Assembly (NCBI GenBank): GCA_947497145.1
Contig: CANMFQ010000013.1
Location: forward strand, 62,001 to 126,000
DNA from: an uncultured Flavobacteriaceae bacterium
Lineage (GTDB): Bacteria; Bacteroidota; Bacteroidia; Flavobacteriales; Flavobacteriaceae
Reading direction: 5' to 3'
Length of the DNA: 64,000 bases
Shown piece after piece: positions 1 through 64,000 of the stretch. Each line of letters begins with the position of its first letter. The stretch's first letter is position 1. The translations under genes were made by a program, and so were the position numbers. The notes under the pieces were generated by a model that saw only the letters and a program-made list of their open reading frames with translations, had not been told where the DNA came from and made no database searches.

Positions 1-732
1 TGACAATGCCTTAGCACCAGAACCAAAATATTCTACAATAGCACCAGTTCCACCTTTTACGGTAAGAATTTCAGCTACCTTTAGTATGACATCTTTAGGT
101 GCCGTCCAACCTGATATTGTTCCTGTTAATTTAACGCCTATTAACTTCGGGAATTTCAATTCCCAAGCCATTCCAGCCATCACATCAACGGCATCAGCCC
201 CACCTACTCCAATGGCGACCATACCCAATCCACCAGCATTCACGGTGTGTGAATCTGTGCCTATCATCATTCCACCTGGAAAAGCGTAATTTTCTAAAAC
301 TACTTGGTGTATAATTCCAGCTCCTGGCTTCCAAAAACCTATCCCATATTTATTAGAAACAGATTCTAAAAAATTAAATACCTCAGCACTGGTTGAATTT
401 GCAGATTTTAAATCTACAGCAGCACCATTTTTTGCTTGTATTAAGTGATCACAGTGTACTGTGGTTGGCACAGCTACTTTAGGCTTTCCTGCCTGCATAA
501 ACTGTAATAACGCCATTTGCGCGGTAGCATCTTGGCAAGCGATTCGATCGGGTGCAAAATCTACATAATCTTTTCCTCGCGTAAATGCGGTTGAAGGAAC
601 ACCATCCCATAAATGAGCGTATAAAATCTTCTCAGAAAGGGTAAGTGGTTTGCCGACAATTTCACGAGCTTTATCAACCCTTTCGGCCATATTGGCGTAA
701 ACGCCTTTGATCATATCGATATCAAATGCCAT
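1..732 (-). CDS. acn: Aconitate hydratase, N-terminal part (gene runs off the left edge)
   Basis: The minus-strand reading frame from the ATG at 732 is open to the window edge and gives the first 244 residues of an aconitase, which interconverts citrate and isocitrate in the TCA cycle in the cytoplasm. Recognisable aconitase motifs are [23 protein letters not shown] and the strongly conserved [11 protein letters not shown]. The cluster-binding Cys residues and the swivel domain would lie beyond the edge; full-length mitochondrial-type aconitases are about 750 residues. The opening [12 protein letters not shown] is the form usual in Bacteroidota. The gene downstream is not visible. The family call is very secure; the symbol is generic. 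Confidence 0.95.
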
Positions 733-1147
733 TCTATATTATTTTAGGTTATTGCAATATTGCGAAATTAAGAAAATAGTAGGGGCTATTAAAATTTTCT
801 ATCAGTATAACGATCAATTTAGCAAATTACTTTATAGAGCACGCCTATTTTTGAAGAATTAGCAATCAAAATCACACAATTCAAAAAAAGTATATCGTAC
901 ACCTTATTTTTACCGAAAACAATACACTCTACACATGAAAACACGCGTTTTTATATACCCCTTTCTGTACAGCGTTTTTAAACTCCGCTGGTACATCAAA
1001 AAATCAGTACATACCTACAGCTACGCAAAGGATTTTTAATAGTCAAAAAACTGAAATACACAAATTATAAAGTAGCTGCAGTATCGCATGCTCTCTACTA
1101 TTAAGAATACCATAAGTAGCTGCTATTTTTTGGTTAAAAAGATGGTG
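733..1147. other. Intergenic region, no gene seen
   Basis: This AT-rich stretch of about 415 bp lies between the start of the aconitase gene and the end of the small lipoprotein gene, both on the minus strand. It must hold the aconitase promoter. I see no convincing coding frame, RNA gene or strong hairpin; a run resembling a terminator for the lipoprotein gene is not obvious. Confidence 0.5.
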
Positions 1148-1579
1148 TCAGTCTGTTATTTTCTCATACTTGTAGGTACAACCTTCAATACAAACTGTAC
1201 TCGTGGGAATTAAAAGTACATAATCTGATTCAAAAGTTATGGTATACGTAATCTCCTCAGGTATATCTTCTACTGGGTCCGTAGGCGAATCACAAGCATA
1301 ATTTAAAATCAAATTGTCGAGCTCTAACACATAGGTACCTCCTTCGCATGTATCGTAGCTGCTTGACACAAAGATACCGTTGCTCATAAATTGAATTTCT
1401 TCTCCTTCTTCTACAGCCACCCAATACTGTGGTCCTCCTGCGCTAATGTAGGCTTCTGTCAGTTTCCAACTTCCAATTATTGAGCTAGCCCTTGGTTTTA
1501 ACACATCATCTTCATCACTACAAGCAAATAACACAAATAATATTAAAGCATATATACCTAATACGCTATTCTTTGCCAT
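1148..1579 (-). CDS. Small lipocalin-like lipoprotein, function unknown
   Basis: A 143-residue protein starting MAKNSVLGIY, followed by a hydrophobic stretch and the lipobox LFAC at about residues 17-20, then an acidic SDEDD, as in exported Bacteroidota lipoproteins. I chose the internal ATG at 1579 because it places the signal peptide at the N-terminus; the same frame is open upstream to 1678 but that extension does not look like a leader. The mature part has the IIGSWKLTEAY pattern common to lipocalin-like (DUF4923/DUF5004-type) Bacteroidota lipoproteins, with four further Cys residues that could form disulfides. It stands alone between the aconitase and the cox-type locus. No specific function can be named. 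Confidence 0.75.
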   Translation of the reverse strand: MAKNSVLGIYALILFVLFACSDEDDVLKPRASSIIGSWKLTEAYISAGGPQYWVAVEEGEEIQFMSNGIFVSSSYDTCEGGTYVLELDNLILNYACDSPTDPVEDIPEEITYTITFESDYVLLIPTSTVCIEGCTYKYEKITD

Positions 1580-1755
1580 ACCCCTACTTTTTTTCAAGAT
1601 GGTATTTTCTTTAAAAGGTTTCGTTTTATTACATAACCAATTCCAGAAGGAACTATTGATAAAAAAATAAAAACCCAAATTACGTATTAAACCATCAATA
1701 AAAACAGTTTATCAAACACATAATTTGGATTTCTCAATATGTAGACCGCTGTACG

Positions 1756-2559
1756 CTATGCTTCCAAGGCCTTTTTAACAAACACTTTTGCCAAATGTGT
1801 GCGGTATTCTTCGTCTGCAAAATGGTCACTCATCACCTCAACGCCATCTGTGGCATGTTCGGCGGCTTTACTACCCTCAGCAGCATAGGCATTTTCAACA
1901 GCTGTTGCTCGATACGGTGTGTCAGAAACTCCCGTTACGCCAACTTTTACTGCATCACCCTCTTTTACCACAGCGACACCAACAACCGCAAAACGCGATG
2001 CTGATTGAAAAAACTTCTGATAATTACCTGTAGTCACTTTTGGAAAACGAATAGCTGTAATCAATTCATCTTCTGCTAATGCTGTTGTAAAAATCCCTAA
2101 AAAGAAATCTGTTGCAGCAATGCTCCTACTACCTTCTTTTCCTTCAACAACAATAGTAGCGTCACAAGCCAATACAGTTGCGGGGTAATCGGCTGAAGGG
2201 TCGGCATGCGCCAAACTTCCTCCAATGGTTCCTCTATTACGCACTTGAATATCACCAATACACTTGGCAGTTTGCGCTAGCATGTTCAATTTAGCATTTA
2301 CCAAATCAGATTTTACAATATCGGCATGGGTACAACTCGCACCAATTACAATTTCATTGCCTTCTTCGGTAATGGTATTCATACCTGAAATTCCGCTAAT
2401 ATCTATTAATACTTCCGGGCGACTTAAGCGCAATTTCATAGCAGGAATTAAGCTGTGCCCTCCTGATACTATTTTTGCATCAAACCCATGTTCATCAAGT
2501 AAGCCGATAGCTTCTTGTACTGATGACGCTTTTATATAATCAAATTTTGCTGGTATCAT
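1756..2559 (-). CDS. coxM: Molybdenum hydroxylase FAD-binding (medium) subunit, CoxM/CutM-like
   Basis: This 267-residue protein is the flavin subunit of a three-subunit molybdenum hydroxylase of the xanthine dehydrogenase/CO dehydrogenase family. It passes electrons from the [2Fe-2S] subunit to the external acceptor. The two FAD pyrophosphate motifs are visible: SGGHS at residues 32-36 and TIGGSLAHADPSADYP at 111-126. It follows coxL after a 17-bp gap and is the last gene of the coxS-coxL-coxM unit. Length is slightly short compared with the usual 280-290 residues. The family is secure, the substrate is not: see the large subunit. Confidence 0.92.
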   Translation of the reverse strand: MIPAKFDYIKASSVQEAIGLLDEHGFDAKIVSGGHSLIPAMKLRLSRPEVLIDISGISGMNTITEEGNEIVIGASCTHADIVKSDLVNAKLNMLAQTAKCIGDIQVRNRGTIGGSLAHADPSADYPATVLACDATIVVEGKEGSRSIAATDFFLGIFTTALAEDELITAIRFPKVTTGNYQKFFQSASRFAVVGVAVVKEGDAVKVGVTGVSDTPYRATAVENAYAAEGSKAAEHATDGVEVMSDHFADEEYRTHLAKVFVKKALEA

Positions 2560-2576
2560 TTCTTATTTCTTTTAAA

Positions 2577-4937
2577 TTAGTTTTGCATGGCTTTCCACAC
2601 CCGCTGTGGTGTTACTGGCATTTGAATATCGGTGACGCCTAAATGTGCTAAGGCGTCTACTACGGCATTTACTACGGCTGGCGTAGAACCAATAGCCCCG
2701 GCCTCTCCTGCTCCTTTTACCCCCAAAGGATTATGTGGGCAAGGCGTTACCGTCCTATCGGTTTCAATCATGGGAATATCATCAGCGCGCGGCATGGCAT
2801 AATCCATATACGAACCTGTTATCATTTGACCTTCGTCATCATACACTACTTCTTCTAAAAGAGCCTGACCTACACCTTGTACTACACCCCCATGAATTTG
2901 ACCATCAACAATCATCGGATTCATTACATTACCCACATCATCACAAGCCACAAAACGCTGTAAGGTCACCTTCCCTGTATCTGCACATACTTCAACTACA
3001 GCAATATGCGTCCCAAAAGGATAGGTAAAATTTGAAGGGTCATAGAAACTTGAAAAATCTAGTCCGGGTTCAAGACCTTCCGGATAATCATGTGGCACAT
3101 AAGCGGTTAAAGAAACATCGCCAAAAGAAATAGATTTATCCGTTCCTTTTACTGTCCATTTTCCCTCGGCATATACTAAATCTTCTTCAGCGGCTTCCAG
3201 TTTATGGGCTGCTATCTTTGCTCCCTTTTCCAGTATCTTATCAATACTTTTTATGATGGCGCTACCTCCTACTGACAGACTACGAGAGCCATAAGTCCCC
3301 ATTCCAAAGGCCACCTGGTCAGTATCACCATGTACAATATCTACATCATCCATTGCGATACCTAATTTATCGGCAACAAACTGAGCAAATACAGTTTCAT
3401 GACCTTGCCCATGGGAGTGCGCTCCAGTAAAGACTGACACTTTTCCTGTGGGCTGCACACGTACATGCCCAACCTCATACAGGCCAGCTCTAGCACCCAA
3501 GGCACCAACTACGGCTGAAGGCGCTATACCACAACCTTCAATATAGGTAGAAATTCCAACACCCAATAGTTTTCCGTTTTTGCGTGCTTCAGCTTGTTCT
3601 TTTCTAAAATCTTCATAGCCCAACATTTCCAAACCTCTTTTTAACACCCCTTCGTAATTACCACTATCATACTGCAACGCTACTTGCGTTTGAAAACCAG
3701 GTTGGGTAACTCCATCAAATGGTGGTATAAAGTTTTTAAAGCGCAGTTCAGCAGGATCCATATTCATTTCTTTGGCTGCTTTTGATAACATTCGCTCAAG
3801 CAAATAGGTTGCTTCGGGTCTTCCTGCTCCGCGATAGGCATCAACTGCTACTGTATGCGTAAAAGGAGCGACTACATTAAGGTGTATTAAAGGTGTTGTA
3901 TACACACCTTGAAATAATGTGCCGTGTAAATAGGTAGGCACAGCAGGAGCGAAAGTAGAAAGATACGCCCCTAGCGCACAATACTCATCGGTTAAATGGG
4001 CTACTATTTTACCTTCCTTATCAAAACCCATTTTTGAATGTACCACATGGTCACGCCCATGCGCATCGGTTAAAAAGGCTTCACTTCTATCGGATGTCCA
4101 TTTTATAGGTCTGCCTATTTCTTTAGATGCCCAAGTCAATAAAGCTTCTTCTGTATAGTGGTATATTTTACTCCCAAAGCCACCACCAACATCATACGAT
4201 ACAATGCGCACTTTATGCTCTGGTATTCCCAAAGCAAAAGCACATAGTAAAAGTCGTATCAAATGTGGGTTTTGGGTACTTGTATAAAGCGTGTACTTAT
4301 CTACATTTACATCATAACTAGCAATATACGACCGTGGTTCAATAGCATTAGGTGCAACTCGATGATTTTTATATTCCATTTCGGTCACATGATGTGCATT
4401 GGCCAAGGCAGCTTCTACTGCTGCCCTATCGTTACCTATACACCAATCAAAAGCAGCATTATCAGGCCATTGGTCATGTACTTTTGGTGCTCCTGCCTCC
4501 ATGGCTTTCTTGGGGTCGGTAACTGCTGGTAATCCTTTATATTTTACTTTTACTAATTCTGCTGCATCTCTTGCTAATTCTTGTGTTTCTGCAATTACAA
4601 TTGCAACCGCTTCGCCAACATGGCGTATGACATCTTTTGCTAAAAGCGGATGTAAAGGCTCGCGCATGGTTTCGCCATTTTTAAAATCTACCTGCCATCC
4701 GCAGGGCACTCCAAAAGCGCCACAGGCATCGTTACCAGTGAATACGGCAACAACACCTTCCATATTTTGAGCCTCTGAAACATCTATACTTATAATATTT
4801 GCATGTGCATACGGACTGCGCACAAAAGCCGAATGAGTCATCCCCTTCAACTTAATATCATCTGTATACCTACCCGCTCCTTTTAAAAAACGGTCATCTT
4901 CTCTTCTTTTTATCGATTTTCCTATAAAAGTCTCCAT
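2577..4937 (-). CDS. coxL: Molybdenum hydroxylase large subunit, form II CoxL-like
   Basis: A 786-residue molybdopterin-binding catalytic subunit of the xanthine oxidase family. GGGFGSK at residues 251-257 is a molybdopterin-binding motif and Glu745 in GVKGAGEAG is the conserved active-site glutamate. The active-site loop reads AYRGAGR (367-373). True aerobic CO dehydrogenases (form I) have AYRCSFR with a Cys that holds copper; AYRGAGR marks the form II group, whose members have varied or unknown substrates (aldehydes, N-heterocycles and others). The product is therefore a putative hydroxylase and not a proven CO dehydrogenase. It is 3 bp downstream of coxS, and coxD/coxE maturation genes lie 1 kb upstream. 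No Tat signal is seen; cytoplasmic location is expected. Confidence 0.93.
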   Translation of the reverse strand: METFIGKSIKRREDDRFLKGAGRYTDDIKLKGMTHSAFVRSPYAHANIISIDVSEAQNMEGVVAVFTGNDACGAFGVPCGWQVDFKNGETMREPLHPLLAKDVIRHVGEAVAIVIAETQELARDAAELVKVKYKGLPAVTDPKKAMEAGAPKVHDQWPDNAAFDWCIGNDRAAVEAALANAHHVTEMEYKNHRVAPNAIEPRSYIASYDVNVDKYTLYTSTQNPHLIRLLLCAFALGIPEHKVRIVSYDVGGGFGSKIYHYTEEALLTWASKEIGRPIKWTSDRSEAFLTDAHGRDHVVHSKMGFDKEGKIVAHLTDEYCALGAYLSTFAPAVPTYLHGTLFQGVYTTPLIHLNVVAPFTHTVAVDAYRGAGRPEATYLLERMLSKAAKEMNMDPAELRFKNFIPPFDGVTQPGFQTQVALQYDSGNYEGVLKRGLEMLGYEDFRKEQAEARKNGKLLGVGISTYIEGCGIAPSAVVGALGARAGLYEVGHVRVQPTGKVSVFTGAHSHGQGHETVFAQFVADKLGIAMDDVDIVHGDTDQVAFGMGTYGSRSLSVGGSAIIKSIDKILEKGAKIAAHKLEAAEEDLVYAEGKWTVKGTDKSISFGDVSLTAYVPHDYPEGLEPGLDFSSFYDPSNFTYPFGTHIAVVEVCADTGKVTLQRFVACDDVGNVMNPMIVDGQIHGGVVQGVGQALLEEVVYDDEGQMITGSYMDYAMPRADDIPMIETDRTVTPCPHNPLGVKGAGEAGAIGSTPAVVNAVVDALAHLGVTDIQMPVTPQRVWKAMQN

Positions 4938-4940
4938 AGC

Positions 4941-5405
4941 TTATGCGTTTAGTTTTTCAGCGGCATGCTGTATTGATTTAACAATGTTGTGATAGCCTGT
5001 ACATCTACAAAAATTACCCTCTAAGCCTTCTCGTATTTCGGCCTCACTAGGATTTGGATTATTCTTAAGAATATCAGCAGCCGTCATTACCATACCAGGG
5101 GTACAAAAACCACACTGCAAACCATGATGTTCTTTAAAGCCTTCTTGAATAGGATGCAACTCACTGCCATTTGCCATACCTTCAATAGTCGTAATTTCAC
5201 TTCCGTTTACTTGAACAGCCAATAGGGTGCATGATTTTACCGCAGCACCATCAACATGTACCGTACACGCACCACACCCGCTGGTATCACAGCCAATATG
5301 TGTTCCTGTCAAGTCTACAGTTTCTCTTAAATACTGAGCCAAGCTTATTCTAGGCTCTACATCATGGGAATAGGTTTGCCCATTAATTTTCATCGTAATT
5401 TGCAT
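4941..5405 (-). CDS. coxS: Molybdenum hydroxylase [2Fe-2S] (small) subunit, CoxS-like
   Basis: A 154-residue iron-sulfur subunit with both expected clusters. The plant-ferredoxin-type cluster uses C39, C44, C47 and C59 ([13 protein letters not shown]). The C-terminal helical-bundle cluster uses C98, C101, C133 and C135 (QCGFCTPGM and [11 protein letters not shown]). All eight ligands are present. It starts the coxS-coxL-coxM unit; the next ATG, at 5393, would also give a plausible N-terminus. The first gene of the unit lies just downstream of an inverted-repeat element at 5425-5587, so its promoter is probably inside or beyond that element. Confidence 0.95.
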
Positions 5406-6022
5406 AGGTTTTTAATTTTAATAGTGAGTTCATCTTGACTTTTTTCTTTTACCAAAAACGTATACATTTCACGCACTAAGCTTACCATTTTTACATTCCG
5501 TAGCTGGAGCTATGCAACAAAAAATGAATTCATTACAGCACAAAAATCATACGTCGTGGTTTCAAACAAAAAGTCAAGACGAATTCAGTGTTATTCTGGT
5601 TTTAGGTCAAAGCAATATCATCAGTAATTATTAACCTCATTTTATACGACTAGGATGAAAAAAATAAGCCTCTAATAAGCTATTTTTTTATGACTAGTGC
5701 CAAAAAACTATTCTTAATTTCTAATGAAAGGACTTTCTATTTGCTTGAAAATTTTTAACGCTCATGAAGATAAAAATTAGTATTTAAATTAATTGATTTT
5801 TTTATAGATTTTTTTAACCAATTCATTATTTATAAGTAGTTTATATATAGATAACATAAATATATTAGTAAAAAACAAGCTATTTAATAACTGACAGATG
5901 CATTTTTTAGCGACATAATGTTTGATTAGAAACACCAAAAAAACATAGAAAATCCATCAAAAATAATTCACATTGTAATTATCCGTCTGTTTTTGATCAG
6001 GCATTATATGAAGTAATCTATC
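5406..6022. other. 617-bp intergenic region between coxE and coxS
   Basis: The region separates the coxD-coxE pair from coxS-coxL-coxM, all on the minus strand. Its coxS-proximal third is an inverted-repeat, MITE-like element (5425-5587). The remainder, 5588-6022, is very AT-rich, with no open frame of note. It presumably carries the coxS promoter and the end of the coxE transcript; I could not pin either to a clear box. Confidence 0.6.
5425..5587. repeat. MITE-like element with 20-bp terminal inverted repeats
   Basis: The left end (5425-5444) reads TGAGTTCATCTTGACTTTTT. The right end (5568-5587) is its reverse complement with 18 of 20 positions matching. The whole is 163 bp, non-coding, and has a small internal palindrome (TAGCT-GG-AGCTA). 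The shape is that of a miniature inverted-repeat element or a long regulatory hairpin upstream of coxS. There is no second copy in the window, so mobility is inferred only from shape. Confidence 0.5.
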
Positions 6023-7201
6023 TTATCTATTTGGCAGCTTTCCTAAGTTTCGTTTTTTTCCAAGTTGTTGCAGTAGCTGTTTTAAACTTTCAAAATTATG
6101 AGCGGATGCCAACACGTCAATATATGGTAAGGCTGTTTTCATGCCAATAGCTTCTGGTGAAAAATCGGGACTTCCCGCCAATGGATTTAACCAAATTACT
6201 TTCTTCGTCTTTTTATACATACCTTTCATGGCGGCCTTCATCACTTCAGGCTTTCCCGTGTCCCATCCATCAGACAATATCAACACAATGGTCTTTTTAT
6301 CTAGCATGCCGTGACCGTAGTCATTGGTAAACTCATGAAGGCAACTCCCAATAGTTGTACCTCCAGACCAATGAGGCACACGTTCTGAAATAAGGGCAAA
6401 GGCTTTATCAAATTCATTGGTATTCAATAATTCACTTACCTGATGCAAGGCTGTACTAAAAACAAATGTCTCAATTTTATCATAGGCATTTTGAAAAGCA
6501 TAAATGAGGTGAATAAAAAACCGACTGTACAAATCCATTGACCTACTAACATCACAAAGAAGCACCAATTTTAATTTGCGTTCTTTTTTTTCTGAAAATA
6601 CTAATTGCTGAATTTCTCCTCCCTTACGTAGGTTAGCACGTATGGTCCGTTTTAAACTTAAATGACGATGCCTACGTGATACTTTCTGTAATCGACTTTT
6701 TTGATGCGCCAGTTTACGCGCCATTTTTTGCAGCATGCGTAGCATTAAACGCATTTCATCTTCACTTAAATCATGAAAATTCTTTTTTGTCAATACCTCA
6801 ATATCACTAAAAGAAGCCACTTCCTTTTTTTCTTTGGATGGATTAAGGTTTAACCAGTCTTTTAAGGCTTCAAACTGGGCATCTTTACGCTTTTTAGGAA
6901 ATTGTTCTTTTTCGTCGGGTATGGATTTTATTTTTGCATTGGGTCCTTTTTTTTGTTCTTCTTTAAAAGCTTGATAATAGGTGTCGAAATGTATTTGTTG
7001 AAATTTATTCTTGGTTAAAACAGCCCGTAAAGCATCTTTAAAATACGATTCTGAATGCACCGGTAAAAATGAAATAGCACGCAGGGCTTCTGCCTCATCT
7101 AAAGCAGCTAAAGAAAAACCTTTACTTCTCAAAAAGCGACAAAACAGTACAATATTTGCTGAAAGTTCGGTTTGAAAAGTAGTACTTAAAACTTGCGCCA
7201 T
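6023..7201 (-). CDS. coxE: CoxE-like VWA-domain protein
   Basis: A 392-residue protein with a C-terminal von Willebrand A domain. The MIDAS metal site DVSRSMD is at residues 217-223 (D217, S219, S221), followed by the expected strand LKLVLLCDVS and a later GGTTIG segment. The N-terminal half is helical and basic, as in CoxE. CoxE works with the MoxR-type ATPase CoxD to mature or insert the metal centre of cox-type molybdenum hydroxylases. The two genes are adjacent here (15-bp gap) and upstream of the enzyme genes, supporting that role. Family call secure; which enzyme it matures is inferred from context. Confidence 0.9.
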   Translation of the reverse strand: MAQVLSTTFQTELSANIVLFCRFLRSKGFSLAALDEAEALRAISFLPVHSESYFKDALRAVLTKNKFQQIHFDTYYQAFKEEQKKGPNAKIKSIPDEKEQFPKKRKDAQFEALKDWLNLNPSKEKKEVASFSDIEVLTKKNFHDLSEDEMRLMLRMLQKMARKLAHQKSRLQKVSRRHRHLSLKRTIRANLRKGGEIQQLVFSEKKERKLKLVLLCDVSRSMDLYSRFFIHLIYAFQNAYDKIETFVFSTALHQVSELLNTNEFDKAFALISERVPHWSGGTTIGSCLHEFTNDYGHGMLDKKTIVLILSDGWDTGKPEVMKAAMKGMYKKTKKVIWLNPLAGSPDFSPEAIGMKTALPYIDVLASAHNFESLKQLLQQLGKKRNLGKLPNR

Positions 7202-7216
7202 AGTGCTTTTTTTGCC

Positions 7217-8110
7217 TTACCCTATTCTTGAAGCCACCCCCGTTTTCTCTAATAACTGAGATAGAGAATCTTGTGTATGTCGCATATCTTGCCAGTCTTT
7301 AAGCACTACGCCTAGGGTAGCTTCCACCACTTGCGTATCTAAATGTGTTAAATGCATACTGGCTAGGGCTCTTGCCCAATCAATAGTTTCTGAAACGCCA
7401 GGAGTTTTCTCTAATTTAAGCTCACGAAGTTCACGCATAAAAGCACAAATTTGAACCCCTAATTCCGCATCTATTTCTGGCACCTGAGCTTTTACAATGG
7501 CTAGTTCTTTTTCAAAACTTGGATAATCTATCCATAAATACAAACACCTTCTGCGTAAGGCCTCAGAAAGCTCTCTTGTTCTATTACCTGTTAAAATAAT
7601 TTGTGGTTTGCTGGTTGCTTTTATGGTGCCAATTTCAGGTATGGTAACCTGCCAATCAGAGAGCACTTCTAGTAAAAAGCTTTCAAATTCTTCATCAGCT
7701 CTATCAATTTCATCAATAAGTAAAACTGCTTTTTCAGCATGGGTAATTGCTTCAAGTACTGGTCGTTTTAAAAGAAACTTATCAGAGAAAATGGTTTCTT
7801 CAAGTGCCGTAATTTTCTGTGATTTTCCCTCCTGCATTTTAAGATAAAGTAACTGATGTTGGTAGTTCCACTCGTAAAGCGCATGGGTACTATCTAAACC
7901 TTCATAACATTGTAATCGAATTAAATCAGTCTCTAAAGCCTTAGACATTACCTTGGCTATTTCAGTTTTCCCTACCCCTGCCGGACCTTCTACCAGCAAA
8001 GGTTTTTCTAATTTCATTGCTAAAAACAGCGACATGGCAATAGCACCATCATCGATATAACCTTGCTTTTGGAGCATTTTTTTGATTTGGGATAGTTGTT
8101 CGTTTTTCAA
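7217..8110 (-). CDS. coxD: CoxD-like MoxR-family AAA+ ATPase
   Basis: A protein of up to 297 residues with a Walker A motif GPAGVGKT (42-49), Walker B LIDEID (131-136) and a sensor-1 region ILTGNRTRELSEALRRRC. It is a MoxR-type AAA+ chaperone paired with the VWA protein just downstream, the standard CoxD/CoxE pair that helps assemble the active site of cox-type hydroxylases. The start given (8110) is a TTG. An ATG at 8077 would remove 11 residues and leave the conserved KQGYIDDGAIAM segment; either is possible. The gene is divergent from the AhpD-like gene with a 182-bp spacer. Confidence 0.9.
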   Translation of the reverse strand: MKNEQLSQIKKMLQKQGYIDDGAIAMSLFLAMKLEKPLLVEGPAGVGKTEIAKVMSKALETDLIRLQCYEGLDSTHALYEWNYQHQLLYLKMQEGKSQKITALEETIFSDKFLLKRPVLEAITHAEKAVLLIDEIDRADEEFESFLLEVLSDWQVTIPEIGTIKATSKPQIILTGNRTRELSEALRRRCLYLWIDYPSFEKELAIVKAQVPEIDAELGVQICAFMRELRELKLEKTPGVSETIDWARALASMHLTHLDTQVVEATLGVVLKDWQDMRHTQDSLSQLLEKTGVASRIG

Positions 8111-8292
8111 ACCTTGGTTGCTTATTTTGTGTTATGTAGTGATTGTTTTAGGCCAGACGCTAATTACGGAACAATTATGTAGTGTCTGCTTAATTTTTGT
8201 TTAAGATACCAATTTCAATGATGAAGACAAATTTTGACTAGTTATTTGGTATATTTCGGCTTTAAAAATTATACCTCAAAAACAAAAGAACC

Positions 8293-8898
8293 ATGAGCTG
8301 GATAGAAACCATCAATTACGACGCTGCCAAAGGCAAATTAAAAAGCTTATACAAGCGTGTTAAAGGCCCCGATAACAATGTAGACAATGTTTTAATGATT
8401 CATAGTTTGCGCCCACATACACTTGAAGGACACATGGTTTTGTACAAGGCCGTTTTACACCATTCAGCCAATACTTTACCAAAGTGGTATTTAGAAGCCT
8501 TAGGGGTTTACGTAAGTTACCTTAATAATTGCTCCTATTGTTTTGACCATCATTTTGCAGGGCTAACCCGACTTTTAAATGATGAAGATAAGGCTGCTCA
8601 ATTTTCAGAGGCCGTGAAACACGATAGGCTTGATAGCTTTTTTGATAAAAAATATGCGCAAGGGGCTGCCTATGCAAAAAAACTGACCCTTTCGGTGCAA
8701 TCGATAGTAAAAGAAGATTTTGATACTTTAAGTAAGGTAGGGTTCACCCAAGGAGAAATACTAGAAATTAACCAAGTTAGTAGTTATTTTAACTATGTAA
8801 ACCGCAGTGTTATTGGCTTGGGAGCAAGTACAACAGGAGATATTTTAGGCCTATCACCGAATAAAAGCGATGACCCAGATAATTGGGGACACTCTTAA
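8293..8898 (+). CDS. AhpD-like carboxymuconolactone decarboxylase/peroxidase-related protein
   Basis: A 201-residue all-helical protein of the CMD/AhpD superfamily. The redox motif is CSYC (C80, C83) followed by DHH at 85-87, the usual CxxC..H arrangement for thiol-based peroxide reduction. Length fits the 'peroxidase-related enzyme' subgroup. It is divergent from coxD and may share the promoter region, but a functional link to the molybdenum enzyme is only positional. Start by ATG at 8293, with an A-rich leader. Substrate unknown. Confidence 0.88.
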   Translation: MSWIETINYDAAKGKLKSLYKRVKGPDNNVDNVLMIHSLRPHTLEGHMVLYKAVLHHSANTLPKWYLEALGVYVSYLNNCSYCFDHHFAGLTRLLNDEDKAAQFSEAVKHDRLDSFFDKKYAQGAAYAKKLTLSVQSIVKEDFDTLSKVGFTQGEILEINQVSSYFNYVNRSVIGLGASTTGDILGLSPNKSDDPDNWGHS

Positions 8899-8962
8899 AC
8901 TTTGGGTTTAGTGAGGTAGTATTTTATAAAGCAAGGATGCTTAGAAAAAAGTAAAGCGTAAA

Positions 8963-9064
8963 GTGTACGCTAAAAAAAACATAGTTATTGCAGCTGTAGT
9001 TACTTTGCTTTTTTCAATTACTGCCTGCTTACTCGGCACTTCTTATAAACGGGGGAGCGGTTAG
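8963..9064 (+). pseudogene. Truncated lipoprotein leader fragment
   Basis: A 33-codon frame opening with GTG encodes KKNIVIAAVVTLLFSITAC, a good SPII signal peptide with Cys, then stops 11 codons later at a TAG. A different frame just beyond (from about 9082) reads HNDTDGPSIIIITAF and also ends quickly. This looks like the start of a lipoprotein gene broken by frameshift or deletion, but so short a fragment may also be chance. Confidence 0.25.
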
Positions 9065-9204
9065 CACCATTGCCTACACAACGACACTGACGGACCTAGC
9101 ATCATCATAATTACAGCATTCAACCAGTTTTTATTGCCTTGGTTGATTCTTGGTAAACTATGATTAGTGACGTGTTTCAAGCACCTAATTTATCAAATAA
9201 TTAC

Positions 9205-9234
9205 CGAATAAAAATCCTATCGGATTTTTATTCG
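9205..9234. repeat. Perfect 13-bp inverted repeat (hairpin)
   Basis: Arms CGAATAAAAATCC and GGATTTTTATTCG are perfectly complementary with a 4-nt loop (TATC). It lies downstream of the minus-strand hypothetical gene ending at 9295. It has no clear following T-run on either strand, so it could be a stabilising hairpin, a weak terminator or a structural repeat. Confidence 0.6.
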
Positions 9235-9294
9235 ATAAGGGAGAACCAGTCATTAAATTATACACGGTGTTGTAAAAAGCGCTTTGTTCATTGC

Positions 9295-9990
9295 TTAATT
9301 CCTAATTTTATTCACTTTTACATAAAACCAAGGAACAGGTTCAAATCCGTTTTCTTGGTCATTCATAAATTCCATTATTTTGTCCCAATCACTAACTTTT
9401 TCGATAAGTCCAAATTCATTAATTAAAAGCCCAAATTTTTCTTTTAACTCATTTGACAAATCGTGGCAATGAAAAGAGTGAACATCTCCGCTAATTTCAA
9501 TTCCAATTATATCGTAACCTAAAAACTCACTTTTTTCGTGTGCGATATTCATTTTTTTAAGATTATTGTAAATTCCGATTTCGCCAGATTGAGAATCAAT
9601 TTGTTTGATTGATTCAAGAGTTTTATTTATTTCCCTTTCTGGAAAGGTTATACTCAAAGTTTCAAATTCGGATTCATTTGGGAAAAATTTTTCTTTGTAT
9701 TCGGTCAAAGTTTTTAAGTCAGAAAATGTATTTACCCAACCAAGTTTTTCATCGTCCAATTTTTTGTCCACCCAAACTTGTATTTCCTTAATATTTTTGT
9801 CATTCAGATTAAAAGTTGTTTTAATTCTTTCAAGTTCACTTTTTTCAGTCGAAACCCAAGAAATCGCCCAAGAGTCAAAAAAAGAATCATTTATGCAACT
9901 ACTACAAGTGAAGATTTCAGAACCTTTAATTGTTCCATAATCAACAGCTTTTAATTTAATCAGATAATATGCACCGATGTAGTAGTTCAT
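9295..9990 (-). CDS. Hypothetical protein (231 aa) in cassette-like island
   Basis: A 231-residue soluble, acidic protein that I do not recognise. Visible features are a CSSC pair near residue 31, SFHCHD in the C-terminal third, and a closing PWFYVKVNKIRN. It has no signal peptide or membrane segment. The N-terminal half (MNYYIGAYYLIKLK) and the later charged helices suggest a cytoplasmic protein of the kind often found in immunity or toxin-associated islands, but no domain is certain. It starts directly after repeat copy A (10011-10260) in the same orientation as the other island genes, so it behaves like one cassette. Confidence 0.7.
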   Translation of the reverse strand: MNYYIGAYYLIKLKAVDYGTIKGSEIFTCSSCINDSFFDSWAISWVSTEKSELERIKTTFNLNDKNIKEIQVWVDKKLDDEKLGWVNTFSDLKTLTEYKEKFFPNESEFETLSITFPEREINKTLESIKQIDSQSGEIGIYNNLKKMNIAHEKSEFLGYDIIGIEISGDVHSFHCHDLSNELKEKFGLLINEFGLIEKVSDWDKIMEFMNDQENGFEPVPWFYVKVNKIRN

Positions 9991-10010
9991 TCGTTTTTCC
10001 GCATTGTTTA

Positions 10011-10260
10011 CAACAATTGTACATACGCACTCCAGTACGTATACCCCTTTTTAGAATTACTAATCTAAGCCATTTTTACTGCTTTTAAAAATATTGGTTA
10101 CTACATGAGTGTAAATTTTCGTTGTTTAAGAAGGATTATGTTCCAAAAGCACTTGAATAAAGCATAGCGCAGAGCAATCTCCATATTATCGGCAAAGCAG
10201 CCGGCTCAGTCAACTTCGTCATGATTGTTGGGTCGTACCGACCATGCGATGGGGTAGTTA
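10011..10260 (-). repeat. Island repeat, copy A
   Basis: A block of about 250 bp that recurs at 11321-11572 (copy B, diverged) and 15402-15549 (copy C, nearly identical over its 148 bp). Shared anchors include ACATACGCACTCCAGTACGT, CCAAAAGCACTTGAAT, GCAAAGCAGCCGGCTCAGTC and GGGTCGTACCGAC. Each copy lies immediately upstream of a minus-strand gene. A small open frame across it (10136-10321) is a by-product of the repeat, not a gene. Confidence 0.85.
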
Positions 10261-10271
10261 TTCTACGTAGT

Positions 10272-10394
10272 TTATTTTTCCGCTTGCTTGACTTCAAATT
10301 CAATATCCCATTGTTTAACATATTCGCTCAAAGGTTGCATTCCGTTTTCTGCAGGTCTTTTATCAACAGTTTCTGGGTTTTGTAAATCATACAT
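10272..10394 (-). CDS. Small ORF or gene remnant (40 aa)
   Basis: Reads MYDLQNPETVDKRPAENGMQ and continues to EFEVKQAEK, stop at 10272. A stop codon lies two codons before the ATG, and the sequence just upstream in another frame resembles a coding end (GEAYRENGG), so this may be the tail of a broken gene. It is placed directly next to repeat copy A, in island orientation. Codon use looks natural, but the length makes it uncertain. Confidence 0.35.
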   Translation of the reverse strand: MYDLQNPETVDKRPAENGMQPLSEYVKQWDIEFEVKQAEK

Positions 10395-10510
10395 TTTCTA
10401 ACCACCATTTTCTCTGTAGGCTTCGCCTTTTTTGGGGATGTACAACACAATCACCATCTTCCTTACCATTGCCTAGGCAAACTTCTCCATTCTCCCCTTA
10501 TCTACGATTA

Positions 10511-10564
10511 GTAAACAAAGCATATAGCGCTAGCCTATCGGCGCGCCATATGCTTAGTTGTTAC
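10511..10564. repeat. attC-like imperfect hairpin
   Basis: Outer ends GTAAACAAAG and CTTAGTTGTTAC are near-complementary. The inner arms AAGCATATAGCGC (10518-10530) and GCGCCATATGCTT (10543-10555) pair with one mismatch around a 12-nt loop. An extended imperfect palindrome with GTAAC/GTTAC-type ends just after a gene stop is the general shape of an integron attC site. The canonical GTTRRRY core is not exact, so this is a structural resemblance only. Confidence 0.45.
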
Positions 10565-10731
10565 GCTTTCGGATTTTCTTTCGTGCGAGTTCTTCTTTTT
10601 GGAAGAGACTTTTTTCCTATTTCTATTTTACGCTTTTTTATATGTTCGCTTATTTCTTTTCTTTCCTTATCTGTTAAAGGTGGACTTTTAATTATAAAAT
10701 CAACGCCTTTAGGTTCTGCAATATGTCCCAT
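10561..10731 (-). CDS. Small basic protein (56 aa) paired with GNAT-like gene
   Basis: Starts MGHIAEPKGVDFIIKSPPLT and ends in a run of Lys and Arg (KRRTRTKENPKA). The opening resembles a family of very short Bacteroidota proteins that I recall seeing beside GNAT-like genes. Its ATG (10731) lies one base beyond the stop codon of the upstream 173-aa gene, so the two are almost certainly translationally coupled. It has no signal peptide. Role unknown; a two-gene toxin-antitoxin-like or modification pair is conceivable but unproven. Confidence 0.7.
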   Translation of the reverse strand: MGHIAEPKGVDFIIKSPPLTDKERKEISEHIKKRKIEIGKKSLPKRRTRTKENPKA

Positions 10732-10732
10732 T

Positions 10733-11254
10733 TTATCTTGTTTTAAAATATTTAGTCACTAAAAATTTAGCTGGCTCAGTATCAATTATCATTCTTTGAT
10801 TTTTAAAATGATATGCTCCTAATGTTTCTTCATAATGACTTATTAGCCTTGTTTTAGCTGTAAATGCTACAAATCCATCATATCCTTTTTGAAAAGAAGT
10901 TTTGCACGCATACGCTACCAAATTTCCCGCAACACCTTCGTAAAGTTTATCTTTTCCAATATTGAATGGTGCGCTTTCGAGCAAATCCATATAAATATGG
11001 TCACTTTCAATTGTTATACTCAAAAGACCTTGAATTATATTTGGATTATTTACAATCGTTAATTTATAGACTTCCTTTCTCAAGTCATTAAATTCCGCTT
11101 TCCAATCAAAATTCCATCCGCTTTTCTTGAGAATATTTTTTAAATCGGATCTTTTTAAGGTCGAAATTTCTGTTTGAAAGCTATCTCCTGAAATGGTATT
11201 CAGAATTGAATCAGTAAGTCTATCAATAATAAATCCTTGCTCAATTTTCTTCAT
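10733..11254 (-). CDS. GNAT-fold N-acetyltransferase-like protein (173 aa)
   Basis: A 173-residue cytoplasmic protein. The stretch YEGVAGNLVAYACKTSFQKG followed by DGFVAF and HYEETLGAYHFKNQRM fits the C-terminal half of a GNAT fold: acetyl-CoA-binding helix, then the beta-bulge with HY..LGF-type residues. The canonical Q/RxxGxG/A loop is not clear, so activity cannot be assumed. It is coupled to the 56-aa gene downstream and preceded by repeat copy B. Orientation and flanks fit a mobile cassette. Confidence 0.7.
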   Translation of the reverse strand: MKKIEQGFIIDRLTDSILNTISGDSFQTEISTLKRSDLKNILKKSGWNFDWKAEFNDLRKEVYKLTIVNNPNIIQGLLSITIESDHIYMDLLESAPFNIGKDKLYEGVAGNLVAYACKTSFQKGYDGFVAFTAKTRLISHYEETLGAYHFKNQRMIIDTEPAKFLVTKYFKTR

Positions 11255-11320
11255 ACTATAAAGTTACGAAATTAAGCGAGATGTTAATTTTTAGCACAGA
11301 CCTTTTTTAAGCTGAAGCAT

Positions 11321-11572
11321 AACAATTACACATACGCACTCCAGTACGTCTATCCCTTTTTTACGATTACTAATCTAAGGGATTTTTAATCAATTTAAAA
11401 GCATTGGTACTACATGGACGTACATTTCCGTTGTTTTGGAAGCCTTATTACCCAAAAGCACTTGAATAAGGCATAGCGCAAAGCAATCTCCATAATATCG
11501 GCAAAGCAGCCGGCTCAGTCAACTTCGCCATCATGTTGGGTCGTACCGACTACACGAAGGTTTAGTTATTGG
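11321..11572 (-). repeat. Island repeat, copy B
   Basis: Same block as copy A, with several differences along its length. It keeps CATACGCACTCCAGTACGT, CCAAAAGCACTTGAATAAGG, CGGCAAAGCAGCCGGCTCAG and TTGGGTCGTACCGAC. It separates the SDR gene from the GNAT-like gene. The divergence from copies A and C suggests it arrived independently or is older. Confidence 0.82.
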
Positions 11573-11583
11573 CAAATCGTTTT

Positions 11584-12258
11584 TTACCATAATAATTTAG
11601 TTCCGTTTTCAGCATTCCAAAACGTTCCGCTATCAAATTCGTTTGTTAAAAATTTAAAAATATTATCAGCTGATTGTTCAGGTGTTAATCTACCATTTTT
11701 AAGATTACTTTCTATTATTGTCGTTTTAACCCAACCTGGATGAATAGAAGCAACTCTGATTTTATTTTTAAGTCTATTTGTTAGAATTTTCGTGTACATA
11801 TTTAAAGCACTTTTCGACATTCGATAAGCAACAGAATCAGTCAATTCACAAACATCTAAAGAACCCATTTTAGAAGATACATTTAAAATAATTCCGTTTT
11901 CCTTTATCAATTCAATCAAAGGTTCTGTGAAAAAGACAGTGCCAGTTACATTAACCTCAAAAGTCTGATTAAAAGATTCTTTCTCGGGAATGTAAGTGTC
12001 TAAATCTGGTCCAATTCCAGCGTTATTGATTAAAAAGTCAATATGTTTAAAATTCTCAAAAATTTCTTTGTGAGCATTTTTGATACTTTCAGTTTTTGAG
12101 AGGTCTAATTTTAAATGATAGAAATTCTTATGTTCACAGTTTTTAATTTCTCCACTTCTACTTGTTCCGATAACAAAGAATTTTTCATTCAACATTTTTT
12201 CAGTCAAAGCTTTTCCAATTCCTTTACTTGCTCCAGTGATTAATGCAATTTTGTTCAT
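11584..12258 (-). CDS. SDR-family NAD(P)-dependent oxidoreductase
   Basis: A 224-residue classical short-chain dehydrogenase. It shows the Rossmann glycine motif TGASKGIG (8-15), NNAG (78-81), the catalytic Ser in NVSSK (about 128), and the YxxxK pair Y145/K149 in YRMSK. After the active site, HPGWVKT is the usual cofactor-side segment. I place the start at ATG 12258 because the longer frame begins with TTG at 12276 and adds six atypical residues. It lies 36 bp downstream of the helicase gene, on the same strand, inside the island. Substrate unknown. Confidence 0.9.
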   Translation of the reverse strand: MNKIALITGASKGIGKALTEKMLNEKFFVIGTSRSGEIKNCEHKNFYHLKLDLSKTESIKNAHKEIFENFKHIDFLINNAGIGPDLDTYIPEKESFNQTFEVNVTGTVFFTEPLIELIKENGIILNVSSKMGSLDVCELTDSVAYRMSKSALNMYTKILTNRLKNKIRVASIHPGWVKTTIIESNLKNGRLTPEQSADNIFKFLTNEFDSGTFWNAENGTKLLW

Positions 12259-12312
12259 TTTGTAAAGTTTTGTCAAATGTTTACAACTGCCCTGTATAAG
12301 AATAGTGGCGGA

Positions 12313-15300
12313 TTAAGACCACAAACCTTTCAGTTTAGACCATAAATTGTTTTTTTCTTTATCTTTGGGTATGGCACTATTCCCGCCATTACTTTTATAC
12401 ATTGTTGAGCTTAGTATTTTTCCCTCAGTTTCTTGTTCTTTAGCTATTTCTTTTTCCGGTTTTTTTGGTTCAGATAAAAGTTCCGATTTAGAATTATCGA
12501 CTTTTATTTTCTCAAGTTCTGCCTTTTCTTCTTTTAAATCAGCTATTCTTTTTCGGGCTTCTTTTTTCTTTTGTTCAAAATCAATTAGCTCTTTACTAGT
12601 GTCATTATTTTCTTTTCTTTCAGAAATTAATTTTTCATAGGAATAAACTTGCATTTCATAGTCATTAGGATATTCGGCAATAGCTTTTTTTCTAATATGA
12701 ATATCTTCAAATTTTGACATTTTTTGTTTTGCATCAAGTTGTTTGTCATAAACATATTGTTGCATTTCGTAATCGAGAGGATAATCCTTTTTTGCTAAAA
12801 TCTCAATTTCTGAATCTTTAACAGTAGCCATATATTTTTTAGCAACTACATTTTTATCATAGATATGTTGTTGCATACAATAATCATTTTTGTATTGGTT
12901 TATAGCAAATTCCTCTAATTCATTATCTGTTACAGCTGACATATACAAAAACGCTTCAACTTGATTTTTGTATACATAATCTCCCATTTCCTTATCATCA
13001 GGATATTCCTTTTTCGCAAATCGTTTGATTTTCGTCTGGATATTCTTATCTAAATTAATCTCCTTATTTTCTTCTGGTTCCTTTTCGCTATTATCTTTAT
13101 TTTCAACTATTTCTAATTTATTACTTTTATTAATTTGAATTTTGTTTTCTACAAATGAATTCCAATCATCATCTGATTTAGATTTTTCAACCTTTTCTTC
13201 TTTTGTGAGGTCAGTTGGTTTCTCGATTTTTGTTAAACCTCTAAATTCAAAATTTATTGGTTTAGTTTTTCCTGTTTCGACAAACTCAATTTGATATTCT
13301 CCTTTTTCTTCGTTTACTTCAATCACTTTACCTTGCTTCCAAATCAAGTGATTTACCAAATCTCCAACGTCAAATTTCTTTTGAATTAATTGTCGACTTG
13401 CGTCAAGTTTAAGTTGTTCTTTAGCCTCATTTATGATTTCTTGACTTAATTCTCCTTTTCTCACAAAATAATTGTCGCTTATTTCAAATAAAAAACGAGA
13501 AGGATATTTATTTAAACCTGTACTGAAATTGAACCCTTCTGATTCAGTCATATAAAATGCTTTTTGGGCTCTTGTAATTGCAACATAGGTTAAACGTCTT
13601 TCTTCTTCAAGTGCTTTTGCTCTTCTTTCTTTAATTGACATTGCACTTGGTAATACGCCTTCTGTGAAGCCACAAAGAAAAACGTAAGGAAATTCTAAAC
13701 CTTTAGAAGTGTGAATAGTCATTAATTTAACTCGGTCATTTCTATCATCTTCAATATCCATATCTGTATAAAGTGCAATTTCTTGCAAATATTCAGTAAG
13801 GTTTATTGGTTCTTCGTCTTGTGTTTCTAATAAAATTATAGAGTTCTGAAGTTCTTTGATATTATCTAATCTATCTGTGTCCCCATCAGTTCTGTAATAA
13901 GCAGATAATTCGCTTTCGTCCATTATTTCTTTTACTAAATCTGAAATAATTAAATCAACTTTTGATTTTTTATACTTTTCTATAAGTTCAATAAATTGAA
14001 TTGCTCCTTTACGACTTAAATCCTTTTGCGTTATATTTTGCTGCAAAGCCGAATAAAGAGAAATGCTTTCTTTTTCAGCAATTTTTGCAACATTTTCAAT
14101 GAACTTTTTACCTAAACCTCTACTTGGTGTATTCACAACTCTTAAAAATGAAAAATCATCTTCAAATTCAATCAATCGTAAATATGCCAAGACATCTTTA
14201 ATTTCTTTACGCTCAAAGAATCGAATACCACCAAAAACTGAATAAGGAATATTTTCTCTAATTAGTGATTGCTCAATGCTACGTGATATATGATTTGCTC
14301 TATATAATATTGCAAAATCTGAATATTTACAGTTTTCATCATTTACAAGTCTTTTGATTTCATTTGCAACCCATAATCCTTCTTCGTAATCATTCTCTCC
14401 GTGAAAGTGAACAGCTTCAACACCTTCGGGATTTTGAGTAAACATATCCTTATCTACTCGAATTTTGTTGTTTTTAATTATATGATTACCGAGACTTAAA
14501 ATATTTGGTGTTGAACGATAATTTTGATTCATAATGATTGTTTTTGAATCAGTAAACTGTTTGTCAAAATCAACCAAAATTTCAGGTTTTGCACCTCTCC
14601 ATTCATAGATGGTTTGGTCTGGGTCGCCAACCACGAAAAGATTTTTATGAAACTGAGAAAGCATCTGAATTAACATAAATTGTTTTTGTGAACTATCTTG
14701 AGTTTCGTCAACTTGAATGTAGTGTAATCTCTTTTGCCACTTTTCAAGAACATCAGGATTATTTACAAATATGTAAAGTGCAAAATTGAGTAAATCGTCA
14801 AAGTCTAAAGCGAAATTTCGTTGTTGCTTTTCCAAATACCTAATAAAGACTTTTTCTATTTCGTTATCAGTTTCCTTTTTCTTTGATTCAAGTATGTATT
14901 GCAGATATTCCTGCGAAGATTTTTGTTTGCTTATATACCTTAAAACTTGTTTGAAGGTGAAAACTTTTGATGTTAACCCCAATTCATTATAAACTTGTCG
15001 AAGTACAGTTTTTTGGTCTTCAACGTCCATTATTATAAAGTTCTTTGGGTATTTGATTTTGTTTATGTCCTCTCTTAAAACTCGAACACAAAATCCGTGG
15101 TAAGTGGTTATGTAACTTAAATCTGAATTTTCTCCGACTAATCTTTTTACTCTTTTACGCATTTCTTGTGCAGCCTTGTTTGTAAAAGTGACACACAGAA
15201 TATTGGAAGAGTTAATTCCTAATGCTTCAACAATGTAGGCATATCTTTGAGTAAGAGCTTTCGTTTTTCCCGAACCTGCACCTGCAATTACTCTAACAAA

Positions 15301-15372
15301 ACCTTCCGTTTCTGTTACAGCTTCCAACTGTTGTTTGTTCAAATTTTCTTTTAATCTCTCAATGCCATTCAT
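12313..15372 (-). CDS. UvrD/PcrA-like superfamily 1 DNA helicase with C-terminal repeats
   Basis: A 1019-residue SF1A helicase. The Walker A is AGAGSGKT (30-37); others visible are VDETQDSS (motif II), GDPDQTIYEWRGA (motif III region), IHTSKGLEFPYVFLCG (motif V) and VAITRAQKAFY (motif VI). A PcrA-type small domain (VGDLVNHLIWKQGKVIEV) follows. Beyond this, residues about 785-930 hold four tandem 37-residue repeats with the pattern YPxDYEMQxYVYDK, then a Lys/Glu-rich coiled coil and a short tail. Housekeeping UvrD/PcrA lack this tail, and the gene sits in an island, so a defence or mobile-element role is more likely than repair housekeeping. Confidence 0.92.
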   Translation of the reverse strand: MNGIERLKENLNKQQLEAVTETEGFVRVIAGAGSGKTKALTQRYAYIVEALGINSSNILCVTFTNKAAQEMRKRVKRLVGENSDLSYITTYHGFCVRVLREDINKIKYPKNFIIMDVEDQKTVLRQVYNELGLTSKVFTFKQVLRYISKQKSSQEYLQYILESKKKETDNEIEKVFIRYLEKQQRNFALDFDDLLNFALYIFVNNPDVLEKWQKRLHYIQVDETQDSSQKQFMLIQMLSQFHKNLFVVGDPDQTIYEWRGAKPEILVDFDKQFTDSKTIIMNQNYRSTPNILSLGNHIIKNNKIRVDKDMFTQNPEGVEAVHFHGENDYEEGLWVANEIKRLVNDENCKYSDFAILYRANHISRSIEQSLIRENIPYSVFGGIRFFERKEIKDVLAYLRLIEFEDDFSFLRVVNTPSRGLGKKFIENVAKIAEKESISLYSALQQNITQKDLSRKGAIQFIELIEKYKKSKVDLIISDLVKEIMDESELSAYYRTDGDTDRLDNIKELQNSIILLETQDEEPINLTEYLQEIALYTDMDIEDDRNDRVKLMTIHTSKGLEFPYVFLCGFTEGVLPSAMSIKERRAKALEEERRLTYVAITRAQKAFYMTESEGFNFSTGLNKYPSRFLFEISDNYFVRKGELSQEIINEAKEQLKLDASRQLIQKKFDVGDLVNHLIWKQGKVIEVNEEKGEYQIEFVETGKTKPINFEFRGLTKIEKPTDLTKEEKVEKSKSDDDWNSFVENKIQINKSNKLEIVENKDNSEKEPEENKEINLDKNIQTKIKRFAKKEYPDDKEMGDYVYKNQVEAFLYMSAVTDNELEEFAINQYKNDYCMQQHIYDKNVVAKKYMATVKDSEIEILAKKDYPLDYEMQQYVYDKQLDAKQKMSKFEDIHIRKKAIAEYPNDYEMQVYSYEKLISERKENNDTSKELIDFEQKKKEARKRIADLKEEKAELEKIKVDNSKSELLSEPKKPEKEIAKEQETEGKILSSTMYKSNGGNSAIPKDKEKNNLWSKLKGLWS
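12577..13020 (-). repeat. Coding tandem repeats in helicase tail (four units of 37 codons)
   Basis: Four units begin at residues 785, 822, 859 and 896 of the helicase, each with an aromatic-acidic core: EYPDDKEMGDYVYKN, QYKNDYCMQQHIYDK, DYPLDYEMQQYVYDK and EYPNDYEMQVYSYEK. The spacing is exactly 37 residues. Conservation of Y, P, D, M and Y positions indicates a folded helical repeat rather than low complexity. Confidence 0.8.
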
Positions 15373-15401
15373 TCAGGATGCAGTTTTTTATATATTAAGC
15401 C

Positions 15402-15549
15402 CAACAATTGTACATACGCACTCCAGTACGTATACCCCTTTTTAGAATTACTAATCTAGGTCATTTTTACTGCTTTTAAAAATATTGGTTACTACATGAG
15501 TGTAAATTTTCGTTGTTTAATAAGGATTATGTTCCAAAAGCACTTGAAT
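15402..15549 (-). repeat. Island repeat, copy C (right border)
   Basis: Nearly identical to copy A over 148 bp and then breaks off abruptly after CACTTGAAT. The lost half is the part holding the GGCTCAGTC and GGGTCGTACCGAC anchors. Beyond the break, the sequence leads into the end of the TonB receptor gene. This marks the likely right edge of the island. Confidence 0.85.
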
Positions 15550-15642
15550 CTGTCATAAAGCCACACCAGACTCCAGCAAGTGCGCAGCAACACTATCTCC
15601 ACCATTTTTATTCCATAGCATTGATATCCACTACGTATACCA

Positions 15643-17805
15643 TCACAAATTATCCAATTGATTGCTTTTCTTATCGGCACTAATGGTCCAGAAGAAACCT
15701 ACAAAGAAAAAGGCATCGGCAGTAGGGCGAATAGCTCTTCTATTAAAAACGCCTGCATTATTGGGCGTGTCTGCATATTGGTAGCCATTCACATTTTTAA
15801 AACCAGTAACATTACTAACCGAGAAATACAAGATTTTTTGTTGCGATAGTAAATACGCCCAATTCGCACTAATATTATGATACGGTTTTGTTTTTTCTGC
15901 TAAAAAAGCTGGGGTATTTGGGTTATCATAAGGCCTTCCTGAGCCGTAATTATAAGACAACCCAACTTGCGACCGCCAATTGGTAATAAAATATTTGGTC
16001 ACCAATGACAAATTATGTTTTGAAGCAAAATTTGGCGTTGCCGTAGCCCTAAAATTACGGTAATCACGTTGGGTATCTAAATAGGAATATGACAACCAAT
16101 AATCAAGATTTTTTATGCTTTTGTTATCTCGCCAAAAAATATCCAATCCGCTTGCGTACCCGCTTCCTGCATTAGTAAAGACCGAATTGGGTTGCGCCCT
16201 TTTTGTATCGTACTTGGTAAGGTTTTCATAGTTTTTATAATAAGCCTCTGCTCTAAAGGTCTTTCCGTTTGCTATATATTGATAATTGAAAATATAATGC
16301 GTTGTTTTTTCTGTAGCTAAGCTTTGGTCATACTTTAAGTAATCGGTCAGCGGGTTTTGATAAAAACTACCATAAGCAAATGAAAACTGGTCGTTATCGC
16401 CTCTTTTGTACGCCAAAGATACTCTGGGAGCAATGGTCATCTCTTCAAGTGCCCTAGTATACTCAGTTCGCGCCCCTATTTTCATAGCCAACCGATTGGT
16501 AAAAAAAACGTCGGCTTCAGTAAAAGCAGCAGTTAAACCATTGGTAAAAGGAGTATGCAACGTAAAACCATCATTAGACAAAAAATCTTCTTTATAATCT
16601 TCAATAAAATGCTCCGCTCCAAAATTGAGCTGCAAACGATTACTAAATGCTTTTTTAAATTTTAATTTGAGATGCGATGCTGTTTCTTGCGTCTTAATGG
16701 TATTGGTTAGCAGTTGAATGTTATTTTTATCGGAAGAAATACTAGCTCCTGCGGTTAATGTCCATTCGTTTTCAAAAAAATGTTTGTAAGTAGTATTGGT
16801 GTACAAATTGTTATTCTTTAAACCAAAACGGACAAAGTCATCATAATTGATATCTTCTTGCTCAATATCAAGATTGGTATGGTTAAAACTGGTGTAAAAT
16901 TTAAAGAAGCCCTTTGCAGTTTTACTTCTAAAAATAGCCTCTCCTGATATGGATTCAAAAGGTTTATTCCAACGTGCACCCCTATCGTTAGGCACCACCA
17001 CTTGATATGGCGCCAAATTTATATACGATGTATTTAAGCTAAGTGATTTATCACCCCAAATCTGCGTATGTCCGAGCCCACCACCTACAGACATAACGGA
17101 AATATCGGTTTTCTCTTGAGTGGGTTGGTCTGTTGAATTCAACAATAATACACCCGATAACGCCTGCCCATATTCTGCCGAATACCCTCCCGTACTAAAG
17201 GTTATGCCTTTAAACAAAAAAGGAGAAAATCGCCCTCTAGTGGGGATATTATTTGCCGTGGCATTAAACGGTTGAAACACCCGTAGACCGTCAATAAAAA
17301 CCTGTGTTTCGCTTGCATCGCCACCTCTTACAAACAAGCGCCCATCTTCACTAACTGTACTAGTACCGGGTAGGGTTTGTAATGCGGCAACAAAATCGCC
17401 TGCTGCACCTGCGGTGGTCACAATATCCATAGGTTTTAATACAGATGCCTTAGTATTATTGCCTGCTTCAAAGCTTCCCGCAGTGAGGGTAACACCGCTC
17501 AACTGATTTATCGTTTTGTGCAATTGTACCTTTATATTTTTAAAATAAGAAACATCACCCGCCTGCCTATAGGTTTCGTAGGCAAGCATGGAGACCACCA
17601 AATTTTGTGTACCTGTAGCGGTGGTAGTAAAACTAAATTTCCCATCCGCAGCAGAAGAAGCACCATCGTAGGTGCCAGCTATATAAATGTTTGCTCCCGC
17701 CACGGATTCCTGCTTTTCATTCATTACTATACCTGAAATTGTGGTTTGTGCCATACTAGTTATTGCTTGAAAAAGCAACAACATTGTTATAAGTGATTTT
17801 ATCAT
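15643..17805 (-). CDS. TonB-dependent receptor with carboxypeptidase-like regulatory domain
   Basis: A 720-residue outer-membrane protein. The signal peptide ends at TSMAQ (about residue 20). Residues 22-105 form a CarboxypepD_reg-like domain (ISGIVMNEKQESVAGANIYI). A plug domain follows (VTTAGAAGDFVAALQTLPG and RGGDASETQVFIDG), then a beta-barrel with alternating aromatic strands. The C-terminus ends in a short hydrophilic tail after the last strand. No SusD partner is adjacent, so it is more like a stand-alone siderophore/metal/cofactor transporter than a SusC. The substrate is not evident. The gene's 3' end abuts the island border. Confidence 0.92.
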   Translation of the reverse strand: MIKSLITMLLLFQAITSMAQTTISGIVMNEKQESVAGANIYIAGTYDGASSAADGKFSFTTTATGTQNLVVSMLAYETYRQAGDVSYFKNIKVQLHKTINQLSGVTLTAGSFEAGNNTKASVLKPMDIVTTAGAAGDFVAALQTLPGTSTVSEDGRLFVRGGDASETQVFIDGLRVFQPFNATANNIPTRGRFSPFLFKGITFSTGGYSAEYGQALSGVLLLNSTDQPTQEKTDISVMSVGGGLGHTQIWGDKSLSLNTSYINLAPYQVVVPNDRGARWNKPFESISGEAIFRSKTAKGFFKFYTSFNHTNLDIEQEDINYDDFVRFGLKNNNLYTNTTYKHFFENEWTLTAGASISSDKNNIQLLTNTIKTQETASHLKLKFKKAFSNRLQLNFGAEHFIEDYKEDFLSNDGFTLHTPFTNGLTAAFTEADVFFTNRLAMKIGARTEYTRALEEMTIAPRVSLAYKRGDNDQFSFAYGSFYQNPLTDYLKYDQSLATEKTTHYIFNYQYIANGKTFRAEAYYKNYENLTKYDTKRAQPNSVFTNAGSGYASGLDIFWRDNKSIKNLDYWLSYSYLDTQRDYRNFRATATPNFASKHNLSLVTKYFITNWRSQVGLSYNYGSGRPYDNPNTPAFLAEKTKPYHNISANWAYLLSQQKILYFSVSNVTGFKNVNGYQYADTPNNAGVFNRRAIRPTADAFFFVGFFWTISADKKSNQLDNL

Positions 17806-18066
17806 GATTGTGCGTTATTATTTCGACACAAAAATCAATACAAATCCGTAGGACGCGAAAACTCAATTACCCAATTGTAAATTATAGGTACTGAATTGAA
17901 ATTTACCTAGGCGGTCTCAAAAAAATTACTACTAGTCAATAATTTATGCATAATTAAAAAAGAACAACTTTTAGATCACAGTAAAAATTAAGAAAAAAAT
18001 AACATTAACAACACACTAATAACCAGTATAATATATAGTTTTAAGCAATCAAAAAAACGGACCAAC

Positions 18067-19308
18067 ATGAAAAAAAAACTCCTTTACATAGGAATTCCTG
18101 TTTTACTACTTATTCTTGGCTACTTTTTTTTTAGTGACGATAGTGAAAGTGATGTTTCCATCACCTCTACGGTTGTTCGCGGAGAATTTTTAGATGAAGT
18201 AATCATATCTGGGGAAGCACAATCTACAAGTTTAAAAAATATTGACGGGCCCGCTAATCTTCGTAAATTCAGATTAAATAATATTAAAATTCAAGATTTA
18301 ATTCCGGAAGGTACCGTTGTTAAAGCAGGTGATTATGTAGGAAGGCTTGACCCAGCGTCTGTAAATGAAAAAATTATTGATGCGCGTTTAAATCTTGAAA
18401 GCGCCGAATCGAAATACACCCAAGAGCAGTTAGATACCACGCTTACATTGAAGCAAGAAAGAACGGCCATAAAAGATATTCTATTTAATATAGAAGAGGA
18501 TAAATTGGAATTAAAACAGTCTATCTACGAATCGCCTGTAACGATCAAGCAGCTAGAAATTAAGATACAAAGGGCAGAGCGCGATTTAAAAGAAAAGAAA
18601 GAAAACTACTCCATTAAAAAACGAAAAGCGATTGCCAAAATGGTACAGGTTGGCACAGAGGTATCTAAAATTAAAGCGCGCCTAGATGGTTTAATAGCTC
18701 TTCAAGCCTCATTTACCATCCATTCAGATGCGAGTGGTATGGTTACCTATGCCAAGAACTGGAACGGCTCTAAAAAGAAAGTAGGCTCAGACATAAGCCC
18801 CTGGGATTTGACTATTGCTACCCTACCCGATTTAACCAAAATGGAATCGAAAACCTATGCTAATGAGGTTGATGTACGAAAAATTAAAAAAGGGCAAACA
18901 GTAGCTGTTGGTTTTGATGCTTTCCCTGATATCAGCATGCAAGGAGAGGTAACCAGCGTAGCCAATGTAGGTGAAAACAAACGAGGGTCTGATATCAAAC
19001 TTTTTCAGGTATTGATAAAACTAAAGGAAACCAACGAAAGTATTCGACCTGGTATGACGACATCTAATCGCATTTTAATTCAAAAACAAGAAGATGTACT
19101 CATGATTCCGTTAGAAGCCGTATTCTCTAAAGATTCTATCAGTTATGTATATACCGATTCGGGTTTTTCTATCAATAAAAAACAAATTGAATTGGGTGAT
19201 GCTAATGACGATGTAGTAATTGTTACCAAAGGACTAGAAGAAAAAGAGGTTGTTTATCTTAGTAAACCAGAGGGATTAGAAGATAAAAGCATAACGCAAT
19301 TAAACTAA
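18067..19308 (+). CDS. MacA/HlyD-type periplasmic adaptor of an efflux system
   Basis: A 413-residue membrane fusion protein. One N-terminal membrane anchor (residues 5-22) is followed by a first beta segment, a long charged coiled-coil hairpin (about 110-215), a lipoyl/barrel segment (FTIHSDASGMVTYAK) and a beta-barrel and membrane-proximal end (VLMIPLEAVF). It bridges an inner-membrane transporter and an outer-membrane channel. The next two genes encode a MacB-like permease (6-bp gap) and a TolC-like channel, forming an operon. Substrate unknown. Confidence 0.88.
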   Translation: MKKKLLYIGIPVLLLILGYFFFSDDSESDVSITSTVVRGEFLDEVIISGEAQSTSLKNIDGPANLRKFRLNNIKIQDLIPEGTVVKAGDYVGRLDPASVNEKIIDARLNLESAESKYTQEQLDTTLTLKQERTAIKDILFNIEEDKLELKQSIYESPVTIKQLEIKIQRAERDLKEKKENYSIKKRKAIAKMVQVGTEVSKIKARLDGLIALQASFTIHSDASGMVTYAKNWNGSKKKVGSDISPWDLTIATLPDLTKMESKTYANEVDVRKIKKGQTVAVGFDAFPDISMQGEVTSVANVGENKRGSDIKLFQVLIKLKETNESIRPGMTTSNRILIQKQEDVLMIPLEAVFSKDSISYVYTDSGFSINKKQIELGDANDDVVIVTKGLEEKEVVYLSKPEGLEDKSITQLN

Positions 19309-19314
19309 TCGCTC

Positions 19315-20688
19315 ATGATTGACAAGATTCTTTTAGAAACTATAAAATCAAATATCAATGAAGCGGTACGTGTTATTCTTGCCAACAAGGTGCGTACTTT
19401 TTTAACCGCTTTAGGTATTATTTTTGGTGTAGCGGCGGTTATTACCATGCTGGCGATTGGTAAAGGTGCTGAGCAAGAAATTTTATCACAATTAGAATTG
19501 GTAGGGGTAAATAATATTGTGGTCACCCCAATTCCTGATGACCCCGATAATAACGAATCTGAGCAAGAAGAAGAAGGAGGAGCAAACGAAACAATCCGAT
19601 TTTCAAAAGGACTCGATTTATTGGATGTTACCAGTATTCAAAAAAACATACCTTCGGTAAAACAGCTTAGTCCCGAAATCATTATGGAAACCTATATGAT
19701 AAAAAAGGGCAGACAAAGCCCCGTAAAGCTGATTGGAGTGACCTCTAATTTTTTTGAAACTTCAAACGTTAAAATTGGGCAAGGTGAAAATTTCACCAAA
19801 ATACAAACCGTAAAAGCCCTCCCTGTATGTATTATCGGTGAAAAAGTGGCAAAAAAGCTATTTACAGGCGAAAATGCTATTGGCAAACATATAAAGGTGA
19901 AAGATGTTTGGCTAAAAGTAATCGGTATTATTGAAGAAAAATTAATTTCAGAAACAGCTCAAGAAAATTTGGGCATTCGCGATTTAAATCAAGATATCTA
20001 TATTCCCATCAAAACATTTTTGGTGCGTTATAGAGATCGTAAAATACTTACCGACCAAGCAATAGATTACGGTAGCGGAATGATTATTATTAACGGTGGC
20101 AACAACGGCCCCAAAAAGCGAAAACCCCGTGGCAATTATCACCAAATTGACAAACTTACCATACAAGTTGGCAATTCAAATGAGTTAAAAGGCACCGCCG
20201 AAGTAATCAGCAAACTACTGAAAAGAAAACATAATGGCATGCTTGATTTTGAGATAAGCATTCCCATTAACTTATTGAAGCAACAACAAAAAACCAAACA
20301 GATATTCAATATTGTTTTAAGTATCATCGCCGGTATCTCTCTTTTAATTGGGGGTATTGGTATTATGAATATCATGTTGGCATCAATTTTAGAGCGTACC
20401 AAAGAAATTGGCATTATGAAAGCCATTGGTGCTACCAAACAAGATATCATATTACAGTTTTTATCAGAATCTATTTTAATAAGCTTAAGTGGCGGAATTG
20501 TAGGTTGCCTTTTGGGCATCATTGCATCCTATATTTTAGAATTGGCTACCGATATTGATACTATAGTTTCTTTTGGTTCAATTGTATTGTCTTTTATGGT
20601 TGCTACATTTATAGGGCTAATTTTTGGTGTATTACCAGCTAAGTCTGCCGCCAATAAAAACCCCATAGAAGCTATCAGGCACGAGTAA
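19315..20688 (+). CDS. MacB-like ABC transporter permease (FtsX family)
   Basis: A 457-residue inner-membrane protein. It has a first transmembrane helix after ANKVRTFLTALGIIFGVAA, a large periplasmic MacB_PCD domain, and a C-terminal FtsX domain with three helices (LSIIAGISLLIGGIGIMNIM, the ERTKEIGIMKAIGA loop, then two more). It lacks any nucleotide-binding domain: there is no Walker A and no ABC signature. Classical MacB is fused to its ATPase. The partner ATPase must be encoded elsewhere; it is not in this operon. Confidence 0.9.
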   Translation: MIDKILLETIKSNINEAVRVILANKVRTFLTALGIIFGVAAVITMLAIGKGAEQEILSQLELVGVNNIVVTPIPDDPDNNESEQEEEGGANETIRFSKGLDLLDVTSIQKNIPSVKQLSPEIIMETYMIKKGRQSPVKLIGVTSNFFETSNVKIGQGENFTKIQTVKALPVCIIGEKVAKKLFTGENAIGKHIKVKDVWLKVIGIIEEKLISETAQENLGIRDLNQDIYIPIKTFLVRYRDRKILTDQAIDYGSGMIIINGGNNGPKKRKPRGNYHQIDKLTIQVGNSNELKGTAEVISKLLKRKHNGMLDFEISIPINLLKQQQKTKQIFNIVLSIIAGISLLIGGIGIMNIMLASILERTKEIGIMKAIGATKQDIILQFLSESILISLSGGIVGCLLGIIASYILELATDIDTIVSFGSIVLSFMVATFIGLIFGVLPAKSAANKNPIEAIRHE

Positions 20689-20744
20689 TACGTATTAAAT
20701 AGCCAACTATTTTACCCATTCATATTGATTTAAAAAAAAATTCG

Positions 20745-22205
20745 ATGAGAAGATTACTGTTTTTTCTACTGCTTATTTTACCATTTTGCAACTATGGTCA
20801 ATCGCAAAAAATACAATTAACAGAAGCTATAAAAATTGCGCAAAAAAAATCACCGCAATACGTTCGTGCATTAAATACGCATCAAGCGAGTTATTGGCGC
20901 TACCGAAATTACGTTTCTGATTTTTTACCACAATTGAGTCTTAGAGCCACGGTACCTGAGTACTCCAATGCTATTAGAAGAATTATTAATGACCAAGGTG
21001 ATTATATTTTTGTTGAGCAAAATCAGTCGAGTATTGACGCCGCATTGCAATTAGAACAAAAAATACCCTTTACAGGCGGTGCTTTTTCAATCAATACTCA
21101 ACTTGAGCGGGTAGACCGTTTTGGAAATTTAAAAACTACCAATTACTCCCTAATCCCTTTTTCTATCAATTATTATCAAAATTCTATTTTTTACAACCCT
21201 TACAAATGGGACAAAAAAATAGAACCCCTTCGCTATGAAGAATCTAAGCGTAATATTGTAGAAAACATGGAAGACATTTCACTCACCACCTGCAGGCGCT
21301 ATTTTGGTCTACTAAAAGCGCAGGTAGGGCTTGATATAGCGAAGAAAAATTTATCTAATCAAGATACGTTATTGCAAATTACCAAGGGGCGTTTTAAAAT
21401 AGGGAAGATTGCAGAAAATGAATTATTGCAAATAGAATTGAGTCATTTAATCTCAAAAAATAACGTGACTACCAATACCATTCAATTAAAAAAAACATCA
21501 CAAGATTTGGCGCGTTTTTTAGAACTGGACACCGAATCAATAGAACTTGAAGTACCCGAAAAATTAGTTGATTTCGTTGTTGATGTTGATAAAGCATTAT
21601 TGGAGGCCGAAAACAACCGAAAATCTATAATTGAGTTTCGCAGAAGGCGCTTAGAGGCAGAGAAAAGACTGGCCGAAGCCAAAGGCACCAATCGCCTTGA
21701 AATAAATGTACGAGCTAATTTTGGTCTCAACAAACGTGCTGATAACTACGATGATCTTTTTCAAGATTATGACCGCCAGCAAAATATTTTGGTAGGTATA
21801 GGTATTCCTATTTTTGATTGGGGTGTTTCAAAATCAAAAAGAAAAATGGCCGAAGCTAATTTGAATTTGGTAGAAAATGATATTGAACAAGAGCAGCAAG
21901 CCTTTGAACAAGAAATATACTTGCATACCCTCAACTGGTCTAGCCAAAGAGATTTTTTAGCCACCTCAGAAAAAGCCAAAGAAATAGCCTTCAAACGATA
22001 CGAAATCAGTAAAAAACGCTATGTACTTGGTAAAATTACCATTACCGATTTGAATATTGCCCAACAAGAAAAAGATAAAGCCGTAGTTAATTACCTCAAC
22101 TCTCTAGAGAAATTTTGGATTGATTACTACACCCTACGAAGGCTAACGCTTTACGACTTTATTGAAGATGAAAAAATTGAAATTGAGGATATTATTTTTG
22201 ATTAA
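20745..22205 (+). CDS. TolC-family outer-membrane efflux protein
   Basis: A 486-residue exported protein with a signal peptide ending near FCNYGQS (about residue 20). The N-terminus KIQLTEAIKIAQKKSPQY is the typical start of the OEP/TolC helical repeat, and long amphipathic helices follow in two halves. It completes the adaptor-permease-channel set with the two genes upstream (56-bp gap). Ends at 22205 with an acidic tail. Family call secure. Confidence 0.9.
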   Translation: MRRLLFFLLLILPFCNYGQSQKIQLTEAIKIAQKKSPQYVRALNTHQASYWRYRNYVSDFLPQLSLRATVPEYSNAIRRIINDQGDYIFVEQNQSSIDAALQLEQKIPFTGGAFSINTQLERVDRFGNLKTTNYSLIPFSINYYQNSIFYNPYKWDKKIEPLRYEESKRNIVENMEDISLTTCRRYFGLLKAQVGLDIAKKNLSNQDTLLQITKGRFKIGKIAENELLQIELSHLISKNNVTTNTIQLKKTSQDLARFLELDTESIELEVPEKLVDFVVDVDKALLEAENNRKSIIEFRRRRLEAEKRLAEAKGTNRLEINVRANFGLNKRADNYDDLFQDYDRQQNILVGIGIPIFDWGVSKSKRKMAEANLNLVENDIEQEQQAFEQEIYLHTLNWSSQRDFLATSEKAKEIAFKRYEISKKRYVLGKITITDLNIAQQEKDKAVVNYLNSLEKFWIDYYTLRRLTLYDFIEDEKIEIEDIIFD

Positions 22206-22380
22206 TCGCTGTACTCTTACTTCTTCATAATCCACATTTTTTTGACTTAATTTCGCTGCAAATGCTGCAAATAAAGAAAAAATAAATTACATCAATCAAC
22301 TCATTATTAACATTTTAGAAAGACAAAAAGACGCGCTACCCACTCAAAAATCATAAGGTTACTAAATATTAAAATAACTA

Positions 22381-22414
22381 TTGATAGATTTTATTGATAG
22401 TTTTGCTATTTTTG
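22381..22414 (+). promoter_or_regulatory. Putative promoter of oxyR
   Basis: TATTTTTG at 22407-22414 matches the Bacteroidota -7 box TAnnTTTG, with TTG at 22381-22383 at a spacing of 23 bp. It ends 20 bp before the chosen ATG (22435). Boxes of this kind are short, so this is a prediction only. Confidence 0.5.
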
Positions 22415-22434
22415 TGGTATTAAACGTACAGCAA

Positions 22435-23376
22435 ATGACCATAACTCAATTACAATATGTTTTAGCCGTAGCCGAATATCAAAATTTCACCCTTGCGGCA
22501 CAAAAAAGTTTTGTTACACAGCCTACGTTAAGCATGCAGGTTCAAAAATTAGAAGATGAACTTGATATCTTAATTTTTGACCGTAGCAAAAAACCTATTG
22601 CAGTTACCCAAGTAGGAAAAAAAATTGTTGCGCAGGCAAAAAACATTGTCAATGAAGCCAATCGCATTAAAGACATAGTTGACCAAGAAAAAGGCTTTAT
22701 TGGAGGCGATTTTATACTTGGCATCATTCCTACAGTAATGCCCACCTTATTACCCATGTTTTTAAAGGCTTTTATAAAAAAATACCCCAAAGTAAATCTT
22801 ATTATCAAAGAACAAAGCACTGAAACCATCATACGCAACATACAAGATGGTCATATAGATGCAGCCATAGCGGCAACGCCCTTAGAAATCGAATTCATAA
22901 AAGAACGCCCTTTGTACTACGAGCCTTTTGTAGGTTATATTCCAAAAAATCACCGTTTAGGAAATATCGATACCCTAAAACCTGAAGATTTAGATGTTGC
23001 TGATGTGTTATTATTACAAGACGGTCATTGTTTTAGAGATGGTGTAATCAACCTGTGTAAAGCTCCAAAAGAATTGGGTAGCGAGCATTTTCAATTGCAA
23101 AGCGGAAGTTTTGAAACGCTGATTAATCTTGCAGATGAAGATATGGGCATGACCCTACTCCCCTATTTAAATACCTTAGAATTAGATGAAAAGAAAAAGA
23201 AAAATTTAAAGTACTTCAATAATCCATCACCAGCACGGGAAGTGAGTTTAATTCATCATAAAAGCGAACTAAAAATACAAATAACAGAAGCCTTAAAAGA
23301 TGTTATTTCGAGTATTGTGAGAGGTGCTATTGCGTTTCAAGACGTAAAAATTATTAGCCCTCTTGGTAAAAGTTAA
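22435..23376 (+). CDS. oxyR: OxyR hydrogen-peroxide sensing LysR-type regulator
   Basis: A 313-residue LysR-family protein starting MTITQLQYVLAVAEYQNFTL, a standard LTTR helix-turn-helix start. I rejected the upstream TTG at 22381. The redox pair is present at the classic positions: C199 in DGHCFRDG and C208 in INLCKAP. Oxidation to a disulfide activates OxyR. The ligand-binding core follows the usual fold. Targets such as catalase or peroxidase genes are not adjacent; the nearest peroxide-related gene is the AhpD-like gene 13 kb away. Strong call. Confidence 0.94.
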   Translation: MTITQLQYVLAVAEYQNFTLAAQKSFVTQPTLSMQVQKLEDELDILIFDRSKKPIAVTQVGKKIVAQAKNIVNEANRIKDIVDQEKGFIGGDFILGIIPTVMPTLLPMFLKAFIKKYPKVNLIIKEQSTETIIRNIQDGHIDAAIAATPLEIEFIKERPLYYEPFVGYIPKNHRLGNIDTLKPEDLDVADVLLLQDGHCFRDGVINLCKAPKELGSEHFQLQSGSFETLINLADEDMGMTLLPYLNTLELDEKKKKNLKYFNNPSPAREVSLIHHKSELKIQITEALKDVISSIVRGAIAFQDVKIISPLGKS

Positions 23377-23401
23377 AAGCCCCGCAAATTGCGAAGCTTT
23401 T
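23375..23401. terminator. Bidirectional terminator between oxyR and the 65-aa gene
   Basis: The hairpin AAAAGCCCCGCAA-ATTGCGAAGCTTTT has paired ends AAAAGC/GCTTTT and GCAA/TTGC and lies between convergent genes. T-runs or A-runs flank both sides. Confidence 0.7.
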
Positions 23402-23403
23402 GG

Positions 23404-23601
23404 TTATGCTTTTAAGTAAATTAGACTCTGTTGTAATTCTGGTTTATCAGTAATAAACTGATGTAACCATACTTTTAACTCTTCAATTTCATCTGGCAAT
23501 AAATTTGAAACTGCTTTTTTTACTTCTTTACAAAAAAGCCTCGTATCAAAGCTCACTTTTTTGAGCACCGTTTTTGTGTACTCAAGCATTGCTCTAGCCA
23601 T
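23404..23601 (-). CDS. Small conserved flavobacterial protein (65 aa)
   Basis: Encodes MARAMLEYTKTVLKKVSFDT and continues with an alternating helical segment LPDEIEELKVWLHQF to a stop at 23404. I recall close relatives of about the same length in many Flavobacteriia, of unknown function. It is hydrophilic, cytoplasmic, without Cys pairs beyond one Cys. It converges with oxyR. The ATG at 23601 is the natural start. Confidence 0.8.
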   Translation of the reverse strand: MARAMLEYTKTVLKKVSFDTRLFCKEVKKAVSNLLPDEIEELKVWLHQFITDKPELQQSLIYLKA

Positions 23602-23761
23602 ATTTCAAAATGTTTAATTAATTTGGTAAAATACCTGTTTTCATTGTCATAAAGTTAAACAGAAATATGTATAAGTTATTGCCTCCTATTTGTTAAAAAA
23701 TAGCTAATTTGTTGTTAAAAAAAATAAATGTAATCCCCTCATTTTTAGTATCTTTAAACCC

Positions 23762-25030
23762 GTGAAACAAACATTATTACTCCTGCTCGCAACAGCCCTA
23801 TTTATGGGGTGTTCAAGCTCCAAGCGTACCATTTCAAAAAATACAATTCATCAGCTGCATTCTGCATTTTATCAAAATCAATTTACCGGTTTATTGATTA
23901 TTGATGCTAAAAAACAGGATACTTTGGTCAATTTTAACGCTACAAAGTACTTTACACCAGCTAGTAACACCAAAATTTTCACCCTCTACGCTAGTTTACA
24001 AACGATACCAGATAGCATACCTGCCTTAAAATACATTTCACAAAATGACACCCTGTATATTGAAGGGACAGGAGATCCCACTTTTTTACACCCCCATTTT
24101 AAAACAGCAACAACCTTAGCGTTTTTAAAAAAGCATAAACATATAACCCTGTACACCGCTAATTTTAATGATAAAAAATATGGCGCAGGTTGGGCTTGGG
24201 ATGACTATCCGTACTATTATCAGGCAGAAAAAAGTGCTCTTCCCCTCTATGGTAATGTGGTCAGCATACACAATACAAATCGCTTAAAAGTAAGTCCCTC
24301 CTATTTTAAAGGAGCTGTAATGGCCATTAAGGCGAACAAAAACCGAGAAGCAAAACGCAATTTATTCTATTATTTACCCAGCCGAAAAGATACTCTCGAA
24401 GTACCCTTTATAACCGGTGATACGCTCACCAAAAATCTACTAGAACTCGCCCTGCAAAGAGAAATTCACAGCGTAAAAACACTACCAAAGCTGCCAAAAA
24501 AAATACACTATAGCGTACCCGCTGATTCTGTATATAAACGGATGATGCACCAGAGTGACAATTTTCTGGCAGAACAGCTACTGCTGGTGGGCTCGGCTAC
24601 ACTATCTGATACACTGAGTAGCGCTACAACCCGAAGGTATATACTAAAAAACAAACTCACCGATTTAAAACACCCTCCAAAATGGGTAGATGGCTCTGGC
24701 CTTTCTCGCTATAACCTGTTTACACCAACAGCAATGGTTCATGTATTACATAAACTATACAGCAGCATTTCAACAAAACGTTTGTTTACTATTTTTCCTG
24801 CGGGAGGCGTTTCGGGCACTATAAAAAATCACTATTTGGGTAGCGAAAAGCCTTATATCTATGCCAAATCAGGTAGTTTAAGCAATAACTATTGCCTTAG
24901 CGGCTACTTACTTACCAAATCAGGCAAAACTCTTATTTTTAGTTTTATGAACAATCATTTCATGCGTTCATCTAAAGAAGTAAAGACACACATGAACCAG
25001 ATTCTTAAAGAAATACGTGATAACTATTAA
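23762..25030 (+). CDS. dacB: D-alanyl-D-alanine carboxypeptidase/endopeptidase, PBP4 type (lipoprotein)
   Basis: A 422-residue S13-family penicillin-binding protein starting with GTG. The leader LLLLATALFMGC carries a lipobox, so it is probably anchored as a lipoprotein. The three active-site motifs are present: SxxK as S68-NT-K71, SxN as S265-D-N267, and KSGS at 369-372 in place of KTG. It trims or cleaves peptidoglycan cross-links in the periplasm. The gene stands alone; the next feature is tRNA-Ser. The domain II insertion is shorter than in E. coli DacB. Confidence 0.88.
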   Translation: MKQTLLLLLATALFMGCSSSKRTISKNTIHQLHSAFYQNQFTGLLIIDAKKQDTLVNFNATKYFTPASNTKIFTLYASLQTIPDSIPALKYISQNDTLYIEGTGDPTFLHPHFKTATTLAFLKKHKHITLYTANFNDKKYGAGWAWDDYPYYYQAEKSALPLYGNVVSIHNTNRLKVSPSYFKGAVMAIKANKNREAKRNLFYYLPSRKDTLEVPFITGDTLTKNLLELALQREIHSVKTLPKLPKKIHYSVPADSVYKRMMHQSDNFLAEQLLLVGSATLSDTLSSATTRRYILKNKLTDLKHPPKWVDGSGLSRYNLFTPTAMVHVLHKLYSSISTKRLFTIFPAGGVSGTIKNHYLGSEKPYIYAKSGSLSNNYCLSGYLLTKSGKTLIFSFMNNHFMRSSKEVKTHMNQILKEIRDNY

Positions 25031-25132
25031 GTTATACGCCTACTTCACCGCCACAAAACACCAATTTAGCAAGCTAATACTACGGTTTTTAAAATTTTTC
25101 TTCAATATCAAGAATAAAAAAACATAAATCGC

Positions 25133-25163
25133 TTTACAGAATAGAAAAAGCTTTCTATATTTG
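25133..25163 (+). promoter_or_regulatory. Promoter of the tRNA-Ser transcript
   Basis: TTTACA at 25133-25138 and TATATTTG at 25156-25163 are spaced by 17 bp. The second is an exact match to the Bacteroidota -7 box TAnnTTTG. Transcription would begin a few bases downstream and run through both the broken and the intact tRNA copies. Confidence 0.7.
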
Positions 25164-25197
25164 CACCCGCATTCAGGGAATACCTGATGAGACATTT

Positions 25198-25265
25198 GGA
25201 GAAATGGCAGTCCCGATAGTTATCGGGAGGTCGAATGCGGTGAAAACCGCCTCCGTATGCTTTTT
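25198..25265 (+). pseudogene. Broken tRNA-Ser copy split by an 18-bp palindrome
   Basis: GGAGAAATGGCAG (25198-25210) repeats the first 13 bases of the intact tRNA-Ser at 25266. It is then interrupted by TCCCGATAGTTATCGGGA (25211-25228), and resumes with GGTCGAATGCGG as in the intact gene. The anticodon stem is shortened (GCGGTGAAAACCGC), and the T arm and 3' acceptor half are missing before the intact copy begins. A functional tRNA cannot form. Confidence 0.7.
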
Positions 25266-25350
25266 GGAGAAATGGCAGAGTGGTCGAATGCGGCAGTCTT
25301 GAAAACTGTTGAGGGTCACACCTCCGGGGGTTCGAATCCCTCTTTCTCCG
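25266..25350 (+). tRNA. tRNA-Ser (anticodon UGA)
   Basis: The acceptor stem GGAGAAA (25266-25272) pairs with TTTCTCC (25343-25349) and G25350 is the discriminator. The anticodon loop CTTGAAA gives UGA. A long variable arm and the T-loop GGTTCGAATCC are present. CCA is not encoded. This is a class II tRNA reading UCA/UCG codons. Confidence 0.96.
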
Positions 25351-25354
25351 CAGA

Positions 25355-25394
25355 AACCTCGTAAACACACTGTTTACGAGGTTTTGTTTTTTTA
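25355..25394 (+). terminator. Rho-independent terminator of tRNA-Ser
   Basis: AACCTCGTAAAC (25355-25366) pairs perfectly with GTTTACGAGGTT (25372-25383), followed by TTGTTTTTTT. It begins 5 bp after the tRNA. Confidence 0.9.
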
Positions 25395-25480
25395 TACACT
25401 ATTCTTAATTTTAAAATCTGTTGTAATAAAGCTATAGCTTTAATTTAAAAAATTATTACATTGTATCCATAACCAAAGCA

Positions 25481-26134
25481 ATGCTAAATTTTTCTTTATT
25501 TACAGGTATAACTGCTTCTGTATTACACGTAATTTCAGGCCCTGACCATTTAGCGGCAGTTACGCCACTAGCAATTGAGACTAGACGTAAAATATGGAAA
25601 ATAGGCTTGTTTTGGGGTTTTGGTCACCTTACGGGAATGCTTTTAATAGGCATTCTTTTACTCATGTTTAAATCATTTATTCCTTTAGAAGAGATATCCG
25701 AACATAGTGAATTACTAGTTGGTATTGTACTTATAGCAATAGGGCTATGGGCTTTGTTTCGCATTCTTTACAAAACTAAAAGCTACAAACATGAAGCCGA
25801 AATATTGAACCCTACTCATAGCAATGATAAAAAAATGAAGCAGCACCTTTGGTCTTCTTTTGGCATAGGAGTACTACATGGATTAGCAGGAATTGCACAT
25901 TTTATACTATTACTACCCGTTTTAGGGTTTGAAAACCAAATGGATAGCATCTTATACATTGTAGGTTTTGGAATAGGAACAGTTTTTGCAATGACACTAT
26001 ACACTTTTCTATTGGGAAAAATTACAACTTATTCCAAGCGCCAGCCTAGCCAGTCCCTTTACCGAAGCGTTCGCATTTCTGGTGGTTTGTTTGCCATTGG
26101 TATTGGTATTTATTGGCTCTATCTAAGCTTTTAA
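25481..26134 (+). CDS. Nickel/cobalt permease-like protein, NicO/UreH family
   Basis: A 217-residue integral membrane protein with about six helices. The signature SGPDHLAAVTP at about 19-29 follows H16, and the second motif GFGHLTG lies in the next helix; HGLAGIAHF in the second half mirrors the first. These His/Asp motifs mark Ni/Co transporters of the NicO (UreH-like) family. It converges on the end of the hydrogenase operon, and its stop codon overlaps the stop codon of the NHL-repeat gene, so nickel supply for the hydrogenase is a natural reading. Metal specificity is inferred. Confidence 0.82.
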   Translation: MLNFSLFTGITASVLHVISGPDHLAAVTPLAIETRRKIWKIGLFWGFGHLTGMLLIGILLLMFKSFIPLEEISEHSELLVGIVLIAIGLWALFRILYKTKSYKHEAEILNPTHSNDKKMKQHLWSSFGIGVLHGLAGIAHFILLLPVLGFENQMDSILYIVGFGIGTVFAMTLYTFLLGKITTYSKRQPSQSLYRSVRISGGLFAIGIGIYWLYLSF

Positions 26135-27225
26135 AATTTCAATTCAGTAATCACCACACGGTGATTTCCTGTATCGGCAATGATGAGTTTGTTTCCATCG
26201 GTTGTAATAGAAAAAGGCCAGTATAAAGAGCTTGAAGTACCATTCATAGTTTCTTTGTTCTCACTTCCTGTGTTGAAATCACGCTTTCCAATGACTGCAG
26301 TTGCTACTGCATTTTGCTGCTTAGGAATTTCATTAAACCACAATATTCTACTATTTCCAGTATCATTTACCAGCAAGCCGTCTTTATAAAAACACGCATC
26401 ATAGGTCCAGTTTAGTGATTTTGAAGAAGGAAACAATCCAAATTGATTCTGCCCACATGCGTCAAAATTAGCCTGCCCAATAATGATGTCTGCTGGTTTT
26501 GAAAAAGCATCATCCCAAGCATTCCACAAGAGGTTTCTATAAAATTGCGTATCAGCAACTACCATTTGCTTTTTGTCATTGACTTTTACAGAATATGGCC
26601 AAATAGGTTGGTGGTTTTCATAGTCTCGGGTAGTAAAGTCTTCCTTACCAATAACCTTGCTCGCTTCTGCATAATTGGATTTAGGAATAGTATTATAGTA
26701 AAGTATTCTTCGGTTTCCTGTATCGGCAATCCATAGACTCTTTCCATCGGAGAAAACGCCGTATGGCCAATTTAATGTTTTTGCTGAGGGATTATTACCA
26801 ATACCGATAGCATTAGGTTGATTTGAGTTGAAATCAGGTTGACCTATGACCACATCTGCAGGTTGACCGTTTTCAGTGGGCAATGAATGCCAAATTAAAA
26901 CACGATGATTCCACGCATCAGCCACAACCAAAATTTTCCCATCACTCCATATGCCAGAAGGGTATAAAAGGGTATTTGCTGTAACATCACCGCCAGAATT
27001 TCTTCCTGTATCTTCAATGTTTAACTGTCCAAGAACTACATCGGGCTCTTGGAATTCCGAAGTAGGCATACTCTTCCATATAAAAACACGATTTCTCCCT
27101 GTATCAGAAACAAAAAGGTGATTATTTGCCGTAAATATGCCTCTTGGTGCTAATAAAGGCACTTTTCTTGAACCTCTAAAAACATAGGAATTTGTAACGT
27201 GTGGGCCGAGCGTATCAAAATTCAT
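26131..27225 (-). CDS. NHL-type beta-propeller protein, last gene of the hydrogenase operon
   Basis: A 364-residue protein of NHL-type repeats with the recurrent core (V/I)ADTGNxR(I/V): VSDTGRNRVFIW, VADAWNHRVLIW, IADTGNRRILYY, VNDTGNSRILWF, IADTGNHRVVI. Between blades comes VVLGQ, VIGQPDFN, VIGKEDF, IIIGQANFD, VIGKRDFN. This suggests a six-bladed propeller. No signal peptide, so cytoplasmic. The ATG at 27225 follows hypE's stop (27227-27229) with a one-base gap, so translation is coupled; the longer GTG start at 27252 is less likely. NHL genes are known in group 1h/5-type hydrogenase loci; their role there is not established. A scaffold or electron-transfer partner role is inference. Confidence 0.88.
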   Translation of the reverse strand: MNFDTLGPHVTNSYVFRGSRKVPLLAPRGIFTANNHLFVSDTGRNRVFIWKSMPTSEFQEPDVVLGQLNIEDTGRNSGGDVTANTLLYPSGIWSDGKILVVADAWNHRVLIWHSLPTENGQPADVVIGQPDFNSNQPNAIGIGNNPSAKTLNWPYGVFSDGKSLWIADTGNRRILYYNTIPKSNYAEASKVIGKEDFTTRDYENHQPIWPYSVKVNDKKQMVVADTQFYRNLLWNAWDDAFSKPADIIIGQANFDACGQNQFGLFPSSKSLNWTYDACFYKDGLLVNDTGNSRILWFNEIPKQQNAVATAVIGKRDFNTGSENKETMNGTSSSLYWPFSITTDGNKLIIADTGNHRVVITELKF

Positions 27226-27226
27226 A

Positions 27227-28285
27227 TTAACAAATTCTCGGTAATTGTTCACCCGGCAACATGCTAATTACACGTTTACCTCCAATAGCACTCTCCATAA
27301 TTACTTGTTTAGGATGTTCTGCAACAACGCTTCCAATAATACATGCATTTTTACCATTATCATCTTGCTGTAAAGTTGCTAAAACAGCATCAGCCTCCAA
27401 CTGGGAAACAAAGGCTATAAAAAGTCCCTCATTAGCAACATACAAGGGGTCTAAACCTAATAACTCACAAGCACTTGCTACTTGCTCATCTATAGGAAAG
27501 TTTCGTTGCACTAGGTTTATTCCTATTTCTGAAGATTGTGCTATTTCTTTTAAAACAGTTGCAACTCCACCTCGTGTGGGGTCTGTTAGCAAATGTATAC
27601 TGGACCCAAATTTCTCAATTAAACCAATGATAGTATGATTGAGATTGGTGGTATCGCTTTTAATTTCAGAATCAAATTCTAAACCTTCTCTAACAGACAT
27701 AATAGCCATTCCATGAGCAGCAAGGTTTCCACTAATAATAATTTTATCTCCTACGGATATGTTTTTTGTGCTAATATTCGCTTTTTTATGAATAGACCCA
27801 ACTCCTGATGTATTTATGAATATTTTATCGCCTTTTCCTTTTTCCACAACTTTGGTATCTCCTGTAACCACCTGTACTCCTGCTTTTTCACAGGCAAATT
27901 TAATAGCTATTAAAATGTCCCAAAATTCTGTAACGCGAAGCCCCTCTTCAATAATAAAACTAAGCGAAAGGTATTTAGGTGTTGCGCCGCACATTGCTAA
28001 GTCATTCACCGTTCCATTAATGGCTAATTCTCCTATATTTCCCCCAGGAAAAAAGATAGGAGATACTAAAAAACTATCTGTTGAAAAAGCTGTTTTTCCA
28101 TTCAATTCTATAAAAGCACCATCATGACGTTCATCAAGAATAGGATTACTAAGTAGGTCGAAAACACCACTATCTAAAAGTTTATTGGTGAGTACTCCCC
28201 CACTTCCATGACCCAAAGTGATGACATCAAAATCTAGTTTAGGCATAGGGCACTGCAACTGCATATTTATTTTATTTTTTTCCAT
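27227..28285 (-). CDS. hypE: [NiFe]-hydrogenase maturation protein HypE
   Basis: A 352-residue HypE, which dehydrates a carbamoyl group on its C-terminal Cys to make the cyanide ligand of the active site. The C-terminus is PRIC, with Cys352 as the acceptor. The N-terminal GHGSGG motif and the AIR-synthase-like fold (ALNGTVNDLAMCGA-like segment INGTVNDLAMCG) are present. I take ATG 28285; a GTG at 28303 would add six residues. In most loci hypE follows hypD directly; here a RAYT gene and REP palindromes lie between. Confidence 0.95.
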   Translation of the reverse strand: MEKNKINMQLQCPMPKLDFDVITLGHGSGGVLTNKLLDSGVFDLLSNPILDERHDGAFIELNGKTAFSTDSFLVSPIFFPGGNIGELAINGTVNDLAMCGATPKYLSLSFIIEEGLRVTEFWDILIAIKFACEKAGVQVVTGDTKVVEKGKGDKIFINTSGVGSIHKKANISTKNISVGDKIIISGNLAAHGMAIMSVREGLEFDSEIKSDTTNLNHTIIGLIEKFGSSIHLLTDPTRGGVATVLKEIAQSSEIGINLVQRNFPIDEQVASACELLGLDPLYVANEGLFIAFVSQLEADAVLATLQQDDNGKNACIIGSVVAEHPKQVIMESAIGGKRVISMLPGEQLPRIC

Positions 28286-28315
28286 ATTCGTATCAAACTT
28301 CACTGGTTCAACAAA

Positions 28316-28364
28316 ACCTCACAGGTCTTAAAGACCTGTGAGGTATCATAAAGACCTCTGAGGT
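28316..28364. repeat. REP-like palindrome 1 (hypE/RAYT gap)
   Basis: ACCTCACAGGTCTT (28316-28329) and AAGACCTGTGAGGT (28331-28344) form a perfect 14-bp inverted repeat around one central base. A partial third arm AAGACCTCTGAGGT follows at 28351-28364. The same core recurs at four other gaps of this operon. Confidence 0.85.
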
Positions 28365-28378
28365 ATCAAGGTATTCCT

Positions 28379-28939
28379 TTATTCTAATGCTAACTGTTCT
28401 TCCAACTCAAATTTTTTGTTTAAATGCGCATATTCAAAATTAGCGATATCTTCAAATAGACCCAAAATATAATCACGGCTCAATTTTGATGGTAAGGCTG
28501 ATAAATAACTTTGATATGAGGAATGTGGATAACTTCTAAAATCATGAGTAAACCCATGATGTTGCGGGTTTAAGTGTACATAAATCACAAGATTCTTTAC
28601 ATACGCCTCATTTTCTATTTTCTTTCTTTTAAATCTATCTCTAAAAAGACTTCCAGAGCGGCCATAGGCTTTATTTATTGCTTTAGCGTAGGTATTAAAA
28701 AAATTAGATAGCTTTTGCGAAATCATTTTATGCTCCAAATTATCATGGAATTTCAGTATCAAATGAAAATGATTTTTCATTAAACAATACGCATATATCT
28801 CTGAAATAGGGCTAATATACTTACCCAATAATCTTAGAAAATATGTGTAATTACGGTTTTCTAAAAAGATATCCTCACTGTTATTTCCTTGGTTATAGAT
28901 ATGATAATAAGTATCAGATACTATTGGTTCGTATTTCAT
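28379..28939 (-). CDS. REP-associated tyrosine transposase (RAYT), Y1_Tnp domain
   Basis: A 186-residue single-strand transposase of the IS200/IS605-like Y1 family. The HUH motif lies in LMKNHFHLIL (H57, H59), and the catalytic tyrosine is probably Y120 in NLVIYVHLNPQHHGF. RAYTs recognise and mobilise REP palindromes; those with the CCTCACAGGTC core flank this gene on both sides. It interrupts the hyp cluster between hypD and hypE, in the same orientation. It appears intact. The link between this RAYT and these REPs is inferred from proximity. Confidence 0.9.
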   Translation of the reverse strand: MKYEPIVSDTYYHIYNQGNNSEDIFLENRNYTYFLRLLGKYISPISEIYAYCLMKNHFHLILKFHDNLEHKMISQKLSNFFNTYAKAINKAYGRSGSLFRDRFKRKKIENEAYVKNLVIYVHLNPQHHGFTHDFRSYPHSSYQSYLSALPSKLSRDYILGLFEDIANFEYAHLNKKFELEEQLALE

Positions 28940-28967
28940 TTATATACTTATTATTTTAATCTCCATA

Positions 28968-29004
28968 GACCTTTAACACCCCACAGATTTTATAGACCTG
29001 TGGA
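28968..29004. repeat. REP-like palindrome 2 (RAYT/hypD gap)
   Basis: AGACCTTTAACACC and CCACAG-ATTTTAT-AGACCTGTGG give an imperfect version of the REP core (GACCTGTGG). It is more degenerate than the copy on the other side of the RAYT gene. Confidence 0.65.
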
Positions 29005-29044
29005 ATCTTCATATTAATCTCTAGAACTAATGAGTCTTTTAGCA

Positions 29045-30139
29045 TTAGGCTTCTACTAATCCAGAAAAGTGGTAGTATGCTGCACATGCTCCCTCACTAC
29101 TCACCATAGGAGCTCCTAACGGATTTGTTGGTTTACATTTTTTGCCAAATTGAGAACATTCAAAAGGCTTCTTAATTCCCTTCATAATCTGACCTGAAAT
29201 ACAATTAGGATTCTCGGGTGCTTCTTCAATAGTAACATGGTACTTTTTAGCGGCATCAAATGCTGCATACTTCGCTCTAACGGCATAACCACTTTCAGGA
29301 ATTTCACCAATGCCCCGCCACATTTGATTTTTTATTTCAAAAACCTCATTAATAACTTTTTGCGCTTCAGGATTACCATCTTCACGAACAATACGAGCAT
29401 ATTGATTTTCAACTTTAGACTTTCTTTGCTCTAATTGACGAACAACCATTAAAATTCCTTGTAAAACATCTAAAGGTTCAAAACCAGTAACTACAATAGG
29501 CACTTTGTATTTTGCAGATAATGGATGATATTCTGAATTACCCATGATTGTACAGACGTGACCCGCTGCTAAAAACCCATCTATCTTACTTTCTTCATCA
29601 TCAATAACCGCTTTTATTGCAGGTGGCACCAGTACATGTGACGCTAAAATGGCATAATTTTTTACTTTTCTGCGATGTGCATGAACAACAGACAAGGCAT
29701 TAGCAGGAGCAGTAGTTTCAAAACCAACTGCAAAAAAAACAACTTCCTTATCTGGGTTTTCTTCTGCAATTTTAACTGCTTCTAACGGAGAATATAAAAT
29801 ACGAATATCAGCACCTTCAGCTTTTACTTCTAACAGGTTTTTTTTAGAGCCTGGCACCCGTAACATATCACCAAAAGAACATAAAATAACCCCTTTTTTG
29901 GAAGCTAAATAAATAGCTTTATCAATTAAATTTAACGGAGTTACACAAACGGGGCATCCAGGACCATGTATCATGGTAACCTCCTTTGGAAGCATATCTA
30001 TAATACCATTTTTAACCAAGCTATGTGTTTGCCCTCCGCAAACTTCCATAATAGACCAAGGTTGTGACACTGTACTTTTTATTTCGTCTAAATATTTTTT
30101 GGCTAACGCTGGGTCGCGATATTCTGACATATACTTCAT
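29045..30139 (-). CDS. hypD: [NiFe]-hydrogenase maturation protein HypD
   Basis: A 364-residue iron-sulfur scaffold on which, with HypC, the Fe(CN)2CO unit is assembled. Signature segments are [29 protein letters not shown], and the C-terminal Cys-rich end ([12 protein letters not shown] then CSQFGKKC). The gene starts at ATG 30139, though an ATG at 30130 (MSEYRDP) is also possible. It lies 9 bp downstream of hypC. All typical Cys motifs are retained. Confidence 0.95.
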
Positions 30140-30148
30140 AATGCCTTA

Positions 30149-30424
30149 TTATTTTGTTTTTGGCAAATATTCATCTACATCCTCCAAATCTCCCAATTCA
30201 CCTATTTCTGCTAGATATTTGAATGTTTTTTGCGCTTCTTCTTCATTTACTTTACTAATTGCAACACCTACATGTACTAAAACATAATCACCAACATCGG
30301 CATCTGGTAACATTTCTAAACTTGCCTCTTTTGTAATACCACCAAAAAGTACTTTGGCCATACGTACTCTACCATCATATTGAAGTTCAATACGCTTAAT
30401 TTTTCCCGGAATTGCTAAACACAT
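30149..30424 (-). CDS. hypC: [NiFe]-hydrogenase maturation chaperone HypC
   Basis: A 91-residue protein starting MCLAIPGKIKRIE, the HypC/HybG signature. Cys2 (exposed after removal of Met1) contacts the iron carried by HypD and guides it to the large-subunit precursor. The C-terminal helix (EEEAQKTFKYLAEIGEL) is typical. It lies 3 bp after hypF and 9 bp before hypD, consistent with translational coupling. Confidence 0.96.
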   Translation of the reverse strand: MCLAIPGKIKRIELQYDGRVRMAKVLFGGITKEASLEMLPDADVGDYVLVHVGVAISKVNEEEAQKTFKYLAEIGELGDLEDVDEYLPKTK

Positions 30425-30427
30425 AAT

Positions 30428-32689
30428 TTAATTTTTAATATGTTGATGATACCATAATTGACCTAACGATATGTTCTCATCGTTACTTGACAATATACGA
30501 TTAAATTTTAATTCAACACCCCTTGATTCAGCGGTTTGAAGTAGTTTTTTTACCAAAATCGCATTCTGAAAAACCCCTCCGCTGCAAGCAATACAATGAT
30601 ATTGATGCTGCTGCGCTATTTTAATAATTAGTAGTGCAAGTGTATGAATTAAGCTATCTGCTATTTGTGCTGCTGCCATACCTTTATCAATGGCTTTGCA
30701 AATGTTTTGTATGATAGTTTTTGTTGGGATTTTGGTATACGTAATTCCCTGTAGAAAATCAATAAATTCTGTACTATGGTATTCCATAGCCTTATTTTCT
30801 AAAAGCATAGCGGCTTCCCCTTCATAGGTAGTAGTATCTATATGAAGCAATAGGGATGCTACAGCATCAAACACCCGTCCTACCGAGCTTGTTTTTAGCC
30901 TATTGCCTGCTAGCATCTTAGTGTATACCTGCCATTCGGTATCAGAAAATCTATCCTTTATCCGATGCCTCTCTCCTTCGGGAAGCATACTAAGTAACGA
31001 CAAACGTGGCTCTTTTGCCATTTTATCTGCCGCAATCCAATCCACATATTCAAAATGGGTCAATCGTTCTATATGGTTATTTTGATAAGAAAAAAACTCA
31101 CCACCCCAAATTGCATTATCCTCTCCAAGACCCGTTCCATCCCATACCACACCAAGAATTTTCTCTTCGGACTCAAACAGGTTGTGCTCCCCTAAAACAC
31201 TGGCAAAATGTGCTTTATGATGTTGTATTCGCACCAATTCTGCACTCCATTGAGATGCCAATTCTCTACCTGTAATACTACTCTGATATTGCGGATGAAA
31301 ATCAATTAGAACAAGCTCTGGCTCGGTATTAAAAAGCAAGATGTATTTTGATATTTGCTCTTGGTAACGCTCCAAAACCTCATAACTGTCTAAATTTCCA
31401 AAATAGGGACTCACATATATATTGGCATTGGGGGTAAAAGTAAACGTACTTTTTAAATGAGCTCCCATAGCCAATATCTTCTCGTTATTTAATGCATTAT
31501 TACCCATATAGTTGGGAGCAAGACCACGTGAGCGTCTCAGTATGATTTGATGTTCCCCGATGCAACGAACTACCGAATCATCTTGTGGAAAAGAAATTAT
31601 CAAATTATGATGTAAAAAATAATCTGCTACTTCTGATAGCTTTGCTATTGCCTCATCTTTCTCAGAAATTATGGGAGAACCATGAATATTTCCACTAGTG
31701 GCAATAATTGGTATTTTTACTTCATCCATCAAAAGTGTTAGCAATGGTGATGCGGGTAACATTACCCCTAATTGGTTTAACCCAGGAGCTATACTTTCAC
31801 ATTCTAAATCCGTACTACGTGCATCCAGATGTAGAAGAACAATTGGTGCTACAGAAGAAGTAAGTGCTTGTTCTTCTTCCTTAGTTATTCTAAAATTTTT
31901 TTTAACTTTTTCAATAGTAGCATAGAGTATTGCAAAAGGTTTTGACGGGCGCTGTTTTTTTTCACGCAGTCGTTCAATTGCTTCTTTATTATTAGCATCG
32001 CAACAAAGCAAATAGCCGTTTGTGTTTTTTATGGCAAGAATACTTCCTGTAGCAAGTAATTGGGCAGCTTTTTTAATACCATTACTTTGGTTTTCCTTAA
32101 ATGCTATACCGTTGGCATCAACTAATTGAAGCCTTATACCACACATATTACAACTGTTGGTTTGTGAATGAAACCGGCGGTCATCTGGATTAATGTATTC
32201 CTCTTCGCATTTTTTACACATGCTAAAACTAGCAACTGTTGTGTGGGCTCTTTCAAAAGGAAACTTTGTGGTAAGTGCATAACGGGGTCCACAATGGGTA
32301 CATGTTGTAAAAGCATAGCCATAGCGTCTATTGCTGATATCTCTTATCTCAGATTTACATGATTCACAAATAGCAAAATCTGGAGTTAAAGGAATATTGA
32401 TTTGATTATTTGTTTTCGAAGGAATTATCTTAAAATCAGTATATGCCCTAAAAGTAACTTCTGAGATAGCATAGTTTTGAATTACCGAAACTTGGGGGGC
32501 TTCCTTTACAATGGTCAATAAAAATTCTTGTGCTTTTTCTTTTGAAGTATTGATGTGAATACAAACGCCGTCTTGATTATTACAAACCGAACCATTAAGT
32601 TGAAACTGTTGTGCTAAATTATATACAAAAGGGCGAAAACCCACCCCTTGTACTTGACCCGATATGATAATCTCAAAGGTTTTAATCAT
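30428..32689 (-). CDS. hypF: [NiFe]-hydrogenase maturation carbamoyltransferase HypF
   Basis: A 753-residue HypF that turns carbamoyl phosphate into the carbamoyl donor for HypE. Domains in order: acylphosphatase (residues 1-90, SGQVQGVGFRPFVYN), two zinc-finger units (C108/C111/C130/C133 and C158/C161/C180/C183), a YrdC-like domain (from about 200), and the Kae1-like domain (VRIQHHKAHFASVLGEH). All expected metal ligands and His residues are present. The gene lies between hypB and hypC, separated from hypB by a REP-like palindrome. Confidence 0.96.
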   Translation of the reverse strand: MIKTFEIIISGQVQGVGFRPFVYNLAQQFQLNGSVCNNQDGVCIHINTSKEKAQEFLLTIVKEAPQVSVIQNYAISEVTFRAYTDFKIIPSKTNNQINIPLTPDFAICESCKSEIRDISNRRYGYAFTTCTHCGPRYALTTKFPFERAHTTVASFSMCKKCEEEYINPDDRRFHSQTNSCNMCGIRLQLVDANGIAFKENQSNGIKKAAQLLATGSILAIKNTNGYLLCCDANNKEAIERLREKKQRPSKPFAILYATIEKVKKNFRITKEEEQALTSSVAPIVLLHLDARSTDLECESIAPGLNQLGVMLPASPLLTLLMDEVKIPIIATSGNIHGSPIISEKDEAIAKLSEVADYFLHHNLIISFPQDDSVVRCIGEHQIILRRSRGLAPNYMGNNALNNEKILAMGAHLKSTFTFTPNANIYVSPYFGNLDSYEVLERYQEQISKYILLFNTEPELVLIDFHPQYQSSITGRELASQWSAELVRIQHHKAHFASVLGEHNLFESEEKILGVVWDGTGLGEDNAIWGGEFFSYQNNHIERLTHFEYVDWIAADKMAKEPRLSLLSMLPEGERHRIKDRFSDTEWQVYTKMLAGNRLKTSSVGRVFDAVASLLLHIDTTTYEGEAAMLLENKAMEYHSTEFIDFLQGITYTKIPTKTIIQNICKAIDKGMAAAQIADSLIHTLALLIIKIAQQHQYHCIACSGGVFQNAILVKKLLQTAESRGVELKFNRILSSNDENISLGQLWYHQHIKN

Positions 32690-32700
32690 AGCTTTTAATA

Positions 32701-32749
32701 GACCCCACAGGTCTCTAAGGCCTGTGAAGTTTATGACCTGTGGAGTTTA
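32701..32749. repeat. REP-like palindrome 3 (hypB/hypF gap)
   Basis: CCCCACAGGTCTC-TAAGGCCTGTGAAG is an imperfect inverted repeat, and an additional arm GACCTGTGGAG follows. It is the same family as the copies at 28316, 28968, 33514 and 36458. Confidence 0.75.
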
Positions 32750-32771
32750 CGAATTAGGAATACAGTGTTTA

Positions 32772-33470
32772 TTAGTGGTTTTTCTTCAATTGAATTTTTT
32801 CTAAAAGCCAATCACACCATGTATCAATACCCTCATCAGAAAGGGCGGAAACCTGAATAACTTCCAACTCATGATTCACTTCACGAGCGTCTTTAGTTAC
32901 TGCTTCCACAGAAAAAGGAACATAGGGCAATAAATCTGCTTTAGAAACCAACATCATATCACTTGTCAAAAACATTTTAGGATATTTTTTTGGTTTGTCA
33001 TCACCTTCGGTTGTTGCCATAAGAGTTACTCTATAATCTTCGCCTAAATCAAAAGATGATGGGCATACGAGGTTTCCTACATTTTCAATAAATAGCAAAT
33101 CAATATTTTCCAAATCAAATTGGTCTAACACTTGATGTATCATTTGCGCTTCTAAATGACAAATACCTCCTGTAACAATTTGCAAAGCTTGAATTCCCGT
33201 TTCCCGAATACGGTCTGCATCACGTTCTGTTTCCAAATCACCCACCATAACAGCCATAGTAATTTTATCCTTCAGTTTTTGCGCCGTTTTCTGCATCAAC
33301 GTTGTTTTACCACTACCCGCAGAAGAGGTGATATTTATGAGAAGTGTACCCGTTTTTGCCATTTCCTTTTTAATAATACCAGCTACAAAATCGTTAGCCT
33401 TAAGTAAATTAATATTGGTATTTTCACATTGCACAGTGCCACGTGCCGCTTTGGTTGATTTTTCTATCAT
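32772..33470 (-). CDS. hypB: [NiFe]-hydrogenase nickel-insertion GTPase HypB
   Basis: A 232-residue G3E GTPase. Walker A GSGKTT is at 52-57, and the metal site C104-H105 lies in GGICHLEAQ. The N-terminal region has no His-rich nickel-storage stretch and no CxxCGC motif, which fits a HypB that relies on transporter and HypA for nickel supply. It acts with HypA, whose gene lies just upstream. The RIRETGIQALQIVTGG and ADLLPYVPF segments are also typical. Confidence 0.96.
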   Translation of the reverse strand: MIEKSTKAARGTVQCENTNINLLKANDFVAGIIKKEMAKTGTLLINITSSAGSGKTTLMQKTAQKLKDKITMAVMVGDLETERDADRIRETGIQALQIVTGGICHLEAQMIHQVLDQFDLENIDLLFIENVGNLVCPSSFDLGEDYRVTLMATTEGDDKPKKYPKMFLTSDMMLVSKADLLPYVPFSVEAVTKDAREVNHELEVIQVSALSDEGIDTWCDWLLEKIQLKKNH

Positions 33471-33513
33471 ATTCTTTTCCTTTTTTTCTGACCGTTCTAA
33501 GACGCCACTTACA

Positions 33514-33560
33514 CTTATTTAGACCTCACAGGTCTCCAAGACCTGTGAGGTCTAAATAAG
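33514..33560. repeat. REP-like palindrome 4: perfect 22-bp hairpin (hypA/hypB gap)
   Basis: The left arm (33514-33535) and the right arm (33539-33560) are exact reverse complements over 22 bp with a 3-nt loop (CCA). The core is AGACCTCACAGGTCT. It is the most perfect member of the REP set and would fold very strongly in the mRNA between hypA and hypB. Confidence 0.9.
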
Positions 33561-33575
33561 TAGGGCTAACATCAA

Positions 33576-33923
33576 TTAATCTTCAAATTCTACTTTATGA
33601 ATTAACATTTCTTCTCCTTGAATTACGTTCTTGCTAGGGCGTTCACATTTTTCACATATAAAACGATATTGCTTAACGTCTGTGATATGGTCACAGACAT
33701 CACATTGTATTTTTAAACTTGTAGATTCTACATGTAATTCTACATGTTGATACCTAGGATAGGTTAAATGATATGCGCTATATGCATTATATAATAACCG
33801 TGGTTCAATATTAGATAGGATACCTACTTTTAAATGAATAGCTTTCATTTTGTTCAATTTTTCAGCTTCAAACTCCTGTTCTAAGGTTCTCATTATACTA
33901 TTTACAATAGAGGTTTCGTGCAT
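33576..33923 (-). CDS. hypA: [NiFe]-hydrogenase nickel chaperone HypA
   Basis: A 115-residue HypA. The N-terminal MHE motif binds nickel through His2, and the zinc site uses C74, C77, C90 and C93 (CDVC and CEKC). It delivers nickel to the large-subunit precursor with HypB. It lies 7 bp downstream of the helical-repeat protein gene. Confidence 0.96.
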   Translation of the reverse strand: MHETSIVNSIMRTLEQEFEAEKLNKMKAIHLKVGILSNIEPRLLYNAYSAYHLTYPRYQHVELHVESTSLKIQCDVCDHITDVKQYRFICEKCERPSKNVIQGEEMLIHKVEFED

Positions 33924-33930
33924 TCTTAAA

Positions 33931-35412
33931 CTATATTAAACTTTTTATTTTTTCTAATTCTTGCAAATGCTTGTCTGCTTGTGCTAACAAATCAGCATCA
34001 GTTACTAAAGTTTTAACCGCCATGGCTTTAGCTTTCATAGCCTCATATTTTTCTACCGCTTCTTCATTAGTGGCATTATGTGTTAGCCAGCCCAATTCTA
34101 ACTGATTCAGAAGCGTTAGAGCACGCTCAAAAGGATAGCTATCTGCAGTTCTTAAAAGAAGTGCTTCTTCAAATAAACCAGCTGCCTTCTCTAAATTATC
34201 ATGAATTTTTGCAGGAGGAAAATGCATCAATGCCGTAGCATAGTTATGACTAGCCATTGCATGCTCATAAGGATACTGCTCTTTTGTATAAAAAGCCAAT
34301 ACCTCTTTAAACGATGAGGCACAAAAAGCTGTCCACATTGGCTTTTCTTCAGAGGATACTGGTATTTCGGAATAAATTAAAGCCAAATTATGATGCACAT
34401 CGGCAAATTTCTGAGGATGCGTATCTCTCTTGAATATTTTTAAAACATCTTGAAAAGCATTGATGGCCGCTTTATAGTATTGCGGATTCCCATTCTTAGA
34501 CCAGGTATATAACAGGATAGCCTTTTTAAAGCCAGCTTCACCTAAAAATTCAGGAATATCTTCTTGTTTAAAGTATAGAATAGCTTTATTAATCAGCGTT
34601 TTTGAAGCCATAAAATCTCCCTTAAAATTCGCTACTTCTGCCGCATCAACCAACAGCATTCCTGCTTGCGTTTTTAAGCCTTTCTCTTCAAAATATGCAA
34701 TAGATTGCAATTGCATTTGATGCACTTCATCTAACTCAGCTTTGCTATATGGCATTTGTAATTGCGCCATTAAAATCCCTGCCATATGAACATTCATTGC
34801 ATTTTTGGCTTCATCTGAAATAGCAATTTCACTGTGCTCTTGTACAAGTTGTTTTGCTTCATCCAACTCACCTGCATCTAAAAGCAAGTTTAATAAGTGC
34901 TTTCCTGTAAATACCTTATTCTCATCATTTTTAGATTTTGCAATGGCATCAACAAAAACTGCCTTCAACGCTTCATTGGTTAATGGGTTTTCAACAACAC
35001 CGTAATAATTTAAAATAGCGTGATTGTGTGGCGACGTATTATAACAGAAATTAACCATACTATCAGACAGCTCATAACCAAAATGTAAATGCGTCGCAAT
35101 TAAGAGATGGTAATATATTGGTGATGATTCTACAACATATTCAAAAGATTTTTGATGGTTTCCTAGTTTGTAAAAGACTAAAGCTAAAAGATAATCGGTT
35201 GAAAAAGGTATAGCAGGAAACACATAGGGTGGTTCTAAATCATACCAATCCAAAGGAATTGTAATGTCATTAGTATCTACAACCAGGGCTTTCACGTCCT
35301 GTATACTACTAGCATCTTGGGTTACGGTTACCAATTCATGCAATCTATCTACAGATGCAATAGCATCTTGAACGGGTTGTTTTTTATCAATTGTTGTTAA
35401 TATCGTAAGCAT
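33931..35412 (-). CDS. TPR-like helical repeat protein in hydrogenase operon
   Basis: A 493-residue soluble protein made of repeated helices. The segments MLVDAAEVANFKGDFMASKTLINKA, KKAILLYTWSKNGNPQYYKAAINAF, KFADVHHNLALIYSEI and HAMASHNYATALMHF fit tetratricopeptide repeats (about six or more) in the C-terminal two thirds. It has no signal peptide. Its start overlaps the end of the small upstream gene (35387-35412). TPR genes are known in group 1h/5-type hydrogenase loci, where their role is unknown; a scaffold or assembly role is inferred. Confidence 0.8.
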   Translation of the reverse strand: MLTILTTIDKKQPVQDAIASVDRLHELVTVTQDASSIQDVKALVVDTNDITIPLDWYDLEPPYVFPAIPFSTDYLLALVFYKLGNHQKSFEYVVESSPIYYHLLIATHLHFGYELSDSMVNFCYNTSPHNHAILNYYGVVENPLTNEALKAVFVDAIAKSKNDENKVFTGKHLLNLLLDAGELDEAKQLVQEHSEIAISDEAKNAMNVHMAGILMAQLQMPYSKAELDEVHQMQLQSIAYFEEKGLKTQAGMLLVDAAEVANFKGDFMASKTLINKAILYFKQEDIPEFLGEAGFKKAILLYTWSKNGNPQYYKAAINAFQDVLKIFKRDTHPQKFADVHHNLALIYSEIPVSSEEKPMWTAFCASSFKEVLAFYTKEQYPYEHAMASHNYATALMHFPPAKIHDNLEKAAGLFEEALLLRTADSYPFERALTLLNQLELGWLTHNATNEEAVEKYEAMKAKAMAVKTLVTDADLLAQADKHLQELEKIKSLI

Positions 35413-35644
35413 CTTTGTCTACTTTTTGTGTCCCTCTAGGGTCTTTTGCTGCTATTTGTTGCATATTTCTTCCATAAATTTCTGCTAGCCGCTCTGTTCT
35501 ATAATCTCCAATAGTTTGTATTAAAACTTGATTGGGGTCTTTGGTGTTTATAAATAGCAGCGAAACTTCCCAACGACCTTTTACCGGGGTAACCTTGTAT
35601 TGCACCTCGGCATCTAATAGCCAGTCGTCCTTTGATTTCGTCAT
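35387..35644 (-). CDS. Small conserved protein in hydrogenase operon (85 aa)
   Basis: An 85-residue hydrophilic protein starting MTKSKDDWLLDAEVQYKVTP. It overlaps the preceding gene by 4 bp and the TPR gene by 26 bp, so it belongs to one coupled translational unit. I do not recognise the family. It has no Cys and no membrane segment, so it is not itself a redox carrier. Role unknown, but the tight packing between protease and TPR genes argues for a hydrogenase-linked function. Confidence 0.75.
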   Translation of the reverse strand: MTKSKDDWLLDAEVQYKVTPVKGRWEVSLLFINTKDPNQVLIQTIGDYRTERLAEIYGRNMQQIAAKDPRGTQKVDKDAYDINNN

Positions 35645-35961
35645 AAAATTTGCACCTTAATTAAATTTGTCTTTTTTATAATTTCATAAGCTAAATCTCT
35701 ATCTGCCATATCCAAATCATTATCGATAAGCATTTCTCTTATGGCTATTGTTTTATCTCCTTTTAAATTACGTGATTTTAGCAAAAATTGAGTGGGTTTG
35801 TACATTTTTACAAACCACTGACTTGAAACGGGTGTGATTAAGATGGTTCCTTGTTCTTTTACATAGGTTACGTAGGCGTAATGAATAGCACCAAAAATAG
35901 ATGTTATCAATTCATTATCTATATAAATATGAGCAGATTTTAGGGTAATTTTAGCACTCAC
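35641..35961 (-). CDS. Small conserved protein in hydrogenase operon (106 aa)
   Basis: A 106-residue protein starting with GTG, inside a GTGA overlap with the stop of the protease gene. It begins MSAKITLKSAHIYIDNELIT and ends LAYEIIKKTNLIKVQIL. I recognise no domain. It lacks Cys, His clusters and membrane segments. The four-base overlaps on both sides point to strict co-expression with the hydrogenase maturation protease and the 85-aa gene. Confidence 0.72.
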   Translation of the reverse strand: MSAKITLKSAHIYIDNELITSIFGAIHYAYVTYVKEQGTILITPVSSQWFVKMYKPTQFLLKSRNLKGDKTIAIREMLIDNDLDMADRDLAYEIIKKTNLIKVQIL

Positions 35962-36440
35962 GTAGGTATGGATAAATTCAAGTCATCTAAAATGTGTTGC
36001 ACTACCTTATCTCCAGCTTCTTTTACCACATTGCTTAAATCTACTTCAAGTTTGGTATTTTCAATAGCAACTAAGTATACCTGAATGTCATCTGGATATT
36101 CATCTTGCAGTATCTTTTTTGTATACGATAATGCTTGGTCCCATTTCATTCCGTGAAGAAATACCAAAGGGTCATCTTGTGGTGCCTTCATTACCTCTTC
36201 TGCGGGAACTTTAAACAAGGTACCTACGGGTTCATTGGTGTTTAAGACTCCATCAACCAAAATAATTTTGTTATGCCCTTTTAATCCAAAAAGCACCTCA
36301 AAAGCAGCTGTACCCATATCAAATATGCTAATATCATCAGATTCAGGAAGTTTTTTCACCAACTGCTCAATCACATAAATACCAATTGCATCATCACTAC
36401 GAACAGGATTTCCAAACCCCATTATTGCCGTCTTCATCAT
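35958..36440 (-). CDS. [NiFe]-hydrogenase maturation endopeptidase (HyaD/HycI family)
   Basis: A 160-residue protease that removes the C-terminal extension of the large subunit after nickel insertion. The N-terminus MGFGNPVRSDDAIGIY has the GxGNxxxxDD motif of the family, with a second acidic segment in IILVDGVLN and the later His in FLHGMKWDQ. It directly follows the large-subunit gene, separated by a REP-like palindrome, which is the expected place for a dedicated protease. Confidence 0.92.
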   Translation of the reverse strand: MMKTAIMGFGNPVRSDDAIGIYVIEQLVKKLPESDDISIFDMGTAAFEVLFGLKGHNKIILVDGVLNTNEPVGTLFKVPAEEVMKAPQDDPLVFLHGMKWDQALSYTKKILQDEYPDDIQVYLVAIENTKLEVDLSNVVKEAGDKVVQHILDDLNLSIPT

Positions 36441-36457
36441 TTGTTTTTTATATACAA

Positions 36458-36494
36458 AAACCTCACAGGACTTAGAGACCTGCGAGGTCTAAGG
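36458..36494. repeat. REP-like palindrome 5 (large subunit/protease gap)
   Basis: AACCTCACAGGAC-TTAG-AGACCTGCGAGGTC is an imperfect member of the same palindrome family as the copies at 28316, 28968, 32701 and 33514. Confidence 0.75.
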
Positions 36495-36513
36495 TTTACT
36501 ATTTAAATCTTGA

Positions 36514-38106
36514 TTAAAGTTTAAATCTTGATAGCTCAACACCGCTTTTTGCATCATGTGCATGCACAGTACATACAAGGCAAGAATCAAAAGAGCGTGC
36601 CACAATACCAACTTCTACAGGGTCAGACGGGTCTTCAATAGTAGTACCCAATAATGCCTCTTCAATAGGCCCAGGGTTATCATCTCCATCTTGCGGCCCC
36701 ACATTCCATGTGGTTGGTGCCATTACTTGGTAGTTTTTTATAACACCATCTTTAATCTCTATCCAATGTGCCAAGGCACCCCGAGCAGCTTCGGTAGAAC
36801 CAAAGCCCTTACCATCTTTCTCTACAGGCTTTATATAAAACTCCCCATCTAAATCTATTTCAGACAACCATTGTTCAATGAATTTGTATAATCTTGGAGC
36901 TTCATGAACTCTAGCCAAAACTCTAGTAAATACACTAGGCCCCAATTTTTTCATAATATCGCCAAATAAAGGGTCTTTAATTTGATGGTCTTTATTATTG
37001 GGATTAGCATTCATAATCACACGTGCTAAAGGACCTGCTTCTGCTGCATGCCCATCATAACGCGGGGCTTTTGCCCAGCTGTACTGACCGTCAAAATCAC
37101 TATCATGTAAAGCCTGAGATTTAGCAGGTGTTGGCAATGGCTCATCCCAAGGGTGTAGCCCATCTTCTTGGTCATTATACCAAGAGTGTTTTACGTGTTC
37201 ACTCACCTTCATGTGGTCAAATTCATGATAGTTTTCACCATCAAAAAATCCGCTAGAACTTATTAACGCATCATTTCTACCTTCAATAGTTGGGTTGTTG
37301 TACCTGTCTTTGTGTAAATAGGTTCCTGTTGCTAAAAATTTACCAACACCTTGACCAAATTTATCCAATCCAAATTCTAGACCAGCACGAATCAATAACC
37401 CCAAATCACTATTTTTCTGTGATTCATTTTCATCAACCCAAGCCAACATATCATCCCAAGTCTTTATTTCCATATACCGCTCAATAGAGCAACCCAACCA
37501 AACGGGTTCTAGCCAATCATTTTTAAACTGTGTCATGATTGCGTGGGCTCTTGTAATATCTTTTAAGGTAGGAGCACACATTACACCCCCTGGCACCATA
37601 TAACTAGAGTGTGGCCATTGACCACCAAATAGTGCATAAACCTGCACAGGTAAACCACTTGCGGTTAATCCTATCTGAAAAGTTTCACCTACATAGGCAG
37701 CCCAACGTTTTACCACTTCCTTATAGAGCGGTTGGTTGGCATATTTTTTATTTGCCAAATCTGTAGCAAAAATAGCATAAAACCATCTGGGAATACTTTG
37801 AATAGTTTCTGTTGCTTGACCAATTGCTCTTAATAAAAGGGCATTGGGTGTTAATTTGGTTCCCCAAGCGGTATCTAATGCTGAAGAGGCACAATATAGG
37901 TGAGACCCTCCACAGATACCACAAATTCTAGGCGTAACAATAAGACCGGATTGTGGGTCTTTACCTTCCATTATTTTTTCAAACCCCCTAAACATTGCTG
38001 CTTGTGTATGCGCACGCGTAACCTTGCCATTATCAATGTAGACTTTAACATCTAAGTCTCCTTCAACACGACCCACAGGGGATATATTTAATTCTGTAAC
38101 TGACAT
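36514..38106 (-). CDS. [NiFe]-hydrogenase large (catalytic) subunit, group 1h/1l-like
   Basis: A 530-residue large subunit. The N-terminal nickel motif is RICGICGGSH, with C62 and C65. The C-terminal motif SFDSCLVCTVH has C509 and C512, and H515 is the expected cleavage position, leaving a 15-residue extension (AHDAKSGVELSRFKL) for the protease. The L2 motif has DSCLVC rather than DPCLAC. With the small subunit's features this matches the group 1h/5 or 1l hydrogenases, some of which oxidise H2 at trace levels in air. I cannot assign the exact HydDB subgroup by eye. Confidence 0.95.
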   Translation of the reverse strand: MSVTELNISPVGRVEGDLDVKVYIDNGKVTRAHTQAAMFRGFEKIMEGKDPQSGLIVTPRICGICGGSHLYCASSALDTAWGTKLTPNALLLRAIGQATETIQSIPRWFYAIFATDLANKKYANQPLYKEVVKRWAAYVGETFQIGLTASGLPVQVYALFGGQWPHSSYMVPGGVMCAPTLKDITRAHAIMTQFKNDWLEPVWLGCSIERYMEIKTWDDMLAWVDENESQKNSDLGLLIRAGLEFGLDKFGQGVGKFLATGTYLHKDRYNNPTIEGRNDALISSSGFFDGENYHEFDHMKVSEHVKHSWYNDQEDGLHPWDEPLPTPAKSQALHDSDFDGQYSWAKAPRYDGHAAEAGPLARVIMNANPNNKDHQIKDPLFGDIMKKLGPSVFTRVLARVHEAPRLYKFIEQWLSEIDLDGEFYIKPVEKDGKGFGSTEAARGALAHWIEIKDGVIKNYQVMAPTTWNVGPQDGDDNPGPIEEALLGTTIEDPSDPVEVGIVARSFDSCLVCTVHAHDAKSGVELSRFKL

Positions 38107-38127
38107 TTTCTTTTCTTTAAGTGGTAT

Positions 38128-39087
38128 TTATTTAGAAGTTTCTGTTATTCTTTTATTCTTGGGCATGACTTTTTGAAAGCCAGCTTCTAAATAATAGGCT
38201 AGTTTACTTCTACCTTCTGGTACTTCTTTTGGAAAAACCCCTAAGTGCTTCATGGTTTTTAAAACACTACCTTTCATAAGGTCATTATGTGGAAAACCAG
38301 GTTCTGTGCATCCTAGGCAAGGATGGTTTGAACGGGTTTTGCTAGACTGCCTATTCCAAAGAATATTATTACAACTTGCTCTCGTCATTGGTCCTCTACA
38401 TCCTACTTCATAGAAAAGACATCCACCTCTACGTCCAAATCCTCCGTCTACTTTTTGAGCAAAGTTTGTTACGTTTGTACAGCCGTCTTGAACGAAGTCT
38501 GTAAAGAATGTTTTTGGTCTGTGATAATCATCTATAAGTACATCACCAATTCTTCCCACAGCAATAGCCACAAGAATCTGTGTAATCCAATCTGGATGTG
38601 CAGGGCAACCGGGAATATTAATTACTGGTAAACCGCCTTTTGATACATAGTTTGCACCAAGGAAACCACCTTTGTTCTTTTTAAGGAATTGCATTCCTGT
38701 AGATTCACTTGGATTGGGAGCAACAGCTGGGATACCTCCCCATGTTGCACAATCTCCAATTGCAACCACATATCCTGCCACTTCAGAAAGTTCTTTAATC
38801 CAATCCTTCATGGGGCGGTCTGCAAATAAATTCATGGTACCTGTATTGTCTGGCCCTTGAATAATGGAACCTTCAAACACAAGAATATCCATCTGCACTT
38901 TTCCTGCAAGAATATCTTTTAAAAGGTCTTGAACTTGGTCTCCTATCTGTAAACCGGTGGTTGGATGCCATAAAATATTGAGTCCAAAATCGGTAATAAG
39001 TTCTACTACCGATGGTTCTTCGGCATTTAAAAAAGACATGGTGTTGCCACTACAAGCACCTCCCTGTAACCATAATACGTTTGCCAT
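38128..39087 (-). CDS. [NiFe]-hydrogenase small subunit, group 1h/1l-like, no Tat signal
   Basis: A 319-residue iron-sulfur subunit that starts directly at MANVLWLQGGACSGNTMSFL, with no twin-arginine leader. Cys12 is in place, but residue 15, normally the second Cys of CTGC, is Asn. Other proximal ligands are C113 (GDCATWGG) and C161 (NIPGCPAHPDW). H189 and C203, C223, C230 and then C239, C257, C260 supply the distal and medial clusters. The CSGN motif is, from memory, the norm in actinobacterial-type (group 1h) enzymes. The lack of a C-terminal membrane helix suggests a soluble or peripherally attached complex. Confidence 0.94.
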   Translation of the reverse strand: MANVLWLQGGACSGNTMSFLNAEEPSVVELITDFGLNILWHPTTGLQIGDQVQDLLKDILAGKVQMDILVFEGSIIQGPDNTGTMNLFADRPMKDWIKELSEVAGYVVAIGDCATWGGIPAVAPNPSESTGMQFLKKNKGGFLGANYVSKGGLPVINIPGCPAHPDWITQILVAIAVGRIGDVLIDDYHRPKTFFTDFVQDGCTNVTNFAQKVDGGFGRRGGCLFYEVGCRGPMTRASCNNILWNRQSSKTRSNHPCLGCTEPGFPHNDLMKGSVLKTMKHLGVFPKEVPEGRSKLAYYLEAGFQKVMPKNKRITETSK

Positions 39088-39194
39088 AAATTGTTAAATA
39101 TTAATTCTAAAAGCATGAAAATAAGAATATGATAACTTTTTGGCAAAAAATAAATTAAATTATAAGTAATTTGGAATATTTATAAATAATACCG

Positions 39195-39208
39195 TAAGAA
39201 TATTCTTA
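39195..39208. promoter_or_regulatory. 14-bp perfect palindrome upstream of the hydrogenase operon
   Basis: TAAGAATATTCTTA is its own reverse complement and lies 108 bp upstream of the first hydrogenase gene. It could be an operator for a dimeric regulator; AT-rich palindromes also arise by chance in such DNA. Confidence 0.35.
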
Positions 39209-39330
39209 ATACAACAATATTAAATACAAATAATACCATGTGCTATAAAGCAGGGTCTTCTTGATACAAAAAGGGCATTAGCATTAAACCTTCTTAGGTT
39301 TTACAACTCTTTTAATGGACCATAAACAAA

Positions 39331-40032
39331 TTAGCTATCAAGACTGGGGGAAGCTGCTGCTGTCACCTTTTTTGTACTTCGTACAAAGCCAATACTAAAC
39401 AAGGTGTACATGAGTATAATAAAAACGTGTAGCACAATTCTAAAATTATATTTAACCCAAGTAGGATAATCTAAATAACCTACAAGTAGCAAATAAGGAG
39501 CTACACTAAAAAAGACAAGTAGCCCCAGACTTACCCAAAAGGCTAAATTATATGTCTGTAATGGATGTTTTTTATCCTTAAAATACAGGATAATACAAAA
39601 AATTAAGCCCCAAGAAGCTATGGCATACGCGTAATACAAAAACTTCATAATTGGGTTCTGAAAAAAACAACTAACCACATACGCGCACAGACTAAGGATT
39701 GCCATACTGCAAATCCATTTTTTATATACAAGGTTTACTATTAACTTCCAATACAGGCAATAAAAAAAACTAAAAAAAACGACGTCATAAATATTGTATA
39801 TAATTTCATTATTGGGCGATTGTTTTAAATCTTCAAAAAGTGAAAAATTTGGATAATACCTTATCATATACCCCAAGAGCTCATTAAAAAAAGTATAGGC
39901 TATGATTACAGGCAGGTATTTAAGCCTTGTATCAAAATATTTTCTGTAATTATATAGTGATATCACTAAGGTAATAGCGTATGCAAAAAGAAAATAATTT
40001 TGATAAAAAAAATCCAAAAAATCCCGCAGCAT
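39331..40032 (-). CDS. Integral membrane protein with about seven helices, unknown function
   Basis: A 233-residue protein starting MLRDFLDFFYQNYFLFAYAI, with seven or so hydrophobic helices and a charged C-terminus (RSTKKVTAAASPSLDS). I chose ATG 40032 because the longer frame runs into the upstream lipoprotein gene without a good leader. I do not recognise the family. It follows the lipoprotein gene after about 10 bp, so the two are probably one unit. Confidence 0.72.
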   Translation of the reverse strand: MLRDFLDFFYQNYFLFAYAITLVISLYNYRKYFDTRLKYLPVIIAYTFFNELLGYMIRYYPNFSLFEDLKQSPNNEIIYNIYDVVFFSFFYCLYWKLIVNLVYKKWICSMAILSLCAYVVSCFFQNPIMKFLYYAYAIASWGLIFCIILYFKDKKHPLQTYNLAFWVSLGLLVFFSVAPYLLLVGYLDYPTWVKYNFRIVLHVFIILMYTLFSIGFVRSTKKVTAAASPSLDS

Positions 40033-40042
40033 TATCGTTGAT

Positions 40043-40744
40043 TTAGAAATCCATAACTGGGGGCGGCCCACCATTACCTCTATTCATTATTAAACTCTGG
40101 CCACCTTGCAAGCTTGAGTTTGTAAAAAAGTTAGGCAAGAGGCTGGCCTCTGACTTTGCATCACTTTTAAATAGCACGCCCATACCTTTCTCCGTCTTAG
40201 GTTTCCAATCTTTAATCAGTTTGGCTTTCCCATCTTTATCAATATAAAAACCATAATTGCCGTTGTCATAGGCTAAGGTAGGTAACATAAAAATTGAATT
40301 TTGCCTTGGGTGTACTACTTTTTTTCCATCAGAAAATTTTGCCTGGTCTGGATAATTAGCAAAATACAGTCTAAGCTTAGTTACTTCTTTCACCCCTGCC
40401 TTTTTTGCTTCTTGATCCACGTAGGCAATATAGTCTTTTATAGTTTGATAGTCAAAATCTACAAAACGGGCGGCTTCAAATTTCTGTTTTGGTGATCGTT
40501 TTTGGGTTTCATAGCTTTCTATAGCGGGTATGCGGTGCTTGCCATAATTTTCATAAATAGCATCAGCCTCTTCTAAAGAAATAATATTGGCTGGCGCTTT
40601 CATATCTTCAGGAGGGCTAGCTTGCATAGCAACTTCATTTAATTGGTTTTCTTTCTTTTTTGTTGTTTCTCCGCAGTTATACAAACAAAATACCGCAGCA
40701 ATTAGTAGTGCTGATTTCGAAAATACGTTGGTGACCTTTTTCAT
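40043..40744 (-). CDS. Lipoprotein of unknown function (233 aa)
   Basis: A lipobox is visible in LLIAAVFCLYNC (Cys at about residue 24), then a Lys/Glu-rich linker (GETTKKKENQLNE). The mature part is hydrophilic and ends with GGPPPVMDF. No catalytic motif is seen. It is co-oriented with the membrane protein gene that follows. Confidence 0.75.
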   Translation of the reverse strand: MKKVTNVFSKSALLIAAVFCLYNCGETTKKKENQLNEVAMQASPPEDMKAPANIISLEEADAIYENYGKHRIPAIESYETQKRSPKQKFEAARFVDFDYQTIKDYIAYVDQEAKKAGVKEVTKLRLYFANYPDQAKFSDGKKVVHPRQNSIFMLPTLAYDNGNYGFYIDKDGKAKLIKDWKPKTEKGMGVLFKSDAKSEASLLPNFFTNSSLQGGQSLIMNRGNGGPPPVMDF

Positions 40745-40881
40745 GGTGTATGGTTTTTAAAGTTTACATTGATATACAGAACAAAAAGGGGAAACAGTAA
40801 TTTTATCTTATGAAGGTAAGCAAGTTGATACAATATAGAAATACAAAATTTGAATTTTATGCCAAATGACGTAAAAACAAA

Positions 40882-40914
40882 AAAATCCCAAATGCCATTG
40901 GCATTTGGGATTTT
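40882..40914 (-). terminator. Intrinsic terminator of rho
   Basis: AAAATCCCAAATGCC (40882-40896) and GGCATTTGGGATTTT (40900-40914) form a perfect 15-bp stem with a 3-nt loop. Read on the minus strand it is followed by a T-run. It begins 27 bp after the rho stop. Confidence 0.9.
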
Positions 40915-40940
40915 GAAAAAATGTATTGTATTGGAAGTTT

Positions 40941-42629
40941 TTACTGATTCATTGTCATTAAAAACTCTTCGTTGTTTTTTGTTTGCTTAAAACGTTGTTC
41001 TATAAACTCCATAGCCTCTACAGGGTTCATATCTGCCAAATATTTACGCATAATCCACATACGTTGAATTGTATTCTCATCAAGCAATAAATCATCTCTA
41101 CGGGTACTTGATGAAGTAAGGTCTATAGCAGGGAAAATTCTTCGGTTCGATATTTTACGATCCAATTGTAATTCCATATTACCAGTACCTTTAAATTCTT
41201 CAAAAATCACCTCATCCATTTTAGAACCTGTTTCGGTCAGCGCCGTTGCTATAATTGATAGTGACCCACCACCTTCAATATTACGAGCAGCACCAAAGAA
41301 ACGTTTAGGCTTGTGTAGTGCATTGGCATCAACACCACCACTTAAAACCTTACCAGATGCTGGCTGACAAGTATTGTAAGCACGTGCCAAACGTGTGATT
41401 GAATCTAAAAGAATGACCACATCATGACCACATTCTACCAAGCGTTTTGCTTTTTCTAAAACAATATTGGCAACACGAACGTGCTCTGTAGCTTCTTTAT
41501 CAAAAGTTGATGCCACCACTTCGCCACGTACATTACGCTGCATATCAGTAACCTCTTCAGGGCGCTCATCAATCAATAAAATAATTTGATATACCTCTGG
41601 GTGATTGGCAGCAATACCATTGGCAATATCCTTGAGCAACATTGTTTTACCTGTTTTGGGTTGCGACACAATCATACCTCGTTGCCCTTTTCCTATAGGA
41701 GAGAACAAATCAATGATACGTGTTGAAATGGTACTCTGGCGTTCTGCCAAATTAAATTTTTCTTGTGGAAATAATGGTGTTAAATGCTCAAAAGATACCC
41801 GATCACGTACAATTTGTGGATCGATACCATTGATTTTATTCACCTTAATTAAAGGAAAATATTTCTCTCCTTCTTTGGGTGGACGTACATTTCCTAAAAC
41901 AGTATCCCCCGTTTTTAAGCCAAACAAACGAATTTGTGATTGGGATACGTAAATATCATCAGGAGATGACAGATAATTATAATCAGACGAACGTAAAAAT
42001 CCATATCCATCTTGCATAATATCAAGTACGCCTTCACTTTCTATGATGCTATCAAACTCAAATTCAGGCTCCTTATATCGATTTTTTAAATCTTTATCGA
42101 AGTTATTCTTGTCTTCGCGCCCTTTTTGCTGGTGTTGCGGCTTTTTATTTTGATTTTTGTGCTGCTGATTTTTCTGCTCTCTTTTGTGATTGTTAGCAGT
42201 TTGCGGCCGCGGTCGTGGTCGCGGGCGTGGTGTTGGAGCAGCCGTTTTTTCCTCAGTTTCTTTTTTAGCAACTGGGGCATCTTCAGCTTTAGGTGCTACC
42301 TTAGTCTCCGTTTTTGTTTCTTTTTCTAATTTAAGCGCTGTTTGCGCCTCTGCCTTAGATTCGGCTGCAGGAGCATCCTTTTTGGCCACGCGAGCTCTTG
42401 GTCGAGGGCGCGGTTTAGCAGGTACCTTTTCCTTAGCAGCTGGAGCAGGAGCTACAGTTTTAGCTGTAGCAACTTCGGCAGCAACCTTGGGGTTAGCAGC
42501 TTGCAAATCTAAGATTTGATAAACTAAGTCTAATTTTTTTTGACTTTTATACTTGGGTATTTTTAAACCCTTAGCAATTTCTTGAAGCTCAGGAAGCTTT
42601 TTTGATTTTAAATCTGAAATCTCAAACAT
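40941..42629 (-). CDS. rho: Transcription termination factor Rho
   Basis: A 562-residue hexameric RNA-dependent ATPase. The Rho N-terminal domain is at 1-45 ([18 protein letters not shown]). Residues about 50-190 are a low-complexity insertion rich in Arg-Pro, Lys, Ala, Asn and Gln, as in other Bacteroidota Rho. The RNA-binding cold-shock domain follows ([21 protein letters not shown]). Walker A QPKTGKTM is at 323-330. The rest has the RELGER-type and [11 protein letters not shown] motifs. The gene ends just before an intrinsic terminator. Confidence 0.97.
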
Positions 42630-42805
42630 TAAGTATGGTATATAAGTATAATATAATTATAATTTTTTTGAAGCTATATTATGAAGCGTTATTATATCAG
42701 GTAATTCAACAGGAAAGATTTCCTTTTAGGTAAGTGTTACACTAATAACGTAACAAAATTACAAATTATTTTTAGGAATGTCCTTCTTTTTTTTAAAAAG
42801 ACCTG

Positions 42806-42813
42806 TATTTTTG
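42806..42813 (+). promoter_or_regulatory. Putative -7 box of the DUF4293 gene
   Basis: TATTTTTG matches TAnnTTTG and lies 22 bp before the chosen ATG at 42836. A -33 element is not clear. Confidence 0.4.
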
Positions 42814-42835
42814 CATTTCAAAGTTGTTAAAAACG

Positions 42836-43246
42836 ATGATTCAAAGAATTCAAAGTATATTTTTGGCAGTTGTAACACTGCTTGCTGGAATAACTCCTTG
42901 TTATATCTCTCTATGGAAAGATACCAAAGAACTTCCATTCTTTGCTAAAAATGAAATTTTAATAGCGGTAGCATTTTACGCGGTGGCTGCTTTAGCTGTC
43001 ATTGCTATTTTTTTGTACAAAAACAGAAAAAATCAATTTGTTATCAATAGATTGAACATGATATTAAATCTTTTTTTACTAGGATTTTTCGTTTACCGAT
43101 CGCTAAACTTATCCGGAGAGACGTTGGTTTCTGAGAAGGGTATTGGGATGCTCATTCCTGTATTTTCTATCGTTTTTTTAGCGCTGGCCAACAGGGCTAT
43201 CAAAAAGGATGAAGATCTTGTAAAATCTGTGGATCGTTTGCGTTAA
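42836..43246 (+). CDS. DUF4293 family membrane protein
   Basis: A 136-residue protein starting MIQRIQSIFLAVVTLLAGIT, with four predicted helices. I chose this ATG over the upstream TTG at 42824. DUF4293 genes are commonly next to rho in Flavobacteriia, as here, in divergent orientation. Function unknown. Confidence 0.85.
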   Translation: MIQRIQSIFLAVVTLLAGITPCYISLWKDTKELPFFAKNEILIAVAFYAVAALAVIAIFLYKNRKNQFVINRLNMILNLFLLGFFVYRSLNLSGETLVSEKGIGMLIPVFSIVFLALANRAIKKDEDLVKSVDRLR

Positions 43247-43275
43247 ACCTAACATCTTAGTAGTATTAGTGCGTG

Positions 43276-43302
43276 AAACCCGGGGTTGTTCCCGGGTTTT
43301 TT
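43276..43302 (+). terminator. Terminator of the DUF4293 gene
   Basis: AAACCCGGG (43276-43284) pairs with CCCGGGTTT (43291-43299) around GTTGTT and is followed by TTT. It begins 30 bp after the stop codon. Confidence 0.9.
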
Positions 43303-43434
43303 ATTGGCTTTTAAGGTGTGGGCTGTAATTGACATCACATATTATTTTTTGACTTTTTAATTTTGATTCTCGACACTCCTTGCCTTCTGACAAAAAATTG
43401 TGTAATTTTCCCTTCACTTTGATAGCCATAGAAA

Positions 43435-44826
43435 ATGAAAAAAAACAATTCACGTAGAGGGTTTCTAAAAAAAGCCACCCTAGGGTCAGCAGCTATGAGT
43501 TCTGCACCTTTGGTTTTTGCAGGTTCGTACGAAGAAAAAATAGTACTCTCAAGAACCTATGAAACGTTTAATTACGCACCAAACGACCAAATAAATCTTG
43601 CTCTTATTGGTAGTGGCATACAAGGTATTTACGACACCACAGCTGCACTAAAAGTTGCAGGAGTAAAACTAGTTGCCGCTTGTGACCTGTATAATGGTAG
43701 GCTTGATCGTGCTAAAGAACTGTGGGGCGAAGACCTTTTTGTAACACGAGACTATAGAAAAATATTAGAACGCAGTGATATTGATGCCGTAATTGTTGCC
43801 ACCCCTGATCATTGGCACAAAAAAATAACCATTGACGCCTTAAAAGCAGGCAAGCATGTGTATTGCGAAAAACCCATGGTGCAACAATGGCAAGATGGGC
43901 AAGCCATTATAAATGCTCAAAAAACCTCAGGAAAGCTATGTCAAATAGGCAGTCAAGGCATGGCGTCTTTAGGTAATGAAAAAGCCAAACAGCTATATGA
44001 AGATGGAGCTATTGGAGAAATTGTAATGCTTGATTTTTACAATGATCGGTATTCGGCTGAAGGAGCATGGCAATACCCTATTCCTCCTGATGCGAGTCCT
44101 GCTAGCATTGATTACGATACCTTTTTGGGTAGTGCCCCTAAAGTTGCGTATGACCCTAAACGCTTTTTTAGGTGGCGAAATTATAAAGACTATGGCACAG
44201 GCGTTGCCGGCGATCTTTTTGTTCACGCCTTTTCTTCTCTTAACCATATTATTAGTTCACATGGACCAAATAGGGCTTTGGCAACTGGTGGATTGCGCTA
44301 CTGGAAAGACGGTCGTGACGTACCTGATGTAAGTATTACCTTGTACGATTACCCAAAAACAGACAACCATGCTGCTTTTAATGCTGCATTTCGCATCAAC
44401 TTTATTGCTGGCAATGGCGGTGGTGGCGGATTTAAATTGATTGGTACTGAAGGGGAAATGGATGTTAGCCAAAATGCAATTAAGCTCACTCGTTCAAAGC
44501 TAGGAATGGTACCTGGTGGCTATTCGATGATTGCATATACCGAGGCTACTCAAGAAAAAATACGACAAGGATATGCAGCGCAAAACTTAGAAACAAGAGC
44601 TTCAAAATTAAATACAGGAACAACCACTTGGGAAGCTCCCAAAGATTACAAAGGCGGTCACTATGATCATTTTTATAACTTTTTTCAAGCCATTAGAGGG
44701 AAAGGAAAAATAACTCAAGACCCTAAATTTGGGTTAAGAGCTGCGGGAGCTGCACTTTTAGCTAATGATAGCTACTATGCTAAGCAACCCGTAGACTGGG
44801 ATCCGACTCGTATGAAAATGATATAA
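43435..44826 (+). CDS. Gfo/Idh/MocA-family oxidoreductase, Tat-exported
   Basis: A 463-residue NAD(P)-dependent sugar or cyclitol oxidoreductase. The leader has twin arginines in NNSRRGFLKKA, a typical Tat signal, with a cut site near VFAGSY. The Rossmann segment LIGSGIQGIYD is followed by the active-site motif VYCEKPM. Export by Tat is the rule for this group in Bacteroidota and implies folding with cofactor in the cytoplasm. It stands alone and ends with its own terminator. Substrate unknown. Confidence 0.9.
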   Translation: MKKNNSRRGFLKKATLGSAAMSSAPLVFAGSYEEKIVLSRTYETFNYAPNDQINLALIGSGIQGIYDTTAALKVAGVKLVAACDLYNGRLDRAKELWGEDLFVTRDYRKILERSDIDAVIVATPDHWHKKITIDALKAGKHVYCEKPMVQQWQDGQAIINAQKTSGKLCQIGSQGMASLGNEKAKQLYEDGAIGEIVMLDFYNDRYSAEGAWQYPIPPDASPASIDYDTFLGSAPKVAYDPKRFFRWRNYKDYGTGVAGDLFVHAFSSLNHIISSHGPNRALATGGLRYWKDGRDVPDVSITLYDYPKTDNHAAFNAAFRINFIAGNGGGGGFKLIGTEGEMDVSQNAIKLTRSKLGMVPGGYSMIAYTEATQEKIRQGYAAQNLETRASKLNTGTTTWEAPKDYKGGHYDHFYNFFQAIRGKGKITQDPKFGLRAAGAALLANDSYYAKQPVDWDPTRMKMI

Positions 44827-44850
44827 AAAAACTAAGAAAAATACGATCCA

Positions 44851-44887
44851 AAAAAAAGGAAAATCGATTTTGATTTTCCTTTTTTTG
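44851..44887 (+). terminator. Terminator after the Gfo/Idh/MocA gene
   Basis: AAAAGGAAAATC and GATTTTCCTTTT form a stem around GATTTT, with A-runs and T-runs flanking. It sits between this gene and the convergent usp gene and could serve both. Confidence 0.85.
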
Positions 44888-44913
44888 TGTCTATCATCAC
44901 TCCATAGGGGGTA

Positions 44914-45735
44914 CTAAATTTTAAATGTAACAACAGGTATTTTAGAATGGTTAACGACATCTTCACCTATACTACCTCTAAAAAAGTGAGCAATACCTTT
45001 GCGCCCGTGAGTAGGAATTCCAATAATATCTGCATTGATAGTTTCACTATATGCAAGTATTCCCTCCTCTACAGAATAGTCATTATAAATTTCAACCTGC
45101 ATACCAGCATTTGCCTTACTTAAAAATAGATTTATCCTTTCATAAGCATGTTTAGTACTTAAAAACTGATCTCCTGGGGTATTCACATAAACCAATTCTA
45201 AATCGGCCGATAACAATTCAGCAAACTCTTTGGCCTTTTTAAATGCAGGAAGACTTTCTTCTTTAAAATCACAAGCAAAAGCAAAACGCTCAATTTTAAA
45301 ATCTTTCATCCCTTCTTTAATCACCAAAACCGGAACTTCAGCATTGCGCACTACCTTTTCGGTATTTGATCCTACTAGTAATTCAGCCAACCCATCACTA
45401 CCATGAGAGCCCATTACTATGAGTTCTGCCTTTGTTTCACTTGCTACTTCATTAACTTCGCTAAACACCTTGTAATGTTTTACAATTGGTGTAGTGGTAA
45501 TATCTTTTAAATAGGGCTTATCTAAAAAGTCTTTAAAACGTTTTTCTGCTAATTTTAAAAGAAAAACCGTCTGTTCTGGATGAAAACCCTCAGAAGATGA
45601 TACTATAGCTTGGTTCAGTTCAAGCATGTGTAATGCAATTATCTCTGAACCATGCTTTTTAGCAAGCGATGCTGCCACTTGCATAGCATACTCAGACTGT
45701 TCTGAAAAATCAACTGGTACTATTATTTTTTTCAT
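44914..45735 (-). CDS. Universal stress protein with two UspA domains
   Basis: A 273-residue tandem Usp protein. The first domain has MGSHGSDGLAELLVGSNTEKV, fitting the ATP-binding G-2x-G-9x-GS pattern. The second has GIPTHGRKGIAHFFRGSIGEDV, with the same spacing. The protein is cytoplasmic. It lies next to hemN, on the same strand, with about 96 bp between them. Usp-HemN neighbourhoods occur in low-oxygen responses, but no regulator site is visible here to prove that. Confidence 0.9.
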   Translation of the reverse strand: MKKIIVPVDFSEQSEYAMQVAASLAKKHGSEIIALHMLELNQAIVSSSEGFHPEQTVFLLKLAEKRFKDFLDKPYLKDITTTPIVKHYKVFSEVNEVASETKAELIVMGSHGSDGLAELLVGSNTEKVVRNAEVPVLVIKEGMKDFKIERFAFACDFKEESLPAFKKAKEFAELLSADLELVYVNTPGDQFLSTKHAYERINLFLSKANAGMQVEIYNDYSVEEGILAYSETINADIIGIPTHGRKGIAHFFRGSIGEDVVNHSKIPVVTFKI

Positions 45736-45831
45736 AGCTGTTCATTTTAAATATTAATAGATAACCTTCAAATTACGCTTATCGTATATGCAATCATAAA
45801 TTTAATAATTTTTTAAGTTGAAACTAATCAA

Positions 45832-47193
45832 CTATATCGTCATTGAAAACAACTGTGTTTCTGGTGCTTTTCTATGTAATAACACATCAAAAGCCATACA
45901 AATATTACGTACAAATGGCCTCCCTTTTACAGTTATTTTAACGTGATTGTCAGAAATCACTACCAGCTCGTCACTTATCATTTCTTTCAATCGTTCACGT
46001 ATAGTAGCTAGTGACACCTCTTGTAGTTCCCATTTCTTCCACGAAGTTTCAAAACGACACATTAAATCAAGAATACACCTTCTTATTAGCTGATCTTCAT
46101 CAGTTAAAATGTGTCCTCTATAAATAGGAATCATGTCATTTTCTACCAAATGCTGATACTCTTCTACATTTTTTACATTTTGAGCAAAACCGTACCAACT
46201 ATCGCTAATGCTAGAAACCCCCAAGCCAATCATTAAATTGGTGTTTGAGGTGGTATACCCCATAAAATTTCGATGTAATGTATCGTTCACCATCGCATGG
46301 TACAAGCTATCGGTTTTTAGTGCAAAATGATCCATGCCTATTTCCTCATACCCCACTTCATTTAAAAGGGCTTTTCCTGCTTCATATTGTTTACGCTTTT
46401 CTTCCGCTACGGGTAAATCGCTATCCTTGTATCCTCTTTGTCCGTTACCCGGCATCCAGGGTACATGAGCATAACTATAAAAAGCCAAACGATCAGGTTT
46501 TAATTCTTGCGTCTTCATAATGGTTTGCTCTACATGCTCCTGTGTTTGATGAGGCAATCCAAAAATAATATCATGTCCAATTGAGGTATATCCTATTTCT
46601 CTAGCCCAATCAGTAACTCTTTTTACATTTTCAAATGGCTGTACTCTATGAATTGCCTTCTGTACCGTTTCATTATAATCTTGAACACCATAACTCACCC
46701 TTCTAAAACCAACATCATATAAGGTTTGTAAATGTTCTCGCGTAGTGTTATTTGGATGTCCTTCAAAACTAAATTCGTAATCAGCTGCTTTATCTGCCGA
46801 GCGAAATATACCATCAATAAGCATTTTTAAGTTTTCTGGCGAGAAAAATGTAGGTGTACCGCCCCCAAGGTGCAATTCTTTTATTTTAGGGCGATCAGCT
46901 AAAAGTTGGGTATATAATTGCCACTCTTTTAAAACCGATTTAATATAAGGATCTTCCAATTCATGGCGTTTTGTAATGCGCTTATGACAACCACAAAAAG
47001 TACAAAGACTTTCGCAAAATGGTAAATGAATATATAAACTGATACCTGTATCATTATTCGTTTCACCAAAGCTATGGCCTACGGTATCCTTCCATTTTTT
47101 ACCTGAAAAATTATCTCTATTCCAATATGGAACTGTGGGATAACTTGTGTATCGAGGGCCAGAAATATTATATTTCTGAATTAAATTGCACAT
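45832..47193 (-). CDS. hemN: Oxygen-independent coproporphyrinogen III dehydrogenase HemN
   Basis: A 453-residue radical SAM enzyme of haem synthesis. The [4Fe-4S] motif CESLCTFCGC has C60, C64 and C67, with C69 as the usual extra Cys. ELHLGGGTPTFFS, FEGHPNNT and SYGVQDYNE are also HemN landmarks. Length fits true HemN (about 450 residues) rather than the shorter HemW. A strict oxygen-independent haem step suggests the organism meets low oxygen. Confidence 0.93.
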   Translation of the reverse strand: MCNLIQKYNISGPRYTSYPTVPYWNRDNFSGKKWKDTVGHSFGETNNDTGISLYIHLPFCESLCTFCGCHKRITKRHELEDPYIKSVLKEWQLYTQLLADRPKIKELHLGGGTPTFFSPENLKMLIDGIFRSADKAADYEFSFEGHPNNTTREHLQTLYDVGFRRVSYGVQDYNETVQKAIHRVQPFENVKRVTDWAREIGYTSIGHDIIFGLPHQTQEHVEQTIMKTQELKPDRLAFYSYAHVPWMPGNGQRGYKDSDLPVAEEKRKQYEAGKALLNEVGYEEIGMDHFALKTDSLYHAMVNDTLHRNFMGYTTSNTNLMIGLGVSSISDSWYGFAQNVKNVEEYQHLVENDMIPIYRGHILTDEDQLIRRCILDLMCRFETSWKKWELQEVSLATIRERLKEMISDELVVISDNHVKITVKGRPFVRNICMAFDVLLHRKAPETQLFSMTI

Positions 47194-47562
47194 ACTACTA
47201 CGTTTTATGCAAACTTATACTGCTAATGCCATAAAAACTATGATAAATATCAGTTTGCAAACGAAACCCACTTTCAAATGCACCCATCTTAACTTTTTCG
47301 TATACCTGAAAAGAATATATTTTGCACACTAAGGTTGTTATTTTTGAGTTCTGCGGCTATCGTTCTGCCACAAAAAAATGATTTCCTTTATGGGTATAAA
47401 AGTCATAATTCTTGGTTCTAAACAAACCATCAAAACGCGTTCATTCACAAAAAATAAGACAAAAAAAAGTATAACAACCCATTATTAATTTGAGATATGT
47501 TGACATATCGTTTTAAACTTCGGACACAAAAACTTAATTTAGCGGGCTTATAAAAAAAAACC
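47194..47562. other. Divergent intergenic region between hemN and the nucleotidyltransferase gene
   Basis: This region of 369 bp holds the promoters of both genes. It contains a palindrome GATATGT-TG-ACATATC at 47494-47509 that could be an operator. No gene is seen. Confidence 0.5.
47494..47509. promoter_or_regulatory. Palindromic candidate operator
   Basis: GATATGTTGACATATC has 7-bp arms with a 2-bp centre, 54 bp upstream of the nucleotidyltransferase start. The sequence does not match a regulator I know. Confidence 0.35.
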
Positions 47563-48453
47563 ATGACCTTACTACTAATGGCCGCAGGAAGCGGAAGCCG
47601 CTATGGCAAACTAAAACAATTTGATGATTTGGGTCCCGAAGGAGAATTTTTAATGGAATTTGCCATATATGACGCCTTAAAAAATAACTTCGACCATATC
47701 GTTGTGATCACCAAAAGAGAAAATGTTTCTTTTTTAAAAGACCATTTAAGTAGTCGTTTGCCTGCTAGTATAAAACTAGATGTGCTCGCACAAGAAATAA
47801 CTGATTTACCTGATGGGGTTAGCTTCACTGGAGAACGCAAAAAACCTTGGGGTACTGCTCATGCTGTTTGGACTGCAAGAAATGTAATCAAAGGGGCATT
47901 TGCCGTGATTAATGCTGATGACTTTTACGGACAATCAGCCTATGAAAATGCTGCTAAATTTATGCAGCAACACCCTGATGACAACACCTATGCCCTACTA
48001 GGATATACACTAAAAGATACACTTTCAGAACATGGCACAGTATCAAGAGGGGTTTGTATGGTTGAAGATGACAATCTCATTTCGGTAGAAGAAAAACTAC
48101 AGTTAGAAAAACAAAATGACGGTGTGATTGATCAACATTCGGGTAAAACATATACCGGAGAAGAGCAAGTAAGTATGAATTTTTGGGTGTGTAAACCTTC
48201 TATTTTTGATAGTATAGAAGCTGAATTTCGTATTTTTCTTACCGATGAAGATCGTATCGCTAATAGTGAGCTTTATCTACCCATTACCATTCAACAAATG
48301 CTACAAGCAGGAGAAGTTAGCGTTAAACTAGTACCATCAGGTGGTGAGTGGTTTGGTGTAACCTATGCGAGTGACAAAGAAAAGGCAATGAAAAGTCTGC
48401 AAGACAAAACCGATCAAGAACAATACATTTCGCCTTTATGGCCCAAAGCTTAA
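47563..48453 (+). CDS. Sugar-phosphate nucleotidyltransferase-like protein
   Basis: A 296-residue protein with the nucleotidyltransferase start MTLLLMAAGSGSRYGKLKQF and a later acidic pair in FAVINADDFYG, a metal-binding site typical of NTP_transferase enzymes. The C-terminal half is not classical GalU or RmlA. It overlaps the next gene by one base (TAATG), so the two are coupled. Paired with a small-molecule kinase, it may activate a sugar 1-phosphate in a salvage route. Substrate unknown. Confidence 0.82.
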   Translation: MTLLLMAAGSGSRYGKLKQFDDLGPEGEFLMEFAIYDALKNNFDHIVVITKRENVSFLKDHLSSRLPASIKLDVLAQEITDLPDGVSFTGERKKPWGTAHAVWTARNVIKGAFAVINADDFYGQSAYENAAKFMQQHPDDNTYALLGYTLKDTLSEHGTVSRGVCMVEDDNLISVEEKLQLEKQNDGVIDQHSGKTYTGEEQVSMNFWVCKPSIFDSIEAEFRIFLTDEDRIANSELYLPITIQQMLQAGEVSVKLVPSGGEWFGVTYASDKEKAMKSLQDKTDQEQYISPLWPKA

Positions 48454-49541
48454 TGAAATACTCAGAAGAAGAACTCTATACCATTTTAAATGGGTTTGAA
48501 ATACCGAAAAAAAATTATACGTTTCAACCCTTGACTGACGGTTTTATCAACGATACTTTTTTAGTATTTGATGATAAAACACCTTTGTTTATTCTTCAAC
48601 GAGTAAATCATTTAGTTTTTACCGATGTTCATAGTTTAATGAACAATATTTCACATGCTTTTAAGCATTTGAAAAGTGATGATTATACCGAAATTATTTT
48701 GGTTAACACGCATGCTGGCAAAAACTATTACGAGCAACCAGAACCTAAAAAAGGGTACTGGAGAATGATGACGTATATTGATGGGAGTACAGCCTATAAC
48801 ACAACCAACGACGCTGCTATTGCTTTTGAAGCAGGCCGTGTTGTTGGTAAGTTTAATTTACTCTTACAAAATGCCAATGTTACCGAATATATAGATACAA
48901 TTCCTCAATTTCATGATGTAAACCTTCGTAAAAAACAGTTTAGAGAAGCTTTAAAAACTGCTGATACAGCAAAAATAACTAGAGCAACTAATGCGATTGA
49001 ATTTGCTGAAAAAACCTTGGTAAAATTAAAAAGCATGCAAATCGATAATCTGCCTATTCGCATTTGTCATAACGATACAAAACTGAACAATATTCTTTTC
49101 TCTAAAAAAACACAAAAAGCCCTATGTCTTATTGATTTAGACACCCTAATGAAAGGCTATTTTCATTATGATTTTGGAGACGCTATTCGCACCATCGTTA
49201 ATACTGCGGCTGAAGATGAACAGGATCACTCGAAAATTACTTTTGAAAAAAATCTTTTCGAAGCTTTTGTAAATGGTCTGGCTCATAACGGTTCTTTCTT
49301 ATCAGCAGCAGAAATAGCGGCACTACCCTACGGTGTTCTATTAATGCCTTTTTTACACGGCATACGTGCTTTAACTGATTATCTCAATAACAATATTTAT
49401 TACAAAGTAGCTTATGAAGAGCAAAATCTTGATCGCTGTTTAAGCTTATTTGATTTTACACAAAAGGCAATAAATGAAGTGCCATACATGCAACAAGTAA
49501 CAGTAAACAATTTGGTTTCTAAAGGTGATCAAAACTTTTAA
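48453..49541 (+). CDS. Phosphotransferase (APH/NahK-like kinase)
   Basis: A 362-residue kinase of the aminoglycoside phosphotransferase fold. The catalytic loop is ICHNDTKLNNILF (Brenner-like HxDxxxxN), followed by LIDLDTLMKG in place of DFG. I chose ATG 48453 (MKYSEEELY) in the TAATG overlap; an ATG at 48438 would add five residues. Kinases of this shape include N-acetylhexosamine 1-kinase (NahK), which partners with a nucleotidyltransferase. That reading fits the gene pair but is not proved. Confidence 0.85.
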   Translation: MKYSEEELYTILNGFEIPKKNYTFQPLTDGFINDTFLVFDDKTPLFILQRVNHLVFTDVHSLMNNISHAFKHLKSDDYTEIILVNTHAGKNYYEQPEPKKGYWRMMTYIDGSTAYNTTNDAAIAFEAGRVVGKFNLLLQNANVTEYIDTIPQFHDVNLRKKQFREALKTADTAKITRATNAIEFAEKTLVKLKSMQIDNLPIRICHNDTKLNNILFSKKTQKALCLIDLDTLMKGYFHYDFGDAIRTIVNTAAEDEQDHSKITFEKNLFEAFVNGLAHNGSFLSAAEIAALPYGVLLMPFLHGIRALTDYLNNNIYYKVAYEEQNLDRCLSLFDFTQKAINEVPYMQQVTVNNLVSKGDQNF

Positions 49542-50062
49542 AGAAAAAATTATTACCTCGCTGAAATCTAGCATTATCGTTCATTTTTGCGTTTTATACG
49601 TAGAACATCCTATTGCATTTCAGTAACCATTTGAATCTTAACCAACTTCAAGCAAAAAAGTCTTATTCGGTCACCCATTAGCGTGCCTTGCTAAGGTTAA
49701 AAAAACACCTTTTTTCGTGGTGTATTTACGGCTTGCCATAAAGTTAAAATATGTTGTCATACGGGTAAACTGCTGTAAAAACTGATTCCCTGATTCAATC
49801 ACATAAATGAGGTTAACATCTTCAAATAGTCAGTTTAACTTAAACCGTATAAGACGGTTTAAAACTTTTCTTGGCATGATACCTCTAAAAATTGAAACCC
49901 TATAGAATACCTCTTCACATACAATTAATGTGCATACACAACTTTTGTAAGGGTTTTCAACTATTAAATACTAATTTTGAGCAGCTTCTGTCAAACAAAA
50001 TCAAAATCATAGACAAAGCAATAAAACTACCCAAGTATTTGAAAATTGATACCTACATCAAA
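49542..50062. other. 520-bp intergenic region, no gene seen
   Basis: The sequence between the kinase and the PorP/SprF gene contains no convincing frame. The PorP frame is open upstream to a TTG at 49892, but that extension lacks a leader and does not look coding. No RNA gene is recognised. Confidence 0.5.
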
Positions 50063-51019
50063 ATGATGCAATTCATAAAGACCTGCTACATTCTATTATT
50101 CATGTTGATTCTTCCCGTATCAATTTGTTTTGCGCAGCAAGATGCTCAATTCACACAATACATGTACAATACCATGGTTGTTAACCCAGCGTATGCAGGT
50201 TCGAGAGAAATGACAAGTATCACCGTTCTACATCGATCGCAGTGGGTAGGCCTTGATGGAGCTCCAAAAACACAAACACTAAACATCAATACGCCAGTTT
50301 CTCCATCAATAGGCGTGGGATTTTCAATTGTTAACGACGAAACAGGAAACGGCACCAACCAAGACACCTATTTTGACGCTGCATTCTCGTATTCTATTGA
50401 AACCTCAGATACGGGCAGACTCTATTTTGGTTTAAAAGCAGGAGCACATTTACTAGATATAAATTTCAATAAACTAAAAATATACAGTAAAAACCCATCC
50501 TCTATTAATCAACCCAATATAGACAATAAATTTTCACCCAACTTTGGAGCAGGAATATATTATAAAACAAATAAATACTATGTAGGTTTATCAGTTCCTA
50601 ATTTTTTAGAAACCCAACATTTTGATAATAGTGGAGGAGAAAACGGCTCGTTTTTGTCAAAGGAGGTTATGAATGTATACCTGATTACAGGTTTCGCTTT
50701 TGAACTAAACCCCGAATGGTATTTTAAACCCGCAATTCTAGCAAAAGCAGTAAGTGGCGCCCCCTTTCAGCTTGATATTTCAGCAAACTTCATTAAAGAC
50801 CAAAAATTTACTATTGGAGCCGCCTATCGATGGGATGCCGCTATCAGCGTATTGGCTGGTTTTCAAATATCAGAAAGACTTATGCTAGGCGTTGCTTATG
50901 ACAAAGAAACTACACAACTGGGTGATATTCAATTCAATGGAGGTTCTTTTGAAGCTCTTTTGCGCTATGAATTTGAAACACGCTACACCAGAGCCCTCAA
51001 CAGTTGTAAGTGTTTTTAA
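50063..51019 (+). CDS. PorP/SprF family type IX secretion membrane protein
   Basis: A 318-residue outer-membrane protein starting MMQFIKTCYILLF, with a signal peptide ending at CFAQ. The mature start QDAQFTQYMYNTMVVNPAYAGSR is the hallmark of the PorP/SprF family. Such proteins anchor or interact with T9SS cargo. Many genomes hold several paralogues, often next to large secreted proteins; here the nearest T9SS cargo is 3 kb downstream. Beta-strand alternation continues to the C-terminus, ending CKCF. Confidence 0.9.
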   Translation: MMQFIKTCYILLFMLILPVSICFAQQDAQFTQYMYNTMVVNPAYAGSREMTSITVLHRSQWVGLDGAPKTQTLNINTPVSPSIGVGFSIVNDETGNGTNQDTYFDAAFSYSIETSDTGRLYFGLKAGAHLLDINFNKLKIYSKNPSSINQPNIDNKFSPNFGAGIYYKTNKYYVGLSVPNFLETQHFDNSGGENGSFLSKEVMNVYLITGFAFELNPEWYFKPAILAKAVSGAPFQLDISANFIKDQKFTIGAAYRWDAAISVLAGFQISERLMLGVAYDKETTQLGDIQFNGGSFEALLRYEFETRYTRALNSCKCF

Positions 51020-51272
51020 CAAGTACTTCTACAGTAAAAAAATCTGTTTCACACTGACTACAGTAACACATTTCACTACCTAGTTCAGTAAAATTCTCCT
51101 TGTATTCTATTCCATTTATTAGATTAAAATTCCATCGAATCATCCCTTAGCACCCATATGTTACGATAAAAAAATGCTTTCAATCTAGTTTTAAAAGTTA
51201 AAATACAGCATCTGATTTTTTCCTCCCATTGCATCTATGTAAATTAACAGGAACAAAAAAGATTTTTTCAAA

Positions 51273-53738
51273 ATGAAAAACATACAGTATACACAGTTCT
51301 TACTTGTAACAATCTTGCTACTATGTCTTATTCTTTCCTTTGGTTTTCTCGCCCCAAAACCTTCAAAAAATAAACAAAACAACGCATATGACAAGACAGA
51401 AACCTCCGAATTGAACAATGCTTTTTGGATTACCTATAACAGAGAACTACCCAAAGAAGATTCTTTATTTTACCTCAACCATCAAGCACCTATTTTTAGA
51501 AAAGAGTTTAAACCCAAACACCAAATCACTAAGGCATCACTTTTTATTACCGCTGCTGGATATTATAAAGGAACTATCAATGGAGAAAACATTGGAAAAA
51601 ATGTACTAGATCCTGCCTGGACAGATTATAGTAAGCGTACGTATTATACATCATACGATATCACCTCACAGATAAAAGATGGCAATAATTGTATTGGAGT
51701 AACCTTAGGTAATGGCTTCTATAACCCCCTCCCCTTAAGAAAGTGGGGCGGTAGAAACCCAAGAACAGACCTCAATGTAGGCAAACCTACTTTTATTGCG
51801 AAACTCGTCATACACTACAAAAATGGTGACACAGAAAGCATTGTTACAGACCATTCGTGGAAATATACCTATGGGCCGATACTAAAAAACAGTGTTTATA
51901 TAGGTACCGCTTACGATGCTCGAAAAGAGGTTAACGGATGGCAAAAAGCAGGTTTTACAGATGCGCATTGGGAACAGGCTATTATTGATAAGGGACCTAG
52001 CGGCGATTTACAAAAAGCATTTTTTCCACCAGTACAAATAACCAAAACCATAACCCCTGTTGCTATTACTGCACAAGAGAAAGAAACCTATTTGGTTGAT
52101 ATGGGTGTGAATTTTACCGGAACCTACAAGATAAAGCTTTCAGGAAATGTGGGTGACACTGTTAACTTTAGATTTGGGGAGCGTATCTATGACGATGGCA
52201 CATTAAACCCAATGACCGCGGTTATAGGCCAAATTAAAAAGAAAGGTGTTGGTGGACCAGGAGCTCCAGAAATTGCATGGCAGACTGATAGTTATATTAT
52301 TGGCAAGGACACCCCATCTTGGTTTGAACCCCAATTCACCTACCACGTTTATAGGTATATGGAGATAAAAGGTTTGAAAAAAGCTCCAAAAATTGAGGAT
52401 ATAATGGGCTTATCGATCCATACGAATGTTACCGGTGTTGGTAATTTTAAAAGTTCTTCCAAGCTGCTTAACAAAATTGATGAAGTAGCCAAAAGGACAT
52501 TTTTATCTAACTTGGTTAGCGTACAATCTGACTGTGCGGCAAGGGAAAAATTTGGTTATGGTGGAGATCTAAATGCCACAAGTGAATCTTATATAATGAA
52601 TTTCGATATGCACGATTTCTACCGTAAAACAATTTACGACTGGATAGATGCTATGAAGGATAATACTTTTGTAGACACCGCCCCATATGCTGGTATTGAA
52701 TATTGTGGCATCAGCTGGGAGTCTGCTTACCTTACCACTCAGTATTACCTATACTTATATTATAACGATACAGACATCATTAAAGAACTGTATACACGAA
52801 ATAAAAAATGGATGGAAAAAGTAGCTAGAATCCATCCAGAAGGAATAGTTAAGAGTGGGCTTAGTGACCATGAATCACTAGAACCTGTGCCTGTAGAATT
52901 AACAGGTACAAGCCACTATTTACAGTGTGCAGAGATCATGAAAACCTTTGCTTTGGTAATGGACGATAAAGAAGGTGCTTTACACTATGACAAACTTTCT
53001 GAGTATTTAAGAAATCGCATTAAAACTGAATTTTGGGATAAACAAGTAACAACAAAAATAAACCGTCAAACTCTTTTTGCTACCCTGCTTTACCATAATA
53101 TTGTACCAGAAAAAGAACTTGAAGCCGCCAAAGATTCCTTACAAAAAGCCATTAAAAATGGTCCTTCAGGTCATTTTAATACGGGTATTTTTGGCACAAA
53201 GTATGTTTTGGAAACTGCTTCAAAACACATTTCACCTAATACAGTTTTTGATATCGTTAACAGTACTGAATATCCAGGATGGGGATTTATGATCGCTAAT
53301 GGCGCCACCACTATTTGGGAAACTTGGAAAGAAAGCGACAATATATTTTCAAACAATCACCCTATGTTTGGCTCCGTTTCTGAATGGTTTTATAGATGGT
53401 TGGGCGGTATTAAACCCGACCCAAATAATCCTGGTTTTAAAAAATTCTTCCTTACCCCTGCTACCCCAAAAGGTCTTGACTATATTAATACAAAATATGA
53501 ATCTCCTTATGGTATGATTACTTCCAATTGGAAAAGAGCGTCATCTGGGGCTTTACGTTATGAAATGACTATTCCTAAAAATACTACTGCGCAGGTTCGT
53601 TTAGCTATGATGTCATCGTCCAAAATACAAGTATCTAAAAACGGAAAAGCCCTTAAAAAGACGGCAATTAAACAGCTAGAGACAGGAAAATTCGAACTCA
53701 AAGAAGGCGATTACTCCATTATTGTAACACCTAACTAG
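51273..53738 (+). CDS. Alpha-L-rhamnosidase, GH78 family
   Basis: An 821-residue protein with an N-terminal hydrophobic leader (residues 8-28, without a lipobox). The GH78 active-site region SDCAAREKFGYGGD corresponds to the usual DCPQRxERxGWTGD block with altered residues. NGATTIWETWKE lies near the catalytic-barrel end, and ITAAGYYKGTINGENIG fits the N-terminal beta domain. It would release rhamnose from plant or algal polysaccharides such as ulvan or rhamnogalacturonan. No SusC/D pair or other CAZyme is adjacent. Confidence 0.9.
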   Translation: MKNIQYTQFLLVTILLLCLILSFGFLAPKPSKNKQNNAYDKTETSELNNAFWITYNRELPKEDSLFYLNHQAPIFRKEFKPKHQITKASLFITAAGYYKGTINGENIGKNVLDPAWTDYSKRTYYTSYDITSQIKDGNNCIGVTLGNGFYNPLPLRKWGGRNPRTDLNVGKPTFIAKLVIHYKNGDTESIVTDHSWKYTYGPILKNSVYIGTAYDARKEVNGWQKAGFTDAHWEQAIIDKGPSGDLQKAFFPPVQITKTITPVAITAQEKETYLVDMGVNFTGTYKIKLSGNVGDTVNFRFGERIYDDGTLNPMTAVIGQIKKKGVGGPGAPEIAWQTDSYIIGKDTPSWFEPQFTYHVYRYMEIKGLKKAPKIEDIMGLSIHTNVTGVGNFKSSSKLLNKIDEVAKRTFLSNLVSVQSDCAAREKFGYGGDLNATSESYIMNFDMHDFYRKTIYDWIDAMKDNTFVDTAPYAGIEYCGISWESAYLTTQYYLYLYYNDTDIIKELYTRNKKWMEKVARIHPEGIVKSGLSDHESLEPVPVELTGTSHYLQCAEIMKTFALVMDDKEGALHYDKLSEYLRNRIKTEFWDKQVTTKINRQTLFATLLYHNIVPEKELEAAKDSLQKAIKNGPSGHFNTGIFGTKYVLETASKHISPNTVFDIVNSTEYPGWGFMIANGATTIWETWKESDNIFSNNHPMFGSVSEWFYRWLGGIKPDPNNPGFKKFFLTPATPKGLDYINTKYESPYGMITSNWKRASSGALRYEMTIPKNTTAQVRLAMMSSSKIQVSKNGKALKKTAIKQLETGKFELKEGDYSIIVTPN

Positions 53739-53863
53739 ATTATCTTATTGACATTTTAAAAACCGATATTTATTTCTTTTTCTCTTTAGCAGTATAAAAA
53801 ACGTTCTGTTACTGGGGTATGACAGGATTTTTATTACCATTCCTTAGGTAAATATAAAAATAC

Positions 53864-53899
53864 AAAAAGTCTTGAAACCATTAGATTACAAGACTTTTT
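53864..53899. terminator. Bidirectional terminator between GH78 and the T9SS gene
   Basis: AAAAAGTCTTG (53864-53874) pairs perfectly with CAAGACTTTTT (53889-53899). The genes on either side converge. Confidence 0.85.
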
Positions 53900-53937
53900 A
53901 CAATGTATCAAAGGCTAAACTACTATTGCTAGCAAGC

Positions 53938-56175
53938 TTAGTTTTTAAGTAAAGTTTTGGTCTGTATCACATTATCTACAGCTGTTGCTCTAATAAAGTA
54001 AATACCTTTAGGCAAAGAAGAAACATCTAAAGTATTTTGCGCTTCATTATTATGATATGTTTTTAATACCCTACCAGAAATATCTAGTATTTCAACTGAT
54101 TTAATATTTGAAGCATGTAACGTTATAGGACTTACTTTTACACTAGTAACAGCTGGGTTGGGGGCTACAGTTATGTCCATTTCCTTGCCTGCCTCATTGT
54201 TAGAACAATCTCCCGTTGTAGAGTAAGCGCTTCCCGGTGGAATCACCCAATTTGAATTGTTAATGGCAGCATCAACATCATCAACTTTTATACAAGTGTT
54301 AGGATCAGTAAATTCTAGGTTTAATGCAAACTGATTAAGTTTTGGGGTATTCGTTAAGTCTAATTTATCTAGTGAGCCCAACCTATCCAACTCCAGTTTC
54401 TCCAAAGCTACAGTGCCAGATATATCTAAATTGGTCATGTTCCTTGCATAATCAATATAAACATCTTTTATAGCCGAATGATTACTTAAGTCAAGTGATG
54501 TACTTGAGAATCCTTCTAATACCAACTTAGATAGTTTAGGATAATCTAATGCATTAAAATCAAAAGTTCCACTGCCATAATACTGAACTTTTAAATCCTT
54601 TAAATTTTCATTAGGCAATTCTACATTTTCAATCAGACCCCCAAGATAAAGATCCAATTTTTCTAACTGTCTTAAATTAGAGAAATCAAAGTCAAAAACA
54701 GTATAGCCGTCATCAGAAAGTCCTTCACTTAGGTTTAGTGTTTTTATAGGTAAATTGTCTGGTAATTTAAATACAGATGCTCCTTCACCTTCAAAACGAT
54801 GAACAGAAAGTTTCTCTAAAGATTTAAAATCTTCAAGTCCTCTAAAATCATTTGGTAATCTAGAAACTAATAATTCTTTAAGTGTACTAATATTTTGTGT
54901 TAACACATAGTTATCCATTATATCGTCTAAGCCCATACCAATTAAAGTTTCTTCAATGATGTCGTTTGGTATATAAGTCCTGGTATCCTTACTGCCCTCC
55001 AATATAGTAAACGAAAGCGTACCAGAATTAAGCAGAATACCAAATCTGTCTGCATGAGAATGAGCAGAATATCGTAAGCGATATTCACCAGGTCTAAAAG
55101 ACCTACCACTAAACACCCCATTACTATCACCAAAAACGGTATATGGAGCTACATTCTCTAATTGGGAAACGCTCATAAATTGGCTATCAGCATTACTTCC
55201 GATAAAACTATATTGCACACTCCCAACAGGATAGTTTTTAAAGTCACCTAGAACAGTTATTTTGTTAGGCAGTTCATTTTCAAAAAATACAGCGTGTTCC
55301 TCCATGCCTATAACCTTATCTTTATTCCCTGTATCAGCATCAACAAGATAAAAACGAGGCGTAAATGCCTCTTTTGTAATTATAATTTTAATTGTTTTAG
55401 TTACTCCATGATCACCAGTAGCATTGTCATTAGCATATGCAGTCATACTAAGCTCATACTCACCTGCATCTCCAAGATATTCTAGGTTAAAATCGCCATC
55501 TATATCACCAAATAAGGCGTAAGGCGCCACATTTTCTACCCAACTGTAGTTAACCGAGTTTCCTTTCAAATTGAAAGAAACACTTTCTACGGCCTCCTCA
55601 TTATAAACTTTACATACTAGCGACCTATCTATTTCAGAGTCAAAAGTTATAACATCATTATATACAGCACCGTATTCCGTATTACCAGCTTCCTCTAACC
55701 CCGTTACTGCTCTAACTCCTTCAATGGCATAATCAGTAACATGAATTATAAAAGTCCACAAAGGTACACTAGAACCTTGGTTGAAGACTTCAATAGTGTG
55801 CGCTCCTTTACCAAATTTTCTACCATTAAAATCTCCATCAATATCACCAAAAAGGGCATATGGCGCAACTTTTTCCGTTTGATTATGCGTCATTACGCCT
55901 GACACTCTAAAACGTAATTGAGGGTTGGCAAATTTATCACATCCTGCACTTTTAAAATAAACCAAACTTAAATTTTGGCCTTTAACAATGCTATAATCTA
56001 GCTGTATGCTAGTAGTTTTTGATTCGTTTTCAAGTTCATCAATAGTAATATCGTAAAAAGGGGTATTGGTATCAGCATCTACTAGTTTAAAATCACCTAT
56101 ATGACAATCTTCGCTTGGTTTTGCCCAAACTAGGGTCATGACTAAAAAGCAGCAGTAAAATAATTTTGTCTTCAT
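53938..56175 (-). CDS. Secreted T9SS-cargo protein with three internal repeats and LRR-like region
   Basis: A 745-residue exported protein. The signal peptide ends near VWA (about residue 18). Three copies of a repeat carry VAPYALFGDIDGDF, VAPYALFGDIDGDF and VAPYTVFGDSNGVF, each followed by a GxYxL-type strand. A leucine-rich region follows (LKTLNLSEGL, LEKLDLYLGG, LEKLELDRLG). The C-terminal type A sorting domain contains VEILDISGRVLKTY and LPKGIYFIRATA, ending KTLLKN, so the protein is exported through T9SS and attached to the surface or released. Ligand unknown. Confidence 0.88.
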   Translation of the reverse strand: MKTKLFYCCFLVMTLVWAKPSEDCHIGDFKLVDADTNTPFYDITIDELENESKTTSIQLDYSIVKGQNLSLVYFKSAGCDKFANPQLRFRVSGVMTHNQTEKVAPYALFGDIDGDFNGRKFGKGAHTIEVFNQGSSVPLWTFIIHVTDYAIEGVRAVTGLEEAGNTEYGAVYNDVITFDSEIDRSLVCKVYNEEAVESVSFNLKGNSVNYSWVENVAPYALFGDIDGDFNLEYLGDAGEYELSMTAYANDNATGDHGVTKTIKIIITKEAFTPRFYLVDADTGNKDKVIGMEEHAVFFENELPNKITVLGDFKNYPVGSVQYSFIGSNADSQFMSVSQLENVAPYTVFGDSNGVFSGRSFRPGEYRLRYSAHSHADRFGILLNSGTLSFTILEGSKDTRTYIPNDIIEETLIGMGLDDIMDNYVLTQNISTLKELLVSRLPNDFRGLEDFKSLEKLSVHRFEGEGASVFKLPDNLPIKTLNLSEGLSDDGYTVFDFDFSNLRQLEKLDLYLGGLIENVELPNENLKDLKVQYYGSGTFDFNALDYPKLSKLVLEGFSSTSLDLSNHSAIKDVYIDYARNMTNLDISGTVALEKLELDRLGSLDKLDLTNTPKLNQFALNLEFTDPNTCIKVDDVDAAINNSNWVIPPGSAYSTTGDCSNNEAGKEMDITVAPNPAVTSVKVSPITLHASNIKSVEILDISGRVLKTYHNNEAQNTLDVSSLPKGIYFIRATAVDNVIQTKTLLKN

Positions 56176-56432
56176 AATGTAATTCTTTTGGTTTGTAATT
56201 AAATTTCTACAAATGGTATCACTAATAAAACATACAGCCTATAAGATTTTCGGACGTTTGACCACATGTTATAAATCTCATGATAAATGTATTAAATATT
56301 TAACAGACTTGGGACTTTATATAAAAAGAAATTCAAAGAATTGCCAAGCTACAGTACTGTTTATGAGTACATTTTGCATATAACAGGACCCAATTATATG
56401 CGGTAACTTATAGTTAAACTAGCACTAATAAA

Positions 56433-57536
56433 TTACACCTTAATATAGATTTTTTTCTTGTCTAGCCACCATCCAGCTGCCCAACATAAAAGCATAAAAA
56501 CAAACGCAAAAAAGAAGGCGCCGTAATAGGGACCAATCCAGCTAAAGCCCTTTTCATAGACATAACTATAAAGCGATTGTTTGTCACCTACACGAATAAA
56601 ATTCATACCAATAGCCAAATATTCAGACAATAGGTAGATAAAAAGCGAGTTCTTACCAAACACCTCAAAAAAGTGGTAATTAACGGGCTTTTTAACAAGG
56701 TCTATACTGTACATGAGTATGGCAAGTAGTATCATATCCATACCTATGGTAAGCACAACAAAAGAGCTGGTCCATAATTTTTTATTTATCGGTAGTGCCA
56801 AATCCCATACGTAGGCAAGTACCAACAGGCCTACTCCTACCAACAGCATTTTGGCTAATTTCTCAAAATTAACACCGCCATCAATAACATATTTACCAAC
56901 CAAATACCCGCCTATTACATTTACTATTGCTGGAAATGTACTTAAAATACCTTCCGGATCAAAAGGAATGCCGTCTCCCCCATACAAGTGACTATCACCC
57001 AATACAAACCGATCTACTATTCTGGCAAAATTTCCTTCTAAGGTATAATCACCAAAAGCATAAAGCGATAACCAATAGCCTACCAAAATAAACCCCGAAG
57101 CAATTATTAATTGGCGTTTATTTAAAAAATAGATAAGTACTGCCCCAAGAAAATAACACAGGGCTATGCGCTGTAACACTCCTAAAATTCGGGTATCAGA
57201 AAAAGGAGTAAATGCCAAATCTCCAGCCGCTGTCCACCTTACAAAAGGAATCCAATACATGGTATAACCTAATAAAAATATAATGACGGTACGTTTGGCT
57301 ATCTTAAGAAAAACATCGGAAAAAGTTTTTGTCCCCCAACCTGTTTTAACAAACGCAAAAGCATTACCTACAGCAAAAAGAAATGAAGGAAATACCAAAT
57401 CTGTTGGCGTAAATCCGTGCCAATTAGCATGTAGTAAGGGACCAAAAGTAAGACTCCAATCTCCTGAAGTATTTACAATTATCATTAAACAGATGGTGAG
57501 TCCGCGAAAGACGTCAAGTGCTTTAAATCTTTTCAT
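56433..57536 (-). CDS. Acyltransferase-like membrane protein (DUF5009/HGSNAT-like)
   Basis: A 367-residue protein with about ten membrane helices. MKRFKALDVFRGLTICLMI is the standard opening of the DUF1624/DUF5009/heparan-alpha-glucosaminide acetyltransferase-like family, including an R-G in the first helix and HGFTPTDLVFPSFLFAVG in the second. The C-terminus is short and basic (KKKIYIKV). It may acetylate sugars across the membrane; the substrate is unknown. Family call fairly secure. Confidence 0.85.
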   Translation of the reverse strand: MKRFKALDVFRGLTICLMIIVNTSGDWSLTFGPLLHANWHGFTPTDLVFPSFLFAVGNAFAFVKTGWGTKTFSDVFLKIAKRTVIIFLLGYTMYWIPFVRWTAAGDLAFTPFSDTRILGVLQRIALCYFLGAVLIYFLNKRQLIIASGFILVGYWLSLYAFGDYTLEGNFARIVDRFVLGDSHLYGGDGIPFDPEGILSTFPAIVNVIGGYLVGKYVIDGGVNFEKLAKMLLVGVGLLVLAYVWDLALPINKKLWTSSFVVLTIGMDMILLAILMYSIDLVKKPVNYHFFEVFGKNSLFIYLLSEYLAIGMNFIRVGDKQSLYSYVYEKGFSWIGPYYGAFFFAFVFMLLCWAAGWWLDKKKIYIKV

Positions 57537-57898
57537 GGTAGTTGGTTGGTTTTAACGAGTAAAAAAGGCTTTTCTCCCTATTAATTATAAGCCTAAATAT
57601 AGTGATTTACTCCTATTGGGAAACCTATTTTCTTTTAAAACCCTTCTAAAATATACCATACTCGCTAAAACCAAGTAATACAATAGAAAAATGGGGTCAA
57701 TTGGATTATAGACCATTCCTTTTTTGCTAAAACTTCAATCTAAAACGGATACCTGCTTTTGTTTTCTATACTTCTGCCATTTTATAATTCCGGGGTTGGA
57801 ATTGGCAGGAAACTATCATATGTGAAGAAAAAAACCAGAATGATGTTAACCTTTTTGTTTGTACCGCATAAAATAGAAAATACATAAACAACATCACC
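57537..57898. other. Divergent intergenic region, no gene seen
   Basis: About 360 bp between the acyltransferase gene and the exported-protein run on the other strand. It contains the promoters of both. No clear box, RNA or repeat is recognised. Confidence 0.5.
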
Positions 57899-58714
57899 AT
57901 GAAAACCATCAAAATACTTACACTTTTACTTTTATTTGGAGTTACAGGAACTACTAATGCACAATTTTGGAAAAAACTAAAAGACCGTGCTAAAGAAGCT
58001 GCCGCACAGACCATAGAGCGTAAAGTTGCCGAGAAGACCGAACGAGAAACCGACAAAACCTTTGACTCGGTTTTTAACAACAAAGGCAAACTCTTTAAAA
58101 AAAATAAGGCAAAAAAATTAGATAGTTACACGTTTAGCCACCAGTACGTTATGGAAATTACTAGTGATGATACTACTACAGACATTACCTATTACCTCAC
58201 TAATGACCACGAGTACATGGGCAGTTCATTTAGTGCTGGCAAAAATCAAGAATTTATAACCGTAATGGATCTACCAAATGCTGCCATGCACACCTTTATG
58301 GATATGAAGGGACAAAAAACCATGAGCTCCTTTAAATTACACTTAAATGATGTATCAGACACAGCCGTAAACAGTGATGCATTTAAAGTAGTATCAACAG
58401 GACAAACAAAGACCATTTTAGGGTTTGAATGCGAAGAATTCCAAGTAACTGGCCCACAGTTATCAGGTTCTGTGTGGGTAACGCAAGATGCTGGAATTAC
58501 CTTTCAAAAAGCCTTTTCACAATTAAAATCTAAAAAAATGAAACGCACCAAAGGAGTTAACCCATCTTGGGTAAGCATGGTAGATGGCTTGGTACTAGAA
58601 ATGAAAATGATTGATTATTCGCAGAAGAAACCACAGCCTATAAAAATGATATGTACCGATCTTAGTGAGCGCGAATTTACCATCAATACTTTAGCTTATA
58701 AAAAAACATTTTAA
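57899..58714 (+). CDS. Exported DUF4412-like protein
   Basis: A 271-residue protein with a signal peptide ending at TTNAQ. An amphipathic helix follows (LKDRAKEAAAQTIERKVAEK), then the DUF4412-like core with MEITSDDTTTDITYYL, MDLPNAAMHTFMDMKGQKT and ILGFECEEFQVTG. Function unknown. It is the first gene of a five-gene run on the plus strand. Confidence 0.8.
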   Translation: MKTIKILTLLLLFGVTGTTNAQFWKKLKDRAKEAAAQTIERKVAEKTERETDKTFDSVFNNKGKLFKKNKAKKLDSYTFSHQYVMEITSDDTTTDITYYLTNDHEYMGSSFSAGKNQEFITVMDLPNAAMHTFMDMKGQKTMSSFKLHLNDVSDTAVNSDAFKVVSTGQTKTILGFECEEFQVTGPQLSGSVWVTQDAGITFQKAFSQLKSKKMKRTKGVNPSWVSMVDGLVLEMKMIDYSQKKPQPIKMICTDLSEREFTINTLAYKKTF

Positions 58715-58730
58715 CCTGAACCCAACTACT

Positions 58731-59348
58731 ATGAAACAACTACTATATCTTAGTTTATACGGCATACTATTAATTAGCTGCGGCGAGAACCCTGATAAAA
58801 AAGCAGCGCAACAAGCAGACACTACAACAACTAAAAACGCTGATGAAACCCCTAAGTCAAGTGCAGATTACAGCAGCCTGCTTATGGATTACCAATGTGA
58901 TATAGATATTCTAGAACTGTCTAAAGTTTTAAAGGTGCCCCAAGCAAGCCTTAGTTTGGCGCGGCATACATTGGCAAACAACTGCAAATTCAACTTAAAA
59001 GGTTTTGGAGCACAAACATTAACGGGAGAAACCACACTAAATTGGGGACCATCACCAAGTTCTAAAGCTCAAAATAAAAAAGAAATTAAATCCTATTTAG
59101 AGCGAAAAAAGGATGGTATTAAAATAATGGGTATGGATATACAGCTTGCAGAAACTGGCGATTGCTACCTTGCTTATCAACCCGCCCATGGCAGAATCAT
59201 TATATACAATGAAAATTATGATACTGCTTTTCTATTGCACTACGGACAGCGAAAAATAAATAATGTACGCACAAAAGAACAGCATGAAGCATTACGACTC
59301 AAAATGACTGACTTAGCTAATTATTTACTAAAAAAACATAAAAACTAA
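58731..59348 (+). CDS. Lipoprotein of unknown function (205 aa)
   Basis: The leader LLYLSLYGILLISC has a lipobox, with a Thr/Ala-rich linker after it. The mature part has two conserved-looking Cys (YQCDIDIL and NNCKFNL) and a further GDCYLAY. It lies 16 bp after the DUF4412-like gene and 4 bp before the next gene. I do not recognise the family. Confidence 0.75.
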   Translation: MKQLLYLSLYGILLISCGENPDKKAAQQADTTTTKNADETPKSSADYSSLLMDYQCDIDILELSKVLKVPQASLSLARHTLANNCKFNLKGFGAQTLTGETTLNWGPSPSSKAQNKKEIKSYLERKKDGIKIMGMDIQLAETGDCYLAYQPAHGRIIIYNENYDTAFLLHYGQRKINNVRTKEQHEALRLKMTDLANYLLKKHKN

Positions 59349-59352
59349 ATTT

Positions 59353-60927
59353 ATGAGAACAGTACTCATTTTGGCATTTTTAGCCTTGTGTCAACTTAGC
59401 AATGCGCAATTAATAGACCCGTTTGGCAAAATTACAGTGCATGAAATTAAACTAACAAAACTAGACGATGGCACCTATAGTGGCGCTATAGAATGGACCA
59501 CAAAAAATATAGATTCCTTACAACGCTTTGTGATAAAAAATCTAGCCATTAAAGCTCCTGTAATGGTTAGCATTATTTCTAAAGCACCCGATCACACCAT
59601 AGACCTCGGGTTTTATAAAGAAAATTGGGATAAACAAGAATCTAAAGTTTCAACCAAAGGCAATAAATATGCTACCAAAATATTTAGAACCATGGGCAAC
59701 GCTGGTATTGGTGTATCATCAAAAGTGGCTGGCATACCTTATTTAATTACGGTTACTGTTGGCTTGCAGTTTCCTTCAACAAAATCGTTAATTCGTATTA
59801 CAGATGACAAAGACGTCTACCAAAAACATTTAAGAAAACTGGGGTACAACGGGGCATTATTTACAGATGATAATAATACTTCAAACATGACAACTGCTAC
59901 ACAAGATAATTTAAAGGCGAATAACGCTGGCTTAATGTACGTAATAATAGGTCTCTTAGCTGTAATTGTGATACTCATTTTTCTCTTTTTAATGAAAGTA
60001 AAATCGTCAAAAACCACGGTGCTTTTTCTAGTTTCTTTTAGTGTTTTACAAGGTATAAAAGCACAATCTCCAGAACCCCATAATGTACCAGTTAACGATA
60101 TGGAGTCTGTTTTTGTCAACTATCAAACGCAAAATGTAGCAAACCAAGTACCTGTTTCTTATGACGAACCCGGATTGAGACCTGCAATGGATAGAACAGC
60201 TCATGTGAGTAATGATGGTGGCACAACATACCAGCCCGTACGCTTGCAACCCAACCAAGGTAGTAACGAATTATCTGGAGAAGAAATTGAAGAAATTCAA
60301 AGAAGAATGCAAGAAGATCGCATGCAATTTTATAACGATTATGGCAGAAACTCTCCCGGAAAAGCTACTGAAGGGGATGCAAGAACATTGTCTTTAGATA
60401 GAACGAATGAGGAATTGGCACAATTAAGAAAACAAGTGCAACAACTACAAAGACAGGTAGATCTACTTTCTCAAGAAGATGAAGCCTATGATGATTCTGA
60501 TGACAACGATGGGGCTCAAATTGTGTTGTATTGTGAAGATATTGCGGCCTGCGCTAGTTGCGTAAATATAGCTATTGATAAATTTAATACACACTTGGCG
60601 TATTGGAATTACCTGCAGCACTTCTATTTACGTGAGGTAGACGACCTAAATGACAAAATAGAGTACGGCAATACGCTAGCTTCTATGCCGGGTTATGGCA
60701 TTGCATGGGGACCAATTTTAACTACCGTGATACGACCTGCAATGAACAATTTAAAAAAGGCCTATAACAAAAAATTTGACGAATATATCCTTGCTATGGA
60801 GGCCGATTTTGAAGGTATTAGCAATTGCTACCAAGGGCCAAATGGGAGGTTTAGAACCAATCAGACCTATGAAATTCAGGCACAGGCCATGATTAACTCT
60901 TTAAAAGCAGCCCGAATTAATAAATAA
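59353..60927 (+). CDS. Exported/membrane protein with internal signal-like hairpin and coiled coil
   Basis: A 524-residue protein. The signal peptide ends at SNAQ (about residue 19). A lumenal domain extends to about residue 190. A strong helix (AGLMYVIIGLLAVIVILIF) then ends in KVKSSK, and a second hydrophobic stretch (TTVLFLVSFSVLQGIKAQ) resembles a signal peptide with its cut site. A glutamine-rich coiled coil (QLRKQVQQLQRQVDLL) follows, and then a Cys-bearing region (CEDIAACASCVNI). The middle could be a helical hairpin crossing the membrane, or a fusion of two formerly separate genes. Function unknown. Confidence 0.75.
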   Translation: MRTVLILAFLALCQLSNAQLIDPFGKITVHEIKLTKLDDGTYSGAIEWTTKNIDSLQRFVIKNLAIKAPVMVSIISKAPDHTIDLGFYKENWDKQESKVSTKGNKYATKIFRTMGNAGIGVSSKVAGIPYLITVTVGLQFPSTKSLIRITDDKDVYQKHLRKLGYNGALFTDDNNTSNMTTATQDNLKANNAGLMYVIIGLLAVIVILIFLFLMKVKSSKTTVLFLVSFSVLQGIKAQSPEPHNVPVNDMESVFVNYQTQNVANQVPVSYDEPGLRPAMDRTAHVSNDGGTTYQPVRLQPNQGSNELSGEEIEEIQRRMQEDRMQFYNDYGRNSPGKATEGDARTLSLDRTNEELAQLRKQVQQLQRQVDLLSQEDEAYDDSDDNDGAQIVLYCEDIAACASCVNIAIDKFNTHLAYWNYLQHFYLREVDDLNDKIEYGNTLASMPGYGIAWGPILTTVIRPAMNNLKKAYNKKFDEYILAMEADFEGISNCYQGPNGRFRTNQTYEIQAQAMINSLKAARINK

Positions 60928-60936
60928 ACATCACTT

Positions 60937-62721
60937 ATGAAAAGAATAATTTTTCTTTTAACGTTTTCAATGCTGATGTATTCCTGTGGCGAAAAAGCAG
61001 CCAATACGAAAGTTGATGCTGATGCGCAGCAACATAAAAATTTAGAAAAGAGTAAAACAACGGATGCTACAGATGAGCTTCAAAAATCCTTAGAATTAGT
61101 AGGTGGATTTTTAAACGAGGAAAACGACGATACTAGTAACAAAAACTCCCTACCCGAAGCAGACGCCCTAGAAAAAATCTTAAAAATGAGCGATACAAGC
61201 GCCAACCCAGCAGGCGGTTTAGACTCGTTTGGCGCTATGCTTAAATCAAAAGCTATTCTAGATTTATTAGAAGCTAGCGGAGTTTCAAGGCAAGAAATGG
61301 AACAACTCATTAATAACCCAGATAGCCTTAGGACGCTGGCACAAGAAGCCATAAAAAACAGAAAAGAAGAACAACAGCAAAAAGCAGGTTATCATAACCA
61401 AGGTAAACTTTCTAACGAGCAATTAACCTCTAAAAATACGCCTACAGGGGTTTCATTAGCCGAGGCTATACTTCTTGTTCAAGCAGAATCGGGGCCTGAA
61501 GCTACTATGGCAAAACTAAAAAAGATAGATTCTTTAGCCGGTACCAATGTTATGGAAAAATTAGAGGTAACAGAAGCAGGCTATATAATGCGTGATATAG
61601 CGCAAAAAAACGAAGCTCCACCCAGTATAGTGGAGAAAGAGAAAATGGAGCACTTGCGCAAACTATCGGGGCAATTACACAGCAACAAAGAAGCCAATCA
61701 ATTGCTAACAGAACTTCAAGAAACGGAGCAGGCTATTGCTTCTGGAACGTTAAAAGCAAGTCCCCAATACCAAAAAACTATTCAATATAGAAAGAAAATA
61801 GTTCAGGTTTTTCAGAAAGATTTTGCTAGGAAAGCAACCATGGCAAAGGCAAAATTTAAAAAACGTAATCCAGACTTATATTTTGGAGATGTAGCAGGCC
61901 AAACCTATGTAGGCCATATGAAAAAAGCAGTGTACCTGCCTTTGGGTAAACTTTCCTTTGCCGATAAAGTAGTAAAGGCTCAACATCCAAAGTTAATGAC
62001 GCAACAGGTGAACAATGTTTTGGGTGAGCCCGATGTGCTTCAAGGTTTTCTTGCCGAAGACATTACGGGTATTTACAGTTTAGGGCTAGGCGGAAGTCTT
62101 ACGGTACAATTTGTTGATAATGCATTAACTGATGTAAACGGTCCTGACCTCTATATTTTTGAAATTGGACAAATAGAACCTACCAATTTAGAAATCTCCA
62201 AAGACGGTAAAACCTGGATAAAAGTAGGTAAAATAGATGGTGGTGTTGCCGAGGTAGACATTGCTCCTTTTGTAAAAAAAGGAACACTCTACTACTATGT
62301 ACGTCTAAAAGATTTAAAGCAACAAAGCGCACTTCCTGGAGCCGATGTAGATGCCATTGCAGCAATTGGCGCGGCCATGCGATTAAACCTAGACAGTAAA
62401 GTGCTTTTTGAAACGGGCAAGTCTGTTTTAAAGCCAGAAGGCATAGCAGCACTAAAAAAACTAGCAACAAGCATTACTGTTCTTAAAAAAGGAAATATCA
62501 TTGTAGAAGGCCATACAGATGATGTGGGAAGTACAAGTACCAATCAAAAACTATCATTGGCTAGGGCTAAAAGTGTCTCTGCCGAACTAAAAAAAATAAT
62601 CCCAAACGGATTTAGATGGAAAGAAGTAGGACGTGGCGAAACTACTCCCCTGGTAGCCAATGACAGCGATGAAAATAGAGCCAAAAACAGGCGCGTAGAG
62701 GTTTTAGTAGTACCTAATTAA
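60937..62721 (+). CDS. OmpA-like peptidoglycan-associated lipoprotein (594 aa)
   Basis: The lipobox is in LTFSMLMYSCGEK (Cys at about residue 17). A long, charged, helical region follows to about residue 330. Then comes a beta region (YIFEIGQIEPTNLEISKDGK). From about residue 485 there is an OmpA-type domain: VLFETGKSVLKPEG, NIIVEGHTDDVGS and NRRVEVLVVPN, with the Asp and Arg residues that bind peptidoglycan. It anchors the outer membrane to the cell wall. The N-terminal extension is unusual and may link to the exported proteins encoded upstream. Confidence 0.88.
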   Translation: MKRIIFLLTFSMLMYSCGEKAANTKVDADAQQHKNLEKSKTTDATDELQKSLELVGGFLNEENDDTSNKNSLPEADALEKILKMSDTSANPAGGLDSFGAMLKSKAILDLLEASGVSRQEMEQLINNPDSLRTLAQEAIKNRKEEQQQKAGYHNQGKLSNEQLTSKNTPTGVSLAEAILLVQAESGPEATMAKLKKIDSLAGTNVMEKLEVTEAGYIMRDIAQKNEAPPSIVEKEKMEHLRKLSGQLHSNKEANQLLTELQETEQAIASGTLKASPQYQKTIQYRKKIVQVFQKDFARKATMAKAKFKKRNPDLYFGDVAGQTYVGHMKKAVYLPLGKLSFADKVVKAQHPKLMTQQVNNVLGEPDVLQGFLAEDITGIYSLGLGGSLTVQFVDNALTDVNGPDLYIFEIGQIEPTNLEISKDGKTWIKVGKIDGGVAEVDIAPFVKKGTLYYYVRLKDLKQQSALPGADVDAIAAIGAAMRLNLDSKVLFETGKSVLKPEGIAALKKLATSITVLKKGNIIVEGHTDDVGSTSTNQKLSLARAKSVSAELKKIIPNGFRWKEVGRGETTPLVANDSDENRAKNRRVEVLVVPN

Positions 62722-62804
62722 ATAACCCATCAGCCTAAAATTCACTTACAAATAGAACTTGCTACAGCTATGCCACACTTCTTTTTACTTTTTTAAATAA
62801 CAAG

Positions 62805-63533
62805 ATGAACAAATTAAAAATAAGGAAAAAGAAGCTGATACTTTTAACGCTTGTGATGCTCTTTGCAAAAAGCAACTATAGTCAAGAAACACCTCAGCTA
62901 CTTGGCGAAAAATTAGCTACAATTTTAAACCATAATTTTTCTGATAGTATTACTTTAAAGCTATATAAAAACAAGGCAGACCTAAAGATAAACAACCTTA
63001 GCAAACTACTAGATTTAAGACATCTTTCTGAAATTACTCAGGATAGTATTTCAAAAAACAATAGCAACATACGTCCCAACACCGTCAACAAGCAAACCGA
63101 CGCTGTATACTGGCAGTACAGTTTTGAGCCTGTAACCAGCGTAAAAACCAGTTTTACACCCAACAAATGGGGGAAGCTATTCTTTACCCTTACTTTTTCA
63201 CCTAAAGACACCATTACCAGCCATAGTAAGTTAAACCAATATACAAGTCATCACAAACTATCTGACTCCACGCCACATAAGGTATTTTGGTTGGGAGAAA
63301 AGTACATAAGTGTGTTGCTACATCCAGAAATAACAAAAGACAAGGTTTATTTTAATGTGTTGGGCATCACTATTAGCGGAAAATTCACAAGACAAGATTT
63401 AAAACCCATAGACAAATACTACTCCAAAATATTACGTCAAACTCTTAAACGAGAATTTAAACGCGTATTTAATGAGCTTTTAATACCCTATAATGCAAAT
63501 GAGGGTAGCCTTCATATTACTTCAAAAAAGTAG
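62805..63533 (+). CDS. Exported protein of unknown function (242 aa)
   Basis: The signal peptide MNKLKIRKKKLILLTLVMLF ends near SNYSQE. The mature part is basic, with a C-terminal amphipathic helix (KYYSKILRQTLKREFKRVFNE). I do not recognise it. It follows the OmpA-like gene after 83 bp, so it may belong to the same run. Confidence 0.7.
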   Translation: MNKLKIRKKKLILLTLVMLFAKSNYSQETPQLLGEKLATILNHNFSDSITLKLYKNKADLKINNLSKLLDLRHLSEITQDSISKNNSNIRPNTVNKQTDAVYWQYSFEPVTSVKTSFTPNKWGKLFFTLTFSPKDTITSHSKLNQYTSHHKLSDSTPHKVFWLGEKYISVLLHPEITKDKVYFNVLGITISGKFTRQDLKPIDKYYSKILRQTLKREFKRVFNELLIPYNANEGSLHITSKK

Positions 63534-63965
63534 TAGTAAGTTGTAAAGAATACTGAAAAACACTAAAAGAATTAAGTTTTTTTCTCAATTCTAAAAACAT
63601 CTTTGCTATACCCTATACAAGGTGCTAAGTTTGGTCATTAAAAACAATGCCTTACAGTAAAAAACGGCTATCAATCTGGGTTAAAGATTACTGCCCAGTA
63701 CGAATCAATACTAATAACATAAAATTTTTAGGTTACACTATGTTTTGTACGCTTTAATGGGGATAAAACCTCATCATATCAAGCATTGGGTAAAGCGTCG
63801 TTATGGGCGCTTTTTACATGAAGGTGTTACGGTACATTTAAAAAAACCAAGGAGCGGGAGTTTATTTATAAGCTATAACGTGGTTTACAAAGCAAAGAGC
63901 TACGCATAAAAAAACCGAGACACGAGTCTCGGTTTCTCAAACAATAATTTTGTAATAGAATCACT
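63534..63965. other. Non-coding or degenerate stretch at the right edge
   Basis: About 430 bp without an intact gene. A 50-codon frame from ATG 63757 reads MGIKPHHIKHWVKRRYGRFL and stops at 63909, just before the hairpin at 63913-63936. It could be a gene remnant. I could not assign it to a family. Confidence 0.4.
63913..63936 (-). terminator. Terminator for a minus-strand gene entering from the right
   Basis: AAACCGAGAC (63913-63922) pairs perfectly with GTCTCGGTTT (63927-63936) around ACGA. Read on the minus strand the stem is followed by a run of seven T, while the plus side has only three, so it serves the minus strand. Confidence 0.75.
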
Positions 63966-64000
63966 TTAAATAACCCTAACATATGTAGTTGGATGTAATG
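63966..64000 (-). CDS. C-terminal end of a gene entering from the right edge
   Basis: The minus-strand frame reads LHPTTYVRVI and then a TAA at 63966-63968. A T-rich terminator follows about 30 bp later. Only ten residues are visible, so no family can be named; the case rests on the terminator position. Confidence 0.35.
   Translation of the reverse strand, partial: LHPTTYVRVI

Follow-up and report, generated by a model that had tools for sequence, protein, structure and literature searches.

REPtrons, the TnpA-REP systems of Escherichia coli and Pseudomonas (PMC2817692, PMC6006769), pair a single HUH/Y1 RAYT (REP-associated tyrosine transposase) with adjacent intergenic palindromes, present in tens to hundreds of copies. 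Published accounts treat RAYT/REP systems as inherited vertically (PMC8049555) and dispersed over the genome, and how the host benefits from them is still a question. The locus reported here lies in a 64,000-nt stretch of DNA from an uncultured Flavobacteriaceae bacterium, the whole of which we call the window. It shares with REPtrons the single RAYT gene, the fold of PDB entry 4er8, the adjacent palindromes and a palindrome sequence that co-varies with the RAYT, but differs from them in having three to five copies, all in one operon, in palindromes that are near-perfect and without a GTAG/CGTC tag, and in its apparent carriage between genera together with the operon.

Three further described systems are relevant. 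In three marine gammaproteobacteria and in Thauera, REPs accumulate near rayt and not genome-wide, as they do here, and for Thauera horizontal transfer has been invoked (PMC2817692); the accumulation there reaches up to 200 kb, whereas the system of the window covers about 8 kb, a single operon, and its sites are common to several genera. Subclass 2.6 of TnpA-Y1, or RAYT group 5 (PMC6006769), is likewise found in Bacteroidetes, with proteins of about 180 aa and atypical, non-tagged flanking structures, but the window RAYT has NHFH in place of NH[LIV]H and YVHLNP in place of YIH[QN]NP, which makes it a candidate member only. Lastly, the malE-malF REP (PMC5927463) likewise forms RNA structure at a 3′ end within an operon, in the gap that follows a gene whose product is needed in excess; in contrast, the candidate REP considered here takes the place of a native hairpin that covaries in relatives and is not homologous to it.

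Neither horizontal carriage within an operon nor substitution of a conserved operon hairpin was found in the literature searched. Because the system amounts to a few copies in one operon, apparently horizontally carried and long kept, with one REP at the position of a conserved RNA hairpin, the benefit of a REP to its host becomes testable at a single site.

Palindromes within a hydrogenase operon

The operon lies on the minus strand and comprises the genes for the [NiFe]-hydrogenase small subunit (38128–39087) and Huc-like large subunit (36514–38106), a hydrogenase maturation protease (35958–36440), three conserved operon genes without a Pfam match (106, 85 and 493 aa; 33931–35961), hypA (33576–33923), hypB (32772–33470), hypF (30428–32689), hypC (30149–30424), hypD (29045–30139), the RAYT, hypE (27227–28303) and an NHL-repeat protein (26131–27252), the last gene of the conserved cluster. 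The large subunit matches structures 7uus and 7utd, which we take to be Huc hydrogenase entries, with an E-value of about 1e-205, the next-best structure match being at 5e-64.

Palindromes of the CCTCACAGGTC family were located in all five gaps of this operon that the original prediction had named, as three good copies and two degenerate ones. The RAYT/hypE gap holds a perfect copy (28316–28344), of sequence ACCTCACAGGTCTTAAAGACCTGTGAGGT, adjoined by a half-size relative (28353–28363). The degenerate copies stand in the hypD/RAYT gap (about 28979–29009) and, accompanied by a half copy, in the hypB/hypF gap (32700–32748; palindrome at about 32700–32731, second half at about 32735–32748). The hypA/hypB copy (33513–33561) has 23-nt arms that are 100% complementary and, among the four RAYT-bearing operons described below, is found only in the window's genome. 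The copy in the large subunit/protease gap (36460–36490) stands where related operons have their conserved intercistronic hairpin.

Eight matches to the 11-mer core with at most one mismatch occur in the window, all inside the operon between 28.3 and 36.5 kb, against 0.26 expected from shuffles (0/100 reach eight), which rules out chance palindromes as the source. The confinement to the operon, first claimed for the 64 kb, extends to the whole genome. Searches of the 5.1 Mb assembly (198 contigs, 99.97% complete) with two patterns at up to three mismatches recovered the four better copies only, all in the operon and none outside it, and a looser pattern at up to two mismatches gave three matches, again all in the operon, compared with one for the reversed control. 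Three search patterns thus gave no sign of further copies, dispersed or degenerate, in the rest of the genome.

The RAYT and its cognate palindrome

The gene between hypD and hypE (28379–28939, minus strand) is an ORF that is intact, as had been claimed, and also single-copy, co-directional with the operon and encoding a RAYT of 186 aa; no second RAYT was found in the window's genome, the rule being one gene per genome. The protein has the HUH histidines (H57-F-H59) and the Y---NP class 2 catalytic motif (signature per PMC6006769), with the catalytic Y120 in YVHLNP, and H57, H59, Y120 and N124 are invariant, and P125 nearly so, across 21 relatives. Matches to Pfam Y1_Tnp (E 1.2e-4; 22.6 against 23 bits, just under the cut-off) and to NCBIfam REP_Tyr_transpos (E 2e-13; 50 against 80 bits) fall short of the curated cut-offs, and we regard the protein as a divergent family member whose shortfall reflects a score threshold and not a biological feature. 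The top PDB match of its AlphaFold model (pLDDT 93) in Foldseek is 4er8 (E 1.4e-6, TM 0.62/0.69), the E. coli RAYT (TnpA-REP) bound to a REP hairpin, which ranks ahead of the IS200/IS608/ISDra2 transposases.

The palindrome adjoins its RAYT, as a REP does its cognate rayt. Most related RAYTs of the family (about 50–73% identical) are flanked on at least one side by the palindrome AGACCTCACAGGTYTNNNARACCTGTGAGGTCT, which indicates that the RAYT and the palindrome are cognate. Among 396 genomes of the family, 39 had both RAYT and palindrome, 18 the RAYT only, 38 the palindrome only and 301 neither, when RAYTs were counted at E-values up to 1e-20 and palindromes at up to two mismatches (odds ratio 17; p about 4e-19, a nominal value, as the genomes are related). 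The palindrome sequence also tracks the RAYT, with CAGG in the window and CGGG beside the RAYT in the G clade (genomes G014, G024 and G486, discussed below). Together with the 4er8 fold match, the palindromes beside related RAYTs and the 396-genome association bear out the original prediction of a RAYT with REP-like palindromes.

That prediction also held that absence of the palindrome from the rest of the genome would count against it. The absence is real, but it does not refute the link to the RAYT, because the pairing is seen in relatives. Genome-wide dispersal of copies is absent in the window's genome and in G014, G024 and G486, which have operon copies only; the genomes of the eight nearest non-operon RAYTs have 5–19 palindrome copies each, and in G049, G219 and G278 the places listed for the palindrome are spread across several contigs or megabases. 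An unpaired tetranucleotide of the GTAG/CGTC type at the hairpin foot is likewise absent, the flank profiles of 43 copies showing the palindrome's own AGA/TCT alone. The system works like a REPtron in its fold, motifs, single gene copy and adjacent palindromes, and departs from one in tag and dispersion.

The same package in other genera

The RAYTs nearest to that of the window (72–73% identical, compared with 60% or less for all other sampled RAYTs) belong to G014 and G486, of one genus, and G024, of another. In all three genomes the same hydrogenase operon is present, its hypD and hypE have the RAYT between them, and palindromes occupy three of its gaps: large subunit/protease, hypB/hypF and RAYT/hypE. 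Whole-genome searches of the three, including the single-contig 5.5 Mb assembly of G486, found no family palindrome outside the operon; the one further match, in G014, was unrelated and due to chance. RAYT dN/dS among these genomes is about 0.08, which indicates that the gene has been maintained in working order; between the window and G014, the synonymous sites of the RAYT are saturated.

The palindrome family was absent from 78 named hydrogenase loci that we fetched, except for one three-mismatch hairpin in L021, and the RAYT was absent from those of the 78 that were mapped with tblastn. In FastTree trees, the operons of G014 and G024, from different genera, are closer (0.074 in a 12-protein tree) than those of G014 and G486, from the same genus (0.106), whereas for Rho, the sole species marker used, the distances are about 0.40 and 0.06. 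Because operon and Rho distances disagree in this way, the operon appears to have moved between genera with its RAYT and REPs. Within the window's genus, one of the 14 genomes, the window's own, has this hydrogenase. A distant hydrogenase, 41% identical over part of the protein, was seen in one congener.

A conserved hairpin at the boundary of structural and maturation genes

The RAYT-free operons closest to the window have no extra gene between hypD and hypE, and some 4 nt separate hypB from hypF in those REP-free operons that are closest. Their large subunit/protease gap is 76–80 nt long and always contains a hairpin of the type AAACTTTCYYRAG...AGAAAGTTTTTT. Across 50 operons, nearly all of which have a hairpin in this gap, its folding gave z below −3 in 86% (median −4.1), while most other operon gaps lacked such a signal. 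In an alignment of the native hairpin from 20 operons, 95% of cells pair and nine of the 15 pairs have changes on both sides; 0/500 shuffles reach any of the measures, and every measure falls when the partner is slid by one column.

None of the four RAYT operons has the native hairpin; in its place a REP palindrome is found, in a gap of 73–79 nt. Four other loci (L021, L022, L040 and L043) have different, non-homologous hairpins at this boundary. Because REPs and non-homologous hairpins stand at the same place, the conserved feature is a hairpin at the large subunit/protease boundary, and not the sequence of that hairpin. The REP itself differs in sequence among the RAYT operons, yet its hairpin is kept. 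On the opposing side, in G014 and G024 this REP has an A-C mismatch in the sense RNA, and a scan for consensus terminators picked the copy at 28316 and not the one at 36460, with no more terminator-like sites overall than chance would give.

The original prediction also proposed that REPs in operons can tune expression. Comparison of operons supports a putative function for one of the copies, the large subunit/protease REP, because it replaces a conserved, covarying hairpin. The other four palindrome copies may be neutral, because their gaps have no native hairpin comparable to the one in the large subunit/protease gap.

Origin and possible role of the palindromes

We consider it fairly probable that the locus is an operon-resident, horizontally carried REPtron, one repeat of which has replaced an intercistronic hairpin conserved at the junction of structural and maturation genes. 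The RAYT would have inserted between hypD and hypE and, presumably by RAYT-driven movement, seeded palindrome copies into a few nearby intercistronic gaps, after which both would have travelled with the operon from one flavobacterial genus to another without the REPtron spreading beyond the operon. The boundary in question parts the structural subunits, needed in quantity, from the maturation factors, and the palindrome now at the place of the conserved terminator-like hairpin most likely does the same job in the mRNA, which could be attenuation of readthrough, protection of the 3′ end of the structural-gene message, or both. The proposed outcome would be small and large subunits in excess over maturation factors. 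By analogy with malE-malF of E. coli, where intercistronic 3′ hairpins stabilise upstream operon segments (PMC5927463), we infer that the REP stands in for the native hairpin and keeps its expression function, which suggests that selfish repeats may be reused as operon control elements.

The explanation that comes nearest to replacing this one is that of an ordinary young or weak REPtron, whose new REPs land mostly nearby, the operon gaps being the nearby non-coding sites; the REPs would then have no function and the large subunit/protease match would be coincidental. Build-up of REPs near rayt after horizontal transfer is already known (PMC2817692), all copies in G128, among the matches listed, also lie around its RAYT, and in the window REPs stand in gaps without a native hairpin as well. 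A young system is nevertheless hard to reconcile with a RAYT as old here as its saturated synonymous sites and low dN/dS indicate, and chance placement with copies that all lie within one operon instead of around the RAYT on both sides, or with the same three gaps in four genomes. Since, in addition, the large subunit/protease REP keeps its hairpin despite sequence change and the native hairpin is missing exactly where the REP is present, we regard a functionless REPtron as rather unlikely.

The coding tree counts against the reading that we prefer. Most operon genes group the window operon with the REP-free L010, or with L010 and L011 (support is weak in hypB, 0.28, and moderate in o106, 0.88), so that RAYT/REP presence departs from the coding tree. 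To account for this placement beside a REP-free operon one would need two losses, an old recombination over short tracts, or parallel capture, each of them possible; recombination tracts around the gaps in L010 were not visible in 200-nt windows. Independent capture of RAYT and REPs in two lineages, that of the window and that of G014/G024/G486, with few operon gaps tolerating insertion, would suit a tree that parts the two lineages with REP-free operons in between, as it would the hypB/hypF and hypD/RAYT flanks, which are barely alike. We nonetheless think it improbable: the RAYTs of the two lineages are mutually closest among those sampled, the same three sites are occupied in both, and the large subunit/protease flanks are homologous, those of the window matching G014/G024 (z 4.5–5.4) and not L010/L011. 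As a separate matter, the window operon is unlikely to have received its RAYT from the G clade recently, because the divergence of this gene (dN 0.18) is no smaller than that of the fast operon genes.

A RAYT domesticated as a dedicated operon regulator, which would bind the palindromes in DNA or mRNA and set the ratio of structural to maturation output, would explain the purifying selection, the travel with the operon and the lack of REP dispersal; we give this idea little credence. That the palindromes are regulatory elements of the operon, whether operators or RNA hairpins, and the RAYT an unrelated bystander is scarcely credible, for although the copies all lie in one operon and nowhere else, RAYT genes that lie outside hydrogenase loci in other genomes are flanked by this same palindrome, which is missing from RAYT-free hydrogenase operons.

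The native hairpin is of interest in its own right as an intercistronic element common to Bacteroidota uptake-hydrogenase operons, of a kind linked to trace-hydrogen oxidation; our literature search for hydrogenase intergenic hairpins found no paper describing it. A search of each locus for further occurrences of its large subunit/protease gap sequence recovered the expected repeats in the RAYT operons and scattered matches in L028, L046, L051, L058, L066, L071 and L077.

Variation among related hydrogenase operons

The hydrogenase operon of Maribacter sp. PR1 and those of the Muricauda/Allomuricauda records are 99.95-99.98% identical over approximately 12.7 kb (locus L011, 8823-21590, and loci L012-L015), and in the same comparison the operon of [Muricauda] okinawensis is 97% identical over 15 kb. 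As the genomes of PR1 and okinawensis are separated by the species marker Rho, this near-identity points to a recent transfer of the operon or, alternatively, to a binning error in metagenome-assembled genomes.

The gene content of the junctions also varies between operons. At the hypD/hypE junction, the position taken by the RAYT gene in the window, another Bacteroidota operon (L023, 19752-21491) carries a 579-aa gene, which by eye looks like hypX, with formyltransferase and enoyl-CoA hydratase-like parts; gap sizes suggest a comparable hypX-like gene in L029 and L035. Between hypA and hypB, operon L017 contains a gene for a 288-aa membrane protein (14598-15464), and gaps of similar size are found there in L023, L026, L028, L029, L035, L036, L042 and L083. 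Three operon genes on the (-) strand of the window (33931-35961; 493, 85 and 106 aa), which had no match in a Pfam search, are conserved across the majority of the Bacteroidota operons examined.

In L022, L040, L043 and L021, the conserved hairpin site in the large subunit/protease gap is taken by other sequences (GAGACCTGTTGGGC...GCCCAGCAGGTCTC; GCCCCATAGGTT...AACCTGTGGGGC), which might represent further cases of repeat capture. Another genome of the family (G128; contig C39, locus L105) also encodes a RAYT, and its listed palindromes, mostly of the CCTAACAGGTCT type, all lie <1 kb from that gene.

Follow-up and report, generated by a model that had tools for sequence, protein, structure and literature searches.

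Three genes tied to Huc-type (group 2a) hydrogenases in Bacteroidota and other bacteria form a candidate assembly module around large-subunit maturation

Within the window – the whole 64,000-nucleotide stretch of an uncultured Flavobacteriaceae genome analysed here – three genes lie between a hydrogenase maturation protease gene and hypA, encoding a 106-aa protein (p106), an 85-aa protein (p85) and a TPR-like protein. Homologues of these genes show strict genomic linkage to the Huc hydrogenase, conserved order and in-frame fusions. Because the trio travels only with Huc across distant bacteria, its products are probably dedicated assembly helpers and not electron carriers. We favour, at a probability of roughly 55%, the reading that they make up an assembly module dedicated to Huc (group 2a), with a role at about the point where the large subunit is matured.

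The hydrogenase operon is encoded on the (-) strand. Its structural genes are those of a Huc-type small subunit (HucS-like, 38128..39087) and a Huc-type, group 2a large subunit (HucL-like, 36514..38106), and they are followed by a maturation protease of the HycI/HyaD type (35958..36440; PF01750 E=8e-13, TIGR00072). Then come the two small Huc-linked genes – p106 (35641..35961), which uses a GTG start and has a predicted MraZ-like fold, and p85 (35387..35644), with a predicted alpha-beta-beta-beta-alpha arrangement – and the gene for the 493-aa TPR-like protein (33931..35412), which is conserved in Huc loci of several phyla. The initial annotation had described these three genes as overlapping one another or their neighbours by 4, 4 and 26 bp, and all of its coordinates were confirmed: p106 overlaps the protease gene by 4 bp, p85 overlaps p106 by 4 bp, and the TPR-like gene overlaps p85 by 26 bp, with 7 bp separating the TPR-like gene from hypA (33576..33923; PF01155), the nickel chaperone gene. 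Beyond hypA, we named hypB (32772..33470), hypF (30428..32689), hypC (30149..30424), hypD (29045..30139) and hypE (27227..28303) by sequence and place, with homologues in the same place in other loci. The last gene, for an NHL-repeat protein (26131..27252; PF01436 E=4e-16), completes the conserved accessory genes of Huc loci that lie outside the hyp set.

REP-like palindromes (ACCTCACAGGTCT..AGACCTGTGAGGT) occupy four gaps of this operon, at window positions 28316-28364, 32702-32730, 33523-33551 and 36460-36488. Half-sites of this kind gave 10 matches in the window against 0.5 expected, nine of them within the operon gaps. A gene for a Y1 (IS200-like) transposase, with a Pfam score just under the cut-off, lies between hypD and hypE (28379-28939) and adjoins one of the palindromes.

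The initial annotation had placed the enzyme in group 1h/1l, an assignment that we reject. In PDB sequence searches the best matches of the large subunit were the M. smegmatis Huc structures 7uus/7utd (E ~1e-205), and the next from any other group reached 4.5e-64. C. necator HofG (5aa5), a group 1h hydrogenase and the reference used for that group, was far weaker at E=6.6e-39. The large subunit is 61% identical to a plasmid copy from M. intracellulare and 57% identical to a plasmid copy from Sphingopyxis alaskensis. From the PDB ranking and these identities we conclude that the enzyme is Huc. Its small subunit begins MANVLWLQGG, aligns with M. intracellulare HucS from residue 1 and has no Tat signal peptide by eye; a small subunit lacking this signal is a defining trait of Huc. 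Huc uses no cytochrome b subunit, so the absence of one here is normal for this enzyme. In M. smegmatis Huc, the quinone connection is a stalk formed by HucM, which carries menaquinone (PMC10017518), and the Sphingopyxis plasmid enzyme is described as a group 2a hydrogenase active on H2 down to sub-atmospheric levels (PMC10305171).

We regard p106 and p85 as real genes because dN is low over diverged synonymous sites – 0.09-0.21 against three flavobacterial loci, with dS large, saturated or not computable (2 of 6 comparisons) – and because most of the 80 related loci have homologues in the corresponding position. The two are not related to each other (0.5% by profile comparison), and they define two protein families outside Pfam and NCBIfam. 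Neither window protein matched a Pfam family (E up to 1) or an NCBIfam family (E up to 0.1). A Pfam scan of every member of both families returned just chance-level matches in one or two members, and an NCBIfam scan of seven non-Bacteroidota p106 proteins gave one match, at E 0.037. PDB sequence searches with p106 and p85 led nowhere, and no relative was found among viral contigs. As the initial annotation had noted, the small proteins contain no cysteine and no membrane segment (0 Cys each; highest 19-residue Kyte-Doolittle mean 0.81 for p106 and 0.57 for p85). Sequence comparison supports the TPR label only weakly (Pfam TPR_12, E=0.0012 and 19.5 bits, under the cut-off of 30.1); homologues in Thermus and Sulfobacillus carry a TPR annotation.

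To describe the linkage we used loci from a large-subunit scan of named genomes, taking the best 80 of 421; these were selected by large subunit, are mostly Bacteroidota and include some near-duplicates (L044 and L045, for example). Of this best 80, 74 loci extend 3 kb or more past hucL; p106 occurs in 71 of the 74, as does the TPR gene, and p85 lies downstream in 42. When only loci from the same 80 with both flanks were considered, p85 lay on either side in 59 of 63 and on both sides in 15. The misses for p106 and the TPR gene were L108, L115 and L123, the last being an artefact of our ORF-position rule: L123 does hold p106 (E 7e-10) and the TPR gene. Those for p85 were L070, L088, L122 and L123. 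L116 stands outside the 74, having been scored on a second hucL copy. The set conserved in Bacteroidota loci comprises the small and large subunits, the protease, p106, p85, the TPR protein, HypABFCDE and the NHL protein.

Genome-wide searches gave the same picture. Across 296 Bacteroidota genomes, p106 was present in five and p85 in five, and the large subunit was matched at E<1e-280 in the same five (G000, G014, G183, G333 and G422), with p106 and p85 a few kb from hucL. Another 103 of the 296 had weaker large-subunit matches only (E 3e-52 or worse), and neither protein was found in any of them. A single-sequence search of 148 relatives found p106 in four, the same four that have a large subunit 92-100% identical to that of the window, and in none of the eight relatives with other hydrogenases. 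Because p106 and p85 are missing from all 103 weaker-match genomes, we rejected the idea that they are general hydrogenase or nickel factors. The same absence argues against ordinary co-expression, by which the genes would sit in the operon to meet a need of the cell, for instance to stabilise another Hyp protein or to handle nickel, and would serve no Huc-specific assembly step. Tight overlaps are common in bacterial operons – the 4-, 4- and 26-bp overlaps are by themselves ordinary packing, and the evidence lies in conservation and linkage – and hypA comes directly after the trio, so this explanation has something in its favour; we consider it rather unlikely. A shared operon may nonetheless mean shared regulation without a shared step, which counts against the assembly module.

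In many Bacteroidota an additional p85 homologue, longer than the first, lies some 2 kb ahead of the hucL start, between two TetR-family genes, in a block that precedes hucS (L031:8788-9156, L083:7648-8103, L100:7645-8031 and other Bacteroidota loci). Each of the two TetR genes was matched in 45 loci, and Pfam recognises TetR in L083. L114 and L116 each have two hucS-hucL pairs, and each pair has its own upstream p85 homologue.

The association extends beyond the Bacteroidota. In Huc loci that lie on plasmids in Alphaproteobacteria, Thermus, Sulfobacillus and Mycobacterium, the gene or domain that follows the protease matches p106, weakly by a profile built from Bacteroidota and clearly by profile-profile comparison of the Bacteroidota members with the others (hhalign 97.6%, E 4e-12). 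The Bacteroidota-built profile gave values of <1e-4 for L038 (already included), 1.2e-4 for L037, 0.0048 for L034 and L040, 0.005 for L039, 0.0068 for L033 and 0.018 for L035. Matches of another profile, A6, to L033 and L035-L040 hold by construction, since these loci went into it, and profile A3 (74 rows) includes L033 and L036; the support independent of A6 comes from the Bacteroidota-built profile, hhalign, L123 and L146-L150, the last two of these lying outside A6. The p85 family likewise joins its Bacteroidota and other members (96.4%, E 1e-9).

When we searched 396 actinobacterial genomes, p106 appeared in six, each time behind the protease gene in a Huc locus that also has a TPR gene; this result runs in one direction, from p106 to Huc. 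Among seven actinobacterial loci, p85 comes next in five (L146-L149 and L033) and was not found in L150 or L123, and HucM lies ahead of hucS in six, not being found in L148. With p106 and p85 following the protease in both phyla, the order protease-p106-p85-TPR is common to Actinobacteria and Bacteroidota. In the alphaproteobacterial and Thermus loci examined, p85 was not found. Given these absences of p85, and p106 unseen in 3 of 74 loci (one an artefact), the two small proteins are not universal, which is a point against the assembly module. The common, hydrogenase-linked role that the initial annotation proposed nevertheless stands: homologues do not occur mainly outside hydrogenase loci, p106 being next to Huc in 5/5 Bacteroidota and 6/6 actinobacterial genomes that hold it. 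Its group 1h/1l assignment did not stand, its electron-relay option is disfavoured, and its assembly option is the favoured one. A p106 homologue also lies at approximately L035:13107-13388, on Thermus thermophilus plasmid pTHTHE1601, where the record lists no gene.

Fusions link p106 to its neighbours on both sides. In four of the seven actinobacterial loci (L033, L123, L146 and L147) the protease and p106 share one reading frame, annotated in L033 as a single 257-aa protein, and in L148-L150 they are separate. In Sulfobacillus (L036) a single annotated gene encodes p106 and then p85. The fusion linkers contain no stop codon; there may be an internal start. When neighbouring genes fuse, this is a classic sign that they share a task, in this case beside the large-subunit protease, and does not give the nature of that task.

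The initial annotation had also suggested that the small proteins could be electron-relay partners of the enzyme. A related explanation is that the trio supplies structural or electron-transfer parts of the mature enzyme, replacing the HucM stalk and HucE in Bacteroidota. HucM (DUF1641, PF07849) had no match in the window's genome, and its profile, run on 94 sources, reached E<0.01 in L033, L035, L036 and L123 only, with none in Bacteroidota loci. The HucE (NifU/Rieske) profile likewise matched non-Bacteroidota loci only; in the window's genome HucE gave partial matches of 51-56 residues, all on other contigs. Because 52 loci among L044-L122 extend at least 9 kb downstream and at least 4.5 kb upstream of hucL, these absences are not only a matter of truncated loci. 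What remains in Bacteroidota is the trio and the NHL protein: leaving aside the upstream TetR/p85 block, no further non-Hyp genes are conserved on the coding strand. In Actinobacteria, however, p106 and p85 stand beside HucM and so are not alternatives to it; the window's small proteins have neither cysteine nor a membrane segment; and p106 is fused to the maturation protease. We therefore rejected replacement of HucM as the main reading and hold it to be quite improbable. Purified M. smegmatis Huc is reported to contain HucS, HucL and HucM only (PMC10017518). M. smegmatis itself presumably has p106 and p85, judging from M. intracellulare and other actinobacteria. Because the two proteins accompany HucM and are absent from the reported purified subunits, a relay or stalk role is disfavoured, and we consider it unlikely for the trio as a whole. 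Purification could strip away a loosely attached subunit, which counts against the assembly reading. HucE matters in M. smegmatis, and the authors of that work leave a role in assembly open (PMC6883350).

Predicted structures bear on a further explanation, that p106, p85 or both are nucleic-acid-binding regulators of huc expression. The p106 model (mean pLDDT 96.5) aligned by VIA-align with five MraZ entries at Z 8.1-8.6 (rmsd 2.6-3.0, 91-93 residues), against 4.1 for the next unrelated chain. Because unmatched models typically reach a best Z of 7 to 8, and such values can arise from a common arrangement, the MraZ-like (PF02381) fold predicted for p106 is suggestive and not proof. The p85 model (mean pLDDT 80.5, with a low-confidence tail) is weakly dsRBD-like: its best Foldseek matches were a chain of a DHX29 complex (E 0.04) and a Dicer-like protein (E 0.23), and neither small protein had a Foldseek match at E 0.001 or less. 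A median pI of 9.3 in the p85 family and the p85 copy adjoining two TetR genes would also suit a regulator, and that second copy is not predicted by an assembly role. On the other side, p106 shows no profile similarity to MraZ: hhalign against 12 MraZ sequences from relatives gave probabilities of 0.6-1.3%, Pfam MraZ matched none of 75 p106 family members, and the DxxGRxxxP stretches of MraZ, its motif for DNA binding, were not seen by eye in alignments of p106, for which reasons we down-weighted an MraZ-type regulator. The p106 family has a median pI of 6.2, and fusion to a protease would be odd for a DNA-binding protein. For p85 the matches to dsRBD-like structures are weak (Z at most 5.2, from a model with a low-confidence tail), and the window's own p85, at pI 6.2, is not basic. 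We judge a regulatory role unlikely.

Under the assembly reading, p106 would act together with the maturation protease as an adaptor without catalytic activity, and it may hold or present the HucL precursor or hand the cleaved form to the small subunit. We suggest that p85 would bind or follow p106, that the acidic TPR protein could act as a scaffold, and that the NHL protein may be a further partner of the module. Physical contact, the step of action and the division of labour among p106, p85 and the TPR protein are parts of this proposal that we infer. A more specific version, which we offer tentatively as a possible but doubtful extension, is that p106 is an MraZ-fold domain recruited as a dedicated adaptor of the protease: it would recognise the HucL precursor and link its C-terminal cleavage with the docking of the small subunit, while p85 and the TPR protein would complete a platform used by Huc alone and kept even without HucM and HucE.

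Hypothetical, TPR and NHL genes in group 2a loci have been noted before. The Mycobacterium huc operon, also group 2a, is arranged HucM-HucS-HucL-protease-hypothetical-TPR-NifU/HucE-NHL-hyp; it resembles the window in enzyme family and in the order protease(+p106)-p85-TPR, and differs in having HucM, a HucE-like gene and a p106 fused to the protease, whereas the window has neither HucM nor HucE and its p106 is free. For a Parageobacillus group 2a locus, six proteins of unclear role are listed, TPR and NHL included (PMC6036681), and another study records that hypothetical and NHL genes accompany group 2a and also notes a Bacteroidota clade (PMC7784904). A third report describes a strong rise of the hypothetical gene after the protease at near-zero growth, along with the hydrogenase genes (PMC12976888); by its position, this gene would be p106. 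In the open literature, supplements aside, we found nothing that treats p106 or p85 as a family, and among the papers listed for locus tags MSMEG_2264-2268 we saw none that studies p106, p85 or the TPR protein. As far as we searched, the strict linkage, the fusions and the p106 fold seem to be new.

Two other accessory systems are comparable by description. In the extended hyp-operon of Nostoc (asr0689-alr0693), the stretch from hupSL to hyp contains unknown ORFs together with genes for TPR, NifU-like and NHL proteins, and a role in small-subunit maturation was proposed by the authors (PMC2408588, PMC3126725). It is thus alike in being an uptake hydrogenase locus with unknown ORFs, TPR and NHL genes between the structural and hyp genes; asr0689 and asr0690 are reported to have two membrane regions each, whereas p106 and p85 have none. 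The proteobacterial small-subunit accessory genes hupGHIJK/hoxOQ likewise form a dedicated group that lies between the structural genes and the hyp genes (PMC3126725). In the window's Huc small subunit, unlike in theirs, no Tat signal peptide is seen that would need masking.

In soils and in the sea, group 2a hydrogenases use up atmospheric H2, and little is known of how they are built. Our results reduce the accessory genes still to be explained to a few that are tied to Huc, and the fusions point to the protease step. The Bacteroidota, whose loci show neither HucM nor HucE, would offer a clean system for defining a minimal Huc assembly set, and they would also suit the question of how Huc reaches quinone without the known stalk. 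Such work may guide heterologous production of oxygen-insensitive hydrogenases.

Some huc loci carry further genes near the structural genes and the trio. In the alphaproteobacterial loci L034 and L039, two related four-Cys proteins are encoded between hucL and the protease (L034:11790-12499, L039:12684-13360). Behind the TPR gene these loci encode a pair of short hydrophobic peptides, and in L034 none of the four products has a Pfam match. Huc loci of the Saprospiraceae type have a second HucS-like gene in tandem ahead of hucS (L080:7769-8734, L109:7658-8749 and L120:2223-3230; also L077, L082, L087 and L103), and the HucS cysteines look conserved in the three tandem copies that we aligned.
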